From a virus, in IMG/VR virus record IMGVR_UViG_3300020477_000028, positions 1 to 57,713 of that record: a stretch of DNA of 57,713 bases; one strand, 5' to 3'. The notes beneath the pieces are model-generated. The model made no database searches, was not told the origin of the DNA, and saw only the letters and a list, made by a program, of their open reading frames with translations. Every line of letters begins with the position of its first letter. The first letter of the stretch is position 1. Shown here piece by piece: positions 1 through 57,713 of the stretch. Made by a program: the position numbers and the translations under genes.

Positions 1-969
1 AAATATAAACATATACGAAAAGCGGGCGATGAGATAATCAAATATATTGATGACCGTAGACAGGGAACTGTTACTTCTTTAAAAACTAGATGGCAAAAGT
101 TTAACGATGCTATTAATGGTGGATTAGAGTGGGGTTCTATAATTACTATAGCAGGTATGTCTGGCTCGGGAAAATCGTCCATTGCTAATGAGTTAGAAAC
201 AAGTTTATTTGATCATAATTCAGATACTTTTTCTGTGCTATCATTTAATTTTGAAATGCTAGCAATGAAACAAGTAGGTAGAAAATTATCAGGTAAATTA
301 GAATTAACTTCTACTCAATTATACTCAGGCGTGGATAGTTTAAAAGATTTAGATTTTCAACGTGCAAAATATATAATAGAAGATACAATAGATTCGTACG
401 ATATATATTATGTAGATATACCAGGAACAGTAGAACAAATATATAATACTATAAAGAAATTTCATACAACAGAAAAAAAGAAAAAAGGAGATGGTTATGG
501 TTCAGTAATATTTTTAGACCACACTTTATTAACTAAGGGCGCCACGGGCGCACAAGAACGAGAAATACTTTCACGTCTTTATAAAATGTTTATGCTTATA
601 AAGAAAGAATTACGTTTAACTGTTATTATACTTAGTCAATTAAATCGTGGTATAGAATCACCTGAACGCATGAGTAATCCTTTAGTTCACTATCCGATGA
701 AGAAAGATATATTTGGTAGTGATGCTGTATTTCATGGATCAGATGTAGTTATGATAAGTCATAAACCGTATATGCTACATTTACAATCCTATGGACCAAG
801 TCATTTACCTGTAACAAATCCTTTAGAGAATGAACAAGCCATGATTTATTGGCATATCATTAAAAATCGAGAAGGAGAAGCAGGTGTTGTTTTAAGTATG
901 TTGGATAATTTAAAACACTCTAAAATAGATGAATATAATCCAACAGGAAATATAAAATTTGAAGTATGA
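1..969 (+). CDS. dnaB: DnaB-like replicative helicase (5' end outside window)
   Basis: ATP-driven replicative DNA helicase of the SF4/RecA-fold DnaB family, acting at the phage replication fork. The reading frame is open to base 1 and the 51 codons before the first in-window ATG (157) align well with the family: an R-Q-G-T-x-T-S-L segment and a 'N-G-G-L-E-W-G' stretch precede the Walker A GMSGSGKSS (codons 52-60). The gene therefore starts upstream of the window and 157 is not the start. A Walker B-like FLDH lies near codon 172 and an ILSQLNRG segment, typical of DnaB motif H4, near codon 210. What is visible is the C-terminal ATPase domain only; an N-terminal domain, if any, is outside. Its stop overlaps the next ATG (ATGA, 966-969), which suggests translational coupling. 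Confidence 0.88.
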   Translation, partial: KYKHIRKAGDEIIKYIDDRRQGTVTSLKTRWQKFNDAINGGLEWGSIITIAGMSGSGKSSIANELETSLFDHNSDTFSVLSFNFEMLAMKQVGRKLSGKLELTSTQLYSGVDSLKDLDFQRAKYIIEDTIDSYDIYYVDIPGTVEQIYNTIKKFHTTEKKKKGDGYGSVIFLDHTLLTKGATGAQEREILSRLYKMFMLIKKELRLTVIILSQLNRGIESPERMSNPLVHYPMKKDIFGSDAVFHGSDVVMISHKPYMLHLQSYGPSHLPVTNPLENEQAMIYWHIIKNREGEAGVVLSMLDNLKHSKIDEYNPTGNIKFEV

Positions 970-1235
970 GAAATGCACAATTGATAAAATCTAATGGCGA
1001 AACTATACCCATTAGTATTCCTGAAGAGGGTAAATTAAAGTTTTTGCAAGATAAAGTAGGTGGATATATAGAGATGGTAGAATCCTCTCAAGATCCTAAT
1101 TTATATGTAATTTGTAATGAAGAAGGGAAGATAAATGGTCTTCCAATAAATTATAAAGCTACAGTATTGCACAGATTTAAATACGATCCTCTCGTAGGAG
1201 ACGTAATAATTTGTAATAAAGAATTAATAAATTAA
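966..1235 (+). CDS. DUF3846-like small protein
   Basis: Predicted 89-residue soluble protein. The segments LQDKVGGYIE (about residues 27-36), a central N-E-E-G-K-x-N-G-L-P-x-N block and a terminal V-G-D-V-I-I match the pattern of the DUF3846 family, which is common in phages and has no established biochemical function. Length is close to that of stand-alone members. It starts inside the stop codon of the helicase gene and is followed 6 nt later by the Sak4-like ATPase, so it is part of the replication operon. Family recognition is from memory of the motif pattern. Confidence 0.7.
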   Translation: MRNAQLIKSNGETIPISIPEEGKLKFLQDKVGGYIEMVESSQDPNLYVICNEEGKINGLPINYKATVLHRFKYDPLVGDVIICNKELIN

Positions 1236-1241
1236 ATAAAT

Positions 1242-1925
1242 ATGGCGCAGGAAATATTGATTATTGGGGAATCTGGATCTGGAAAATCAACCAGTATAGA
1301 AAATCTAGACCCGAAATCTACATTTATAATAAATGTAGGTAGGAAACCTATGCCGTTTCGAGGATGGAAATCTAATTATACATCATTATCTAAGGAAAAT
1401 CCTAAAGGTAATTATGTAGAAACAGATAGTCATTCAGTAATAGTTTCTACACTTAAACATATATCAGAAAATATGTCACATATAAAGACAGTTATCATAG
1501 ATGACTTTCAATATTTAATGGCTAATGAATATATGCGTAGAGCTAACGAAAGAGGTTTCGACAAGTTTACAGACATTGGTCTGCATGCTTGGGAAGTTGC
1601 GACTGCAGGTAAAAACATGAGAGATGATATTACATTTGTCATGGTTGGACATGCAGAAACATCGCAAGATTTACAAGGCAATAGAAAATTAAAATTTAAA
1701 ACTATTGGTAAGTTAGTAGATAATGTTATTACTATGGAAGGTATGTTTACTGTTGTATTATTTACAGAAGTAAGCCCAGATCCTGAAGGTAAAATTCAAC
1801 ATTATTTTATAACTCAATCAGATGGTACTACAACTGGCAAAAGTCCGAGAGGAATGTTTGCTGAATTGAAAATACCAAATGATTTGAAATTTGTAATAGA
1901 TAATGTAAATAAATATTATATTTAA
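1242..1925 (+). CDS. Sak4-like RecA-fold recombination ATPase
   Basis: 227-residue single-domain P-loop ATPase. Walker A GESGSGKST occupies residues 9-17 and a Walker B-like VIIDDFQY lies near residues 84-91; a later TFVMVGHAE strand fits a sensor position. This compact layout with an N-terminal P-loop is typical of the phage Sak4/AAA_24 group, RecA/Rad51-like proteins that promote single-strand annealing with an SSB partner. An SSB gene lies two genes downstream, consistent with that pairing. It sits between the DUF3846 gene and an acidic unknown with 4-6 nt spacers. A generic AAA_24 ATPase without annealing activity is the main alternative. Confidence 0.7.
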   Translation: MAQEILIIGESGSGKSTSIENLDPKSTFIINVGRKPMPFRGWKSNYTSLSKENPKGNYVETDSHSVIVSTLKHISENMSHIKTVIIDDFQYLMANEYMRRANERGFDKFTDIGLHAWEVATAGKNMRDDITFVMVGHAETSQDLQGNRKLKFKTIGKLVDNVITMEGMFTVVLFTEVSPDPEGKIQHYFITQSDGTTTGKSPRGMFAELKIPNDLKFVIDNVNKYYI

Positions 1926-1929
1926 AATT

Positions 1930-2574
1930 ATGAGATTAGTAGGTAAAAGAGTCGAAAGACTAAATCGTTATGGAGATGACCTATGTATTGAATTAAAAGA
2001 GAAAGGAACTATGCGTATAAGTCCTGCTTTAAAATCGAGAATGGATATTCCTAACTCGGGAAATAAAGTAGGATTTGCATATCCTGAACCTGAAGATGAG
2101 ATGCAACAGGTTATGATGTATGTAGCGCCCGATGGAAATGGGGTTGCTGTAAACACACAAGGGGTATTAAATAATACTCCGCACAATCGTGATCTTAGAT
2201 CACATTATGAAGAATCAGGAACTGAAGATGTCAAACTATTTGTTGCAGAACAATATGTTGAAATAGATGGCTTTGAAGGTTACAAATTCTTTAAAATAAA
2301 ATCACAAACTCAAGTTCATGCTTCGGAAATAGAAACTTTTGTATCTTCACAAAGTGATGAAGATATAATAGAACATGCTGCTACGAATGAATGTTCAAAT
2401 CCTGAAATTGAAGAAGACGTTTTTGGAGAAGAAGATCAAAAATTTCAAAAAGAAGTTAATGATATAGAAGAAAAAGAAGAGAATGACTTAGATTTTATAG
2501 AAAAAGAAACTAAAGTAGAATCTGAATCAAAAACTGTTGTTGAGACAGTTGAAGATCCAGATGATATATGGTAA
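1930..2574 (+). CDS. Unknown replication-arm protein with acidic tail
   Basis: I do not recognise this 214-residue protein. Residues 1-130 look folded (mixed hydrophobic and charged, with several short strand-like segments). The last roughly 75 residues are very rich in Glu and Asp, with few hydrophobic residues, and end in D-P-D-D-I-W. An acidic C-terminal tail beside an ATPase and an SSB suggests either a protein-interaction tail or DNA mimicry, but that is inference only. The gene lies 4 nt after the Sak4-like gene and 26 nt before ssb, in the same operon. No signal peptide or membrane segment is visible. Confidence 0.6.
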   Translation: MRLVGKRVERLNRYGDDLCIELKEKGTMRISPALKSRMDIPNSGNKVGFAYPEPEDEMQQVMMYVAPDGNGVAVNTQGVLNNTPHNRDLRSHYEESGTEDVKLFVAEQYVEIDGFEGYKFFKIKSQTQVHASEIETFVSSQSDEDIIEHAATNECSNPEIEEDVFGEEDQKFQKEVNDIEEKEENDLDFIEKETKVESESKTVVETVEDPDDIW

Positions 2575-2600
2575 ATTATTAATAATTAAAAAATTGAAAA

Positions 2601-3176
2601 ATGTATACAATTAATCAATCTTTAAATGTAAATGAAGTAGCTGGAGCTACTCCAATCGCTGTTGGTATTAATGAAAACTGTTTATTAAAAGGTATTCAAA
2701 AGAAAACTGATAAAAACGGGAATGCTTATTTAAGTATTCAATTTATTGATGCTGATGGTAACGAATTAACTCACAATGAGTTTGACATTAACCCTCAATA
2801 TGTGACTCCTAAAGAAGGAGAATCTAAAGAGGATGCTGTTGCTCGTAGAGTTAATAATATGCTTATCAGAATTAAGCATATATGTACTAAATTTATCCCT
2901 AAAGATCAATTTAGTGTAAGTGGGTCTAATTTTGGCGAATTATGTGATGGTATTGTTGCTAGTATGGCAAATGCTAACACAAGTACACCAGTTAGACTTA
3001 AAGTAGTATATGATTATAAAGATTATTCATCTTTACCTAATTATACTCCTTTTATTGAGCCTATGACTACAACTCCTAGTGGGTTAAAAATGACTCAATA
3101 TGACAAATTAGAGAAAACTTCTGCTCCTGCAGCAAGCCAAGCGGCTTCTACAGATGATGCAGATCTTCCTTTCTAA
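2601..3176 (+). CDS. ssb: Single-stranded DNA-binding protein
   Basis: 191-residue protein with a beta-rich N-terminal body (about residues 1-155) compatible with an OB fold, then a short Ala/Ser-rich linker and the C-terminal tail DDADLPF (residues 185-191). An acidic tail ending in D-L-P-F is the classic SSB signature that recruits replication and repair partners. It would coat ssDNA at the phage fork and assist the Sak4-like ATPase upstream. The OB-fold assignment is inferred; the tail is directly visible. The A-rich leader before ATG 2601 has no Shine-Dalgarno, as usual in Bacteroidota. A GC-rich structured hairpin begins 19 nt after the stop. Confidence 0.8.
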   Translation: MYTINQSLNVNEVAGATPIAVGINENCLLKGIQKKTDKNGNAYLSIQFIDADGNELTHNEFDINPQYVTPKEGESKEDAVARRVNNMLIRIKHICTKFIPKDQFSVSGSNFGELCDGIVASMANANTSTPVRLKVVYDYKDYSSLPNYTPFIEPMTTTPSGLKMTQYDKLEKTSAPAASQAASTDDADLPF

Positions 3177-3194
3177 ATACTTGTTTTTTAATCT

Positions 3195-3261
3195 GAAGAG
3201 GTGCCCAATAGGCGAACTAGGCGATTTATCGACTAAAGTGATGAGGGCTCCTCTTCTTTTT
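3195..3261 (+). ncRNA. Structured intergenic element A (terminator/attenuator-like)
   Basis: Between ssb and the primase gene, GAAGAGG (3195-3201) pairs perfectly with CCTCTTC (3250-3256); after a T-T mismatch, GCCC (3203-3206) pairs with GGGC (3245-3248). The stem encloses a 38-nt loop that can itself pair (for example CGAT with ATCG). A T-run (3257-3261, then ATTT) follows the stem, so it could act as a partial terminator below ssb. The large structured loop is not typical of a simple terminator. Its 5' arm contains AGGTGCCCAA (3199-3208), which recurs in element C near 10950. Confidence 0.6.
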
Positions 3262-3271
3262 ATTTATATAT

Positions 3272-4276
3272 ATGTATAATTTTGACAATATTCAAGAGAC
3301 TGAAAAACTTACTAAAGATACTATATTAAATAAAGTATCTGAAGAAAGTATTTTCAGACATTACTTAGGATTTGATTTTAAGGTTAACAAACCTTATCAT
3401 AGTCCTTTAAGGGAAGATAAAAACCCTTCGTTTGCTCTTTATTATACTCGAGACCGTGGATTAAGATTTAAAGATTTTAATGGATGCCAAGGAACTTGTT
3501 TTGATTTAGTTATGCACTTACATGGAGTTTCATTTAATGATGCTCTTAAGCTTATAAATAATCATATGGGCTTAAATATAGGTAAAGTAACTAACTTAAA
3601 AGAAGTGACACGAAAGTTAATTTCGCAATACAAACCTGAAGTTCTACCCAAACGAGAACGTTTAATACAATTTAAACCTCAACATTGGACTAAAACTGAT
3701 GCAGAGTATTGGAAACAATATGGTATAACTAGTAAGATATTGAAGAAGTACAATGTATTCTCTTCTAAATATGTCTTTCTAGATAAAGAATTAATATTAA
3801 CATATACAAATGATAATCCTGTATATGCATATAAATTCGGTAAACACGTCAAAATATATAGACCATATGCTGAAAAGAATGGTTTCAAATGGATGAGTAA
3901 TGTCAATAAAGATGATTTACAAGGAATGGATCAATTAGATTTAAACCTAAGTGATACTTTAATTGTAACGAAATCTTTAAAAGATGTAATGTGTTTAAAT
4001 GTTTTAGGATACCAGGCCGTGGCGCCTCAATCTGAAAATACAAGAACACAATTTGAGTTAATAAAGACAGTTGCGCATAATTTCTCTAGAGTTATAATAT
4101 TGTTTGATAATGATGAAGCAGGCCAGGCAGGTGCAGAATTGCTAGTCAACTTTTTTGACTATCCTGTTAAAAATATTATTATTCAAGATAATTCGACTAA
4201 AGATATTAGTGATTATATATCTAAGTACGGAGTAAAAAATGCGTGTAATTTAATTAAAATTTTAATAAATGGCTAA
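3272..4276 (+). CDS. DnaG-like primase
   Basis: 334-residue primase that would make RNA primers for the DnaB-like helicase. The N-terminal region (about 28-95) has the phage CHC2-like pattern H-S-P-L-R-E-D-K-N-P-S-F, then L-R-F-K-D-F and G-T-C-F-D-L-V, but the full set of zinc ligands of bacterial DnaG is not present. The C-terminal half is a TOPRIM domain: VTKSLKDV (232-239) and FDNDEAGQ (D279, D281). In the first motif the usual catalytic Glu of E-G-x-x-D is replaced by Lys234. No helicase domain is fused. The gene follows structured element A and overlaps the RusA-like gene by 8 nt. Confidence 0.8.
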   Translation: MYNFDNIQETEKLTKDTILNKVSEESIFRHYLGFDFKVNKPYHSPLREDKNPSFALYYTRDRGLRFKDFNGCQGTCFDLVMHLHGVSFNDALKLINNHMGLNIGKVTNLKEVTRKLISQYKPEVLPKRERLIQFKPQHWTKTDAEYWKQYGITSKILKKYNVFSSKYVFLDKELILTYTNDNPVYAYKFGKHVKIYRPYAEKNGFKWMSNVNKDDLQGMDQLDLNLSDTLIVTKSLKDVMCLNVLGYQAVAPQSENTRTQFELIKTVAHNFSRVIILFDNDEAGQAGAELLVNFFDYPVKNIIIQDNSTKDISDYISKYGVKNACNLIKILING

Positions 4277-4850
4277 AGTATGGAAAGTAATAATACCTAA
4301 TTATGAGGACAAAGTTCCTATAAGCCAAAGAAGAAGAGCAGTCTACTATAAAAAAGGAGACTACGAAAAAGGAAAAGTACCAAAAAAACACTTAGCAAAA
4401 ATTAAAGATGGAAGTATGAGATTTGATACTAAAGGATATTTAATTGATATGAATAGAAATAGAGTTATATCAAACCCTTTAGTAGCAGGTAAACCTAAAT
4501 ATTGGACAATAAATGGTCAAAGAATTTACGATGGAAGTTTGCATTATACTGCAAGATCCAAAGTTACTCGTTGGGCCCACGAATATTTAGGAGAATTTAT
4601 AGATGATTTACCTGAAATTAAAATTCCTAATGGATGTTTTTTAAGAGTATGGCTAGATATTTACAAACCTGGAGATAGATTAAACTGGGATTGTGATAAT
4701 CAATGGCTATGGATGAAATGGTTCTTAGATACTTTGGTAGAAAAAGGTAAAATTCCTGAAGATAACGTTCAATTCGTTAGAAGTTCAGGACAAATCAATT
4801 ACATTGAATCTGACACTAGACAGTTAGTATTCAATATAACAATAATTTAA
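4269..4850 (+). CDS. RusA-like Holliday junction resolvase
   Basis: 193-residue candidate structure-specific endonuclease that would resolve branched recombination or replication intermediates. The motif D141-C-D143-N, followed 22 residues later by D165 in PEDNVQF, matches the RusA arrangement of D-x-D-N, a helix, then an Asp preceding a strand. The N-terminal 70 residues are rich in Lys and Arg, consistent with DNA contact, and are longer than in E. coli RusA (about 120 residues total). Start ATG 4269 overlaps the primase stop by 8 nt. Assignment rests on the motif spacing and context. Confidence 0.65.
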   Translation: MAKVWKVIIPNYEDKVPISQRRRAVYYKKGDYEKGKVPKKHLAKIKDGSMRFDTKGYLIDMNRNRVISNPLVAGKPKYWTINGQRIYDGSLHYTARSKVTRWAHEYLGEFIDDLPEIKIPNGCFLRVWLDIYKPGDRLNWDCDNQWLWMKWFLDTLVEKGKIPEDNVQFVRSSGQINYIESDTRQLVFNITII

Positions 4851-4861
4851 AATTTAAAAGA

Positions 4862-5875
4862 ATGGATAATCCGTTATTAGATCATGTGATGAGTGTCTCG
4901 TCACTTAATCTATTTGCGACTAGTCCTGCTGCTTATCGAGAGCATGTATTACACCCTACAAAAGAAGTTACTACTTATTTTACAAAAGGTAGTGCTGTAG
5001 ATTGTTTAATAACAGAGCCCGATGAGTTTCAGAATAAATTCGCAATAATTAAAACAACGAGACCATCAGGTATGATGGGAGATCTATGTAGACTTTTACA
5101 TGAATATGAAAAAGTTAATACAGAAGGCCTTCCTGAAGAAACCTTATTTAAAGTTGCTTATAAAAAAGTAGGTTTTAAATTAAAAGAAGAATCGGTATTT
5201 AAAAAATACCAAAGTGCTGCTATACAACAATATATGAATTTTCTTAGAAATTCTATTGGTAAAGATGTAATCACAGAAGCAGAAGTAGAACAAGCTAAAG
5301 ATGTAGTAGCAATGCTACAAAATAATCCTAGAACTAAATGGTTTATGAAGGATTGTAAAAGTGAAATACTTTGTGATGTATACGATCAATTAAGAGTAGA
5401 TTTTGTATATGATGATATAGCATGTAAAGGCTTCTTAGATAGAGTGGTTGTAGACCATAATAAAAAAGAAGTACACCCTGTAGATTTAAAAACGACAGGA
5501 AAATCAGTTTTAGAATTTAGAAATAGTTTCATTAAATATGGATATTTCAGACAAGCAGCTTTTTATCAAGAAGGTATAAAGCACTGGATGAAAACACAGC
5601 CAAAAATTTGGGAGTATGAATTAAAGAATTTTAAGTTTATAGTTGCTGAAATGGCCTGTAACCATAACCCTGTAATATTTGAATGTTCAGACGCAGATTT
5701 ACTTGCGGGGAAATTAGGCGGAAACTTTATTGGAGGTTCTAAAAGAGTTAAAGGTTTTGCCGAACTTTTAGAAGATTTAAAATGGCACAGAGAAAATGAC
5801 AATTGGTTTACTACTGCAGATAATGAGAAATCATACGAAGACTGTGGTAGTGTAATTTTAAACATATTTGAATAA
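4862..5875 (+). CDS. PD-(D/E)XK exonuclease (RecE/exoVIII-like)
   Basis: 337-residue nuclease of the PD-(D/E)XK superfamily. It opens with V-S-S-L-N-L-F-A-T-S-P-A-A-Y, the usual start of phage exodeoxyribonuclease VIII-like domains, followed by F-T-K-G-S-A-V-D. The active site is visible as GFLDRV with D193, then D208-L-K210 and a downstream F-R-N-S-F-I-K-Y-G-Y-F-R-Q-A-A-F-Y-Q segment with the conserved Tyr and Gln. It would resect double-strand ends to give 3' overhangs for the Sak4-like annealing protein. No helicase part is fused. Start ATG 4862 lies 11 nt after the RusA-like stop. Confidence 0.82.
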   Translation: MDNPLLDHVMSVSSLNLFATSPAAYREHVLHPTKEVTTYFTKGSAVDCLITEPDEFQNKFAIIKTTRPSGMMGDLCRLLHEYEKVNTEGLPEETLFKVAYKKVGFKLKEESVFKKYQSAAIQQYMNFLRNSIGKDVITEAEVEQAKDVVAMLQNNPRTKWFMKDCKSEILCDVYDQLRVDFVYDDIACKGFLDRVVVDHNKKEVHPVDLKTTGKSVLEFRNSFIKYGYFRQAAFYQEGIKHWMKTQPKIWEYELKNFKFIVAEMACNHNPVIFECSDADLLAGKLGGNFIGGSKRVKGFAELLEDLKWHRENDNWFTTADNEKSYEDCGSVILNIFE

Positions 5876-5876
5876 A

Positions 5877-6995
5877 ATGGATATAAGAAAAATAAAAACT
5901 AGATTAGTAGGGAAAGACGAAGTCTTTCAACTTTTAGCGTTAGGGGAGGCTACAAAACTTCCTGTATTACTATTGGGGGATCCTGGTGTAGGAAAAACTC
6001 AAGCTTTATTAGATTATGCTGCAGCAAAGTATAATTATAATAAAAAAGAAGTAAGAGATAATACATTTGTTATTGAACTCGATGAAGGAACTAAAACTTC
6101 CGAAATTAAAGGTAGAGTAAATATGAAATCTTTATTAGAAGATAAAGAATATAAAATAGATGCTCCTATAGCTAAGGCTAAATACCTATTAATTAATGAG
6201 GTAGATAAAGGAACTTCAGGTGTTCGTAATACATTATTATCTGTTATGAGAGAGCGTGCATTATTTTATGGAGATGAAATTAAGAAATGTGAGTGGGATG
6301 TAATGGCAGGATCTTGTAATGTAATTCCAAACGATGAATTAGAAAATCCTTTTTGGGATAGATTTGTTCTAACACAAAAAGTGTCTAGAGTAGGTGCAGA
6401 TTCTATGAAAGAAATTTGGAAAGCAAAAGGTAAAATAAATGAATATTCAGTAGAAGTTCCTAGTAAAGCAGAAATTGAAACTTGTACTATTGAGAAAAAG
6501 CATATGAACAAGTTTTTAGATATTGTTTATGGGGCTGCTTCTGACAGAACAGTTTATCATATACCTTTTATAACAAAAGCTATCAAAGTTATATATAAAT
6601 ACTCTGATATAGAAGCAATCCTTAAAGCTTGTGAGCTTATAGCTCCTAGTAAAATTGGGGATTTATCAGCTAAACTTGAAACTAAGAGAGAGAACAATGT
6701 TCGATCAATGGTTAATAGTTTATCAAATGTTATTAATGGAGGAAATGATTCTTATTCTCAATTATATATCGGCCAAGTTGCTGATGCAATCATTGAGATG
6801 GGGAAAGTAGGAAATTATGCAGGTAAATCACTTGCTCTTGCTAATGAAGTTGTAGAAATTATTAGAACTTCAGAATCAAGTAATGATATAGTAACTGAGC
6901 AGGCTACAGCTTTATATACAGAACTTTATAGTAAACTAAAAGGAGAAGATATATATAATGATAGTTTAGATTTAATCAATAATTATAAAAATTAA
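5877..6995 (+). CDS. MoxR/CobS-like AAA+ ATPase
   Basis: 372-residue AAA+ ATPase. Walker A is GDPGVGKT near residues 33-40; Walker B is the variant LLINEVDKG near residues 103-111, followed by a L-L-S-V-M-R-E-R-A-L-F helix-strand and F-W-D-R-F, all characteristic of the MoxR/CobS/AAA_5 group. Such ATPases remodel targets together with a VWA-domain partner, which is encoded by the next gene. A longer reading starting at TTG 5868 exists, but ATG 5877 is better: it follows the previous stop by 1 nt and begins with M-D-I-R-K. The physiological target in phages is not established. Confidence 0.8.
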   Translation: MDIRKIKTRLVGKDEVFQLLALGEATKLPVLLLGDPGVGKTQALLDYAAAKYNYNKKEVRDNTFVIELDEGTKTSEIKGRVNMKSLLEDKEYKIDAPIAKAKYLLINEVDKGTSGVRNTLLSVMRERALFYGDEIKKCEWDVMAGSCNVIPNDELENPFWDRFVLTQKVSRVGADSMKEIWKAKGKINEYSVEVPSKAEIETCTIEKKHMNKFLDIVYGAASDRTVYHIPFITKAIKVIYKYSDIEAILKACELIAPSKIGDLSAKLETKRENNVRSMVNSLSNVINGGNDSYSQLYIGQVADAIIEMGKVGNYAGKSLALANEVVEIIRTSESSNDIVTEQATALYTELYSKLKGEDIYNDSLDLINNYKN

Positions 6996-7001
6996 TATAT
7001 A

Positions 7002-8321
7002 ATGGAATATTCACTAAGACCGACAAATAGTTGGCGTTCTTATTACAATAGTGGGTCTATATATAGCGAAGAAGGGGCATTATGTGCTCCTTCTCGCAAT
7101 AGATCTATAATTAAAAATAAGTTAAACGACAATCTATCGTCAACAGTCTTTAAGAAATTAAAAGAAAAATCTACTTGTGAACAATTTTTACATACTCAGG
7201 GTACAGGAAGTCTTTTGACAGATGCTTTTAATCATTGGTATCAGAAGGATAAAGATTATGAAATAAATCCTGAAAAGTATTGGTGGCATAGTTTGTTACA
7301 AAAGGTAGATAATCATTTATTACAATTTGCAACTAATGATAATGCAGGATATAGTTATTTAGCTGCAAGTTCAATTGTAAATATTCTTAATAAACTGTAT
7401 AAAAAATACGGAGACGATTTAGTAGATAAAATTAAAGAATATAATGACGCTATTAAAAATGGTAAAGAAGTTCCTTGTAAAGATTTTGAAAAAGATCTAA
7501 ATTCAGGAGCTAATACTGCAAAGAATAGAATTAGAAAAGATTTAGAAACAGCTAATAAAGCTAGTAAAGAAGCAGGTAAAGGAAACGATCCTCAAAATAT
7601 TGAAATGATGGACCTTTTAACAGATCCAAGATTAACAAAACTTGTAAATGTAAAAGAGAATAATATTAGAAATTTTCTTAAAACTACTATAGATTCTGCT
7701 ACTGAAGCAATGTCAGGTAAAGCTGATATTAAAGAAGAGTCTTTATTTGATTCTGATGATATTGAAGATCTAATTAATGTAGAAAATTTTGCTCATATAG
7801 CATTATTTGACGATTTAACAACTAGATTTAAAAAATATCATGTAAGTTTTGATATTTATATAGATGATTCTGGATCTATGGATAGTGGTTTAGAATTAGA
7901 TGGCGTACGTACTAGTTATAGAAATTTAGCACGTATGTTAGCTTTTAAATTGAAAGATTTAAATATATTGAGAGATGCTTATTTATTTTCGCATAAAGAT
8001 ACTATTACTAAAATTGAACATGAACATTTGTTCTCTGCTCATATTGGAGGAGGTACAGATATTGGGCAATGTATTAGAAAAGCAAAAGATGCTAATAGAC
8101 CTTCTATTATAGTAACTGATGGTTGGGATAGAATAGATACAGAAAAAGAATACCATAAAGATAGTTTCTTTCTAATCTTAGATTGTTCTAGAGCAGATAT
8201 AACTTTTAGAAGATTTTCACAAGGAAAACAAATTTTATTCTTTGATTCAAGAGGATTCTCTAAATCAAAAATAGTAGATCATGATGATTACAAGGAGATA
8301 GTAAGAGCAGACTACAATTAA
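7002..8321 (+). CDS. VWA-domain protein, partner of the MoxR-like ATPase
   Basis: 439-residue protein with a C-terminal von Willebrand factor A domain. The MIDAS motif D288-D-S-G-S292 follows a hydrophobic strand, then a G-G-G-T-D-I-G segment supplies the MIDAS threonine and I-I-V-T-D-G the downstream Asp. Residues 1-280 are helical and charged, without a signal peptide, so the protein is cytoplasmic. MoxR plus VWA pairs (as in CobS/CobT or RavA/ViaA) form chaperone-like complexes that modify or activate a third protein. The gene lies 6 nt after the ATPase gene, so the two form a functional pair. The target is unknown. Confidence 0.82.
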   Translation: MEYSLRPTNSWRSYYNSGSIYSEEGALCAPSRNRSIIKNKLNDNLSSTVFKKLKEKSTCEQFLHTQGTGSLLTDAFNHWYQKDKDYEINPEKYWWHSLLQKVDNHLLQFATNDNAGYSYLAASSIVNILNKLYKKYGDDLVDKIKEYNDAIKNGKEVPCKDFEKDLNSGANTAKNRIRKDLETANKASKEAGKGNDPQNIEMMDLLTDPRLTKLVNVKENNIRNFLKTTIDSATEAMSGKADIKEESLFDSDDIEDLINVENFAHIALFDDLTTRFKKYHVSFDIYIDDSGSMDSGLELDGVRTSYRNLARMLAFKLKDLNILRDAYLFSHKDTITKIEHEHLFSAHIGGGTDIGQCIRKAKDANRPSIIVTDGWDRIDTEKEYHKDSFFLILDCSRADITFRRFSQGKQILFFDSRGFSKSKIVDHDDYKEIVRADYN

Positions 8322-8336
8322 TAATAAATAAAAGAA

Positions 8337-8401
8337 AGATGGAGTGCCGTGACTGCCTTTAATACTGTTACGTTACGGTCTCAGTGGCATAGCAACCATC
8401 T
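8337..8401 (+). ncRNA. Structured intergenic element B1 (hairpin)
   Basis: AGATGG (8337-8342) pairs with CCATCT (8396-8401), then TGCC (8345-8348) with GGCA (8386-8389), then ACTG (8352-8355) with CAGT (8382-8385), leaving a roughly 26-nt apical loop. The element starts 15 nt after the VWA stop codon. It is directly abutted, with no linker, by hairpin B2 at 8402, so the two could stack coaxially. The 5' arm contains GTGCC as in elements A and C, but wider similarity is weak. Function is unknown; no known RNA family was recognised. Confidence 0.5.
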
Positions 8402-8467
8402 GGAAATATAGGGCTTAAAGCTTGGAGAAGCATGGATGGGCCTTATATTTCCACCTTTTATTTTTAA
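8402..8467 (+). ncRNA. Structured intergenic element B2 (long hairpin, terminator-like)
   Basis: GGAAATATAGGGC (8402-8414) pairs with 8440-8452 over 13 positions, with one G-T pair. The loop contains a smaller hairpin GCTT-GGAG-AAGC (8420-8431). The stem is followed by ACC and a T-rich run (about 8456-8465), so it may terminate transcription after the VWA gene. It overlaps an upstream alternative start (8436) of the next ORF, which argues against use of that start. Confidence 0.55.
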
Positions 8468-8480
8468 AATTAGAAATATA

Positions 8481-8801
8481 ATGAATTTAAATAAAAAAAT
8501 ATATAAAAGAGTAAAATACGCTCTAACTCATTACCCTAAAACAAGGGAAAATGACCACACACTTATGGCTGTACTGTGGCATGAAGATATGAAAACAGGT
8601 CCTGTTAGACCTGAAACAGCTATAGGATTTATTCAAACATTATCTGCGGGCGCGTTGACTAATTGGGAAAGTGCAACTAGATCGAGACGAAAGATAATGG
8701 AAGAACATCCTGAACTACGAGGACTCACATATACTATGAGACAAAAAAAGGCAAAAGTTATAAAAAAGCAGATTAAAACTTGGCCAAGTAATGTAAAATA
8801 A
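8481..8801 (+). CDS. Conserved phage-type small protein, function unknown
   Basis: 106-residue basic protein. It contains a helix with E-S-A-T-R-S-R-R-K-I followed by H-P-E-L-R-G, a pattern I associate with small uncharacterised DNA-associated phage proteins; a helix-turn-helix role is possible but not shown. The frame is open back to ATG 8436, but those 15 extra residues lie inside hairpin B2, and ATG 8481 with an A-rich leader is the better start. It sits between the VWA gene and the reductase gene. A Bacteroidota-type promoter for the reductase begins inside its last codons (8780). Confidence 0.6.
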   Translation: MNLNKKIYKRVKYALTHYPKTRENDHTLMAVLWHEDMKTGPVRPETAIGFIQTLSAGALTNWESATRSRRKIMEEHPELRGLTYTMRQKKAKVIKKQIKTWPSNVK

Positions 8802-8810
8802 TTATATTTG
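8780..8810 (+). promoter_or_regulatory. Bacteroidota-type promoter upstream of the reductase gene
   Basis: TTG at 8780-8782, a 20-nt spacer, then TATATTTG at 8803-8810. This matches the Bacteroidota primary-sigma form (TTTG or TTG upstream, TAnnTTTG near -7). The predicted start is near 8815, about 30 nt before ATG 8849. The same layout with an identical -7 box and identical spacing recurs at 10687-10717. Confidence 0.65.
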
Positions 8811-8848
8811 TTGTCCCTTTATTATTAACTAATTAATTTACTAAACAT

Positions 8849-10702
8849 ATGGATAAAAGTAATCAAATACTTAGCGACATTGTTGTCTTTAACAAGTACG
8901 CAAAGTATCTACCAAACAAGAAAAGAAGAGAGACATGGGAAGAAATTGTAACTCGTTATACAGATATGATGATACAAAAATATCCCGAACAGAAACAGAA
9001 AATATTAGATTACAAACCATATTTAATAGAAAAGAAAGTTCTCATGTCAATGAGAGCTGCACAATTCGCAGGTCCCGCTATTGTAAAATCGGAATCTCGT
9101 GTTTATAATTGTGCTTATCTTCCAATTAATGATTATAGAGGGTTTTCAGAAGCTATGTTTTTACTACTTGGTGGTACAGGAGTAGGATACTCAGTACAAA
9201 AACATCATATAGATCAGCTTCCTGAAATTGTTAAACCTAGAAAATCTCAAAAATATTTAGTTGGAGACTCTATTGAAGGATGGGCAGATGCTGTTAGACA
9301 TTTAATGGCAGCATATTTTGGATTCAGAAAAACTAAACCTGTATTTGATTATTCAGATATTAGACCTAAAGGTTCTAGATTAGTTACCGCTGGAGGGAAA
9401 GCTCCAGGGCCTGATCCATTAAAAAAATGTCTTTTTAATGTAGAACTATTACTTGATAAAAAACAAGATGGTGATAAACTTTCTCCTCTCGAAGTTCATG
9501 ATATAGTTTGTTATATAGCAGACGCTGTACTCGCAGGAGGTATTAGAAGAGCAGCTCTTATATCTTTATTCTCTGCAGGAGATGAAGAAATGATTTCTGC
9601 TAAATCAGGCGCTTGGTGGGAAAATAATCCACAAAGAGGACGTGCTAATAATTCAGCAGTTTTATTAAGACATAAAATTACTAAACAATTCTTTCTTAAT
9701 TTATGGAAAAGAATACAAGCTAGTGGTTCAGGAGAACCTGGTGTATATTTTTCAAATGATAAAGACTGGGGAACTAATCCGTGTTGTGAAATCGCATTGA
9801 GACCGTTTCAGTTTTGTAATTTAACAGAAATCAATGCAGGTAATATAAAAGATCAAGAAGACCTTAATAAACGTGCTGTAGTAGCTGCTTATTTTGGTAC
9901 ATTACAAGCAGGATTTACAAATTTTCATTATTTAAGAAGAGTATGGCAGGAAACAACTGAAAAAGATGCCTTAGTTGGTGTAGGAATGACAGGAATATGC
10001 AATGGTACAGTACTTGCACTTAATTTAACACAGGGAGCAGAAGCTGCAATTATATCTAATGCTAGCACAGCAGAAGAAATAGGTATTAATCGTGCAGCAA
10101 GAGTAACAACAGTTAAACCATCAGGTACAACTAGTTGTGTAGTAGGAACTTCTTCAGGTATACATGCATGGCATTCTCCTTATTATATAAGACGTATGCA
10201 ATGTACTAAAGATGAACAATTATATAAGTATTTAATTAAAAATCATCCTGAATTAGTAGAAGATATGACATTACTTCCTAACTCTGCAGTGATCGAATTA
10301 CCTCAGAAGGCCCCTAAAACAGGGATTTCTAGAAAATTTGAAACAGCTAAACAAATGTTAGAAAGAGTACAGAAATTTAATACAGAATGGGTTGAACCTG
10401 GACATTTAAAAGGAAATAATACTCATAATGTATCAGCTACTGTTTCTATCAAAGAAGAAGAATGGAAAATGGTAGGAAGTTGGATGTGGGAAAATAGAGA
10501 AACATTTAATGGTTTATCTGTATTACCTTATGATGGAGGTACATATGTACAAGCTCCTTTTGAAGAAATAAATGAGAAAAAATTCACTTCAATGTATAGA
10601 AAACTAAAAGAAATTGATTTGACAAAAGTAAAAGAAAAAGAAGATAATACAGATTTACAAGGAGAACTAGCATGTTCTGGTGGATCTTGTGAAATTACAT
10701 AA
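8849..10702 (+). CDS. nrdJ: Class II (adenosylcobalamin-dependent) ribonucleotide reductase
   Basis: 617-residue reductase making deoxyribonucleotides. The architecture resembles monomeric class II enzymes: R-V-Y-N-C with the first redox Cys near residue 90, L-L-L-G-G-T-G-V-G-Y, then N-P-C-C-E-I with the thiyl-radical Cys followed by F-C-N-L-T-E-I-N with the second redox Cys, V-K-P-S-G-T-T in the barrel, and a C-terminal CSGGSC pair that would re-reduce the active site. No ATP-cone is visible at the N-terminus and no class I partner subunit or class III activase is encoded nearby, which supports the B12-dependent class. At 617 residues it is shorter than the roughly 740-residue Lactobacillus enzyme. 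It has its own promoter (8780-8810). Confidence 0.9.
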   Translation: MDKSNQILSDIVVFNKYAKYLPNKKRRETWEEIVTRYTDMMIQKYPEQKQKILDYKPYLIEKKVLMSMRAAQFAGPAIVKSESRVYNCAYLPINDYRGFSEAMFLLLGGTGVGYSVQKHHIDQLPEIVKPRKSQKYLVGDSIEGWADAVRHLMAAYFGFRKTKPVFDYSDIRPKGSRLVTAGGKAPGPDPLKKCLFNVELLLDKKQDGDKLSPLEVHDIVCYIADAVLAGGIRRAALISLFSAGDEEMISAKSGAWWENNPQRGRANNSAVLLRHKITKQFFLNLWKRIQASGSGEPGVYFSNDKDWGTNPCCEIALRPFQFCNLTEINAGNIKDQEDLNKRAVVAAYFGTLQAGFTNFHYLRRVWQETTEKDALVGVGMTGICNGTVLALNLTQGAEAAIISNASTAEEIGINRAARVTTVKPSGTTSCVVGTSSGIHAWHSPYYIRRMQCTKDEQLYKYLIKNHPELVEDMTLLPNSAVIELPQKAPKTGISRKFETAKQMLERVQKFNTEWVEPGHLKGNNTHNVSATVSIKEEEWKMVGSWMWENRETFNGLSVLPYDGGTYVQAPFEEINEKKFTSMYRKLKEIDLTKVKEKEDNTDLQGELACSGGSCEIT

Positions 10703-10717
10703 TTTTTTGTATATTTG
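10687..10717 (+). promoter_or_regulatory. Bacteroidota-type promoter for the 65-residue gene
   Basis: TTG at 10687-10689, a 20-nt spacer, then TATATTTG at 10710-10717, the same arrangement as the promoter at 8780. It overlaps the last codons of the reductase gene. The predicted start near 10722 gives a roughly 25-nt leader before ATG 10748. Confidence 0.6.
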
Positions 10718-10747
10718 CATTATGAATAATAAAAATATAGTTGTAAT

Positions 10748-10945
10748 ATGGCCTTAGACGAAAAGATACCACAAGAAAATAGATTAGCTTCTTACAGATT
10801 AGAAGGAGAAACATACGAAGAGTATAAAGTACGTAGAAAATTAGCTAAAGAAGCAATTAAGCAATATTTACGTGGTACTGTAGTATGGAATAGTAGTGTT
10901 CAAGGTACATATATACGACCTAAAAATAAAGGCGGGACCGAATAA
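10748..10945 (+). CDS. Small conserved phage-type protein, function unknown
   Basis: 65-residue protein with the pattern E-N-R-L-x-x-Y-R-x-E-G-E-T-Y-E-E-Y-K followed by a basic helix, then L-R-G-T-V-V-W and a G-T-Y near the end. I recall similar very small proteins in many marine phages but know no function. It has its own promoter-like site and is the last gene of the plus-strand arm. Its stop at 10943-10945 is followed at once by structured element C and the main terminator. Confidence 0.65.
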   Translation: MALDEKIPQENRLASYRLEGETYEEYKVRRKLAKEAIKQYLRGTVVWNSSVQGTYIRPKNKGGTE

Positions 10946-10948
10946 TAG

Positions 10949-11001
10949 TAGGTGCCCAAGCAGAGTACAGTTTTGATTGGTTTCTCTATACTCTGCACCT
11001 A
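10949..11001 (+). ncRNA. Structured intergenic element C
   Basis: GCAGAGTA (10960-10967) pairs with TACTCTGC (10989-10996), and TAGGT (10949-10953) pairs with ACCTA (10997-11001), leaving GCCCAA (10954-10959) as a 5' bulge; alternatively TAGGTGC pairs with GCACCTA over 7 bp. No T-run follows it and a separate canonical terminator begins 3 nt later, so this is not itself the terminator. It contains AGGTGCCCAA (10950-10959), identical to element A and in the same position on the 5' arm. Confidence 0.6.
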
Positions 11002-11004
11002 AGA

Positions 11005-11038
11005 AAGGCTAGTAATTAATTTTACTAGCCTTTTTTTT
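11005..11038 (+). terminator. Rho-independent terminator closing the plus-strand arm
   Basis: AAGGCTAGTAA (11005-11015) pairs with TTACTAGCCTT (11022-11032) over 11 bp, with a 6-nt loop and a run of eight T residues (11031-11038). It lies between the convergent arms. Read on the minus strand the stem is followed by TTTCTT, so weaker termination of the minus-strand late transcript is also plausible. Confidence 0.9.
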
Positions 11039-11057
11039 ACCCAATTCCGTAGTAGAT

Positions 11058-11366
11058 CTACAGTTTGTACAAAGTATATTCTATTGTTAATTCTTTTCCT
11101 TGTGCTATACGTTCAGTTGTATATAATATGCGCCACTCTTTACTTTCATTTTCCTTCACCTCACAGTTAGGATGTTCTGAATGATTAATAAATCCGCCAA
11201 GTGGCGTACGTATATAATCATCTTCAAAATCAGGATCGTAAATATGAGTAATTCCTATTTCTATTCCCGCGGGAATGTCTTCTCTTGCAATAATCCCTGC
11301 ACCGTGAATATCAGAAGGACCTATAGCAAGATATTCAGGAAGAGGTTTATAAAGTTTTTTGGCCAT
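11058..11366 (-). CDS. SET-domain protein (putative protein lysine methyltransferase)
   Basis: 102-residue minimal SET domain. Visible family features are G-P-S-D-I-H-G-A-G-I near residues 16-25 (the S-x-x-x-G-x-G SAM-binding start), G-G-F-I-N-H-S-E-H-P-N near 57-67 (the N-H-S knot motif) and G-K-E-L-T-I-E-Y near 90-97 (the closing E-x-x-x-x-Y). Members methylate lysines using S-adenosylmethionine. There is no pre-SET or post-SET cysteine cluster. It is the last gene of the minus-strand arm, 3 nt after the 1,353-residue virion protein gene, so it is probably late-expressed. Whether it modifies phage or host proteins cannot be seen. Confidence 0.82.
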   Translation of the reverse strand: MAKKLYKPLPEYLAIGPSDIHGAGIIAREDIPAGIEIGITHIYDPDFEDDYIRTPLGGFINHSEHPNCEVKENESKEWRILYTTERIAQGKELTIEYTLYKL

Positions 11367-11369
11367 ATA

Positions 11370-14300
11370 CTATTCTCTATAGTGATAACTTAATATATCA
11401 GGAACATATCTCCATCTTTCTGTATGTTTTACAAAAGGAATCATGTCTTTAACAGCCTTTCCAAGTTTAGTATCTCCTTTTCTTCGACCAGATTTATATT
11501 CTTCAAATTCACCATTAAATGCATCTTCAAAAAGTTGAGACCACACTGTAGCTATTCTTTGAGCCATAGTAGTACTAGTAGCAGGTGAAAGTAATAATCT
11601 ATATAATTCGTCTATACTGCTATATGCTCTTAATTCTGTATTTAAACGAACTGCAAAAAAGGCTAAATGATATGAAAGATAATCGTCATCATCATCTCCT
11701 CTGTCTTTGAAGTATAAAGAAATTTGATAAGCTAGCGCTGATACTGCTAATTCAGTTAATGTTCTTTTCACATTAGCTTTTTGATGTTCAGACATATTAC
11801 CCCACTCTTCTTTAGACATTGACAGTAATCCTTTTTTAGCCTCATAAGCATCATCTCTGGTTCTTTGAAATAGCTGTGCTACTTTTTTATAACCGTGATA
11901 CCCCATATATGCAAGAAATTTTAAAGTAGTTACATACATACCTTCTCTCATAGTTTTAGATCTAGGATCATATTGCATTGTAGTACTATCTCCAGAGTCT
12001 TCAGCGTCTTGAAAGAAAGATGCATTAGTTCTATCTTTAATATCTCTTTTTAAATTATAAATCGCTTTGGGCATGCCTTGTAGTCTTCGTCTAAAAGAAG
12101 ATGGAAAGAACTTACGCATACTCCATAAAGCTTGGCCCCACCAGTGTCTCTGCCCTGGAGCCATATTTCTTTCAGAATATGATCCATGCAAATCTTCATT
12201 TGTCATTTGTACCAATCGAGTTATATGCATAATCGCCTCAGCATTTTCCCTCTCCTCCTTGCTACGGATGTTAATATCTGGATTGAATTTTCCTGTAAAA
12301 TTATATGTTGTGTAGGTTTCTCCAGTTCTAACTTGAACTGATCTAACATCTGGATTTACTTCAAGTTTATAGGCATTATCTCCATGTTTAACACGTCTAT
12401 AAGCTTGAGCTAATGACATTGCTTCTTTTACATTAGTAGTGCTTCCGCTGCCGTCTTTATTTAAATACTTACCGTCTGCTCCTAATACCTTAACACTTCT
12501 AAGTATAGCATACATAATTAAATTATGCATATTATGCTCTGCCATACCATTTAAACCATGAAGAGTATTTGTATTAAATAAAGCTTTAAATTTATTATTA
12601 TATGCATAAGTATGTTGTCCCATTCTATAATCATTCATAGGATCATATATAAGACCTAATAAATTAGTTTTAGATTTAGGATAAGGTCTTCCTACATCAT
12701 CAATTATAAGCCCTAAATCCATTCCATAATCTTTTTCAGCATTTAATAAGTCACCATAATTATAAAACTCTGAACCAAGGCCCTCTATAGTAGATAAAGT
12801 TCCTCCTAATAATCTATTAGATATAGTAGTCATCCAGTTACCTGATAGTAAAGTTAATCCTATATATTGTAACCATAAATTCCATAGTTTTCTAACACTA
12901 ATATTACCAATTTTTACTCCTGCTTCCACAATAGCCTGACCAAACATTCTTTGTTCTATCAAATCTCTAGCAGCTTGTAAATTCATATTTGAAGGGTCCT
13001 TTGGAGCCACTTTAGGTTGTCCAACCATTGTATTTTTTACAAATGTTTTAAAACCAGCACTTTGCACTATTTGCCTATCTGCTAACAAAGTCATAAACAT
13101 CTCTAATACAGGAACTAGTTGATTTTTATAATGATAATTATAACTTACTTGTAATCCTACTAAAGCATTATCGTGAACATTAAAAGATTGGTCCTCAAGA
13201 TCTAGTTTTTGTCTATAATAAATAGGAATATGCTGATTTTGTCTTCCCTTAGAATTTGTTCTTACAATACGTTTCCAGGCACCGTCTCTGCTAAAAGTTA
13301 ATTGAGTTTCATTAGCTTCTTGTCCTTGATTTAACTGTACAACACTATCTACATCCTTACCCTTTTTATATTGAACCATTTCACTTAATCCTGTCTTAAC
13401 AAATTTCCAAAAATCTCTCATACTATGTACATCTTCAGTAAATCTTTCATGTAAAGTTTTATATTTACCGATCATTCTATATCTAAGTTTGAACTCTGCA
13501 CCATATAAACTATCAGCCTCTCTAAGACTTTGCATAATTCCTTGATAATATTTATACACAGGACTTTCAGGATCTTCTTTTCGAAGTCTTTCTATTTCTT
13601 TATATTGTTGAGATTCATATTCTTTTACAGATCTTACTACAATTCCAGTTTTTCTTAGAACATAATCTCTAACTGCTACTTTATTTAAATTTTTACTTGG
13701 CACATGTAAAGAATCTTCATATTTAAATAATTCATCTTTTAAAGAATCTTCTAACATGGCTGCTTCAGCCATTACTTTTGCTTTTTCTTCTTTATATGTA
13801 AAAATAGCTTTATCTAATTTTTTAAATTTACGAAGTTGTTCTGTGGTAGGATTTTCTAAAGCTGCGATTCTATTATGTTCTTTTAAAGCAGGTTTTAATA
13901 TTTTATTAATCTCTCTTACTCTCTTCCATTTATTATTTAATTTAAGCTTATTATTTGGTATATGCTCTGTAGAAGCATCATTATCATATGTAGTATTTTG
14001 TGAATATAATTTACTTAAATTCATATATAATTTAAAATTTTCAGGAGACTTAGCCTTATCTATCATTCCCACCTCATCTAAAACAGAATCTTTTTTAATT
14101 TCAGACATTTTTGTTCTAATAGCAGATAATGTTTCATACCACTCACTGTGCCATCTGCTAACATAATATCCAGTTCCTTGAGTTTCAGACAATGCTCCGC
14201 TTTCATCTATTGCACGCTCTGCAATAAATTCAAAAAACTGAACAGGATTTCCAGCACCCTGGCCTCTTTGTTTTTGATACGCTATATAATCTGCATATAA

Positions 14301-15431
14301 TTTATTAAGTTTACTAGCTCGATCGTTAAATCGTAACTTTGCTTTGTCTTCTACGTTTAATATAGCAGCATTTAAAGCTCTTAACATAGGACTAGTCGTT
14401 TGAGAAGCATTTATAGCCCATCTTTGAAGTGATCCTATATCTGTACCTATAGCCAATAAGTTTTTTACATATTCTTTAGCATCGTTTTTATGGCTCATAT
14501 CATTTTTTGCCATTTCTGAATCTACATGCTTTTGAACTCGAAGGCGCCACTGTTGTATATTCTCTTCTTTTTTTCTTTTTCCTTCTGGAGTTTCTATATA
14601 AGATCGCCTATAATACTCTCTTACATTAGCTAACCATTCTTCTCCATTACCTAGTATTTTTTCAGATACAAAATCAACAGCTTTTTCTCTATAAATATTA
14701 TCAATAGTATCTATATCATTAGATAATCTCTGTAATACCCTGATCATATCTTGAGGTAATCCATATTTTTTACCTTTAGGTAAATTTTTATTACTTAATT
14801 CTGTAGCTTCTTTTAAAATATCATTTATATCTCCATATGTATCAAGTATTTGATAGATTTCTTGAAGTTGATGCGCAGTTAAACTATCACCTTTTAGATC
14901 TATAAGCCTTTGTATGGCCTCTATCTCTCGGACTGCATTTTGAATATAAATAGCATACCCTTTCGTTTCAGTAGCATTAGCAATTTCAGCAACAATTTGT
15001 TCAATTTGCAGTTTTAGTTTATTTCTATTATGAACAGTTTGTTTAACTCTTCGTAAATTTTGTAATCTAGTAGTTAAAGATTCAATTACTTTCATTAATC
15101 TATTTGCTGCAGCAGAAGTAGCTATATTAAATTGTTTTATATTAAAACCTTTTTTATTTAAATCCCATTCAGCTTGAAATTTTATTACATCATCAAATAA
15201 AGGCTCCCCATATATATCTAATTTAGAAACACCATCTGTATGTTTTAGTTTATAAAGATCTGGATCTTTTGTCCAATCCCCCCATAAACTTAAAAATCGA
15301 GGAGTAAATAGATTTCTATAAGCTAATTCAGCCTTAGATTGATCACCATACCATTCTTCTAATTCTTTAAATAGCTTACTATCTACTTGTTTTCCTGTTA
15401 CAGGATCTTTTACTTTAAACGTACAGGCCAT
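11370..15431 (-). CDS. Large virion protein next to the virion RNA polymerase
   Basis: 1,353-residue protein starting M-A-C-T-F-K-V-K-D-P. The first third is dominated by long charged helices that look coiled-coil forming; a more hydrophobic region lies around residues 830-880; a run of five Asp occurs near residue 1247. I recognise no enzymatic motif. Its place just downstream of the giant polymerase gene (2-nt gap) matches the set of giant co-packaged proteins of crAss-like phages, several of which are injected with the DNA. A role in the ejected complex is inferred from position and size only. No signal peptide is present. Confidence 0.7.
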   Translation of the reverse strand: MACTFKVKDPVTGKQVDSKLFKELEEWYGDQSKAELAYRNLFTPRFLSLWGDWTKDPDLYKLKHTDGVSKLDIYGEPLFDDVIKFQAEWDLNKKGFNIKQFNIATSAAANRLMKVIESLTTRLQNLRRVKQTVHNRNKLKLQIEQIVAEIANATETKGYAIYIQNAVREIEAIQRLIDLKGDSLTAHQLQEIYQILDTYGDINDILKEATELSNKNLPKGKKYGLPQDMIRVLQRLSNDIDTIDNIYREKAVDFVSEKILGNGEEWLANVREYYRRSYIETPEGKRKKEENIQQWRLRVQKHVDSEMAKNDMSHKNDAKEYVKNLLAIGTDIGSLQRWAINASQTTSPMLRALNAAILNVEDKAKLRFNDRASKLNKLYADYIAYQKQRGQGAGNPVQFFEFIAERAIDESGALSETQGTGYYVSRWHSEWYETLSAIRTKMSEIKKDSVLDEVGMIDKAKSPENFKLYMNLSKLYSQNTTYDNDASTEHIPNNKLKLNNKWKRVREINKILKPALKEHNRIAALENPTTEQLRKFKKLDKAIFTYKEEKAKVMAEAAMLEDSLKDELFKYEDSLHVPSKNLNKVAVRDYVLRKTGIVVRSVKEYESQQYKEIERLRKEDPESPVYKYYQGIMQSLREADSLYGAEFKLRYRMIGKYKTLHERFTEDVHSMRDFWKFVKTGLSEMVQYKKGKDVDSVVQLNQGQEANETQLTFSRDGAWKRIVRTNSKGRQNQHIPIYYRQKLDLEDQSFNVHDNALVGLQVSYNYHYKNQLVPVLEMFMTLLADRQIVQSAGFKTFVKNTMVGQPKVAPKDPSNMNLQAARDLIEQRMFGQAIVEAGVKIGNISVRKLWNLWLQYIGLTLLSGNWMTTISNRLLGGTLSTIEGLGSEFYNYGDLLNAEKDYGMDLGLIIDDVGRPYPKSKTNLLGLIYDPMNDYRMGQHTYAYNNKFKALFNTNTLHGLNGMAEHNMHNLIMYAILRSVKVLGADGKYLNKDGSGSTTNVKEAMSLAQAYRRVKHGDNAYKLEVNPDVRSVQVRTGETYTTYNFTGKFNPDINIRSKEERENAEAIMHITRLVQMTNEDLHGSYSERNMAPGQRHWWGQALWSMRKFFPSSFRRRLQGMPKAIYNLKRDIKDRTNASFFQDAEDSGDSTTMQYDPRSKTMREGMYVTTLKFLAYMGYHGYKKVAQLFQRTRDDAYEAKKGLLSMSKEEWGNMSEHQKANVKRTLTELAVSALAYQISLYFKDRGDDDDDYLSYHLAFFAVRLNTELRAYSSIDELYRLLLSPATSTTMAQRIATVWSQLFEDAFNGEFEEYKSGRRKGDTKLGKAVKDMIPFVKHTERWRYVPDILSYHYRE

Positions 15432-15433
15432 AA

Positions 15434-18400
15434 TTAATCACATTTTTTATTTGGTTTTCTACTCGCTTTTTCTACTCTACCTAGAGCATCTCTACTATCT
15501 TTATTATTAAAGATAGAACTTATAAAGTTATTTCTTTGAGTTTTTGCATCTCGCAAATCTACGGATTTTTCGACAAATTCATCTACTGTTCTAAATAATA
15601 AATCATATAAACTATCATTTTTTTCTATATTAAATAAATCAAGAAGTGCTTTTACAAAAGATTTCCATAAAGATTGTACATTACCTTGACTATCTGTAAC
15701 TACTGACTTTTTTAATTGTTTTATAACTATAGGATCAGTTAAACCATAAGTAATAAACTCTCCTAACATTTTAGTATGTACAAGCTCATCATTAACAGGA
15801 TCTCCTGTAAAATTATCTGGATTAAGATATTGTGCCAAAGCTTTAGGCATTGTATCCACATGTTCTGTTAAATACATGCTAGCAATTGTTCCTATTTTTT
15901 TTCTAAATTCAGGATTTTTAGAAACTCCCTCAACTGTATAATAATGTAATAATTCATGTAGAACTGCTATTCCTATTTCTTTCTTATTTAATTTTCCATC
16001 TTTTTTAAGTTCTCTAACAATTATCGCTGATTGACTATATTGTTCATTATATTGATACTGTGCTACAATAGTTTTACTTTTACTTAAAAATAATCCGAAT
16101 TCATTCTCAGGTACAAACATTAAATCTATAGGGTTACCTTGTAATTTATTTCTCATAAGATTATAAATTAAAGTATAAGTATTACTATTTCCCATTTCAT
16201 GTTGTAGCATATCTAAAAGAGTTATTGCAGGTATAGAATTGTTAGGAATACTCATCATTTCTCCTTTATATTCATATAAAGCAGCTTCTTCTAAATTCAA
16301 CATATCGATTAGAGTATTATTTCCAATTAAATGTCGTGCTTTATTCATAAAATAACTATATCCTTGATATACACCTTTCTCATTTGCTAAAGATAAATCT
16401 CCTTTAGTATTTAAAAGAGATTCTTTCATCTCTAAATTGTATTTTAAAGCAGAATTAATAGCATCTTCTATACGTACTCCTTTTTCTATAGCTTCTGAAA
16501 TTGTTTTAAATGTACCAAGTTTTATAGCCCCATTGATATTTTGTAAAGGTGCCATAAATGAATTTTTTAATTCATATCCAGGATCTAAAATACTATTTAA
16601 ATCTTGTTTTATATCTATAATATCAAAACTCATAGAAGTAAAATCAGAAGATTCTCCTTGAGTGCTGACAAATCTTTCCCCATCTCTTTCAGAAGACTCA
16701 TTAAATGCTATTCCTAATTCAGAATTAATTTCTAAAGCTTGATTTCTAGAAACTCCTCCTTCTAAATAACTCTCTGTAATATCTAATATACTTTTTTCTT
16801 CTAATAAATATCTTGTTTGTCCTTTTTTATCTACAACAGAAATTTCATTTTCTTTTATTGCAGTAGTTCCTGGAGATTCATATATATTTTTACCTTTATC
16901 ATACCTACCAGTTCTTTCAGCTAATCTATAAACAGCATTTCCTGTTTTATCATAACCTAAATGCTCATATAAATGTCTAGAAGTTCCTTGTTTTAATTCT
17001 AAAAAAGGAGTAAATATAGGATAACCAGTACTATCTTCTAATACAGGAGCTGGATGAGTTACATATCTCATTCTACTTCCTTTTGGCTCTAAAACAATAT
17101 GTAAAGGCATTCCACCTATACCTTTAACATCCATTTTACCTTCTTTACCTTTTAATTGTATCTCAGGAACAAGAGAAGTATTACCTGTTTGACCTCTTAA
17201 AAAATCCATTATCTCTGAACGATTCATTCCTAAGTCTTTAATATTATTTATTAAAATACCATATTCTTGATAAATACCAGTTTCTGTTTCAAAATCAAGA
17301 GGAGCTAATTCATGATAAGAAAATAAAGTATTTTGCATTCCAGATTCTACTAAAGAGACTTTGTATAAATCTTTAGCAAATTTTTGTATATTTTTATCTT
17401 CATGGTTTAATAAAGAATCCCAAGCTTCTGTCAACACATCTTTTTCTTTACCATCTTTTTTAGTTGTTGCAGGACTAGTTATATAATCATATCCGTCTTT
17501 AAGATTTGAAAAATTAGGAGTTAAATATCTAATTAAAGCATTATCTTTAATAGGGCTCTTTTCATCATTTTTATATTTATATAATTTTTGAGCTATTGAA
17601 TCCTTCCCATAAAATAAATCTTCAACATTGATAGATTTCCAATAAGGAGTTTTTGTAAATAAATATGTTTTAAATGCATTATAAGTTTTTCTAAGAAATT
17701 CTTCATCTGTTTTCATTTGCCACTTCTTCCCTACAGTATTACCTATCTCATATATAGATTCTTCAATCATTGGATTTCCTAAAATAAAATAATCTTTAAA
17801 TAAATTATACATAAGATCAGGACCATTACTTTGATATTTACCTAACATTGTTCCTTCAAATCTTTCATTAAATCCTTCAAATGTACTTTCTAAAACAGCT
17901 TGTTCAATAAGATTTCTAGAAATTATTGATCCTAAAAGACCCCTATTAGCTCCTACAGTATCTGCTTTAGAAGCTGAAACTATTTTATTTAAAGAAGACG
18001 CTTTTTTCTTCATATCTAAGAAAAATTTAAATAATACTAATTCTTGATACATATCATTAGTTGTAGTTTTATCTATCATATTATGAAGATCTTTTACAGT
18101 AATAATATCATCAATTTTTAATTCATTATTATTTATCTTTTCTAAAGTTTCTTGATATATTTTTGAATCTTCAATTTCTGTTTTAATGTCATGTTTTGTT
18201 CTAACATAATATTTTGCTAAACTTTCAGGACTTGATAAATTTGTGATTGGAAGAGGGTCTGTTTTTTTCAAACCTCTTTCCTCTTTTAATGCTTTACTAA
18301 GAGCATCTATTATTATATTTTCTGCTTTACTATAATACGTTTTACCATTAATTTCTAATCCTTCAGTACTCCCTCTTAAATATTTCTCGTATTTAACATA

Positions 18401-21400
18401 TTTCTTTATTTGAGGAAGAGACATAAATGAATTAGTCCATGTAGGATTCACACCCATACGATCCATCATAAATACAGTATTTGCTGTAATAGTATTATTA
18501 TTAATATAAAATATATAAGGATCTTTTGCTATATCTACATAAGCATCTAAACGAGAAGATAATGTATTACTTATCATATTTAAACTATTCCTAGTATATA
18601 TTTGACTTAGATCAGTATTATTATTTTTAGTTACATTACCTATTAAAAGATTATCTTCTGCTAAATATAAAGGAGATTCTAGTTCTTGATCTAAAGACCA
18701 TTGTGAAATCATATGATCTACTAAATGTCTAGCTGTTTGTCCCACACCAAATTTACCCCCTAAGAAAGTTTCTTTTAAATGCATTTGATACCCTGGACTA
18801 AACCACTCTAAATCTTGTAAATTAGAAACAATATTAGAGACTGTAGAATAAAATTCAGGAGTACCTTTGGAATTTTCAATTTCATTAATTTGAGCTTGGC
18901 TTAAAAGATGTTTATTTTCTAAATATCTAACCATTGCAGCATCATTTTTCAATCCTACAGAATCTAATGGGCTTACTAACTGCACGAAAGTATTAGAACT
19001 AGTTAAAATTGAATCATATAATTCTAATTTTCTATTTCTAAGAGCTTTTGTATATAATCCCTTATTTTTAGATCTAGCTTCTTTATTTCCATCTACAGTT
19101 CTACGTCCATCATATTCAACATAAAAAGGAGACTTAGTTCCATCATTATTAGTACGAACCCCATAAGAAGCAAGCATAATATAAAGTTTATCTATATCAA
19201 AATCTGCACCTGTTTTAGAAGTAATTTCATCATAAGCTACAACTGTATCTCCCATATGTGCAGGTAAAAATCCTACTACTTCTAGACTATCAATAGAACT
19301 CATTCCTTGATTAGGTATACGATAGCCTATAGCTCTTAATAATCTTTTATCTTTTATATATTTTTTAATTTGAGTTTGAGACATTCCATCTACTCCAGGA
19401 ACCATATCTTTAAACCAACTAGGTAAAAATATTTGAGCTCTTACAACACCATTTTTAGTTACATAAGCAGGCCCTAATTTATTTTCATTAACTCCTTTTA
19501 AGATTTCAGCCTTAGTAGCATTATCTAATTCACTGAATTTACTAGTTTTTTGGAATCCAAAATTACTCATTTGAATATAAGATCCCCCTGGCATTTCTAA
19601 TTTAACTGTTTTTTTAGTTATTAAAGAAGAAATCATATTTCCTATATCTTCAGAAAAAGGATGAGAATCTAATCCTAAATCTCCTCCATACTTCCAAGTC
19701 ATTTTACCTCCTCGCTCTTCTAATTCTAAAGATTTTAATAATTTAGTAGAGGTATTCTCTTTAGAAGCAAAAGATTTAAGTAATATTTTTTGAATTTTTT
19801 CTATATTATTAATCTTATACATAGGCTGATCGTTAACATCTTCTCCAAGATATTCAATCCCCCATTCTTGCTCTAAAGATTCTTTTTGCGCATCAGATAA
19901 TGCTCTATCAATTTCATGAACTTCTTTAACTAAATCCCAACCTGAAACTTCTTTATATCTTTGAATAAAAGTACCATCCTTTTGCTTTTCCATATGAGTA
20001 GGAACTTTAAAGGTAGCTTCTAGATCAATATTACCAATTATATTTTTCTTTACTTGAGACCCTTCTAATTGTAAAGGAGAAACGTGAGGAGACAGTTCTT
20101 GCTGAAGCTTCCAATCTCTATTATCTAATTTAAATGGATTTAAAGTAGCATTCTCTAAAATATCTCCTAAAGTACCTTCTTTATGTATAACACTTGGTAA
20201 TTGAGCTCCTACTTTAATACCTGATTCAAATATAACCTCATCTACATTATTCTTCTCCATTAGTGTTAGAAGATTAGCTAATTCTCTATTTTTAATTAAA
20301 GAAGGAACTAAAACAGCTTGGGAATATTTTAAATAAGTAGGTATTTTAGTATTACTTAAACCTCTACTATCTTTAACTCCGTCTCTTATTCCAAAATACA
20401 TACCTTTTAAAGGCTGTGCAAGTATCATATTTAAATCTTCGACTGTAGGCTGTCCATATTTTTCAGGATCAGATAATCTTTTATACATAGGATCATAAGA
20501 TTCGTCCCATTTACCTAGCATAACCATTAAATCTCTCCACCTCCCCAATGTTATGTACGCTTGAGCGTCTGTAACATTTATATTTTTATAAGGAGAAAGT
20601 ATTTCTTTGGCCTCTGCTTGAGACATTCCTTGTTTCATATACCAAGAAAGATAATTCTTATAGTATTTACTTTCATCTATAATATAGTCTCTAATTATTG
20701 CAACATTAAAATGTTCTTTACCTTCTACAATTCGTAAATCTTGTCCAGGAGCAATTAATTCAGGAAGACGTTTTGCCATGTCATCTAAATTTTTATAAAA
20801 TGCTGGGTCTCCAGATAATAATTTCGTAGTTTCAACAAAACTAACCATATTATTTATCATATACTGACCTATAGCTAATCCTATAGCTGCATTATGCTTA
20901 ATTCCTTGGTCTTGAACTCTCTTTTTTCTTAAAAGTCCTGAATAAATATCTTTATCAATTGATCTGTTAGTTAAAATTTTCAAACCATTAGCATTAACTC
21001 TTTCTCCTATAACACCGTTTTCAATCGCTAATTCTACTTCTTTTAAAAATCTAAGACCTAATATAGCATTTATTCTTGGAGCTAAATAGTCTTTTACCTT
21101 TTCTTGATCAAAATTAACAATGAATTTACCACTTTCAGTCATAACCCCCATATCTTTAAGAGCTTTTTCATTATTTAACGATGGGAACATTACAAATTTT
21201 AATCCATTAGCACTTTTTCTAATAGGTTTACCATTTTTATCAAGTTTTGTATAATGATAATATTCTATTAAATGTTCATCTGCTAATTTATTTTTGCCAA
21301 ACAGCTCTTCATGTACAGATTGAATTCTTATTATCTCATCTATTGCATAGTTAGTAAATATTCTAGTTACTACAGGTCCAAAAGAAACTTCTTTTGTAAT

Positions 21401-24400
21401 ATGATTATATTCAAAACCTTGGCTATCATTTTCATATACATTTATAGGAGCAAATCCCTCAACTAAATACCAAACACTTTTATCTGCCATATTAGGTAAA
21501 GAAAAAGTATTTTTAAGTGTAAGATTTATTCTTGTAGCATGTTCTTGTTGAGGAGACATTGTTATATTACTATTACCTGCATCTCTAGAACCTTGTTCCT
21601 TAAGATTATTAAATGTTCTAATAGCTATATCTTTACCACTCATAAGTAATTGTTTAGCCCATTGAGAGCTTTGGGCCCAAGAATTTTCTTTAAGTCGTTT
21701 TCTTTCATATGCAGAATTATTTACTCGGCCTGCAAATTTAAATAAGTAATTATTTAAAGAATAGATCCAGAAAGTTTTAGATTCTGGTCCTATAATTGTA
21801 GTTTGACTAAAGTTTTCACCAGCTAACGCTTCTGCTTCAGCTAATTCCATAACAAAACTATATGAATAATCGTGAGGAGTTTCTATTGCCCACCCTTTTC
21901 CTCTTAAAGGTAATTTTTTTAATTTTTCTACCTGTACAGTAGCAGCTAATAAATCTTTTAATCCATGTTTTGCTCCTTTTCCTCTCTGACGTGTACCTGA
22001 CATTAATTGTTTTAAGCCTTGTAATTGAGTTTCTTTTGAAGATATTAATAGATCTAAAGCGTCTATAGATATTGATATACCTACATCTGAAAGTAAATCT
22101 ATAATATCATATTTAATAGAATCAGGAACTATTTGATCTTCTATATCTTTATTTTTTAAAGATTTTTCTAAACTAGAATATCTCTCTTTTAAAGAATTCC
22201 ATTTAGATCTAAGTCTATTTACTGTACTTTCATTTATAGTTAATGTATTCTCATCATTTAAATTAAAAATATTAGAGAGTTTTAAATTTTCAGCCCACTC
22301 ATTTTTTAATCTATATTTTCTAGTTTGTACCGCAGGATTAATAAGCTGCCAATAATTATCAATTGTTGCTTTACCATCTTCAGTCATTTTTGAAACTTTG
22401 GATACAATAGATGTAAGAAAGTTCATATCTGTCTTAGAAAAAGTATTAAATAATTGAGTTTTTTGATTATCATCTAATGATTTAACCGCTGCCACAACCT
22501 TTTCAAATGTAGGTTTTGATTTTGCTAGCTCATCAAGAGAATCCATCATTTGATCATATGCATATATATACGCTCCTTGATCGTCATAATAATCTACTAT
22601 ACCTGATAATTTACTTTCTAATATATTCCATAAAGTAGTTGAATTTTCAACCTGTACTAATCCTGTACGAGGATCTATAACTGGTTTACCTTCTCTAGAA
22701 AACTTTGGAAAATATGATAATAATATTTTTGTATTAATATTAGCATTTTGTTTACCTCCGAATTCAAAATGAGCACTCATAGCTTGAGATACATCTTTAT
22801 TATCTTTTTCTTGAGCTTCAGTTGCTATTTCTAAAGAAGAAAGTTTTAACATATCTATAATAGCACCTGATTTAGTTTCAGGATTATAAAAATATGTTAA
22901 ATTTTCAAGTAATACTTTAAGATTTTGTGCAGAAGTTTTATCTCCAGCTGCCTCTGCATCTGTAATTTTACGTTTTAAAAATCCAGTTAAAATATTAGAA
23001 CTTACTTTTATATTAGATAAATCTTTAATATTTTTAAAATTACCAGATTGATTAATTAACATAAGTATTAAACTCTTAGCTATTTCTCCTCTATCTTTAG
23101 AATTAAATCCTGCTTCTTCTAAAGCGGCTTCTCCTGATTTAGTTTTAAAAGAATCTAAACTTGCTGCTATCATAGACTCTTCTTGAGTAGCATAATATCC
23201 TCTAGAAAGCCTAGAATAATATTTTTTAGAACTTGGTTTTCTAAATAAATCAAGTAAATATTTTTCTAAAAGATTATAAAAACGAAGTGATAATCTTCCA
23301 AAGAAAGTTTTTCTTTGAGCCTGATTTGTTAATTCAAAATTTCTATATTCTTCAGATCTTAGCTCTTGCAAATGAATACTACGAGCTTGTTGTTTTGTTA
23401 AATTAAAACCAGTATATTTATCTTGTATTTTTTGTATTTGCTCCGAAGTAGGTTCTCCATATTTTTTAGAAGTTTCTTTATTTAGAGCAGCTATTTCTTT
23501 AGCAGTTAAAAAAGACTCTTCTACAACATGCCAAGCTTCATGATATTCTGCACCTTGTTTAGCTTTATTAGATATAGTAATCATACCTTTACTAAATAAA
23601 GCGAATGCTTTTACACCTTTTTTACCTATTTTTAAGATACCGTCTTTAATTTTTGTAGGTATTACTCCACCAAAAGTTTTATCTAACCATTTTAAAGCAG
23701 CTTCAGTATCTATAAGATCTTCTTCTATAGAATTATCTTTATCAAATTCCATAGTAAATCCAAAATCATCTTTATCAGAATCATATTCATCTTTTTCACT
23801 ATCATCAAAGATAATATCATCGTCTTTATGCTCCTCTTCAGACTTTAGTGTATCATCATCTTTAGCAGTTTTCTTTTTCTTTTTAGGTTTAGATTTAGAC
23901 TTATCACTAGATCTACTTATATTTTGTCCTACAACTACCTGTCTATTATGCTGAACTCTTCCAAACTCATCAAGTTGTATATCAGTAGTTAATATTCCTC
24001 CTGCTTCTATAAAATCTAAATTATAGTCATCATTAACACCAAGTTTATATGTCTTCCCTAAAAAGGTAAATTCTTCTATATTAGTATCTTGAAGTAATGG
24101 CATTCTAAAAATATTTCCATTAAATGCTCCTGAATGAGCATTTCTTTTTTTAGTATACTCTTCATTTAATAATTTATTTCTAAATTTTGCTTTTAATCTA
24201 GCCTCAGAAGATTCTTTAAAACTTCCAGCAGTGAATGCTATATTTCCAACTTGAAAATATGAAGAAGTATTATTAGAAGCAGTTTGAAATCCAAAAATAT
24301 TAGGAGATGAAGATTCAAGTTCTTCAACAGTTGGCATATCTTTAGTAGGAGTTACATGTGTGAGTAATCTTAAATATTGTCCTACAGTTAATCCTGTTTT

Positions 24401-27400
24401 TTTATACTGCATACCCATAGTAAAAGGTTTATCTGTAGTAGACTGTATAAGACCTTTTACTATTTCCCACAACTCATCAACTTCTTTACTATTTAAATCT
24501 CTCTGATTTAATTTAATAGGAATTTTAGTTTTTTCTATAGGATCTGTAAAAATTGCATACCATCTACCACTACCATTATTACTCTCAGAATAAATACGAC
24601 TTCCATCTACAATAATTCCTTTATTATTATATGCAAGTATAGGTTTTGATTTTCTGAATAAACTAGAAATTTTAAAATTACCTCCAGGTCCATATTTTTT
24701 TACTTTTCGATTTTGGTTATTAAACATTCCCCAAGTAGCATATATAATAGAACCATAGATATTCGTTTTAGGATCTGATATATAAGCATTTAAAATCTCT
24801 AAACCTAAATTAAGAGTATTTATACCTTCAGCATTAGACGACATTTCGTTCATAACAAATAAATTTGTCATAACAGATTCACCAGTTTTAGGATCTTCTA
24901 ATTTTACACTAATATCTAAATATTTAGCTATTAAAGTATGATAATTATTACCTTTTTTAGCTTGCTCTTTTAACCATTTTTTAGTTATTGCTTTACCGTC
25001 TTTTATACGCTTCTTAATTATAGGAGGTAATTGAGCATATGATTCTGGGCTTATAATATATTGAACTATTAATGATTTTAAAGCTTTACGAGATCTAGAA
25101 TGTATAAACTTATAAACTTTACTACCAAAATTATCTCTTTCTACATTTAAATTTACATCATCTCTATTATTCTGCTCATCTGAAGAATAAGAATCATAAT
25201 CGTCAGTTTTAGAATCTTCTTCAGGAGCATTAGGAGTTTCATCTACTTTCTTATCATCTTGGTCTTTTTGTTCTTTATTTTGATTTTTAGTCTGATTTTG
25301 TTGTTTGTCATTTCCTTCAGCTGGATTATTTTCTTCAAAGTTTATATCTTCTTTAGTATTTTCTTCTTCAGTAGTTTCTTTGCCCTTCTTTTTATTATCT
25401 CGATTTCTTTTTTTATTTTCTCGTTTTTTCTTTTCTATAGTTTCTTTTACTTCAGATTTAAACTCTTCTTTTGGAGTTCTTTTCTCTAAACCTTTATATT
25501 CTTGATCAGATAAAGCGAATTCCTCTCCAAATTCGTCTACAACTACCCACATAGAATCTCCGTCTTTACCTGTTATTTTTTTAAGAACTCCTCTAACCCT
25601 TCCTCCAGCAGCCCAAACATTATCTCCTTCTTTAACATTTTGGTCATCATCTAGAATACTATTTTCATAGTCTTTAGCATTTTTTATTTGTGCGTTTTTT
25701 CTTTTATTTCTTTCTTTTTGGTTATGTTCTACTTCTTGGAACCAAGGATGTTTTGTTATTCTAAATGCTTGATTTTTATTTAAAATTTGCATTCTAGATT
25801 TATCATGTAATCCTTTATCTAACATTCCCATAAATAGCTCTTCATTAGCTTTTACTATTGCTTTATCATCTTGAAGAGAAGGCAATTCTTTAGCACTTTT
25901 TAAACCTAAAGATTTTAATAATTCTCCAAGTTTTTTCTCAGTTTCTGTTATTTGTTTATCTAAAGTTTCTTTCTTTTGATTATTTTGCCATTTAGTAAAA
26001 GTTTTAGATCCTGGATCTTTACTTTTTAATGGTTTAGTGACAGACTTTTTTAAATTTTTAAGAGCTTGTAACTCTTGAAGTAAATTATAAGCAGGTCTTA
26101 AATTTTCAGGAACATTTGGCTCTGCTTTTGCTTTAAGTTTTGATAATCTTTCTGTGGCTTTAGTAATAGTTTTTGCAGCATTTCTAGATCCCTGTATAGA
26201 AAATCCATTAGCTCTCATAATATCTAACTTTTGTGCATCAGTTAAATGTGTATATTCTTTACCTTCTAATTGATTAAATAAATCTCTTTGAGAGTTTATT
26301 TCACTTTCAACTTGTTTAAAATCTATACCTTCAATTGTTCCAGAACCTCCACTATCATTATATCTTTTAAGCCATGTAAGAGCCTTATACATACGATCTC
26401 CTCCATCATTTTTCATGGCATTATAAATCATTTCAGATCTAGTAAGAGATTGCTCAGCATTTAACATTTCTACCCATTTGGCATCATTAAATTCTGCAAT
26501 CTCATCAGAATATTTATTAAAGACATAATTTTTATGAGCTCTATTAGATAAAGCTTGAGTTTGACTAAAACCAACTCCTAATCCCATACCTAAAACTCCT
26601 CCTGCTCTAACTGAATTTCTAAATTCTTCTGTATGAGGTTCATTTCCAGTCCATCTAGAAATAGCCATTTGTCCCATACCTTTTATAGAACCGAACATAG
26701 ATTGACCTGTAATATTTTCAAAATAAGTACCTCCTTGATCATCATATTGTCCTGTAAGATAATCCTTTTTAGTAAGATATTGGTATCCTTCTTCCCAACC
26801 TTCTATAGCTCCTTGAGCTCCCATCATAAGAGGTATCCTACCAAATCTTTTAACTCTGTCACTCCATTTTTTAGCCATATACGGGATTTTTCCCATTTTA
26901 CCGACAGTTCCTACCCAAGGTATAAATCCTATACCTATTTGAACAACGTCTCCTGCAAGAAGCATTTTATTTTTCTTGAAAACATCTTCAGCTCCTTTCC
27001 GAGCTTGACTTTCTAACATTGCTATTATTTTCTTTCCCTCCTCTGTTTTAGGATCTGGGTTTTTTCCTCCATTCCTTATAGCCCAGTCACGAGTTAAAGC
27101 ATTCTTGCGCTGCTCATACGCACTATACATTTCAGCATGAGATTCATTATCTCTCATTACGACAGAACCTATACCACCTATTATACCTCCAGCTGCAATC
27201 ATAATTCCATAAGCAATTTGTCCGTATCCAGGAACTGAATTTGAACCAGAAGCATATAATGCTGTTGATGCTGCTCCTGCCATAAAACCAGCCCCAAGAG
27301 TTGTTGCTAACCATCCTGCATCTGACATAGCTCCACCGACATCTTCTGCAGCTTCAGCGCTTCCCCAATATTTAAATATACTCGTACCCTCATCTTTTTG

Positions 27401-28060
27401 CTGCTCCCTTGCTTTCATTTTATAATGATCAGATACTCTATCTCTTGACGATATTTTTGATTCTTCTTCTAATACATTTTGATTAGCATCATTTATCTCT
27501 TCTTTTAATTCATTTATTTTCTCAAGAAGAGTATTATCTACATTCCCTTCTTCTACATCTTTTAAAGTCTTTCCTTTATTCTCTAAAAGTTCATCTATAT
27601 CCATTTGAGCTCTTAATGCTTTTCCTTTATATCTATCTATTCTTATCTCAGATGCAGTATTCCACATATGTTGCCACCATTGCGTATCTTCATCCGCATA
27701 ATCATTTAATAACCATTCATGAGTTGCTTTACCTGGTTGAAAAGTATTATCATATGTATTTAAAGGATGAGATAATAATGCATCTTGTACATTTCTACGA
27801 TAAGATTTATATGCTACATTTGTATACGTTTCAGGATTTGATTCGTATAATTGTCGTTTAGTATTACGACCTGTATTACCATCAGGTAATACTAATCCAC
27901 TATTATCTTGATTTCCAAGGGAGTTTGTACGTCTTTTACGAGAAGAATTTGTTAAATCCTCTCTTAAGTCTTCACTTTGTACTACTTCTTTGTCTATAAA
28001 TAAGTCTGTATAATTATCTATAGGACGAGTACGTCTTTTATTCTTATTTCCGTTTGCCAT
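15434..28060 (-). CDS. Giant virion RNA polymerase polyprotein with zincin-like domains
   Basis: 4,208-residue polyprotein. Residues 2953-2957 are DFDID inside K-T-G-A-D-F-D-I-D-K-L-Y, the metal-binding catalytic loop of crAss-like virion RNA polymerases, preceded by Y-R-I-P-N-Q and G-F-L-P-A-H. A single-subunit two-barrel polymerase ejected with the DNA to transcribe early genes is established for phage phi14:2; its polymerase protein is about 2,200 residues, so this one is nearly twice as long. The N-terminal 450 residues contain Gly/Ala-rich hydrophobic segments (about 245-300 and 365-390) that could contact membranes. Charged low-complexity linkers lie near 853-960 and 1387-1450. HEAWH (1507-1511) and HELLH (4035-4039) suggest two zinc metallopeptidase-like domains flanking the polymerase, perhaps for self-processing or ejection. 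No frameshift is seen over 12.6 kb. Confidence 0.88.
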   Translation of the reverse strand: MANGNKNKRRTRPIDNYTDLFIDKEVVQSEDLREDLTNSSRKRRTNSLGNQDNSGLVLPDGNTGRNTKRQLYESNPETYTNVAYKSYRRNVQDALLSHPLNTYDNTFQPGKATHEWLLNDYADEDTQWWQHMWNTASEIRIDRYKGKALRAQMDIDELLENKGKTLKDVEEGNVDNTLLEKINELKEEINDANQNVLEEESKISSRDRVSDHYKMKAREQQKDEGTSIFKYWGSAEAAEDVGGAMSDAGWLATTLGAGFMAGAASTALYASGSNSVPGYGQIAYGIMIAAGGIIGGIGSVVMRDNESHAEMYSAYEQRKNALTRDWAIRNGGKNPDPKTEEGKKIIAMLESQARKGAEDVFKKNKMLLAGDVVQIGIGFIPWVGTVGKMGKIPYMAKKWSDRVKRFGRIPLMMGAQGAIEGWEEGYQYLTKKDYLTGQYDDQGGTYFENITGQSMFGSIKGMGQMAISRWTGNEPHTEEFRNSVRAGGVLGMGLGVGFSQTQALSNRAHKNYVFNKYSDEIAEFNDAKWVEMLNAEQSLTRSEMIYNAMKNDGGDRMYKALTWLKRYNDSGGSGTIEGIDFKQVESEINSQRDLFNQLEGKEYTHLTDAQKLDIMRANGFSIQGSRNAAKTITKATERLSKLKAKAEPNVPENLRPAYNLLQELQALKNLKKSVTKPLKSKDPGSKTFTKWQNNQKKETLDKQITETEKKLGELLKSLGLKSAKELPSLQDDKAIVKANEELFMGMLDKGLHDKSRMQILNKNQAFRITKHPWFQEVEHNQKERNKRKNAQIKNAKDYENSILDDDQNVKEGDNVWAAGGRVRGVLKKITGKDGDSMWVVVDEFGEEFALSDQEYKGLEKRTPKEEFKSEVKETIEKKKRENKKRNRDNKKKGKETTEEENTKEDINFEENNPAEGNDKQQNQTKNQNKEQKDQDDKKVDETPNAPEEDSKTDDYDSYSSDEQNNRDDVNLNVERDNFGSKVYKFIHSRSRKALKSLIVQYIISPESYAQLPPIIKKRIKDGKAITKKWLKEQAKKGNNYHTLIAKYLDISVKLEDPKTGESVMTNLFVMNEMSSNAEGINTLNLGLEILNAYISDPKTNIYGSIIYATWGMFNNQNRKVKKYGPGGNFKISSLFRKSKPILAYNNKGIIVDGSRIYSESNNGSGRWYAIFTDPIEKTKIPIKLNQRDLNSKEVDELWEIVKGLIQSTTDKPFTMGMQYKKTGLTVGQYLRLLTHVTPTKDMPTVEELESSSPNIFGFQTASNNTSSYFQVGNIAFTAGSFKESSEARLKAKFRNKLLNEEYTKKRNAHSGAFNGNIFRMPLLQDTNIEEFTFLGKTYKLGVNDDYNLDFIEAGGILTTDIQLDEFGRVQHNRQVVVGQNISRSSDKSKSKPKKKKKTAKDDDTLKSEEEHKDDDIIFDDSEKDEYDSDKDDFGFTMEFDKDNSIEEDLIDTEAALKWLDKTFGGVIPTKIKDGILKIGKKGVKAFALFSKGMITISNKAKQGAEYHEAWHVVEESFLTAKEIAALNKETSKKYGEPTSEQIQKIQDKYTGFNLTKQQARSIHLQELRSEEYRNFELTNQAQRKTFFGRLSLRFYNLLEKYLLDLFRKPSSKKYYSRLSRGYYATQEESMIAASLDSFKTKSGEAALEEAGFNSKDRGEIAKSLILMLINQSGNFKNIKDLSNIKVSSNILTGFLKRKITDAEAAGDKTSAQNLKVLLENLTYFYNPETKSGAIIDMLKLSSLEIATEAQEKDNKDVSQAMSAHFEFGGKQNANINTKILLSYFPKFSREGKPVIDPRTGLVQVENSTTLWNILESKLSGIVDYYDDQGAYIYAYDQMMDSLDELAKSKPTFEKVVAAVKSLDDNQKTQLFNTFSKTDMNFLTSIVSKVSKMTEDGKATIDNYWQLINPAVQTRKYRLKNEWAENLKLSNIFNLNDENTLTINESTVNRLRSKWNSLKERYSSLEKSLKNKDIEDQIVPDSIKYDIIDLLSDVGISISIDALDLLISSKETQLQGLKQLMSGTRQRGKGAKHGLKDLLAATVQVEKLKKLPLRGKGWAIETPHDYSYSFVMELAEAEALAGENFSQTTIIGPESKTFWIYSLNNYLFKFAGRVNNSAYERKRLKENSWAQSSQWAKQLLMSGKDIAIRTFNNLKEQGSRDAGNSNITMSPQQEHATRINLTLKNTFSLPNMADKSVWYLVEGFAPINVYENDSQGFEYNHITKEVSFGPVVTRIFTNYAIDEIIRIQSVHEELFGKNKLADEHLIEYYHYTKLDKNGKPIRKSANGLKFVMFPSLNNEKALKDMGVMTESGKFIVNFDQEKVKDYLAPRINAILGLRFLKEVELAIENGVIGERVNANGLKILTNRSIDKDIYSGLLRKKRVQDQGIKHNAAIGLAIGQYMINNMVSFVETTKLLSGDPAFYKNLDDMAKRLPELIAPGQDLRIVEGKEHFNVAIIRDYIIDESKYYKNYLSWYMKQGMSQAEAKEILSPYKNINVTDAQAYITLGRWRDLMVMLGKWDESYDPMYKRLSDPEKYGQPTVEDLNMILAQPLKGMYFGIRDGVKDSRGLSNTKIPTYLKYSQAVLVPSLIKNRELANLLTLMEKNNVDEVIFESGIKVGAQLPSVIHKEGTLGDILENATLNPFKLDNRDWKLQQELSPHVSPLQLEGSQVKKNIIGNIDLEATFKVPTHMEKQKDGTFIQRYKEVSGWDLVKEVHEIDRALSDAQKESLEQEWGIEYLGEDVNDQPMYKINNIEKIQKILLKSFASKENTSTKLLKSLELEERGGKMTWKYGGDLGLDSHPFSEDIGNMISSLITKKTVKLEMPGGSYIQMSNFGFQKTSKFSELDNATKAEILKGVNENKLGPAYVTKNGVVRAQIFLPSWFKDMVPGVDGMSQTQIKKYIKDKRLLRAIGYRIPNQGMSSIDSLEVVGFLPAHMGDTVVAYDEITSKTGADFDIDKLYIMLASYGVRTNNDGTKSPFYVEYDGRRTVDGNKEARSKNKGLYTKALRNRKLELYDSILTSSNTFVQLVSPLDSVGLKNDAAMVRYLENKHLLSQAQINEIENSKGTPEFYSTVSNIVSNLQDLEWFSPGYQMHLKETFLGGKFGVGQTARHLVDHMISQWSLDQELESPLYLAEDNLLIGNVTKNNNTDLSQIYTRNSLNMISNTLSSRLDAYVDIAKDPYIFYINNNTITANTVFMMDRMGVNPTWTNSFMSLPQIKKYVKYEKYLRGSTEGLEINGKTYYSKAENIIIDALSKALKEERGLKKTDPLPITNLSSPESLAKYYVRTKHDIKTEIEDSKIYQETLEKINNNELKIDDIITVKDLHNMIDKTTTNDMYQELVLFKFFLDMKKKASSLNKIVSASKADTVGANRGLLGSIISRNLIEQAVLESTFEGFNERFEGTMLGKYQSNGPDLMYNLFKDYFILGNPMIEESIYEIGNTVGKKWQMKTDEEFLRKTYNAFKTYLFTKTPYWKSINVEDLFYGKDSIAQKLYKYKNDEKSPIKDNALIRYLTPNFSNLKDGYDYITSPATTKKDGKEKDVLTEAWDSLLNHEDKNIQKFAKDLYKVSLVESGMQNTLFSYHELAPLDFETETGIYQEYGILINNIKDLGMNRSEIMDFLRGQTGNTSLVPEIQLKGKEGKMDVKGIGGMPLHIVLEPKGSRMRYVTHPAPVLEDSTGYPIFTPFLELKQGTSRHLYEHLGYDKTGNAVYRLAERTGRYDKGKNIYESPGTTAIKENEISVVDKKGQTRYLLEEKSILDITESYLEGGVSRNQALEINSELGIAFNESSERDGERFVSTQGESSDFTSMSFDIIDIKQDLNSILDPGYELKNSFMAPLQNINGAIKLGTFKTISEAIEKGVRIEDAINSALKYNLEMKESLLNTKGDLSLANEKGVYQGYSYFMNKARHLIGNNTLIDMLNLEEAALYEYKGEMMSIPNNSIPAITLLDMLQHEMGNSNTYTLIYNLMRNKLQGNPIDLMFVPENEFGLFLSKSKTIVAQYQYNEQYSQSAIIVRELKKDGKLNKKEIGIAVLHELLHYYTVEGVSKNPEFRKKIGTIASMYLTEHVDTMPKALAQYLNPDNFTGDPVNDELVHTKMLGEFITYGLTDPIVIKQLKKSVVTDSQGNVQSLWKSFVKALLDLFNIEKNDSLYDLLFRTVDEFVEKSVDLRDAKTQRNNFISSIFNNKDSRDALGRVEKASRKPNKKCD

Positions 28061-28104
28061 TTTTATTTAATTTAAAAATTAACTGTTATTTAAATTATTC
28101 GTAA

Positions 28105-28126
28105 ATATACTAAAATATTAGTATAT
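28105..28126 (-). terminator. AT-rich perfect hairpin between virion gene and polymerase gene
   Basis: ATATACTAA (28105-28113) and TTAGTATAT (28118-28126) form a 9-bp perfect inverted repeat with a 4-nt loop. It overlaps the stop codon of the M15-peptidase gene and lies in the largest spacer (57 nt) between the large virion genes. On the minus strand it is followed by only a short T-rich stretch, so it is at best a weak terminator or a transcript-processing site separating the polymerase transcript. Confidence 0.35.
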
Positions 28127-31100
28127 ACTTTCAGGTGCTATTTCTATATGATAATGATCAGGTCCAGATTCAAAAATCATATTAACAATACCATTTGCTA
28201 TCATTTCTTGCCTTCCAAAAGAAGTATTCCATTTTGCAAATAATTCATCAGAAGCGGTAGACACTCGTAAATCAAGAGCTCTTCCTTCTGTATGAGATCC
28301 TGTCCCAGGATGAGCAGATTTTCCAACTATTTTATCATATCCTGGAATTCTCATTAAACCTGTAATAGTAAGATTACCTCCAAGATCTAAACCATCTAAA
28401 TACGCTATAGCTTTGTCTGTATTCTTAGATACAAATGGTGCATACATTTTATCACTTATTTCAATAGTTGAATAATTTTGATGATCAAATTCAATTAAAT
28501 TATTTTTAGATGCATAATTTCTACTAGCTTTTCTTAAATTAACTGCATTTGTTACCTCTCCATTTACAATACCTATATCTTCATTAGTATTATTATCATC
28601 TAAATCATAAAATCCTGAAGCAGAATCCATATTATTTACAAAAGCTCTAAACTTTCTTTGTTTTTCATTATTACTAAGGAATACACCTTCATCCCAATCA
28701 CTAGGATTTAACATAGAATGTAAAATAGCTAAATTACTTAAAGATGATTCGAAATCTTCTGCATTTCCAGTTCCATTTACATGTGCATTTAAATCCTCTC
28801 TTAACTCAGTTATAATATCTACCATATCTGTATATACAGCTCCTTTTCCATCTGGAAAAGCTTCATTTAAATGAGTTAAAATTCCTTGTTCAGAATCTTC
28901 AAACCATTGAGTGATATATTTAGGTCTAGCATCAATAAAACTATTAGTTGTCTCATCATAAAGAGTAACGTCTGGGTCACTTATTAATCCTTTAAATCTA
29001 GATTTTGTACCTACTACTCTACTATCTGCTAATTGTATATCTAATTTTTCTGTTTGATTAGCTATATTATTTTGTAATATAGCAACCCATTCATCATTCC
29101 AACCACTAGTAAGATTAGCTATTTGACCTGTTTTATACTGCCCAAATTCTTTATTATAATCATCAGCAAGATTAGCATCTATAGGAATTTCTATAGTAGC
29201 AGGAATTTCAAATAATGGAATTTTTATAGTACCTCCTTTCCCATCTGGTATTGTTTGCATTTGAGTAGACATATGTACTAATTTAGTAACAAAATCTCTA
29301 TCAGTTTCTTGATAAAAATATTCAATCCAATTATCACTTGTCCAATAATCAGGATTCTCTCCTTTCATTAATGCTTGAATAGTATTTAAATCTACTTCAG
29401 CTCCCATTTTTACTCCATTTTCTCCATCAAACCCATTCTCCCTGCTAAAGATTTTATTTAAATCTTGATACCCTAATGTATAATGTCCATCAACTACCAT
29501 TACCATTTTAGGATTACCATCATCCCCCATAACCATTCTGGTAGTTACATTATTACCAGCATTAGGAGTAAAATCAAAACTTGCTCCATTATTATGAAGA
29601 ACTTTATTAAATAATTGTTTATTATTTATTTTAGTTGCATCATTCTCTTCTTTATCTGTATTAACTTTATCAATTAATTTTTTCCATTTTGGATCAAAAG
29701 GATCAACAATTCCTATATTTCTTAGATTTCTTATTTGAGAATTATAATCTAAAACACCATCTCCTGGCGCAACATTTTGATTTATAATAGCACTCTTATT
29801 AGTAAGACTTTCTGACCCAAATTTTGGAATCAAAGCATTTTCAAAATCTGTAAAGAAAGTTGCTAACTCACCATTAGGACCAAAATCTGCACGATCAAAA
29901 CTAATACCATTATTATGTATTGCATGATATTTAGTATGATCAATAGCCATTAAAACATGTTTAGGTATTCTTACCTTATTATGTCTTGTAGGGTGCGCTA
30001 AAAAGTCTTTTATATGTTGAAGACCATCTGGATCTACTTTCCATTCTTGTAACTCTTTTCTTTGATCTGAGTTTATGTTTGTAAGTTCCTCATAATAAGT
30101 ATAATAAGGACTATCCATAAATGTATTAAGAGTTTGTATCTGTAAATTTTGAAGTCGTGCATTTGCTAAATCACCTTCAGTAACAGTTTGTAAAGTATAA
30201 CTTTCACTTTGAGGATCCCATACATACATTTCTGTAGCATCTAATTCGTTATAACTAGTTAAATTACTAGGAGTAACTTGGAAAGCATTAGGAATATTAA
30301 ATTTACTTTCTGTATTACCTGCTAAGAAGTTTATGTTATCAGAATTCATTAAAGCTCCTGTAGGACTTGTTATAATATTTCCAAGATGTTGATTATATAA
30401 AGATTCGGCATAATCCTCATTAGGAACATTATTTTTCTTCTTGTTATTCTTATTTTCCTCTACTATTTGTATATCATATATTTCTCTACCTGTATCAAAT
30501 AGTATATCTTCTGCCATTTTATTAAGTCGACTAGTAGCATTTTGATCTCCCCCTTTAGCTTGCTGATATAAACTGTCTACTAATTTTTGTCCATAAATAT
30601 CAACCAATGCATTATATCCTGGACCACTAGCTACAAATTGAGGAGCTCCTGCTCTAGCTTCAGCTCTTACACCTTGAGCATTTTGATATGCCTCATTCAT
30701 ATTATCAAAATATCTTTCAGCATCATCTCTCCAATTTGCTTGAGGAGTATGCATAAATGAACTTATATTACCTGGTATCTCAGAAGTAGGTGTATCCGAA
30801 TATGGATGTTGAGAATCTGGATGCCATTGTTCATTAGCAATTAAATTCTGTTTAGCCTGCTCTTGAACTACCCAATTATCATAATTAGTAGCTATATCTT
30901 TAACTAACTGATTATTCATAAGCCCATTTATACCTTGAGTTATATAACCTTGAGCATTATGTAAAGGCATATTAGAAGCATTATTCATAAATTCTTCTGC
31001 CTGTCTCCTCAATTCCATAACTGCAGCTGCATCGGCTGGTCTATATTTTAAATCAAGAAATTCATCATACCCTGCTTGTAAACTTTCTAAAGCTTTATCA

Positions 31101-31204
31101 TGACGATCTTGCTTATATTTCATCGCTTTGAATAGTTCATCAAAAGGATATACATAAGCGTAATCTACAGTAGGAGTTTTCGTTGTTTTATAAAATCTGG
31201 ACAT
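28118..31204 (-). CDS. Virion protein with C-terminal M15 peptidoglycan peptidase
   Basis: 1,028-residue protein. The first roughly 930 residues have no recognised domain; the start (Y-A-Y-V-Y-P-F-D-E-L-F-K-A-M-K) and following helices resemble other large crAss-like virion proteins. The C-terminal end is a peptidase M15/VanY-like domain: H971-T-E-G-R-A-L-D978 gives two zinc ligands and D-H-Y-H-I-E (1016-1021) the third, with H-P-G-T-G-S just before. Such domains cut peptide cross-links in the cell wall. Fusion to a virion protein suggests a wall-penetrating function at entry; a separate lysis role is also possible. It lies 1 nt after the cargo-like gene. Confidence 0.8.
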   Translation of the reverse strand: MSRFYKTTKTPTVDYAYVYPFDELFKAMKYKQDRHDKALESLQAGYDEFLDLKYRPADAAAVMELRRQAEEFMNNASNMPLHNAQGYITQGINGLMNNQLVKDIATNYDNWVVQEQAKQNLIANEQWHPDSQHPYSDTPTSEIPGNISSFMHTPQANWRDDAERYFDNMNEAYQNAQGVRAEARAGAPQFVASGPGYNALVDIYGQKLVDSLYQQAKGGDQNATSRLNKMAEDILFDTGREIYDIQIVEENKNNKKKNNVPNEDYAESLYNQHLGNIITSPTGALMNSDNINFLAGNTESKFNIPNAFQVTPSNLTSYNELDATEMYVWDPQSESYTLQTVTEGDLANARLQNLQIQTLNTFMDSPYYTYYEELTNINSDQRKELQEWKVDPDGLQHIKDFLAHPTRHNKVRIPKHVLMAIDHTKYHAIHNNGISFDRADFGPNGELATFFTDFENALIPKFGSESLTNKSAIINQNVAPGDGVLDYNSQIRNLRNIGIVDPFDPKWKKLIDKVNTDKEENDATKINNKQLFNKVLHNNGASFDFTPNAGNNVTTRMVMGDDGNPKMVMVVDGHYTLGYQDLNKIFSRENGFDGENGVKMGAEVDLNTIQALMKGENPDYWTSDNWIEYFYQETDRDFVTKLVHMSTQMQTIPDGKGGTIKIPLFEIPATIEIPIDANLADDYNKEFGQYKTGQIANLTSGWNDEWVAILQNNIANQTEKLDIQLADSRVVGTKSRFKGLISDPDVTLYDETTNSFIDARPKYITQWFEDSEQGILTHLNEAFPDGKGAVYTDMVDIITELREDLNAHVNGTGNAEDFESSLSNLAILHSMLNPSDWDEGVFLSNNEKQRKFRAFVNNMDSASGFYDLDDNNTNEDIGIVNGEVTNAVNLRKASRNYASKNNLIEFDHQNYSTIEISDKMYAPFVSKNTDKAIAYLDGLDLGGNLTITGLMRIPGYDKIVGKSAHPGTGSHTEGRALDLRVSTASDELFAKWNTSFGRQEMIANGIVNMIFESGPDHYHIEIAPESIY

Positions 31205-31205
31205 A

Positions 31206-34200
31206 TTATTTATTTCTATTTTTTAACCATTCTTGAAGACCTTCTATTCTTTTATTACTTTCAGCTCTTCTAGAATTTATTATACTCTCACGTATAGCTC
31301 CTCCATTATATCTAGTATATCCCCCATGTTTTCCTTGAGGAGCTAAATTAATTGAAGTTGCATCTAATCCTGGTATTAAAGTTAATTCATTAGCATCTAT
31401 TTCTTCATTAGCTTGCTCCTTTCTAAGATTGATAAAATCTTGCTCATTCTTAAGTTGAGTTGCTTCAAAACTATCTTGAAATTGTGGCATATAGTCAAAC
31501 ATATCTACTTGAGGATTTAAATTTGCCACATTAGCTCCAAAATTATATTTTCTTGGTTGTCTAATGTCTCCTCCATGTTTTATAATATGCATACCTTCTG
31601 TCATATCATTGATCTCAGGTCCTAATGGGCCTAAAAAGTATGAACCTATAGCATCTCTTATTCCTCTTCTAAAACTACCATCAGCATGTAAGAATCCTTT
31701 TTCTTCTTTATCCTCTTTACCTTCTTTATCGCCTTCCTTTTTCTTACCTCCTCCTAGACCACCTAAAAGAGAAGAGAGATCAAAACCTCCTCCACCTTCT
31801 CCTCCGCCTATACCACCTAAGATAGAAGAAAAATCAAAACCTCCGCCTCCGCTACCACTTCCCATGATTCCTTGTACCATACTTCCCCAATTATATTTTG
31901 GCACATTTCCTCCAAATCTTTGTGCAGGAATACTATCGTTTTCATTTATAATTACTTCCTCTACAGGAACTGTAGATGTATCATTTGGATTAACAATAGT
32001 ATCATTTGAAAATTCTCCTGTAGGAGTAATACCCATTTCTGCATAAAAATCGTCTAATGTTTTTCCTTCATTTTCAGGAAGTTGTGACCACGAAACAAAA
32101 TCTTGTTGAATTTTTTTATTAAATGTTTGCTCATTTCTAGTATTATCAAGTTGCATATAAACTTTATTACCACTTGCATCTATTCCTTCTAAATTACCAT
32201 CCCAATTTTCGTCTATAAGACCTTCATTAAGCATCCAATTATAATACTCATTACCATGAGTATTCCCTAATCTTCTAGTATTTGTTTTATATAATCCAGA
32301 TTCATATTTAGCCGTTCCTCCAGGATTATTATCAACACCTTTCCAATTTTCATCGGTTCCATAATATTCTCCTTCTCCTAATCCAGTTTGACTTAAAAGT
32401 CTTCCTGTAGGATCATTGAAAATGCTATTCCATTCTTGGAAGTGTCCTACAGTACCTGGCGCATACTTACCTGAAAATTCTCTTTGTCCCGTCTCATAGG
32501 TATGTGCATATACATTTTGTTGATTAGTTTGATCATTATTATTAACAGCATTTGGATCTGCAGCTACACATTCACATGTATTTTGGTCTAAGAATGGTAA
32601 TGCTGGATCTTCACATATTTTACCCTCACAAGGAGCATTATTATTATTGTTATTATTGTTATTATTTACTGCGTTAGGATCTATACATTCACAATCTTGA
32701 GACTCAAGTCTTACCCATCCTTCTTGCTCACAAGGTCCTAAATCAGCACATTTATCTCCTCCTTTATTATTATTATTCTCATTATTATTATTATTATTTC
32801 CTTGAACACAGTTACAAGTAGAATCTAAAATCCATCCTTCTCCTTTAGCTTTACAAGCATCTATTTGTTCTTGAGTACAAGGATTTTGATTATTTTCATT
32901 CTTTTTGTGAATTTCATGAGTACATCCAGGTCCTGTACATCCTTCATGATTAAAATATATAATACCATCTGGACCAGGACTATACTGATTACCTTTCAAT
33001 GAATTAGCTAATTGCCAATTTAAGAAAGATTGATTTCTATTTTTACCCATTTCTTGAAGATTCTTAGCAATATTTTGTTTATCTATACCTAGTTGAGTAT
33101 AGTATCCTGCTAAATCTTCTTGATCGTCCTGACGAACATCGAAATCTGCACCTACAGTTAATTTATCAGTATCCCAATATTGATCAGCTAGTTTATCTTG
33201 CTCTCCCATCCTCATTAATCCGTACTTAATATCAGCATCTATTTTATTACCTGCATATGTATTATAAGCATTCTGGTCACGCGCAATTCTATTTCCAAAT
33301 GAACTAGCAGAATCTCTATTAAGACTATATTGTCTGTTTAAATCTTCTCTTAAAGTACGTTCAGTATTTTTTCTAGCTGCTTCTATAAGATCTTCCTTAT
33401 TCTCTAATATAGTTTCAGCTCTATCTCCTACTTCATGTTTACGATAAAAATTCTCATTAGGTAATTCTTGATATTTATCCCAGAATTCTTTTGTATTTGC
33501 AATACCTGCTGTAGAACCATATCCTAAACCTAAATCACCAAGCCAATCTCCAGGACCTCTTCCGTCCCAACTTTGTGTAGAAGAAGATTGATTTTGATTA
33601 TTATTTTGGTTATTTTTATCATTAGGATCTACATCATTAGGATCTACATCAGACTCCTTTTCTTGATTATTAGTTTTCTGAGTTTCATTATAAGCCTCAA
33701 GAGCCTTTTGATATTCTTCCTGGCTTCTATAATGTTTTGGATTTGGTTTTTTACCTTTATCTACATTTTTCTGGGCTTTCTTATCTTGTTTTTTATTTTG
33801 ATTAAATGTTTTCTTTTCGTTTTTCCAATTATCTAAATCATTATTAAAACTTTCTTTATCTACAATTTGTTTTCTATTAGTAAAACTTTCAGGTTGATTT
33901 GGATCAAAATCAGGATTATCAATCATATAGTCCTTTTTATTAGGACGTACTTTAGAAAAATTACCTTTTCTTTCATTTTCTGCAATATCATATTCCTCAT
34001 TTATAGTTTCCCATTGTTTATCTAATTCAGATTTTTGATTTTGTAACTCTGCATTCTTTTCATCCCATACTTTTTTATCCTCATTATATTTAACCATTTC
34101 TTCTTCATACGTTGCTAAATCTGCATTATAAGCTTCTTGACCTCCAGATTTCCATCCTCCTGATCCGTCTGTTCCCCATTTATATTTAGTACTATTTTCG

Positions 34201-37200
34201 GTAGGTTTTTTAGGTTTTTTAGGTTTATTTTTTCTATGCTCCTTATTAGCTGTATTATAATCTTTATATAATTCTTTCTTATCAGATTTTTCAGGTTTAT
34301 TTACCGTTCTATTCTTTTTAAAATCTCTAAAATCTTGTCTAGAAGCATCAGGATTATAATTTTTATAATCTTTATAATTAAGATCTCCATTTTCTATACC
34401 TGCTCTCATACTGGCATCTGTATGTTCAGTAACATATTTAAGAGCTTTAGGATGATCTTGAATAAGCATATTATTAAAAGCTTCTCTGTCAATACTCATA
34501 CCAGCATCTAAATTTGCTTTAATATCATTAACAGCATCAAATTGCCCATTATCCCAAAGATGTTGTAATTCTGCTTCTATATCAAAAGGTGTTGATGTGT
34601 CATTTGGATCTGTTTGTGTTTCTGGAGAAACTGTACCATCAGTATTATCATCAGTATTATCATTACCCTCAGTATTAGATTCAGTAATTTTAAAATCTGG
34701 GTGGTCAGGATTAAAATCTGCACTCTCTCTCCAATTAGACATTGGTCCATTATCCATAGCAGCTATGTATTGCTCTTTTGTTATAGGTCGTCCTCCACAT
34801 GTATATGTATATGAACCATCCGTAGCTCGCTCTATTTGTAAAGAAGCACACTTAAAGTTTTTTACATCATCTCCATTTTCATATTTAGGATAACCTCCCA
34901 TAGCCATTTCAGGATATATAGATTCTTGATAAGCTGTAAGTTTTTTACGTTTACCTTTTTTTACATAACTACCATCTTTAGATATTTTATTACCAGAAAG
35001 TAAACCTTCTAATTCAATTCTTTCTTTAAGCTCATTCCTTTTCTTAATCTCATCCTGCTCAGATCTGTCTGCCCATTCTTCAGATTCAAGAGCCATTAAT
35101 AAACGCATTAATGTATGTTTTCTATAAGGATCAATTAACTCTCCCTGTTCTTGTAGTTCATTTTGTATATTTAAAGCCTCTCTTTCTCTTTTATCTTTTC
35201 TTTCTTTAAAAGTAAATTTAGAACCTTTAGGTTTATTTTTTGAATAAATATATGAATCTCCATATTCATTGACTTCTATTCCCTCACCTTTTTCAGCTTC
35301 TATAATAGTATTACCTTGTCCTTCTGCAGGAACATTCATTAGCGTACCTCCTCTTTCATGGCTATTTCCAACTTCAATAGGCAAATAACCTTGATAATTT
35401 TGATCAAGTGTAAGCATATTACCATCCCAGCTTACTCCTTGTGTATTATTTCCTGATAATAAATTTGCTCCATAAGTTAAATTAGTTATATCATCACTTG
35501 TAAAAGACATAGGATTTTCATTGGAGGTTACCTCTCTATTATTATTAGATACTTGTGTACCCATATTATATCTTCTTGAGTTTCCAGCCACGCGATTACT
35601 TATTCTACCGCCATGTTTTACTACTGGTTGATTTGAATTTGCCATATTAAAATTTTTCATTAAGGTTTTGAAATCCATTCCTCCGCCTCCTTGACCCCCT
35701 GATAATGAGCCTAGCATAGAGCTGAAATCCATTCCACCTCCGCCTCCTCCAGTGATTCCACCTCCACCTCCTGCGCCTAAAAATGATCCTCCTTGAAACA
35801 TTCCTGCTCCTGATCCTCCTGGTGCTCCACCACCTCCAACAAAATTAGAAGCAAGATTACCAATTTTAGCAATTGAAGTTCCTAATTTATTAGACCAATC
35901 ATTTTTAACCCAGTCTTTTTGTGCATCTCTGAAATATGCGTTATTCATATAATTACTTGTTCCTGTTTGCCCAAATTGTTGAGCACCATCTTGACTATAA
36001 TAATCAAGAGGTCTTGCAGCTATTTCTGTTTGTCGTTTTTGTTCGTTAAAAAGGTTTTCTTGAGCTTTAATCATTTGAGGAGTATCAGTTGTCCAAGTAT
36101 TAATTAATCCCCCATCAAAACCTGTCCATTCTCTATTATTTCCTCTATCTAAACCAAATTGATCTCCTACAGTTGGAGTAGTCATTGCTGTACCTAGTGT
36201 ATTAAGTCCACTAGACCAGGCTCCTGCATTTTCTCCCCCAATCATACTTCCAAAATTCCCTAGTATATTACCAAATCCTGTAGAATTAGTTGTACTTCCT
36301 GCCGTTGCACTAGGATTTGATATACCACTAAACATATTTGCAAACTGTCCTCCTCCATCTCCACCTGTATAATTTTTTAATAATCCTGTTAAACTATTAA
36401 TATCTATATTACCTCCCGAAGCTTGTATTTGAGCTAATAAAGATTGAAGGTCAAAGCCTCCAGCAACAGGATAAGTTCCTCCTGATGTGGTAGTAGTAGT
36501 AGTAGTATTTACATTAGTTCCATCATTATATTTTTCTGTTTCTACATCTTCAGTTTTACCTCGATTAAGTATAGCTTCATTTAATTTTATAGATCTTTGT
36601 TTCTTATCTATATTTCCAAAATCATCTATATCACCTGAGAATACAGGAAATTCACCTTTTCCCGTTTGTTTGTTATACATTATAGAGTCTTTAAAGAATA
36701 ATTCTTTAAGTTTTTCTAAATCTCCTGACGCTTCCATAACATCTTTACGTCTAGAGTTTTTCATAAACCAATACTTAAATGTAGGATCTGATACAGCGTC
36801 TTGTCCGTCTTTATCAGATTTTATACTTCCTCCATGCTCACTAACTTGTGCATTTGTATTATCTAATTTACCTTCAGGATCTAGTGTATTAACAGTTTGT
36901 TGAGTTGCTTTTTTACCCATAGTATAAAAAGGACCTCCAAAATAAGTACCTAATATATCAGTAGCAGCGGATCCAACACCAGACGATACATTATCCATTT
37001 TATCCCAACCTCCATAATTAAATTCAGGATCATAGAAATTTCTACCTGTAACAGTTTCAATAGGAGTTAATACTTGATTTAGCATAAACTTCCCTGCATC
37101 CATCATAAAAGTACCCAAGGTATGATTATCTTGCATTTCTACTTTTTGCTGATCAAATCTTCCTCTTACTCCTCTTCCTCCAGCACCAGTAGCAGCCCCT

Positions 37201-37256
37201 CCTTCTGCATATACAGGGTAACGCTTCTGAAAATTTCTATACATTATATCGTTCAT
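31206..37256 (-). CDS. Cargo-like giant virion protein with Gly-, Asn- and Cys-rich repeats
   Basis: 2,016-residue, probably packaged, structural protein. It is mosaic: several Gly-rich stretches of G-G-G-F-D-F-S-S and G-G-M-D-F-S-S type (residues about 470-535 and 1790-1835), a N-S-H-E-R-G-G-T region near 630 followed by a G-I-E-V-N-E-Y-G-D-S segment, a motif I have seen in other Bacteroidota phage virion proteins, a Lys/Asn-rich helical region (about 1000-1260), and three Cys modules separated by poly-Asn (about 1450-1565). Short G-G-x(n)-[KR]-Y-N-x-G motifs recur near 545, 788, 1780, 1894 and 1974. Position between muzzle and polymerase genes matches the crassvirus cargo proteins. No enzyme motif was recognised. 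Confidence 0.7.
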   Translation of the reverse strand: MNDIMYRNFQKRYPVYAEGGAATGAGGRGVRGRFDQQKVEMQDNHTLGTFMMDAGKFMLNQVLTPIETVTGRNFYDPEFNYGGWDKMDNVSSGVGSAATDILGTYFGGPFYTMGKKATQQTVNTLDPEGKLDNTNAQVSEHGGSIKSDKDGQDAVSDPTFKYWFMKNSRRKDVMEASGDLEKLKELFFKDSIMYNKQTGKGEFPVFSGDIDDFGNIDKKQRSIKLNEAILNRGKTEDVETEKYNDGTNVNTTTTTTTSGGTYPVAGGFDLQSLLAQIQASGGNIDINSLTGLLKNYTGGDGGGQFANMFSGISNPSATAGSTTNSTGFGNILGNFGSMIGGENAGAWSSGLNTLGTAMTTPTVGDQFGLDRGNNREWTGFDGGLINTWTTDTPQMIKAQENLFNEQKRQTEIAARPLDYYSQDGAQQFGQTGTSNYMNNAYFRDAQKDWVKNDWSNKLGTSIAKIGNLASNFVGGGGAPGGSGAGMFQGGSFLGAGGGGGITGGGGGGMDFSSMLGSLSGGQGGGGMDFKTLMKNFNMANSNQPVVKHGGRISNRVAGNSRRYNMGTQVSNNNREVTSNENPMSFTSDDITNLTYGANLLSGNNTQGVSWDGNMLTLDQNYQGYLPIEVGNSHERGGTLMNVPAEGQGNTIIEAEKGEGIEVNEYGDSYIYSKNKPKGSKFTFKERKDKREREALNIQNELQEQGELIDPYRKHTLMRLLMALESEEWADRSEQDEIKKRNELKERIELEGLLSGNKISKDGSYVKKGKRKKLTAYQESIYPEMAMGGYPKYENGDDVKNFKCASLQIERATDGSYTYTCGGRPITKEQYIAAMDNGPMSNWRESADFNPDHPDFKITESNTEGNDNTDDNTDGTVSPETQTDPNDTSTPFDIEAELQHLWDNGQFDAVNDIKANLDAGMSIDREAFNNMLIQDHPKALKYVTEHTDASMRAGIENGDLNYKDYKNYNPDASRQDFRDFKKNRTVNKPEKSDKKELYKDYNTANKEHRKNKPKKPKKPTENSTKYKWGTDGSGGWKSGGQEAYNADLATYEEEMVKYNEDKKVWDEKNAELQNQKSELDKQWETINEEYDIAENERKGNFSKVRPNKKDYMIDNPDFDPNQPESFTNRKQIVDKESFNNDLDNWKNEKKTFNQNKKQDKKAQKNVDKGKKPNPKHYRSQEEYQKALEAYNETQKTNNQEKESDVDPNDVDPNDKNNQNNNQNQSSSTQSWDGRGPGDWLGDLGLGYGSTAGIANTKEFWDKYQELPNENFYRKHEVGDRAETILENKEDLIEAARKNTERTLREDLNRQYSLNRDSASSFGNRIARDQNAYNTYAGNKIDADIKYGLMRMGEQDKLADQYWDTDKLTVGADFDVRQDDQEDLAGYYTQLGIDKQNIAKNLQEMGKNRNQSFLNWQLANSLKGNQYSPGPDGIIYFNHEGCTGPGCTHEIHKKNENNQNPCTQEQIDACKAKGEGWILDSTCNCVQGNNNNNNENNNNKGGDKCADLGPCEQEGWVRLESQDCECIDPNAVNNNNNNNNNNAPCEGKICEDPALPFLDQNTCECVAADPNAVNNNDQTNQQNVYAHTYETGQREFSGKYAPGTVGHFQEWNSIFNDPTGRLLSQTGLGEGEYYGTDENWKGVDNNPGGTAKYESGLYKTNTRRLGNTHGNEYYNWMLNEGLIDENWDGNLEGIDASGNKVYMQLDNTRNEQTFNKKIQQDFVSWSQLPENEGKTLDDFYAEMGITPTGEFSNDTIVNPNDTSTVPVEEVIINENDSIPAQRFGGNVPKYNWGSMVQGIMGSGSGGGGFDFSSILGGIGGGEGGGGFDLSSLLGGLGGGKKKEGDKEGKEDKEEKGFLHADGSFRRGIRDAIGSYFLGPLGPEINDMTEGMHIIKHGGDIRQPRKYNFGANVANLNPQVDMFDYMPQFQDSFEATQLKNEQDFINLRKEQANEEIDANELTLIPGLDATSINLAPQGKHGGYTRYNGGAIRESIINSRRAESNKRIEGLQEWLKNRNK
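32560..32900 (-). repeat. Three Cys modules joined by poly-Asn microsatellites
   Basis: Within the cargo-like gene, three short modules each end in C-x-C (T-C-N-C, D-C-E-C, T-C-E-C) and are joined by poly-Asn linkers. The linkers are trinucleotide runs of AAT/AAC codons on the coding strand (about 32638-32668 and 32763-32799). D-P-N-A-V-N-N-N follows the second and third modules. These simple repeats can change length by slippage. Confidence 0.7.
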
Positions 37257-37259
37257 TTC

Positions 37260-40200
37260 TTATCTATTATTTTGTTGAGCTGATCCATACATATAAGTTG
37301 TCACGAGCTTGTGGCTTCCTGCTCCTGTCTGACCTGCTAAATTACTAAAAAATAACCTAATACCCAAATATTTATCACGTAAAAATTGTCTTTCTAACCA
37401 ACTTTTTCCAGTATTTACTGCTAAAGGATTAATTACCTTATCTAAATAAGGTTCTGATAATAAATTAGCCCAACTCGAAGTAAATAATGGTACACCTGTA
37501 TCTCTACCTATTGCCATATCTCTAAAGTTATTAAAAGACCATGTTCGTTCTTTTCTATCTAATATACATGATGATGTAGTTTCCTGTACAGATACTTGCA
37601 TCATATTGGCTATTCCTGTATCCTTTACATTAAACTGTAATTGTCCTGTTATTTGATAATCATTATACAAATATACTTTATCAAATGTTATATATCTATC
37701 ATCTACATAGGTACCTGTTGCAAGATTATAATGTGATGCATCTGTAAGAAAGTGGAAAGTATCATATATATTAACATTTAAAGGACTATCATTACTTATA
37801 AAATCTATAATATGAGGATGTGTACATCCATAGTATGTTTGATAGTTAGTATGTGTATCATTTAATCCATGTCTATGTATATATTGTGCATCATTATTTA
37901 ATCCAGAATAAAAATAATTTCTCATACCTAGATAATAATGTGGCATATAACTATGGAAAGAAATCCAATGATTCATACCTAAATGGAAACTTATTGTCCA
38001 TCCTTCACATTTAAAAATATCATTTGGACCGTTAACTGTTACTACATTACCATCATTTAATGTAATACTAAGAGGAGAATTAAATGAATTCTCTCCACAT
38101 GTTTTACAAATTGCATCATCATCATCAAATAATTGATCATACCCACAAGGTAATATTTCTGTAACATGTGCAGTAAAAGTAGTAGGTGTTACAGTAGTAA
38201 CAGATTGTAAAAATAAAGATAAGTCATCTCCTAAATTTGTACCAAAATCTAATCTAGAACGTCTATCCCATCTACCTCCCCATCCTTTTTTAGTAAGATC
38301 CTGATCATTTCTATAAGGATTATTAGTTGTTAATGATTGGGATAAATCTACTGTATAAGTTCCTGATAATCCTGTTTGAAGCGAATTACCATCTACATTA
38401 GGCTGTCCTCCAGATACAGGAACATCTGCTATACCATCTCCATACATACCAGAGAATGCATGTAATACAAACATTTCTTTAACGCTATTCATTGAAGTAC
38501 ATACAGGATATAATAAGTTTTTACATGTACCTCCATTCCCTATATGAGTATCATATTTAGCTACATAAGTATCTCTATCTTCATTCCAAATAGTAGTTTT
38601 TTCTGATGATGAGTAATTACCATTATTAAAATTACCGTGGTATTTATCCTCTGTTTCATCATGAATAACAACACATATAGCATCAGTTGATACTGTACCT
38701 ACTGGAGGTTTAACATCTGAAAATCCTCCCGAATAACTTGCATAAGCATTTACATTTCTATGACCTTCTAAGTCATCTCCCATAGCCATTCTAGGCCATG
38801 CTACCCACTGCTCAGATCTCATTGCAACATGATAAACACTTCCTCCCCAATTAGCTAATATTCCTCCAGGGACATTATTAGCCTGTACCCAATTTTCTAT
38901 AGCATCATGAGCCGCTATAGCTGAATTAGGATCTGTAGAAGTTCTATCATAAAATACCCAAATATCTGCTTGAGGAGATACTGTAGTTATTACATCTCGT
39001 ACAAAACTACCGTCCCAAGTATGTACACATTCTTCTATACCTGTTATAGAGTTGATTGTATTAGTAACTAAATAATTAGTATTAGAAGACCATAAAGGAT
39101 TAGGCGCACAGTTACAATTAGCATTATTACCACCACTTACAACCCATGTACCTGAATAAGGATCTGCACTAATTACTTGATAATAAGGACTATTAGGATC
39201 CGCAGTATCCCAAGGAGATATTAATTTATAATCCCTTTTAGTCATTATATATCTATTATACCTTGCATCATATACTGACACATACCCTGCTCCTGCAGGA
39301 TTAGCAGGATTATCAAAGAATGGAAATTTAGTATCATATATCATCTCATATTGATCATATATTTCTATATTCATATGATTTTCCATCCAATTTTTCATTC
39401 CCACATTAGTTAAATCTTTAGGTGATTCTTGCATTAAGAATACATGACCCTGTCTTTCATCAGGCCATATAACACCTGATTCAGTTTCTAATGTAGCCCA
39501 TTGAGACTGACATCCTAAATATCCAGTTTTAGATTGAAGTATTTCTTGAGGATCATTACTAAAGAAAGCTCCTGTACCAATATAGACACTTCTTTCTCCT
39601 TCAGCTGGATTTACAATTTGTCTAGAAGGATCTATTCTCCATAAAGACTCCGCTGTGTGTACGAATGCTGCATTATTTAATACAAACATATTCCATACTT
39701 CTCCTCTATGGGCAGGGAAATCTCTATAGTTATTAGTTAAGAAAGATTTAAATAAATCTTTAGATTCTTCTTGGAATGATTTTTCAGACCATGCTAATCT
39801 ATAAGGATGTCTTTCTTGGCACTCTGCACAAAAATCAAATTGTAAAGGAAGAGGTTTATATATATTTTCATTATTTATTTTATGATAATCTTCGTTTAAA
39901 GCATAATAATTTGGAGAAGGATTACCTGTATCACTCTCATGATGTGTTGTACCCATATCATGAATACCATGTTCATCTACAAAGCTGAAAGGACCAAATC
40001 CTGCTCCTGCAGATTCGTAATGATAAGGATATATTCTTTGGCCATCAGCATCTTGCCCTAATCTTAACTCACAATTTATTTCTGACTCTGTCCAATACCA
40101 TGATATATTATTAAATAAGGCATATCGATAGGCAACTCCACCTCCACCTGCTGGATCTATTTTTTCAGCATTACCTAAAGCACTAGGCCACCATTTATTA

Positions 40201-43200
40201 TCATAACCAAAGACACCCCATAAAGCACTACTTCCTCCTTCAGCACACTTATCATTATTAGACTTATCTACTTCCATTCCACATCTTCCTCCTTCTTGAG
40301 TTTGTTTAAAAGCTAATCTAGATATAAAAATATTACCTCCATATACCTCACCACTATTTACAACAAGTAAAGGTAAGTCTTGATTTATAGGTATAACACA
40401 ATTATGTGTTGGATTATAAGTTATATTACCTATAGCTCCATAAGAGTTATATGAGTTCTTTTTTAAAGATACATAATAAGCTGTACCTATACCATCAAGG
40501 TCTCCCTCATGATTATTAGTATATGCAGAATCAAGCGGGCATGCTGTTGCTTCAGTATTATTACCAGGCCACGGCCATGCAAAAGGTTTCTTTATAGTTA
40601 CTCCTCCAGGTTTAGTTTTACAAACTAATGGCATAAATTCTTGTTGAGTATAGTTTCTAAAAGGAACGTCTCCCATTGTTGGAATAAATGCATCACCTTG
40701 AAAAGCAGGTAATTGTATATAATCATCTAATCTTATATTAGTTAAATCAAAATTAAACATAGCATCTCGTGCCCATATCTGAGAGTTTTGATCTCCCCAT
40801 CCAAAAATATCCGCAGTTAAAGGATCAGAACAATGTTCCCAATGACTAGCATCTCCTCTATCATACATATCTTGTATACCTGTATCTATTCTAGAATAAG
40901 GTACTACAGATTGTTGATAAGACATTCGTTGATATATATAAGTAGTTCCTGCATCTTCTGTATTAGTTAAATAACCGTCATTTCTATTTCCATCTATTCC
41001 TCCAAATCCAAAACCTACAATACCATAAGAAGATGAAGTAGGAGTATTAAAAGGAGTAGTTTGCCCTGAATCATTAACACAACACGCATTATTAGTCCAG
41101 ATCATATAATTATAACCTAATAAAATTCTTTCTACTTTAACATATTGAGCATTAGGAATACTTTTAAATTTAGCCATAGGACCATGATAAGACTGTACAG
41201 CATTTGGATATACAATAGCAGATGTAAAGTAACCTACATTAACACCTGCTGAAACACTTGAATCAGATCCTAATAAATCTTGAACTCCTCCGTTTCTTCC
41301 CCATCCCCACCAAGGTATAGGATACCCCATACCTCTTCTACTTCTAAAACATTTGCCCCTATCATATTGATCATCGTCTACTGCAGCTTCCCAATAAAAT
41401 CCATGAGATACTATTGCAGGAGCCATAATATTTAAATCATCTTCACTACTATTACAGTTAATACAATCCAGACCTCTCTTATGCGGTCCGCCTCCATCAG
41501 TATTTAACCCGTCTTCATTTAATACCCATCCATTATGAATATAATCTGTCTCATCAAATCCATGACAATACCAATCATCACATAGAATTGTAACAGACCC
41601 ATCGTCTCCCATATCAAGAAAACTAGCAGGATCTGTAGCAAATTCAGTACTATTTACTTTAGCATTTTTATTTGTCATATGGACACAAGCTGAAGCATAC
41701 ATATGTTTATTAAAACAATTTGCTTGAAACTGATAAGCACATTGAGCTGGATATACCCTAGGAGCTTTTCTGCCTATCCACATATTAGCAGCTATAATAG
41801 TATTATAAACTATACCTTTATCAAGTACTGTTTTATCTGTTATATTTTGAACAGCTTTTACAATTTTATAACCTTGTATTCTATCAGCTAAATCTGCAGG
41901 AGGCTGTATATTAGAAACTTCAATTCCTATTGTAGATATTCTAGCTTCTTGATTTGCTACAAAAGGATTATCTCCATGAGTATTTCCTGTCCATGCTCTT
42001 CCGTCAGAAGGCCTACACCCTGTAGAAGTTCTCATTCTTCCTATTTGAGGGTTACCATAAAAATGAGGCTCTAATGTAGTGTCAGGCATTCTATGATGTC
42101 TAACCTGTGCCATTACATAAGGATCTGCCTCAGTACCTGTTCCTGTATGTGGATATATAGGAACTCCTTGACAATCTTTAGTATCAGGATATTTATAATC
42201 TCTACATTCATAATATCCCATTTCTCCTTTTGTTATATATTCTCCAGATATAAGAGCAGCACTTGTTCTAATAGCTGTATTATATACTTCCCATCTTAAT
42301 ATGTCTCCATTTCTATATATATTATCATTTTCATAATGATGAGTATTCATATTATCTGTACTATCTGTCTGAGCATTAGCTACAATTACACTGGTATCCC
42401 AACCTGAAGTTGCAGCAGGCCTATTGTGTTGTCCCATTGTATACCCCGCTTGTCCAGGTCTATTATAATCTCCCGAAGAAATTAATGCTGCTCCTGCAGA
42501 ATCTGTATTTTGAGCTCTTCCTGGTATATGATATACAGGTGTATGAGTACCGTCTTTAAAATACCATACGATACCAAAAGCATATATTTCGTCTCTCATA
42601 TAAGATCTATAATCAAAATAGTATTTACCAGACTGTACACTTTCTCCTTGAGCATCGTCTGCATCTAAAGTACGAGTAGTATATGTAATTCGCATATCAT
42701 TTGCTCTTCTTTGAAAGGCTGCATGATCTACTTCAATTTCTTCTAGATTTGCTAATAATAATCTACCATCAATTTGCTCTATAGTTTTAGCTTTATTAAA
42801 TACTTTTCTATCTATTGTAATTTCATCTCTACTTAAAAATTCTGTTACTTCTGGATTATACTCTCCAAATGTGAAAAATTCTTCAGTAGCTGTAATAGGT
42901 ATTTCAGCTACCATTCTACCTCCTTCAATATTATCTCCTAGTCCTCCTGTAGAGGGCCATACTGCTACTCTTAAAAAAGAGAAAGAAACATCTAAATTAG
43001 AAAACTTAAGAGTAATGGATTTATTAGTTTGATTACCTGCTACTGAAAATCCTGTAGCACTACTTCCATCTTGATTTACAGAACCTGGGCTAGCCCCTTT
43101 AATTCCCATTGCTGTTGCATTAATAGGAGATTCATATACAGGAATAGGTTGTGTAAGATCTGTCCAGTTTGTAGGATTAAAATCTTGATCTAAATACTGT

Positions 43201-43889
43201 ACTGCAAATTGATAAGTACCTGCAGCTAGTCCTCCTCCATCATTAAGTTCTACAAATTCAATACAAGCGTAATCAAAATCAGGCCAAAGCTTCATTCTTT
43301 CACAATCCCATATAGATACGTTATCTGCAGGATCTACAACTATATCCATATAGTTAGTTGGATTCTGAGCTATAAACCTTTCTTTACCTTCAGTTAAGTA
43401 ATCAGTTAAAGAGTCAAGATTAATATGACGTATATCATTAAGATTATCTGTCCAATATATATTACGTTCACATCCGTTTCTTACTCTATATATAGCTTGG
43501 ATTTGATGTGTGATTTTGAAGTTAAGACAATTAGCCGTAATAAGATTTTTTATTGTACAATCTTTTTTAACATATGCTAATCTACCCCATCCATAAATAG
43601 AAGAAGAGGTTGTTCCTTCTACGGGCGCTAAAAAGATAACAGCTTCATCATCAGATATATATACATGTCCTATAACCGCCCAATCTTTACCAACCTCACC
43701 GCATTCATAATTACCTTCTTCATTTACAAGAAAACCTAAATCTCCTGTAGCACTGGCGTTTATAGCATTAAGAGCCCATCTATAACTATCATCTGGTTGA
43801 GCTGCAGCACTAGTATCTGTGTGCATCCCTTTACCAGGACTATTTATAAATTTAGAAGCTCCTCCTTGATTTTTTCCCTGTTCAGCCAT
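37260..43889 (-). CDS. Muzzle/tail stabilization-like protein with inserted VWA-like domain
   Basis: 2,209-residue virion protein. The N-terminus (F-I-N-S-P-G-K-G-M-H-T-D-T-S then Q-P-D-D-S-Y-R-W-A-L-N-A) matches the start of crAss-like stabilization proteins, the muzzle at the tip of the short tail. The body is Tyr/Asn/Gly-rich and beta-like, with no signal peptide. Around residues 1640-1890 is a segment containing I-W-V-F-Y-D-R-T-S-T, a helix A-I-E-N-W-V-Q, G-S-V-Y-H-V and I-C-V-V-I-H-D, which resembles a VWA domain with a variant MIDAS and has a counterpart in the Cys-rich protein at 55124. This domain could be exposed for host contact. It precedes the cargo-like gene by 3 nt and follows the ring gene by 3 nt. 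Confidence 0.75.
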   Translation of the reverse strand: MAEQGKNQGGASKFINSPGKGMHTDTSAAAQPDDSYRWALNAINASATGDLGFLVNEEGNYECGEVGKDWAVIGHVYISDDEAVIFLAPVEGTTSSSIYGWGRLAYVKKDCTIKNLITANCLNFKITHQIQAIYRVRNGCERNIYWTDNLNDIRHINLDSLTDYLTEGKERFIAQNPTNYMDIVVDPADNVSIWDCERMKLWPDFDYACIEFVELNDGGGLAAGTYQFAVQYLDQDFNPTNWTDLTQPIPVYESPINATAMGIKGASPGSVNQDGSSATGFSVAGNQTNKSITLKFSNLDVSFSFLRVAVWPSTGGLGDNIEGGRMVAEIPITATEEFFTFGEYNPEVTEFLSRDEITIDRKVFNKAKTIEQIDGRLLLANLEEIEVDHAAFQRRANDMRITYTTRTLDADDAQGESVQSGKYYFDYRSYMRDEIYAFGIVWYFKDGTHTPVYHIPGRAQNTDSAGAALISSGDYNRPGQAGYTMGQHNRPAATSGWDTSVIVANAQTDSTDNMNTHHYENDNIYRNGDILRWEVYNTAIRTSAALISGEYITKGEMGYYECRDYKYPDTKDCQGVPIYPHTGTGTEADPYVMAQVRHHRMPDTTLEPHFYGNPQIGRMRTSTGCRPSDGRAWTGNTHGDNPFVANQEARISTIGIEVSNIQPPADLADRIQGYKIVKAVQNITDKTVLDKGIVYNTIIAANMWIGRKAPRVYPAQCAYQFQANCFNKHMYASACVHMTNKNAKVNSTEFATDPASFLDMGDDGSVTILCDDWYCHGFDETDYIHNGWVLNEDGLNTDGGGPHKRGLDCINCNSSEDDLNIMAPAIVSHGFYWEAAVDDDQYDRGKCFRSRRGMGYPIPWWGWGRNGGVQDLLGSDSSVSAGVNVGYFTSAIVYPNAVQSYHGPMAKFKSIPNAQYVKVERILLGYNYMIWTNNACCVNDSGQTTPFNTPTSSSYGIVGFGFGGIDGNRNDGYLTNTEDAGTTYIYQRMSYQQSVVPYSRIDTGIQDMYDRGDASHWEHCSDPLTADIFGWGDQNSQIWARDAMFNFDLTNIRLDDYIQLPAFQGDAFIPTMGDVPFRNYTQQEFMPLVCKTKPGGVTIKKPFAWPWPGNNTEATACPLDSAYTNNHEGDLDGIGTAYYVSLKKNSYNSYGAIGNITYNPTHNCVIPINQDLPLLVVNSGEVYGGNIFISRLAFKQTQEGGRCGMEVDKSNNDKCAEGGSSALWGVFGYDNKWWPSALGNAEKIDPAGGGGVAYRYALFNNISWYWTESEINCELRLGQDADGQRIYPYHYESAGAGFGPFSFVDEHGIHDMGTTHHESDTGNPSPNYYALNEDYHKINNENIYKPLPLQFDFCAECQERHPYRLAWSEKSFQEESKDLFKSFLTNNYRDFPAHRGEVWNMFVLNNAAFVHTAESLWRIDPSRQIVNPAEGERSVYIGTGAFFSNDPQEILQSKTGYLGCQSQWATLETESGVIWPDERQGHVFLMQESPKDLTNVGMKNWMENHMNIEIYDQYEMIYDTKFPFFDNPANPAGAGYVSVYDARYNRYIMTKRDYKLISPWDTADPNSPYYQVISADPYSGTWVVSGGNNANCNCAPNPLWSSNTNYLVTNTINSITGIEECVHTWDGSFVRDVITTVSPQADIWVFYDRTSTDPNSAIAAHDAIENWVQANNVPGGILANWGGSVYHVAMRSEQWVAWPRMAMGDDLEGHRNVNAYASYSGGFSDVKPPVGTVSTDAICVVIHDETEDKYHGNFNNGNYSSSEKTTIWNEDRDTYVAKYDTHIGNGGTCKNLLYPVCTSMNSVKEMFVLHAFSGMYGDGIADVPVSGGQPNVDGNSLQTGLSGTYTVDLSQSLTTNNPYRNDQDLTKKGWGGRWDRRSRLDFGTNLGDDLSLFLQSVTTVTPTTFTAHVTEILPCGYDQLFDDDDAICKTCGENSFNSPLSITLNDGNVVTVNGPNDIFKCEGWTISFHLGMNHWISFHSYMPHYYLGMRNYFYSGLNNDAQYIHRHGLNDTHTNYQTYYGCTHPHIIDFISNDSPLNVNIYDTFHFLTDASHYNLATGTYVDDRYITFDKVYLYNDYQITGQLQFNVKDTGIANMMQVSVQETTSSCILDRKERTWSFNNFRDMAIGRDTGVPLFTSSWANLLSEPYLDKVINPLAVNTGKSWLERQFLRDKYLGIRLFFSNLAGQTGAGSHKLVTTYMYGSAQQNNR

Positions 43890-43892
43890 GTT

Positions 43893-44810
43893 TTAGTTCT
43901 TTAAATCTAGTTTCTCAGGACTCTGTAAATGCCCAAAGAATTTATCATATCTATGAGGTTTAGGTAAGAGTCTAATATGTTGTTTACGTATACCTTCTAA
44001 CTCATCTATAGTTTTAGGCATGTTAGCTTTATTTCTTGCTTGCTGGCAATACCAATGCCAATCATCTTCTAATTTCATATATAGTTGAGCAGGAAGATGT
44101 CCTTGTAAAAATTCAGAATATTTTACTTTATATGTTATATATCTTTTAATGGCTTCTATATAAGATACTTCATCAGGTATCATAGGGTATCCGCGGTCAT
44201 CTAATGCCGTGGAAACATATGCAATACAGATATTACCCTTTTTAAAAGAAGTTCTAATATATGGCCAATCTAAAGCATATTCTTGTTGACATGTTGGAGA
44301 AATGTCTGTACAATTTGAGCAATGATTAGTATAAGGAGTAGTGAATGGCCCAGATGCTTTAGGAAGAGGTCTATAATTATCATAATAATAAGCAGTCGCT
44401 CTAAATGTATTTGGTTTATAATATTGTAAGAATAATTCAGCATTTTGTATTAATTGAGCAGATGTAGCACATACACTTGCACAACTAGAGCAATCAGGAT
44501 CAGTACAAGGATCATCACAGGTAATACAGTTATCTGCTGTAGTTAAAAGAGCAGTTGTAGTATTAGCTCCTTCAGTATACTTATACGCCATCATTACTAT
44601 TTGTTTCATACCAGAAGGTACCAACGTTCTATAATCATCGACTTCGAGATGTGCTACTTTCTCTATAAGCTGTGTGTAAGCTCCTATAAACTCTAGGGCT
44701 TCACCTGCCCATTCTATCATGTCTGTTTCATTAAGCTCTACAACAGGCTTTAAATCTCTATAAAGTCCAGATATAACTCTTTCTATACTTGTTAATTGTA
44801 CTTGACTCAT
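43893..44810 (-). CDS. Portal-proximal ring (tail tubular-like) protein
   Basis: 305-residue virion protein whose first roughly 75 residues (S-I-E-R-V-I-S-G-L-Y-R-D, W-A-G-E-A-L-E-F-I-G-A-Y, V-D-D-Y-R-T-L-V-P) match the helical start of crAss-like ring proteins that sit between portal and muzzle. A Cys-rich stretch (about 90-115, with repeated C-x-x-C spacings) and further Cys near 165-175 are unusual for a virion ring and could bind metal. The C-terminal half is helical with a basic end. Location directly before the muzzle-like gene supports the role. Family match is by pattern and synteny. Confidence 0.6.
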   Translation of the reverse strand: MSQVQLTSIERVISGLYRDLKPVVELNETDMIEWAGEALEFIGAYTQLIEKVAHLEVDDYRTLVPSGMKQIVMMAYKYTEGANTTTALLTTADNCITCDDPCTDPDCSSCASVCATSAQLIQNAELFLQYYKPNTFRATAYYYDNYRPLPKASGPFTTPYTNHCSNCTDISPTCQQEYALDWPYIRTSFKKGNICIAYVSTALDDRGYPMIPDEVSYIEAIKRYITYKVKYSEFLQGHLPAQLYMKLEDDWHWYCQQARNKANMPKTIDELEGIRKQHIRLLPKPHRYDKFFGHLQSPEKLDLKN

Positions 44811-44815
44811 AATTT

Positions 44816-45256
44816 CTATTCAAAAAATTCTACACTATTACTTTTTAAAAGACTTGCTAACGTTCGTTTATTCTCTCTTGTAGGAGAGAATGAATAAGCT
44901 GATTTATTTGTAAATATAGCTTTCTTCTTATGCCAGAACCATTTAAAGTAATATCCATCTGTATGAAAATTTAAATGGAATACTTTAATATTATGTTCTT
45001 TTGTAGATTTCCAATCTACACGTCTCTTATTACTATTTGTAATCTTTTTAATTCTAACTATTCCTAAACCTGCAGGAAGTTTAAATTCAAAAGAATTCTC
45101 GATAATAGCTTTAGATACCATTTTATTAAACCTAATACATATATCTCTGTATATAGATTTATCTATACTAGACATAAGTTTTTCATTTTTAAATTCTTTT
45201 TCAAAATCTACATATGCATCTACTAAAGTCTTATTTCTTTTCTTTTTTCTACTCAT
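44816..45256 (-). CDS. Conserved basic crAss-type protein, possibly HU/IHF-like or ring-associated
   Basis: 146-residue, strongly basic protein. It starts with a Lys/Arg cluster, then a helix (S-I-Y-R-D-I-C-I-R-F-N-K-M-V-S-K-A-I-I) and F-K-L-P-A-G-L-G-I-V-R-I-K-K. The 'helix, loop, L-P-x-G-L-G-x-x-x-I' layout recalls the HU/IHF fold, and crAss-like genomes do carry IHF-like genes near the ring genes. A structural role is also possible. It ends with R-E-N-K-R-T-L-A-S-L. It overlaps the preceding gene by one base and sits 5 nt before the ring gene. Confidence 0.55.
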   Translation of the reverse strand: MSRKKKRNKTLVDAYVDFEKEFKNEKLMSSIDKSIYRDICIRFNKMVSKAIIENSFEFKLPAGLGIVRIKKITNSNKRRVDWKSTKEHNIKVFHLNFHTDGYYFKWFWHKKKAIFTNKSAYSFSPTRENKRTLASLLKSNSVEFFE

Positions 45257-45969
45257 TATCCTTGTGGTGTTTGTGCAGGCCTAGGCGCGGGAGGTGCTCC
45301 TCCTGAATCTTCAGCTGCATTATTAAAGTTGTCTTTTGGTACTGCTTTAAATGTTCCTACAAGCTCTTGTACAGCTCCTTGTACAACAGCATCTAATAAA
45401 TGTCCATCTACTGGAAATTCTTCATCATGAGGATAAATACACCCTGTTAAACACGCGTTTACATATAAAGGCTCTAAAGGATCTTCAAATACTCCGCTTA
45501 TGGAAATGTATTTTAGAAGAGAGTTGGTAGTAATGAATAAATAACCGTCCTTTATAAAGTAATCTGGTTCTCCAGAAGTGTATTTGTCCCCTGATTTATA
45601 CTTCTTCTTTACCCAATCAGTTTTGGAATATATGACGCTTCCGTCCTGGTTAGAGACTGCCTCTAGCTCAGCTCCAACAACAGATTGTACAGGTTTAGGT
45701 ACTTTTTTCTTAGAACGTAACATTTTACACCCTGGGGCAGGGGCACATGGACACTCGTTAGGAAGTGCCTCCTGGAGTTCTAAGCAAGCAATTGTTTGTA
45801 CAATCCAATCTGAAACTTGTCGTTTCTTGTCTATTTCTCTTTTTATAAGTAGTGCTCTAGATGCACATATTTTTTCATAAATAAGTCTATCAGATAATCT
45901 TATGTCATCTGATGCAGTTCCTTTACCATATAAGGCTCTTACTCTTGATATTATATCGTTAATTGTCAT
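45256..45969 (-). CDS. Ring/head-tail connector-like virion protein
   Basis: 237-residue protein. It begins T-I-N-D-I-I-S-R-V-R-A-L-Y-G-K-G, followed by D-D-x-R-L-S-D-R-L-I-Y-E-K-I, typical of a crAss-like tail-connector family located beside the muzzle gene. The middle carries a Cys/Pro-rich loop (C-P-C-A-P-A-P-G-C, about 76-84), then a beta-rich part; the C-terminal helix region is followed by a Gly/Ala/Pro-rich tail. It overlaps both neighbouring genes by one base, so translation is likely coupled. Exact position in the tail cannot be deduced. Confidence 0.55.
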   Translation of the reverse strand: MTINDIISRVRALYGKGTASDDIRLSDRLIYEKICASRALLIKREIDKKRQVSDWIVQTIACLELQEALPNECPCAPAPGCKMLRSKKKVPKPVQSVVGAELEAVSNQDGSVIYSKTDWVKKKYKSGDKYTSGEPDYFIKDGYLFITTNSLLKYISISGVFEDPLEPLYVNACLTGCIYPHDEEFPVDGHLLDAVVQGAVQELVGTFKAVPKDNFNNAAEDSGGAPPAPRPAQTPQG

Positions 45970-46907
45970 TATTCAAATATTTCGTCTAAAGTTGGTATTA
46001 TATTATGATATATTCCATAATTTGTCCAAGCACTAGTACTATTTACTAATTCAGTTATTGCTGCATTTCCTTGCCAAGTAGCTACTTCACTTCCTTCTTT
46101 AAATTGCCATTGACTAGGAGCAAACTGTTGACTACAACAGTTACTTTCTCTAATAAACATTATATCTTTATTAGCACCACTTCTATCTTGATCATGGAAG
46201 TATTCCATAATACTATCTTTTTTCTTTCTAACTATTACATAATTTAGAGGAAGTATATATAAGAACATACACTCTCTTTCTTCATCATCTATATAAGTGT
46301 CTGACCATTTATTCATCATAGATCCTACTGCAGAAATATCTCTTTGGTCGGTAATTTGTAAAGTAACTGAATCATTAGTTCTAGCACTTATTCTAATATT
46401 ATGTGCTGCTATAGTTTCTTTAACGACCCAATGCCCCTGAGAATCTGTATGTTCCCATGCGTGATTTACATCATCCCATCTAGGAACTCTTAAAGCAAGT
46501 TGAGCTTTATGTGATGTAGTAGTACTAGTAAAAGCTCCTGTTTTTGTTATTACTACTTGTAATCCTGTATTCTTTATATCACCATTTGGATTAGTGACTT
46601 TTATAGGAGTCACTACAGCAGTGCCAGTTAAACCATTAGCAGCATTATATTTAACAGGTTCTAAATAAACAATATCACCTTTTACAGAAGATTGCACTGG
46701 ATTAAAACTACGTCTTCTTCCTGGTTGTCCTGGACCACTTCCATCTTCATTCAATGGTTTATTAGGACCTATTGGACCTATTGGACCTGGATTTCTATCG
46801 TCTTTTTCCTGATTCTCTAGTCTTTCATCTAGTTTTTTACGCTTCTCTTGCTCCTGTTTGTACTTATTGTACTTATCTGCATAATATGAATTATCTTCAG
46901 TTGTCAT
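45969..46907 (-). CDS. Virion-associated protein with short collagen-like linker
   Basis: 312-residue protein that I do not recognise. Residues 1-38 are a charged helix, 40-75 are Gly/Pro-rich and include G-P-I-G-P-I-G-P-N, a brief collagen-like repeat, and residues 80-312 look like a beta-rich globular domain. Collagen-like linkers are common in phage appendages, so a tail or collar fibre role is plausible. It sits in the ring/muzzle operon with one-base overlaps on both sides. No signal peptide is visible. Confidence 0.55.
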   Translation of the reverse strand: MTTEDNSYYADKYNKYKQEQEKRKKLDERLENQEKDDRNPGPIGPIGPNKPLNEDGSGPGQPGRRRSFNPVQSSVKGDIVYLEPVKYNAANGLTGTAVVTPIKVTNPNGDIKNTGLQVVITKTGAFTSTTTSHKAQLALRVPRWDDVNHAWEHTDSQGHWVVKETIAAHNIRISARTNDSVTLQITDQRDISAVGSMMNKWSDTYIDDEERECMFLYILPLNYVIVRKKKDSIMEYFHDQDRSGANKDIMFIRESNCCSQQFAPSQWQFKEGSEVATWQGNAAITELVNSTSAWTNYGIYHNIIPTLDEIFE

Positions 46908-47167
46908 TATTCATTATCTTCTATATCAGGTTCATGTTCTGTAGTAAAACTTTTTAATACAAATTCTTTTACAGCTTCAGACTGTACTTCTGGATCAATA
47001 GCAGCTTCTTCTTTAGCTTCTTTTAATCCTAGTTTAGTAGTTCCTTTTCCTCTGTAAGAAAGTCCTACATCTCCAGAGTATATTCCTCCAAATTGCATAT
47101 CATGTCTTTCTTTAAAGCAGTAAGGACATTGATCAGAGGGTTCGAATTCATGTATACATTTAGCCAT
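46907..47167 (-). CDS. Small zinc-ribbon-like protein
   Basis: 86-residue acidic protein with an N-terminal potential metal site: C4-x-H6 and C14-x-x-C17, in M-A-K-C-I-H-E-F and D-Q-C-P-Y-C-F. The remainder is helical and acidic. It overlaps the metallophosphoesterase stop by 8 nt and the next gene by one base. Function is unknown; zinc binding is inferred only from the Cys/His spacing. Confidence 0.55.
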   Translation of the reverse strand: MAKCIHEFEPSDQCPYCFKERHDMQFGGIYSGDVGLSYRGKGTTKLGLKEAKEEAAIDPEVQSEAVKEFVLKSFTTEHEPDIEDNE

Positions 47168-48434
47168 TGTTTAATTCATTTATGTTAATTTGAAAATGAC
47201 CTTTATAGCCATTCTCTTTACTATATACATAAGCTTGTGCAGCTCTTGTATTTCCTACATATCCTTTTTCATGGTGCCAAGCATCGGTTCCTGATAAGGA
47301 AGGTAATATTCTTACTACAGTTCCAAACCTCTCGTCAATGTCAACCCAATTCATAGACTTCGATTTATGTAAATGGCCTATATGCCACTCAGTATGTTTC
47401 GCTTTAGCCCATAATTCAGGTCTTTCAGACGCCATAATTAATGGTAGATCAGCTTGTTTCTCTGCAGATCCATGTGTAAGTCCTAATAAATTTACCCCGT
47501 AAGTTATATACTTTCTAGGTGAAGGACTATTATCTACATTCACTTCTTCACAATTATGATACCATGCATATATAACATCTCCTATATAAAACATTCGTTC
47601 ATAATCATGATTTCCAGGTACGACAATAACATCTACAGGCGCTACTTGTCTTAACCTATCAATTGCTTCTACAAGCATTTCTCTACATAATGTAAAAGAA
47701 CGTTGCCATCTTACATCGTCATGTTGAGGAGTACCTTTTGTAGTTGACATATTTAATCCATCTGAATTTAATAAATCATTCCCAATTGGAAAGATTATTT
47801 TTTCAATATTAAAACTACTTGAATATTCAAGTAATCTATCAACTGCTTCAGCAAAAATTGATCTAGCTATATTTACATCATAACTATGACCAACCTCTTT
47901 GCCCCAACCTAATTTACCTAAATGTAAATCAGGTAAATTAACTTCATAAGCGACTTTTGTTTTGTTAGAAGATTTAGGGTATTTGACGGCTTTGTATTTA
48001 GGAGCATGCTGTTTAGCTGCTTCTATAAACTCTTCACGTACTGTATCTCTAGCTTCTTTACTTTGATCAAATTGTGCTCTTACAGCATATTTAGTATCTC
48101 CGTTAAAGTCTTGCCAGGTAGATGCCCTAAAACTTTTAACATCCCAGAAATCTAAGTTAACACCAACAGTATCAACTAAGTCTTCTAGACTGGTAATTTC
48201 CGAACTAGTGTAGTCAATAAACTTTTTACCGTTCTCATTAACTACTTTAGGTAAGTTACTACCAGATTTTGGGTCTCTAGAAACTTTTAAAGATCTCCAG
48301 ATTCCTCTAACTCTTTCTCCTGAAATAACTCCATGTTTATCAGTTATTCCAAATTCTTGTGCTAATTGACTATAGCTTTTATCTCTTCCATTCAAAAGAA
48401 GATATTCCTTAAGGTTTTTAATTTTTTGTTTCAT
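47160..48434 (-). CDS. Calcineurin-like metallophosphoesterase with N-terminal HTH
   Basis: 424-residue protein. Residues about 1-55 (Y-S-Q-L-A-Q-E-F-G-I, then V-R-G-I-W-R-S-L) look like a helix-turn-helix DNA-binding domain. The C-terminal part has the full calcineurin-like set: P-D-L-H-L-G-K, G-N-D near the second metal site, V-P-G-N-H-D-Y, L-T-H-G, and I-G-H-L-H-K. Related phage proteins are thought to be DNA exonucleases or phosphodiesterases, but the substrate cannot be read from sequence. Its position at the head of the virion-ring operon, behind a spacer with a promoter-like box, is unusual for a repair enzyme and may mean a role in packaging or maturation. Confidence 0.82.
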   Translation of the reverse strand: MKQKIKNLKEYLLLNGRDKSYSQLAQEFGITDKHGVISGERVRGIWRSLKVSRDPKSGSNLPKVVNENGKKFIDYTSSEITSLEDLVDTVGVNLDFWDVKSFRASTWQDFNGDTKYAVRAQFDQSKEARDTVREEFIEAAKQHAPKYKAVKYPKSSNKTKVAYEVNLPDLHLGKLGWGKEVGHSYDVNIARSIFAEAVDRLLEYSSSFNIEKIIFPIGNDLLNSDGLNMSTTKGTPQHDDVRWQRSFTLCREMLVEAIDRLRQVAPVDVIVVPGNHDYERMFYIGDVIYAWYHNCEEVNVDNSPSPRKYITYGVNLLGLTHGSAEKQADLPLIMASERPELWAKAKHTEWHIGHLHKSKSMNWVDIDERFGTVVRILPSLSGTDAWHHEKGYVGNTRAAQAYVYSKENGYKGHFQININELNNG

Positions 48435-48444
48435 AATTTAATTT

Positions 48445-48472
48445 GGTTATTTATTCGATAACCGCAAAAATA
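48445..48472 (-). promoter_or_regulatory. Candidate promoter/operator before the metallophosphoesterase gene
   Basis: On the minus strand TATTTTTG (48472-48465) fits the Bacteroidota -7 form TAnnTTTG and lies about 30 nt before the start codon at 48434. No TTG is seen at the expected 20-nt spacing, so the promoter is only partial. GGTTAT (48445-48450) and ATAACC (48458-48463) form a 6-bp inverted repeat just downstream, possibly an operator or a 5' hairpin. Confidence 0.35.
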
Positions 48473-48492
48473 TTAAAAACTTTTAAAATATC

Positions 48493-48747
48493 CTAATCAA
48501 GAGTGTTTAATTCATCAGCACGTTTTTCAGATGGCCATCCACAATTAGGCCCTACACTGATCTTACCATTACTCGCCATATGGTCCATAAATGCGTAAGT
48601 TCTGTGGTTAACTCCTGAACAACATCCTGTATTTTTCAAACATCTTCTTGCATGTAATCTTGCTATTAAATGCCCATTCGCAGAAACCCTTTTTGAAGGA
48701 TAATGAGATGGGTTACAAGCACACATATCTAATTTTGCTAAACTCAT
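48493..48747 (-). CDS. Small Cys-rich protein, unknown
   Basis: 84-residue protein with Cys at C-A-C near the N-terminus, in C-L-K-N-T-G-C-C in the middle and P-N-C-G-W near the end, plus several His. The pattern suggests metal binding but no family is recognised. Its start overlaps the stop of the holin-like gene by 4 nt (ATGA), so it belongs to the lysis-side cluster. It has no signal peptide or membrane segment. Confidence 0.55.
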   Translation of the reverse strand: MSLAKLDMCACNPSHYPSKRVSANGHLIARLHARRCLKNTGCCSGVNHRTYAFMDHMASNGKISVGPNCGWPSEKRADELNTLD

Positions 48748-49139
48748 TTCTTTTTGGTTTTTTCAAGCGATCTTCCTCCAAAATAGGCTCCAATCACTGT
48801 TATTAATACTAATTGTAAAAGATCTGTCCATTTTTCTTCTACTTCAAATGCAATAGTACCAGCATCAATAAAAATTAATAACATAGTACATACTATTAAA
48901 AATATAAGAACTAAAGGTCTTACATTTTTAGAAAGCCAGGAATCAGAGTTCATATCAGCTGTCCATCTATCTGTTATATTTTTTTCCATAGCAGCTTCAT
49001 GGCTTGCAATAAGTTCCTGCATTTTTTGTTTAGCTTCTAGCTTTTCAGCTTTAGATGTATGTAAGTTATCTATAACTCCTCCTACACCCTCAACTAATTG
49101 AGCAGCTCCTCCACTAAATATTTTACTTAATATATTCAT
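48744..49139 (-). CDS. Holin-like protein (GTA_holin_3TM type)
   Basis: 131-residue membrane protein. The N-terminal half is amphipathic and helical. A conserved-looking D-S-W-L-S-K-N-V-R-P precedes a transmembrane helix (about 78-98), and a second lies at about 107-123, followed by a basic tail E-K-T-K-K-K. This is the layout of the 3TM holin family found in phages and gene transfer agents, which permeabilise the inner membrane at lysis. It forms a cluster with the 28-residue peptide and a second small membrane protein. Confidence 0.72.
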   Translation of the reverse strand: MNILSKIFSGGAAQLVEGVGGVIDNLHTSKAEKLEAKQKMQELIASHEAAMEKNITDRWTADMNSDSWLSKNVRPLVLIFLIVCTMLLIFIDAGTIAFEVEEKWTDLLQLVLITVIGAYFGGRSLEKTKKK

Positions 49140-49145
49140 ATTTTT

Positions 49146-49232
49146 TTATTTACAACATTTTGATTTACACCATTTAAGGCAGACTTTACCAAATGTTATT
49201 GTACAAACTGCTTTACAAATAAATTTTTTCAT
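49146..49232 (-). CDS. 28-residue Cys/Lys-rich micro-protein
   Basis: A short frame fills the gap between two holin-like genes exactly: ATG at 49232 is 4 nt after the upstream gene's stop, and the TAA (49146-49148) is 6 nt before the downstream ATG. The peptide begins M-K-K-F-I-C-K-A-V-C and ends C-K-S-K-C-C-K; it has six Cys and seven to eight Lys with a hydrophobic middle. Features recall small cationic membrane-active or disulfide-stabilised peptides. Function is unknown; the operon-like spacing is the main evidence that it is real. Confidence 0.5.
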   Translation of the reverse strand: MKKFICKAVCTITFGKVCLKWCKSKCCK

Positions 49233-49236
49233 ATTT

Positions 49237-49455
49237 TTATTTTTTGTTTGCGAATTTTTCAACTCCAGCTATACCGAAGCATCCTAATACAACCCATACA
49301 AATGAGTTATATACAAATTCATTTATTACTAAATCTTTGCCTACATAACCTGTAAGAAGATCTGCGAGCATTATTAAACACATAATTACAAATGCTACAA
49401 AGCCTATTATAGACTTTTCATTCCAATCGTTACTGTCTTTAAATATATTCATCAT
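49237..49455 (-). CDS. Two-TM holin-like small membrane protein
   Basis: 72-residue protein with two predicted membrane helices (about 15-34 and 45-65) separated by a short loop with G-Y-V-G-K-D, and a basic end (F-A-N-K-K). Size and topology fit a class II holin or a similar lysis accessory. The start overlaps the stop of the T9SS-type protein gene (ATGA), so it is translated from the same message. Which of the two small membrane proteins is the actual holin cannot be decided. Confidence 0.6.
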   Translation of the reverse strand: MMNIFKDSNDWNEKSIIGFVAFVIMCLIMLADLLTGYVGKDLVINEFVYNSFVWVVLGCFGIAGVEKFANKK

Positions 49456-51758
49456 TCTAAAATTATTTTATCAATTTTTATTATTTTATCTCTTACTTTT
49501 ATTACAGCTGTATATAACCCTTTACTAAAAGGCGTTATATCAATTCTATTCACATTTTCTTTGGAGAGTATTCTCTCTCCTAGTATAGTGTATAGCTCTA
49601 CGTCTACAAATATACTAAAATTCAAGGTACTTTTTGCTGGATTTGGCCATATAGTTAAATAATTATTAGCTTCTGTTATCGCGGTAGGCCATCCTTGCTG
49701 ACAATAGTTATATAAAATTTGACAACTATTATCCCACGCAGTGTTACAACAATAATTATCTACATCAATTACCCATGCATAACATCCATCATTTAACCAA
49801 TATGGATTACCTGGACCAGTTATACAACCTGCGTCATATAAACAAGAAGTAGAATCATCTACATTAGCTAATGGATCGTAGTTCCACGCATCTTGGTCCA
49901 TACAGCCTTCGACCACATCAATACACGAACCATTGTCAGTATTAGCCAACGAATCATAATTAAGAGCAGTACTATCGGTACAACCATAAATGTAAGGTAT
50001 ACAGCTAAAATCTTCGGTATTAGCGGATGGGTTGTAATTGAGCATAGAAGGATCAGTACAACCATAGATATAAGGAATACAAGTGTTATTGTCAGCATTG
50101 GCTAAAGGATTAAAGTTAAACATAGTAGAGTCCATACAGCCATATACAAAAGGCTCACAACTCCCATCATCTGTGTTACATGTATCACAATAATTATACA
50201 TAGTTGCATCTATACATCCATATATGAGTGGGATACATGTTGAATCGTCTACATTAGCATTTGGATTGTAATTAAAAGCTAATGGATTCATACACCCATA
50301 TATAATTGATATACATGATCCTGTAAGCTGAACATTCGCATTAGGATCATAATTTAAGGCTGTACTATCCATACAACCTACTACTATTAAAGTAGAACAA
50401 GAACCATCATCAAAATCAGCAGTAGAATCATATTCTAGATATAAAGGATTCATACATCCTGCTACATAATAACAAGATCCATCATCTGTATTTGCAGAAT
50501 CAATATAGTTTAAAGCAGTTGAATCTATACATCCAAATACTTTTTCTATACAAGTATTACCACAATTAGTTATTGCTGTATATGGAAATAAAGGCTGTAT
50601 AAAAGGAGGCTGAACGCTTATAAGAACATCACCTTCTGGATTCATTAATGTAAATCCACATTCTATAGTTGTTAAAGATGCTTGAGCAGTAATTAAAAAC
50701 CTTGCTACTATAAGTTCTGGAGCTGTTAAATCTAAATAATAAACATCATCAAATCCTCCTGTATGAGTAAATTGATATATCGAATCTTGAAATGTTATCT
50801 CTAAAGTAGATCCTACCCATCCATTACCCATTAAGTCATGAAGTATAAGAGTATATTGACAACTATCTATAAGATCCATTGAGTTAGCATTTGGATCATA
50901 ATTATACATAGTAGAGTCGGTACATCCAAATATTTTTAATACTTGGCAGCTACTATCATCTACAGTTGCAAATGGGTTAAATTCTAAATATGCAGGATCC
51001 ATACATCCGTATATAGGAAGGCAAGTATCAGATACAAATATATGAGTTGAATCACTTCCAAATGCTGGATCTATACCGTATACTAAAGTATCATTACATT
51101 GTGTTATATAATAAGAACCGTCTTGTCCTTGCCATAATGATCCATTTAATCCATCTCCATATGAATCAAAAATGGTAAAGTTTAAAGGTCCTACAGGAAT
51201 ACATACAGGGACAATAACAGTTCCATAGTCTGGTTGAGCTCCATAATTACCTCCAGAAGCTACTACAATGCCTAATGTATCTGTAATTTCCCAAGATGTT
51301 TCTGATTGATATTGATCTAAATTTATAATAACTGTAGCAGGAACACAAGGTCCAGGAGGAGGATTAGGCATACATTGAGGTACTGTTCTAGTTGAATATA
51401 AACCAGTTGTAAAACTAACAGTTGGATAATTTATAATAGTATCCTCACAAACTGCTACATAATAACTACCATCCATTCCATCACCATATGTATCTCTCAT
51501 TAAGAAAACAATAGTAGATGTACTATCAGGTATATAACATGTATCTGAATATGTTGTATTTGGAGCTGTATAATGCCCCGCAGATACTTCAGCTATAGTA
51601 TCTCCATAAAGAGAATCCTGCATTAGTATCCAATAAGTCTCTGAAGGATATGAATCAGTTGTTAAACTAACAACAGTTTGTTTTTGTCCAAAAGCAAACT
51701 GTATTGATAACAACATAAATATAAAAATTGCTAATATTGTATATAATATATTCTTCAT
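49452..51758 (-). CDS. Secreted repeat protein with T9SS C-terminal sorting domain
   Basis: 768-residue exported protein. Residues 1-25 are a typical signal peptide ending F-A-F-G-Q. Then come three related beta domains (about 25-240 and 300-385) with D-x-Y-G-D-G or D-L-M-G-N-G-W patterns. From about 250 to 640 it has around eleven copies of a 22-residue Cys repeat, G-C-x-D-x-x-x-x-N-Y-x-P-x-A-x-x-D-D-x-S-C, known from surface proteins of Bacteroidota. The last 75 residues (W-P-N-P-A-K-S-T-L-N-F, later G-L-Y-T-A-V-I and a basic-hydrophobic end) match the type IX secretion (Por_Secre_tail) sorting domain. A phage gene product addressed to the host surface is unusual; adhesion, exclusion or host-surface remodelling are possibilities. 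It lies next to the lysis cluster. Confidence 0.8.
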   Translation of the reverse strand: MKNILYTILAIFIFMLLSIQFAFGQKQTVVSLTTDSYPSETYWILMQDSLYGDTIAEVSAGHYTAPNTTYSDTCYIPDSTSTIVFLMRDTYGDGMDGSYYVAVCEDTIINYPTVSFTTGLYSTRTVPQCMPNPPPGPCVPATVIINLDQYQSETSWEITDTLGIVVASGGNYGAQPDYGTVIVPVCIPVGPLNFTIFDSYGDGLNGSLWQGQDGSYYITQCNDTLVYGIDPAFGSDSTHIFVSDTCLPIYGCMDPAYLEFNPFATVDDSSCQVLKIFGCTDSTMYNYDPNANSMDLIDSCQYTLILHDLMGNGWVGSTLEITFQDSIYQFTHTGGFDDVYYLDLTAPELIVARFLITAQASLTTIECGFTLMNPEGDVLISVQPPFIQPLFPYTAITNCGNTCIEKVFGCIDSTALNYIDSANTDDGSCYYVAGCMNPLYLEYDSTADFDDGSCSTLIVVGCMDSTALNYDPNANVQLTGSCISIIYGCMNPLAFNYNPNANVDDSTCIPLIYGCIDATMYNYCDTCNTDDGSCEPFVYGCMDSTMFNFNPLANADNNTCIPYIYGCTDPSMLNYNPSANTEDFSCIPYIYGCTDSTALNYDSLANTDNGSCIDVVEGCMDQDAWNYDPLANVDDSTSCLYDAGCITGPGNPYWLNDGCYAWVIDVDNYCCNTAWDNSCQILYNYCQQGWPTAITEANNYLTIWPNPAKSTLNFSIFVDVELYTILGERILSKENVNRIDITPFSKGLYTAVIKVRDKIIKIDKIILE
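49830..51020 (-). repeat. About eleven 22-residue Cys repeats (GC-x-D type)
   Basis: Coding repeats within the T9SS-type gene, about 66 nt each, some separated by inserts. Copies have diverged at the DNA level but keep both Cys, the N-Y-x-P core and the acidic D-D before the last Cys. Two to three further copies occur at 57490-57670 in the truncated gene at the window end. Confidence 0.75.
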
Positions 51759-52103
51759 TTATTTTTTCTTTTTACCTCCCCAGTATTCGACAGCAAATCC
51801 TTCTTTAACTAGAGTTTCATTAATATTCATATCGTCTATATGAAGCGTGCCTAAAACTCGCCCATATTTTCCAACTTCTTTACTTTTTAATATAAATTCT
51901 CCTCCTTCTAAAAGTTCTTCTAATCTTGCTTTAGAAGCTAATCCTCTAGCTTTTTCTTCAAGATCTCTAGTTCTAGATTCTGGAGTATCTATTCCTGCAA
52001 GTCTTATTCTTTTAGATATAGTTATATCAAAGCCCAAATCTATATGGGCATCTACGGTATCTCCGTCAATTATTCTATCTAATTTTGCACTATAAGTATA
52101 CAT
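51759..52103 (-). CDS. Thermonuclease (staphylococcal nuclease-like)
   Basis: 114-residue SNase domain. R-I-I-D-G-D-T-V (10-17) is followed by I-R-L-A-G-I-D-T-P-E (33-42) with R34, D39, T40 and E42, and K-Y-G-R-V-L-G supplies R82; these match the catalytic Arg, Asp, Glu, Arg set of staphylococcal nuclease. It would hydrolyse DNA or RNA with calcium. No signal peptide is present, so it acts inside the cell or in the particle, for example on host DNA at late times. It starts 2 nt after the thioredoxin-like gene and its stop abuts the T9SS-type gene. Confidence 0.88.
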   Translation of the reverse strand: MYTYSAKLDRIIDGDTVDAHIDLGFDITISKRIRLAGIDTPESRTRDLEEKARGLASKARLEELLEGGEFILKSKEVGKYGRVLGTLHIDDMNINETLVKEGFAVEYWGGKKKK

Positions 52104-52105
52104 TA

Positions 52106-52462
52106 TTAAAAATCACTCATTAATAACTCGTCAATAGTACCTTGTACTTCTTTTCTAGTAGCTTTCATGCTAAAAGATATATCTGCTTGAAATCTCTTTA
52201 CTTCTTCTCCATCTTTAAATATAATAATAGTAGGTACTACAACTATTTCATATTTTTTTTGAATTTTTGGATCAGCTGCTATATCTATATATTTTATTTT
52301 ATCTACATCTGTTAATTCTTTTAACCATGTAACTTTATTTGCATCATTCCATTCTGCATTATATTGAGCTACAATTACTTGTGCTGAAGCCATAGAAGAG
52401 CTAAATAATAAAAATAATATTATCAGATACCCTGCAAGTATTTTCCAAACTGGATCTTTCAT
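52106..52462 (-). CDS. Exported thioredoxin-fold protein lacking CxxC
   Basis: 118-residue protein with a signal peptide (residues 1-27, hydrophobic core I-I-L-F-L-L-F, cleavage likely after A-S-A). The mature part has the thioredoxin pattern: a V-A-Q-Y-N-A-E-W strand, helix, D-I-A-A-D-P, V-V-V-P-T-I-I-I-F with the cis-Pro, and K-D-G-E. Where the W-C-x-x-C site should be there is Y-N-A-E-W-N-D-A-N, so no redox Cys exists in the mature protein. It cannot be an oxidoreductase; a periplasmic binding or scaffold role is inferred. It lies 4 nt after the paralog pair. Confidence 0.72.
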   Translation of the reverse strand: MKDPVWKILAGYLIILFLLFSSSMASAQVIVAQYNAEWNDANKVTWLKELTDVDKIKYIDIAADPKIQKKYEIVVVPTIIIFKDGEEVKRFQADISFSMKATRKEVQGTIDELLMSDF

Positions 52463-52466
52463 AATT

Positions 52467-52835
52467 TTATACGAAAGTCCCGTATTCTACCATAGTATCA
52501 GCTGCTGATGCCCACACTGTTATATCTACTGCCGCTTTCCAAGGAAAAAATGCCCATTCACCTGCACCTATTACTAAATCTACTTGAGCTACTGTAGCTG
52601 TAAATTTAACATTTAGTGTATTACTTGCGTGTTTATTCCTTATATATACTTTAGTACCTTCAGCATGATCCGCTTGTCCTAATAATAGTACTGCTGCACC
52701 ATCTGTAGTAGCATCCACTTCTTTTAATAGTATTCCTCCCTGTGTTACAGTCAAATCTTTTACTGTAGAACTTGCTAAGTTTGCAGTTGTTAGATCTGAA
52801 GAAGAAAGGGTTACTGTTGTTTTTAAAGTTCCCAT
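52467..52835 (-). CDS. Decoration-like small virion protein, copy 1
   Basis: 122-residue protein without Cys, made largely of short strands rich in Val, Thr and Ala, with G-A-G-E-W-A-F-F-P-W-K-A-A near residue 92 and Y-G-T-F at the end. It shares this layout with its upstream neighbour (copy 2), including the N-terminal T-x-K-x-T-x-x-L-x-S-x-D-L-T-T pattern. Similar compact beta proteins occur as small virion components in marine phages, so a decoration or fibre-associated role is likely but unproven. Confidence 0.6.
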   Translation of the reverse strand: MGTLKTTVTLSSSDLTTANLASSTVKDLTVTQGGILLKEVDATTDGAAVLLLGQADHAEGTKVYIRNKHASNTLNVKFTATVAQVDLVIGAGEWAFFPWKAAVDITVWASAADTMVEYGTFV

Positions 52836-52863
52836 TTTTTATATTTTTTTAATCGTTAATAAT

Positions 52864-53238
52864 TTATGCTCCAAATATTCCATACTCAATAATAGAGCCT
52901 TGAGTTGTTGCATATGCATTTATATCATCTCCTGCTGCTGACCATGGAAACCATGCCCACTCGCCTGGAGCTAATACCATATTATCTGCACCTCCTATTT
53001 CTAAATACACATTGTCTGTAGTTCCAGATTGACAGTTTTTTACATATACATAAGCACTTCCTGCATAATGAGTTTCTTCTGCAAGTTCTTCTTGTGAGCC
53101 TGTAGCAGTTCCCCAAAGTTTTCTACGATGGAGTCCTCCAGTAACTATAGATGTCAAAGTATTAAGAACAGTCACATCTAATGAATCTGTAGTCAGATCT
53201 GTAGATGTTAGTTTTAATGTTGATTTTACTGTTGCCAT
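52864..53238 (-). CDS. Decoration-like small virion protein, copy 2
   Basis: 124-residue paralog of the next gene downstream, with L-A-P-G-E-W-A-W-F-P-W-S-A-A and terminal Y-G-I-F-G-A in matching positions and the same N-terminal pattern. The spacers before the two genes are also alike (AT-rich with GTTAATAAT), so gene and leader were duplicated together. It differs in having one Cys and more polar loops. Function is inferred as for copy 1. Confidence 0.6.
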   Translation of the reverse strand: MATVKSTLKLTSTDLTTDSLDVTVLNTLTSIVTGGLHRRKLWGTATGSQEELAEETHYAGSAYVYVKNCQSGTTDNVYLEIGGADNMVLAPGEWAWFPWSAAGDDINAYATTQGSIIEYGIFGA

Positions 53239-53264
53239 TTTTATTTATTTTTAAAAGTTAATAA

Positions 53265-53540
53265 TTATTTTAATTCGTCTATTTTGTCTTCAATACGTCT
53301 TAAGTCTTCTTTGATTTCTTTAACATCATCTTCCGTATTTTCGATAGATTGACGTATATTAACATCTTTCATGTTAAATTCCATCCTAGTTACATCTGGT
53401 GCTGGAAGTTCTTTAGCGTCTTGTATATCAGATTGTAACATGAAATACATACTTATAAGAGTTGCCATTCCTATACCTATACCTATTAAAGTTTTTATGC
53501 TTAATTTAAAGCTAGTATCTTCGTTTAATTCTTTTGCCAT
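53265..53540 (-). CDS. Small TM protein with C-terminal coiled coil
   Basis: 91-residue protein. A membrane helix lies at about residues 18-36 (L-I-G-I-G-I-G-M-A-T-L-I), followed by a periplasm- or cytoplasm-facing helix with heptad-like spacing (E-N-T-E-D-D-V-K-E-I-K-E-D-L-R-R-I) to the C-terminus. This could be a spanin-like or lysis-regulating protein, but no lipobox or signal-anchor hallmark decides it. It is 1 nt from the next membrane protein gene. Confidence 0.55.
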   Translation of the reverse strand: MAKELNEDTSFKLSIKTLIGIGIGMATLISMYFMLQSDIQDAKELPAPDVTRMEFNMKDVNIRQSIENTEDDVKEIKEDLRRIEDKIDELK

Positions 53541-53541
53541 T

Positions 53542-53751
53542 TTAATCCCAAAATATTAAAGTTCCTATAATTCCTAATATCGCTACCCATACAGACCATA
53601 ATGTCTTTTGAGTACTCTTTCTAAAAGAAGTGTTTTTATTCACTCTCGCTATTGTACCATCATCAGGATCTAGAAGTCTTTTTTTAATAAATCTTACATC
53701 TTCTTTTAAATCCTGTATATCCTCATGTATCTGTTGGTTAGTTATTTTCAT
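53542..53751 (-). CDS. XhlA-like small membrane protein
   Basis: 69-residue protein with an amphipathic N-terminal helix (H-E-D-I-Q-D-L-K-E-D-V-R-F-I-K-K-R) and a C-terminal membrane helix (about 49-67, W-S-V-W-V-A-I-L-G-I-I-G-T-L-I-F-W). This order and size match hemolysin XhlA-type phage proteins that assist holin-endolysin lysis. It overlaps the upstream gene by 4 nt (ATGA), and pairs with the 91-residue TM protein. Assignment is by topology. Confidence 0.55.
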   Translation of the reverse strand: MKITNQQIHEDIQDLKEDVRFIKKRLLDPDDGTIARVNKNTSFRKSTQKTLWSVWVAILGIIGTLIFWD

Positions 53752-54800
53752 AATATTATATAATTTATTCCAAATTTAAAATCATACCATTTTCTATTCC
53801 AGTATTTATTATATTTTCCTTCTATAAATGTTCCTAAACTTTTATTTATTTTCCATCCATATATTAAACCTCCTGAATAATCAGTCCATTGTCCGTCATT
53901 AAACTTATGATATGAATATTCATTTCCATCATCATAATGACGAGGTAATACATTTGCCCAACTATGAAACCAAAAGTTTTTAGTATAATGATAAAAATCA
54001 AATCCTATTACTAAAGAATGATTCCACTGTGGAGGTAAAGCATTTCTTTTCTTTTCTACATAATCTGATAATACTGTAGGTATTATTACTTCTTCCCATA
54101 TAGTAGTATTTGTAGCAACTATATTACCATTAGGATCTTTATATTCACTATTAAATACATCAATTTCATATCCTTCTTCTATTGCTAAATTGGTATAATG
54201 TATATCTCCTGTAGATAATACCCATTCTGCTAAAGGATCATATCCATAAGGTTCAGCAATACGTTGTACAGATCCTATATTAAAAGAAAGTTTTTTTCCT
54301 AATTTTTGTCTATATCTTTGTGAAGACTCAAAATATTCTATATCTGCAAATCCATCTTGTAAATATTCAGTTTTTACAATCCAACGATTAGCTACATATC
54401 TTAAAAAATGATGTTGATCTACATAATTTATTCCTTGTTGTCTTTTATAATCAGCTTCAAATAAGAATTCTAATCCTGATACTTTTCCTAAAGTAGCTGC
54501 ATCTGAAAAAGATGTTTCAGTTCCATCATAAAATGTATTAGCTCTATTTTCATATCCAAAACGAGCTATTTTACGTATTCCTACTGTAATAGAATAATCA
54601 AAAGGAGTTTCAATAGTTGAAGTTTCTAATCCATTTGTAACAGAAAATACATCTACATCTGAAATAGAATTTCCTCCATTTACAGCTCCATAAAAAGTAG
54701 AAAATTTAAAATATTTTTTAAATTTATTTTTTTTCGGAGCATCTTGTCCTATAGCAGCAAAACTACCTAATAAAAATAATATGAATAATAATTTTTTCAT
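53748..54800 (-). CDS. Outer-membrane beta-barrel-like protein
   Basis: 350-residue protein with a clear signal peptide (M-K-K-L-L-F-I-L-F-L-L-G-S-F, cleavage after A-I-G-Q or nearby). The mature part has alternating aromatic and polar strands throughout, with many Tyr, Trp and Phe, and ends in a strand F-K-F-G-I-N-Y-I-I-L, like barrels recognised for insertion into the outer membrane. A phage-encoded barrel could block receptors (superinfection exclusion), aid release or be a virion part; the sequence does not decide. It follows the Cys-rich 106-residue gene directly. Confidence 0.65.
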   Translation of the reverse strand: MKKLLFILFLLGSFAAIGQDAPKKNKFKKYFKFSTFYGAVNGGNSISDVDVFSVTNGLETSTIETPFDYSITVGIRKIARFGYENRANTFYDGTETSFSDAATLGKVSGLEFLFEADYKRQQGINYVDQHHFLRYVANRWIVKTEYLQDGFADIEYFESSQRYRQKLGKKLSFNIGSVQRIAEPYGYDPLAEWVLSTGDIHYTNLAIEEGYEIDVFNSEYKDPNGNIVATNTTIWEEVIIPTVLSDYVEKKRNALPPQWNHSLVIGFDFYHYTKNFWFHSWANVLPRHYDDGNEYSYHKFNDGQWTDYSGGLIYGWKINKSLGTFIEGKYNKYWNRKWYDFKFGINYIIL

Positions 54801-55121
54801 TTAACAACCTTCACTTAATTCTTCCTCTATACGTTCTATTAATTCACAGCTATATGGACAGGCATCATGAGGAAATGCATATACCATATTTGTTGAAGCT
54901 GGAGGTCCATAATTTTCAGCAGTTTGATTCTGAGCTCTTAATAACCAAAAAGCTTTTGAAAATAAATGTATTTTTTTCTCAGCTACAGGTTCACAAAGAT
55001 GCATAACTGCTGCATAATCAAACCATCTTTTTAATAAATTTGAATTCCATTTATCACAAGCAAAAATTTGACCTAAATCTTCGGAACAATTACAACAATC
55101 TGGGGATATATTAGCACTCAT
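54801..55121 (-). CDS. Small Cys-rich protein next to the surface protein gene
   Basis: 106-residue protein with Cys clustered at both ends (C-C-N-C near the N-terminus, D-A-C-P-Y-C-like near residue 90 and a terminal E-G-C) around an aromatic helical centre (W-F-D-Y-A-A-V-M-H-L-C). I recognise no family. It sits 2 nt after the large Cys-rich protein gene and abuts the barrel gene, so it may assemble with one of them. No signal peptide is visible. Confidence 0.55.
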   Translation of the reverse strand: MSANISPDCCNCSEDLGQIFACDKWNSNLLKRWFDYAAVMHLCEPVAEKKIHLFSKAFWLLRAQNQTAENYGPPASTNMVYAFPHDACPYSCELIERIEEELSEGC

Positions 55122-55123
55122 AA

Positions 55124-57713
55124 TTAACAGGTTTCATCACATTCAGCTGAGGCTGCACAAGCAGAACACAACTTTTGTAGGTTAGCAATCGCTTTATCTA
55201 TCCAAGGTTCTAAGCCACAGTCTATACCTGTAACTTTTAAAACTCTGTATAGTGTATAACATTTTTCATAAGCATCATAAGGAGCTGTACATTTAGGACA
55301 GCACTCAATAGCTAATGTATATCTTTCAAATGCATCTAATAATTTTGCATAAGAATCACATAGAATTAAGAAACATAATTCTACAGTTTCTCCTCCAACT
55401 AAATATAATACAATTTTATATCTACCATCAGGTATTTCAGTATTTGGTTGAAAGAAAGAACTATTTTTTAAAGTTGTATCTAAAGTGATACTTCCAGTTA
55501 ATGGTCCTGGATTATCAGGGTCATAAATTATATCATTTGTAACTCCTGTAGTTTCATTTGTAATAGTTCCATAACTTGTTTCTCCTGAATCACAATCTCC
55601 AACAATTTGTATATCTTCTCCTACAGATATAATTATCTCAGGATTTCCTCCACATCCACAAGTAATTTGAGTAGTAATTATACAATCAGAATATGTATCC
55701 ATATCCTCTCTAAATAATGTAACAATATATTCAGAACATTCTCCTACTGTTTCTATAGTTACATTTGAAGAAGGATCTAAAAGTTGATGTATTCCTGGAG
55801 AAACTGTAACTGCTGTTTGAGTATATGTATCTGCAGGTATAACAGCACCTGTAACTGCATCTTTAATTATAACAGTTAAACAATCTGTACCATTACATGA
55901 TGCTCCTCCCGATAATAAAGAATTTAAAGTGTTACCAAATTGACCTCCTGTAAATACTCCTGCAATACTATTAGTACCTGGGAGTCCTACAGTAGGATCC
56001 ATACTCCATCCATATTGATCTAATCCATCAAATCCTTGAACCACATAAGGATTATTCGCTAATGTTAAAGCATTTAAATTACCATATACATTAGTCCCTT
56101 GTGCAGCTGTTTGTGTTACATTTACTTCAGCACTTATTACAGGATTTACAGGAACAGGTCCGTCTGTAGATACGTTCCATACACCACTATGTATACCTGC
56201 CAATGAGCATAAAATAAATGACATTTTACCATTATGAGGATTTCCTACAGTCGTTGGTACTCCACATCCAGCAGATCCAGTATGTATACCAGGAATTACA
56301 GGGTATAAAAATCCTTTAAAAAAGTCATAAGATGGGTGTTTAGCTACAAATGAATTATAATCTGTTTTCCATTTTTGATGAGGAGCTCCTCCAAAATCAC
56401 CTATAACACCATATGGAGGTTGTTCATAATTACTACCATCTGGGCTTCTATCATGATAAGCACCTCCTCCTTGCGGCCCTTCTGCTTCATCAAAGAAACA
56501 TAAAACAACAGCTTTAGTATCTGATTGTCCTCCTCCTGCTAAACCTCTATCAGAATAAGAAGCTCCTGGCCTTAAATATGGGAGAGCTCCTGTTCCTGTA
56601 ACAATATCGTTAAATGCTGCAGATCCTGCTTTAGGGCCGTACATTTGTTGAGTTACTATAGTATTAGTAGTACCAATAGTACTTCTGTCTAAAACATTAA
56701 CAGTTAATGTTGTTGAATAACCAGAATTACCTCCTAATAAATCATTACTAGCACTATTTACTAAAGAAGTAGTTCCATTTTTAAACTGTTGATCGATAGG
56801 ATATTCTCCACAAGCAAGCCATTTCTCTCCATGAACAGGAATATGATAAACATCTCCTGTATAAGAAGGATCATTTATAACTTTACTTTGATACCAAAGT
56901 TCAACTGCATTTACAATCTCAACAATATCTTCTTTACACGTTGAAGTTACATCGTAGAAACAGTATATATTTGTATCATTAGGAATGGTTTCCATTCCAC
57001 ATGCAAGTAAATTTTTATCTATATTTATAGGACCACAATAAGTAGTTACATCTAAACTTTTTCCTCTTATATCTCCAATGATAGTGTCTGCGGTTGGAGA
57101 TTGAAAATTCCATGAACCTCCTGTTAATTTAGTCATTATCTCTAAAGCATCTGGTTTAGGTGATAATAATATATTTGTACAAGGTCCTGATATATCCGCT
57201 CCACATAAAGTTGCAGAGGTTTCAGATTGAGTTTGAGTAGAATCTCCATCTGTTCCTGTATAATTAAAACAGGAATCACATTGATACTTATTCATCAATC
57301 TTGTGATCATAGGAAATAGAGCTCTTAATTCCTCTATTTTACCACAATCTATTAACATGTAAACTTGAGCAAGTATAGCTTCTAATTCTCTAAAATCATT
57401 TTCTAACTCGGTAAGTTTTTCAGGTTCCCCACATTCTGTATGACATTCTTTTAATATCTCTTTTGCCATTGCTATTAAAACACATTCTATAATAGGGGGA
57501 ATTAATTGACAACTACCATCATCACATGTTGCTAAAGGATCATAATTAAGTGCCAATGGATCTGTACATCCCCATTCACAGTATTCACAACTTCCGTCAT
57601 CTACATTAGCATTAGGGTTATAATTCATAGCTGTAGGATCAGTACATCCTAAAATACATTCTTTACTAACAGTAAATTCCTTTTCAAATGTTACTATTTT
57701 AAATAAATATTGA
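55124..57713 (-). CDS. Cys-rich surface/appendage protein with VWA-like core (5' end outside window)
   Basis: The frame is open from the window edge at 57713; the ATG at 57628 is inside a Cys repeat, so the true start is beyond the window. Visible order: two to three G-C-x-D-P Cys repeats (about 57490-57670); a helical Cys module ending Y-Q-C-D-S-C; a large beta-rich core (about 55850-56970) with C-F-Y-D-V-T-S-T, helix A-V-E-L-W-Y-Q, G-D-V-Y-H-I and V-V-L-C-F-F-D; beta domains; and a second helical Cys module ending L-C-S-A-C. The core resembles the VWA-like insertion of the muzzle protein. An adhesin, tail-fibre or surface-exposed role is likely. No sorting domain is seen at its C-terminus. 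Confidence 0.65.
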   Translation of the reverse strand, partial: QYLFKIVTFEKEFTVSKECILGCTDPTAMNYNPNANVDDGSCEYCEWGCTDPLALNYDPLATCDDGSCQLIPPIIECVLIAMAKEILKECHTECGEPEKLTELENDFRELEAILAQVYMLIDCGKIEELRALFPMITRLMNKYQCDSCFNYTGTDGDSTQTQSETSATLCGADISGPCTNILLSPKPDALEIMTKLTGGSWNFQSPTADTIIGDIRGKSLDVTTYCGPINIDKNLLACGMETIPNDTNIYCFYDVTSTCKEDIVEIVNAVELWYQSKVINDPSYTGDVYHIPVHGEKWLACGEYPIDQQFKNGTTSLVNSASNDLLGGNSGYSTTLTVNVLDRSTIGTTNTIVTQQMYGPKAGSAAFNDIVTGTGALPYLRPGASYSDRGLAGGGQSDTKAVVLCFFDEAEGPQGGGAYHDRSPDGSNYEQPPYGVIGDFGGAPHQKWKTDYNSFVAKHPSYDFFKGFLYPVIPGIHTGSAGCGVPTTVGNPHNGKMSFILCSLAGIHSGVWNVSTDGPVPVNPVISAEVNVTQTAAQGTNVYGNLNALTLANNPYVVQGFDGLDQYGWSMDPTVGLPGTNSIAGVFTGGQFGNTLNSLLSGGASCNGTDCLTVIIKDAVTGAVIPADTYTQTAVTVSPGIHQLLDPSSNVTIETVGECSEYIVTLFREDMDTYSDCIITTQITCGCGGNPEIIISVGEDIQIVGDCDSGETSYGTITNETTGVTNDIIYDPDNPGPLTGSITLDTTLKNSSFFQPNTEIPDGRYKIVLYLVGGETVELCFLILCDSYAKLLDAFERYTLAIECCPKCTAPYDAYEKCYTLYRVLKVTGIDCGLEPWIDKAIANLQKLCSACAASAECDETC

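Follow-up and report, generated by a model that had tools for sequence, protein, structure and literature searches.

Introduction

The question raised by this locus is whether a phage protein is addressed to the type IX secretion system (T9SS) of its bacterial host and, if so, what such a protein would be for. The window, meaning the whole 57,713-base stretch of DNA analyzed here, is a linear IMG/VR virus fragment. Phage-encoded T9SS cargo is already known and was published in 2019 and 2020 for two other phage groups (PMC6949934, PMC7468147). We examined the predicted cargo of the window, its relatives in other phages, the genes around it, and the hosts from which its parts may derive.

A crAss-like genome encodes a predicted T9SS cargo

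As judged from the families of tail ring protein 1, tail ring protein 2, and the muzzle protein (Table 1), the window is a fragment of a crAss-like phage (Crassvirales). A major capsid protein, portal, and terminase of the crAss type were not recognized in this linear fragment. The opposite strand of the record carries a DnaB-like helicase, a primase, Sak4, and a ribonucleotide reductase. By ring protein 1, the window comes nearest, among named phages, to those of Flavobacterium psychrophilum and to gut crAss-like phages (24-36% identity), and tblastn searches of the INPHARED phage records gave no match for the cargo and none for the barrel protein. This low identity and the absence of INPHARED matches point to a crAss-like lineage for which a cultured close member was not found. 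The late gene block also holds an ORF of 4208 aa (15434-28060, minus strand).

Table 1 Features of the late region of the window
Feature	Coordinates	Strand	Evidence or remark
crAss-type muzzle protein, 2209 aa	37260..43889	-	PF25731, E 1.8e-54
crAss-type tail ring protein 1	43893..44810	-	PF24228, E 1.1e-51
crAss-type tail ring protein 2	45256..45969	-	PF25702, E 9.2e-37
Holin	48744..49139	-	PF11351, E 9.2e-6; phrog_3427, E 4.5e-31
72-aa membrane protein	49237..49455	-	Start overlaps cargo stop codon (ATGA)
Predicted T9SS cargo, 768 aa	49452..51758	-	ATG start; signal peptide, beta-rich DYGDG-type domains, 11 Cys repeats, YCC...WD..C segment, type A sorting domain
Predicted C-terminal sorting domain of cargo (WPNP...GLYTAV...KIILE)	49455..49652	-	TIGR04183 placed at 49458-49652
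Predicted signal peptide of cargo	51684..51758	-	Predicted cleavage between ...FAFG and Q; helix 2-20 in AF2 model
Staphylococcal-nuclease-like protein, without signal peptide	51759..52103	-	PF00565, E 3.3e-15; position varies among relatives
Exported thioredoxin-fold protein, WNDAN replacing WCxxC	52106..52462	-	PF00085; PDB thioredoxins, E 5e-9
91-aa protein, coiled coil after a single N-terminal membrane helix	53265..53540	-	Sequence, alignment of 35 relatives
69-aa coiled coil, C-terminal membrane helix	53542..53751	-	Sequence; in part of relatives
Outer-membrane beta-barrel, 350 aa, signal peptide	53748..54800	-	AF2 pLDDT 73, about a dozen long strands

The sequence-only reading had described a 768-residue ORF with a signal peptide and about eleven Cys repeats, situated between a nuclease and holin-like genes. 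Translation of the minus strand bears out both the protein and its setting, as an SNase-family nuclease lies upstream of the cargo and the 72-aa membrane protein, then the holin, lie on its other side. The eleven GC(M/T/I)D...NY...C repeats were counted by eye in the translation. Signal peptides were called throughout from the sequence and a hydrophobicity rule, and the N terminus of the cargo, MKNILYTILAIFIFMLLSIQFAFGQ, reads as signal-peptide-like with a Gln at position +1.

The same reading had taken the C terminus to be typical of T9SS cargo, and both sorting-domain families indeed matched residues 703-767 above their curated cut-offs: TIGR04183 with E 5.1e-7 (29.6 bits against a cut-off of 23) and PF18962 with E 6.1e-7 (30.1 bits against 27), the latter barely exceeding the Pfam cut-off. 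A profile search of the 57.7-kb record found this match in the cargo C-terminal domain (CTD) only. Among 42 related viral records, 16 contain a TIGR04183 match above the curated cut-off.

In the AF2 model of the cargo, residues 703-768 are confident, with four C-terminal strands and pLDDT values mostly of 73-91, and the repeat region is poorly modeled (pLDDT under 50). Foldseek aligned the modeled CTD to 8glk_D, which is the NucA CTD as solved within the secretion complex of this T9SS substrate, with a probability of 1.00, a TM score of 0.77 by target length, and 1.7 Å over 72 columns. Thus the predicted fold, which the sequence-only reading had put forward as a check, matches that of the NucA sorting domain, and the modeled CTD shares the Ig-like beta-sandwich of solved T9SS CTDs. 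Because TIGR04183 recurs in 16 of the 42 related records and the AlphaFold model matches a solved substrate domain, the CTD match is more than chance.

Export signals are conserved among phage homologues of the cargo

Homologues were gathered in a first scan, which yielded 31 viral contigs, and in further scans with the exonuclease, the short tail described below, and the barrel. The 201 resulting loci hold 158 distinct phage cargo proteins, so that the homologues proposed as a further check do exist. With more than 150 of them, chance or a chimeric assembly was ruled out as the source of the gene. The number of Cys repeats varies between phages from 5 to 17.

All 136 homologues that reach the N terminus have a signal peptide. 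A Gln directly follows the cleavage site in 132 of the 136 by regular expression, and L282 also fits by eye; in the remaining three (L019, L026, and L030) the start was wrongly trimmed. A Gln at +1 corresponds to the Q-rule of proteins exported by Bacteroidetes (PMC5837995).

At the other end, the 152 homologues that include the C terminus carry either a type A domain (58) or a different, short tail (93), a ratio that is uninformative because the homologues were partly gathered via the short tail and the frequencies are biased. The one protein with neither, at locus L281, is closely followed by an overlapping ORF that encodes the short tail in another frame. There (L281:1802-3963) a frameshift, either an assembly error or real, splits the cargo gene just ahead of the short tail. 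At another locus (L035:519-758), a natural internal deletion has left a cargo of 79 residues, nearly all of which belong to the signal peptide or to what remains of the type A domain.

A short tail exchanges with the type A domain

The short tail has the consensus KKLIxVTDLLGRPxKxIKNKLLFFIYDDGTVEKKxIK and takes the same position as the type A domain, with which it exchanges. It occurs in 343 confirmed stretches of the genome collection. The best 80 of these 343 matches are in Bacteroidota, mostly marine Flavobacteriales and Cryomorphaceae; within these 80, the short tail forms the exact C terminus of the protein in 78, and a signal peptide is present in 58 of the 67 untruncated proteins. The C-terminal position together with the signal peptides marks the short tail as a label that hosts carry at the C terminus of exported proteins. 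On exported proteins of marine Flavobacteriales (L044-L123, L146-L224), the tail spans about 40 residues (TDLLGR...LFYIYDDGTVEKK), and it is absent from NCBIfam, where no match was obtained at E≤10.

When the profiles of the short tail and the type A domain were compared by hhalign, the probability was 8%, which is not significant, and we therefore refrain from assigning the short tail to type A. A short export signal is plausible, since the signal of HBP35 has been mapped to the final 22 residues of the CTD of that protein (PMC11285876). Of the 12 chosen genomes bearing both the short tail and cargo repeat modules, 11 encode SprA; phylum-wide in Bacteroidota, the short tail was found in 2 of 296 and SprA in 229 of 296, too few for an association test. 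The short tail is likely an undescribed sorting signal.

The tail class switches 7 times on the tree of the barrel protein (121 rows), with at least 4 of the switches forced by well-supported branches, and the body of the cargo is retained across them. The dN/dS values of 0.34 for the type A tail, 0.23 for the short tail, and 0.17 for the adjacent body indicate purifying selection. Taken together, the swapping of tails on a constant body, the purifying selection, and the L035 deletion identify the tail, at the level of sequence, as an export address and not a relic.

The cargo belongs to a putative envelope module

Foldseek matched the barrel model to NanC, NalP, and FadL, and barrel homologues were confirmed in at least 592 viral stretches. 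In most loci, the 91-aa protein adjoins the barrel and thioredoxin-fold genes. A sample anchored on the barrel (76 distinct loci) is free of the short-tail sampling bias; here the coiled coil is present in 64 loci, the thioredoxin fold in 62, the cargo in 63, and a tail in 59, and in most of the loci that lack a cargo or tail the contig ends nearby. The barrel, coiled coil, thioredoxin fold, and cargo are thus linked despite their variable order, often with a holin added. The barrel was absent from 12 chosen genomes of the host clade.

We considered whether the barrel is a shuttle of the PorP/SprF type and rejected this, as no such Pfam or NCBIfam match was obtained and type A substrates use PorV (PMC12618676). 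The barrels of nine loci (L002, L004, L008, L011, L018, L019, L029, L030, and L040) begin with a lipobox-like sequence (LxSC.APK.CC.Q) rather than a plain signal peptide. Between the thioredoxin-fold gene and that of the 91-aa protein, two paralogous proteins of about 123 aa (...GEWAWFPW..., 52467-52835 and 52864-53238, minus strand) are encoded, and related phages have one to three copies in many places.

The thioredoxin-fold protein retains the frame of the active site without its cysteines. The WCxxC positions were read against an E. coli reference sequence. Among 142 complete relatives, the Trp is kept in 137, Asn occupies the two Cys positions in 140 and 137, respectively, and the cis-Pro is invariant (142 of 142). 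The relatives also share a conserved C-terminal ...SDF, and the protein is lineage-specific. The PDB profile alignment instead places a gap at CxxC, likewise leaving no cysteines. Going by its sequence, the protein cannot be a normal oxidoreductase, as the CxxC of a catalytic thioredoxin is missing. For the same reason, it was ruled out as a disulfide oxidase acting on the Cys-rich cargo.

Cargo modules occur in the likely hosts

Peptide patterns from the cargo found no relative in the genome collection. A profile search with the cargo alignment gave 3-69 matches per genome in all 12 chosen genomes of the host clade, down to E 4e-69, and some of the host-clade proteins that contain cargo modules have a signal peptide and a type A CTD (L130, L132, and L138). 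By these matches, the phage cargo is made up of modules that also occur in surface proteins of the likely hosts. The sequence-only reading had narrowed the host to T9SS-bearing Bacteroidota, which the Q-rule signal peptides, the host-type repeat modules, and the tail all appear to support.

Discussion

We consider it probable that this crAss-like phage infects marine Flavobacteriales and that the T9SS type A cargo which it encodes is exported via Sec and the host T9SS as one part of an envelope module. Both addresses, the sorting-domain fold, the conservation, the tail replacement, and the linkage of the module were computed here. The original proposal of a T9SS address receives good support from the sequence, the predicted fold, more than 150 phage homologues, and the replacement of the tail by another host-type tail. 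The transport itself, its timing, and its purpose are what we infer from them. The cargo would be made late, to judge from its position beside the holin and tail genes. Sec would move it over the inner membrane, and signal peptidase would expose the N-terminal Gln, as in exported host proteins; this route through Sec and signal peptidase is established knowledge. PorV and the host T9SS translocon would then take the cargo by its CTD across the outer membrane, after which it would be anchored at the cell surface or released to the medium, in keeping with the dependence of type A recognition on PorV and the subsequent anchoring or release of the substrate (PMC12618676). The cargo would work within the phage envelope module, together with the outer-membrane barrel, the inner-membrane coiled coil, and the redox-dead periplasmic thioredoxin fold.

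As for its purpose, the cargo may cover infected cells, or the debris left by lysis, and so shield them from adsorption by the same or competing phages, a suggestion that we offer tentatively. Phage T5 Llp and similar proteins are made by phages for the cell envelope, where they change the access to receptors and protect the progeny from debris. However, these receptor blockers are lipoproteins or inner-face proteins of Proteobacteria, and none of them is known to use T9SS, so the likeness is one of functional analogy only. By this analogy, masking against superinfection would be the likeliest purpose, followed by adhesion or aggregation and then by a part in lysis. It is also conceivable, with similar reserve, that the envelope module of marine crAss-like phages builds a phage-specified coat on Flavobacteriales via T9SS, using two interchangeable tails, one of them a short and undescribed T9SS address, and a WNxxN fold that helps the Cys-rich cargo.

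Since the domains of the cargo are those of host surface proteins and such repeats suit adhesion, the cargo could instead act for the infected cell as a general adhesin or as a protein that binds nutrients, with a part in aggregation or particle attachment rather than in superinfection exclusion. The phages look lytic, however, as an unsystematic look recognized no integrase, and this leaves little time for a benefit of this kind; we regard such a role as rather unlikely. Still less probable is that the module is a device for lysis or outer-membrane disruption, in which the barrel, coiled coil, thioredoxin fold, and cargo act late with the holin. Three loci (L033, L034, and L042) have the holin directly after the cargo and overlapping its stop, the 91-aa protein, with its coiled coil and N-terminal membrane helix, resembles an i-spanin in topology, and the Foldseek matches make the barrel an outer-membrane protein, but lysis has no need of a long, host-like, and variable surface protein, the holin lies kilobases from the cargo in several relatives, and no endolysin was recognized within the module.

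The cargo might also be a part of the virion, a tail fiber or decoration that binds the host by its repeats and whose CTD is the relic of a captured host gene. It lies among the structural genes, with an 834-aa protein of weakly virion-like character on one side and the genes for the ring and muzzle proteins on the other, which would suit this explanation, as would a repeat number that varies from phage to phage as in receptor-binding proteins; moreover, for some crAss-like phages the BACON proteins have been interpreted as components of the tail (PMC6949934). Against this, capsids assemble in the cytoplasm, where an exported protein cannot join them, and the signal peptide is present in every homologue with an N terminus and the tail in every one with a C terminus, that of L281 lying in another frame. 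A relic would moreover decay, whereas this tail is under purifying selection and is swapped for another host-type tail. We therefore find a virion part very improbable and retain the exported cargo as our preferred explanation.

The exported cargo can be compared with three known systems. Cryophage likewise encodes proteins with T9SS type A domains in a phage of Bacteroidetes, for which superinfection exclusion was proposed (Nat Commun 2020, PMC7468147). However, that phage, of 76 kb and from cryoconite, has an endoglucanase, a GH39 protein, and a PA14 protein as its cargo, whereas the cargo here is one Cys-repeat family that spans many marine crAss-like phages, lies in an envelope module, and exchanges its tail types. 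ORFs with T9SS sorting domains are also present in gut crAss-like cluster 2 phages, near structural genes, and one carries BACON and T9SS domains together (Viruses 2019, PMC6949934). Those differ in coming from gut phages and in their BACON context, and no function or module was described for them. Flavobacterium johnsoniae NucA, RemA, and AmyB combine a signal peptide and a TIGR04183 domain as the cargo does, and the modeled cargo CTD superposes on that of NucA, but the cargo is a phage gene with an unrelated body. A conserved gene module around a phage T9SS cargo was not found in the literature consulted. What is new here is that the cargo is conserved throughout a lineage and swaps between two tails of host type, together with the envelope module and the redox-dead thioredoxin fold.

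If this interpretation holds, ocean phages of an abundant group remodel the surface of their hosts by means of the hosts' own secretion machine, and an uncultured phage lineage becomes tied to T9SS-bearing marine Flavobacteriales. It would also indicate a short C-terminal export tail that is missing from current family libraries, and it would offer a direct way to test superinfection and the handling of debris by crAss-like phages.
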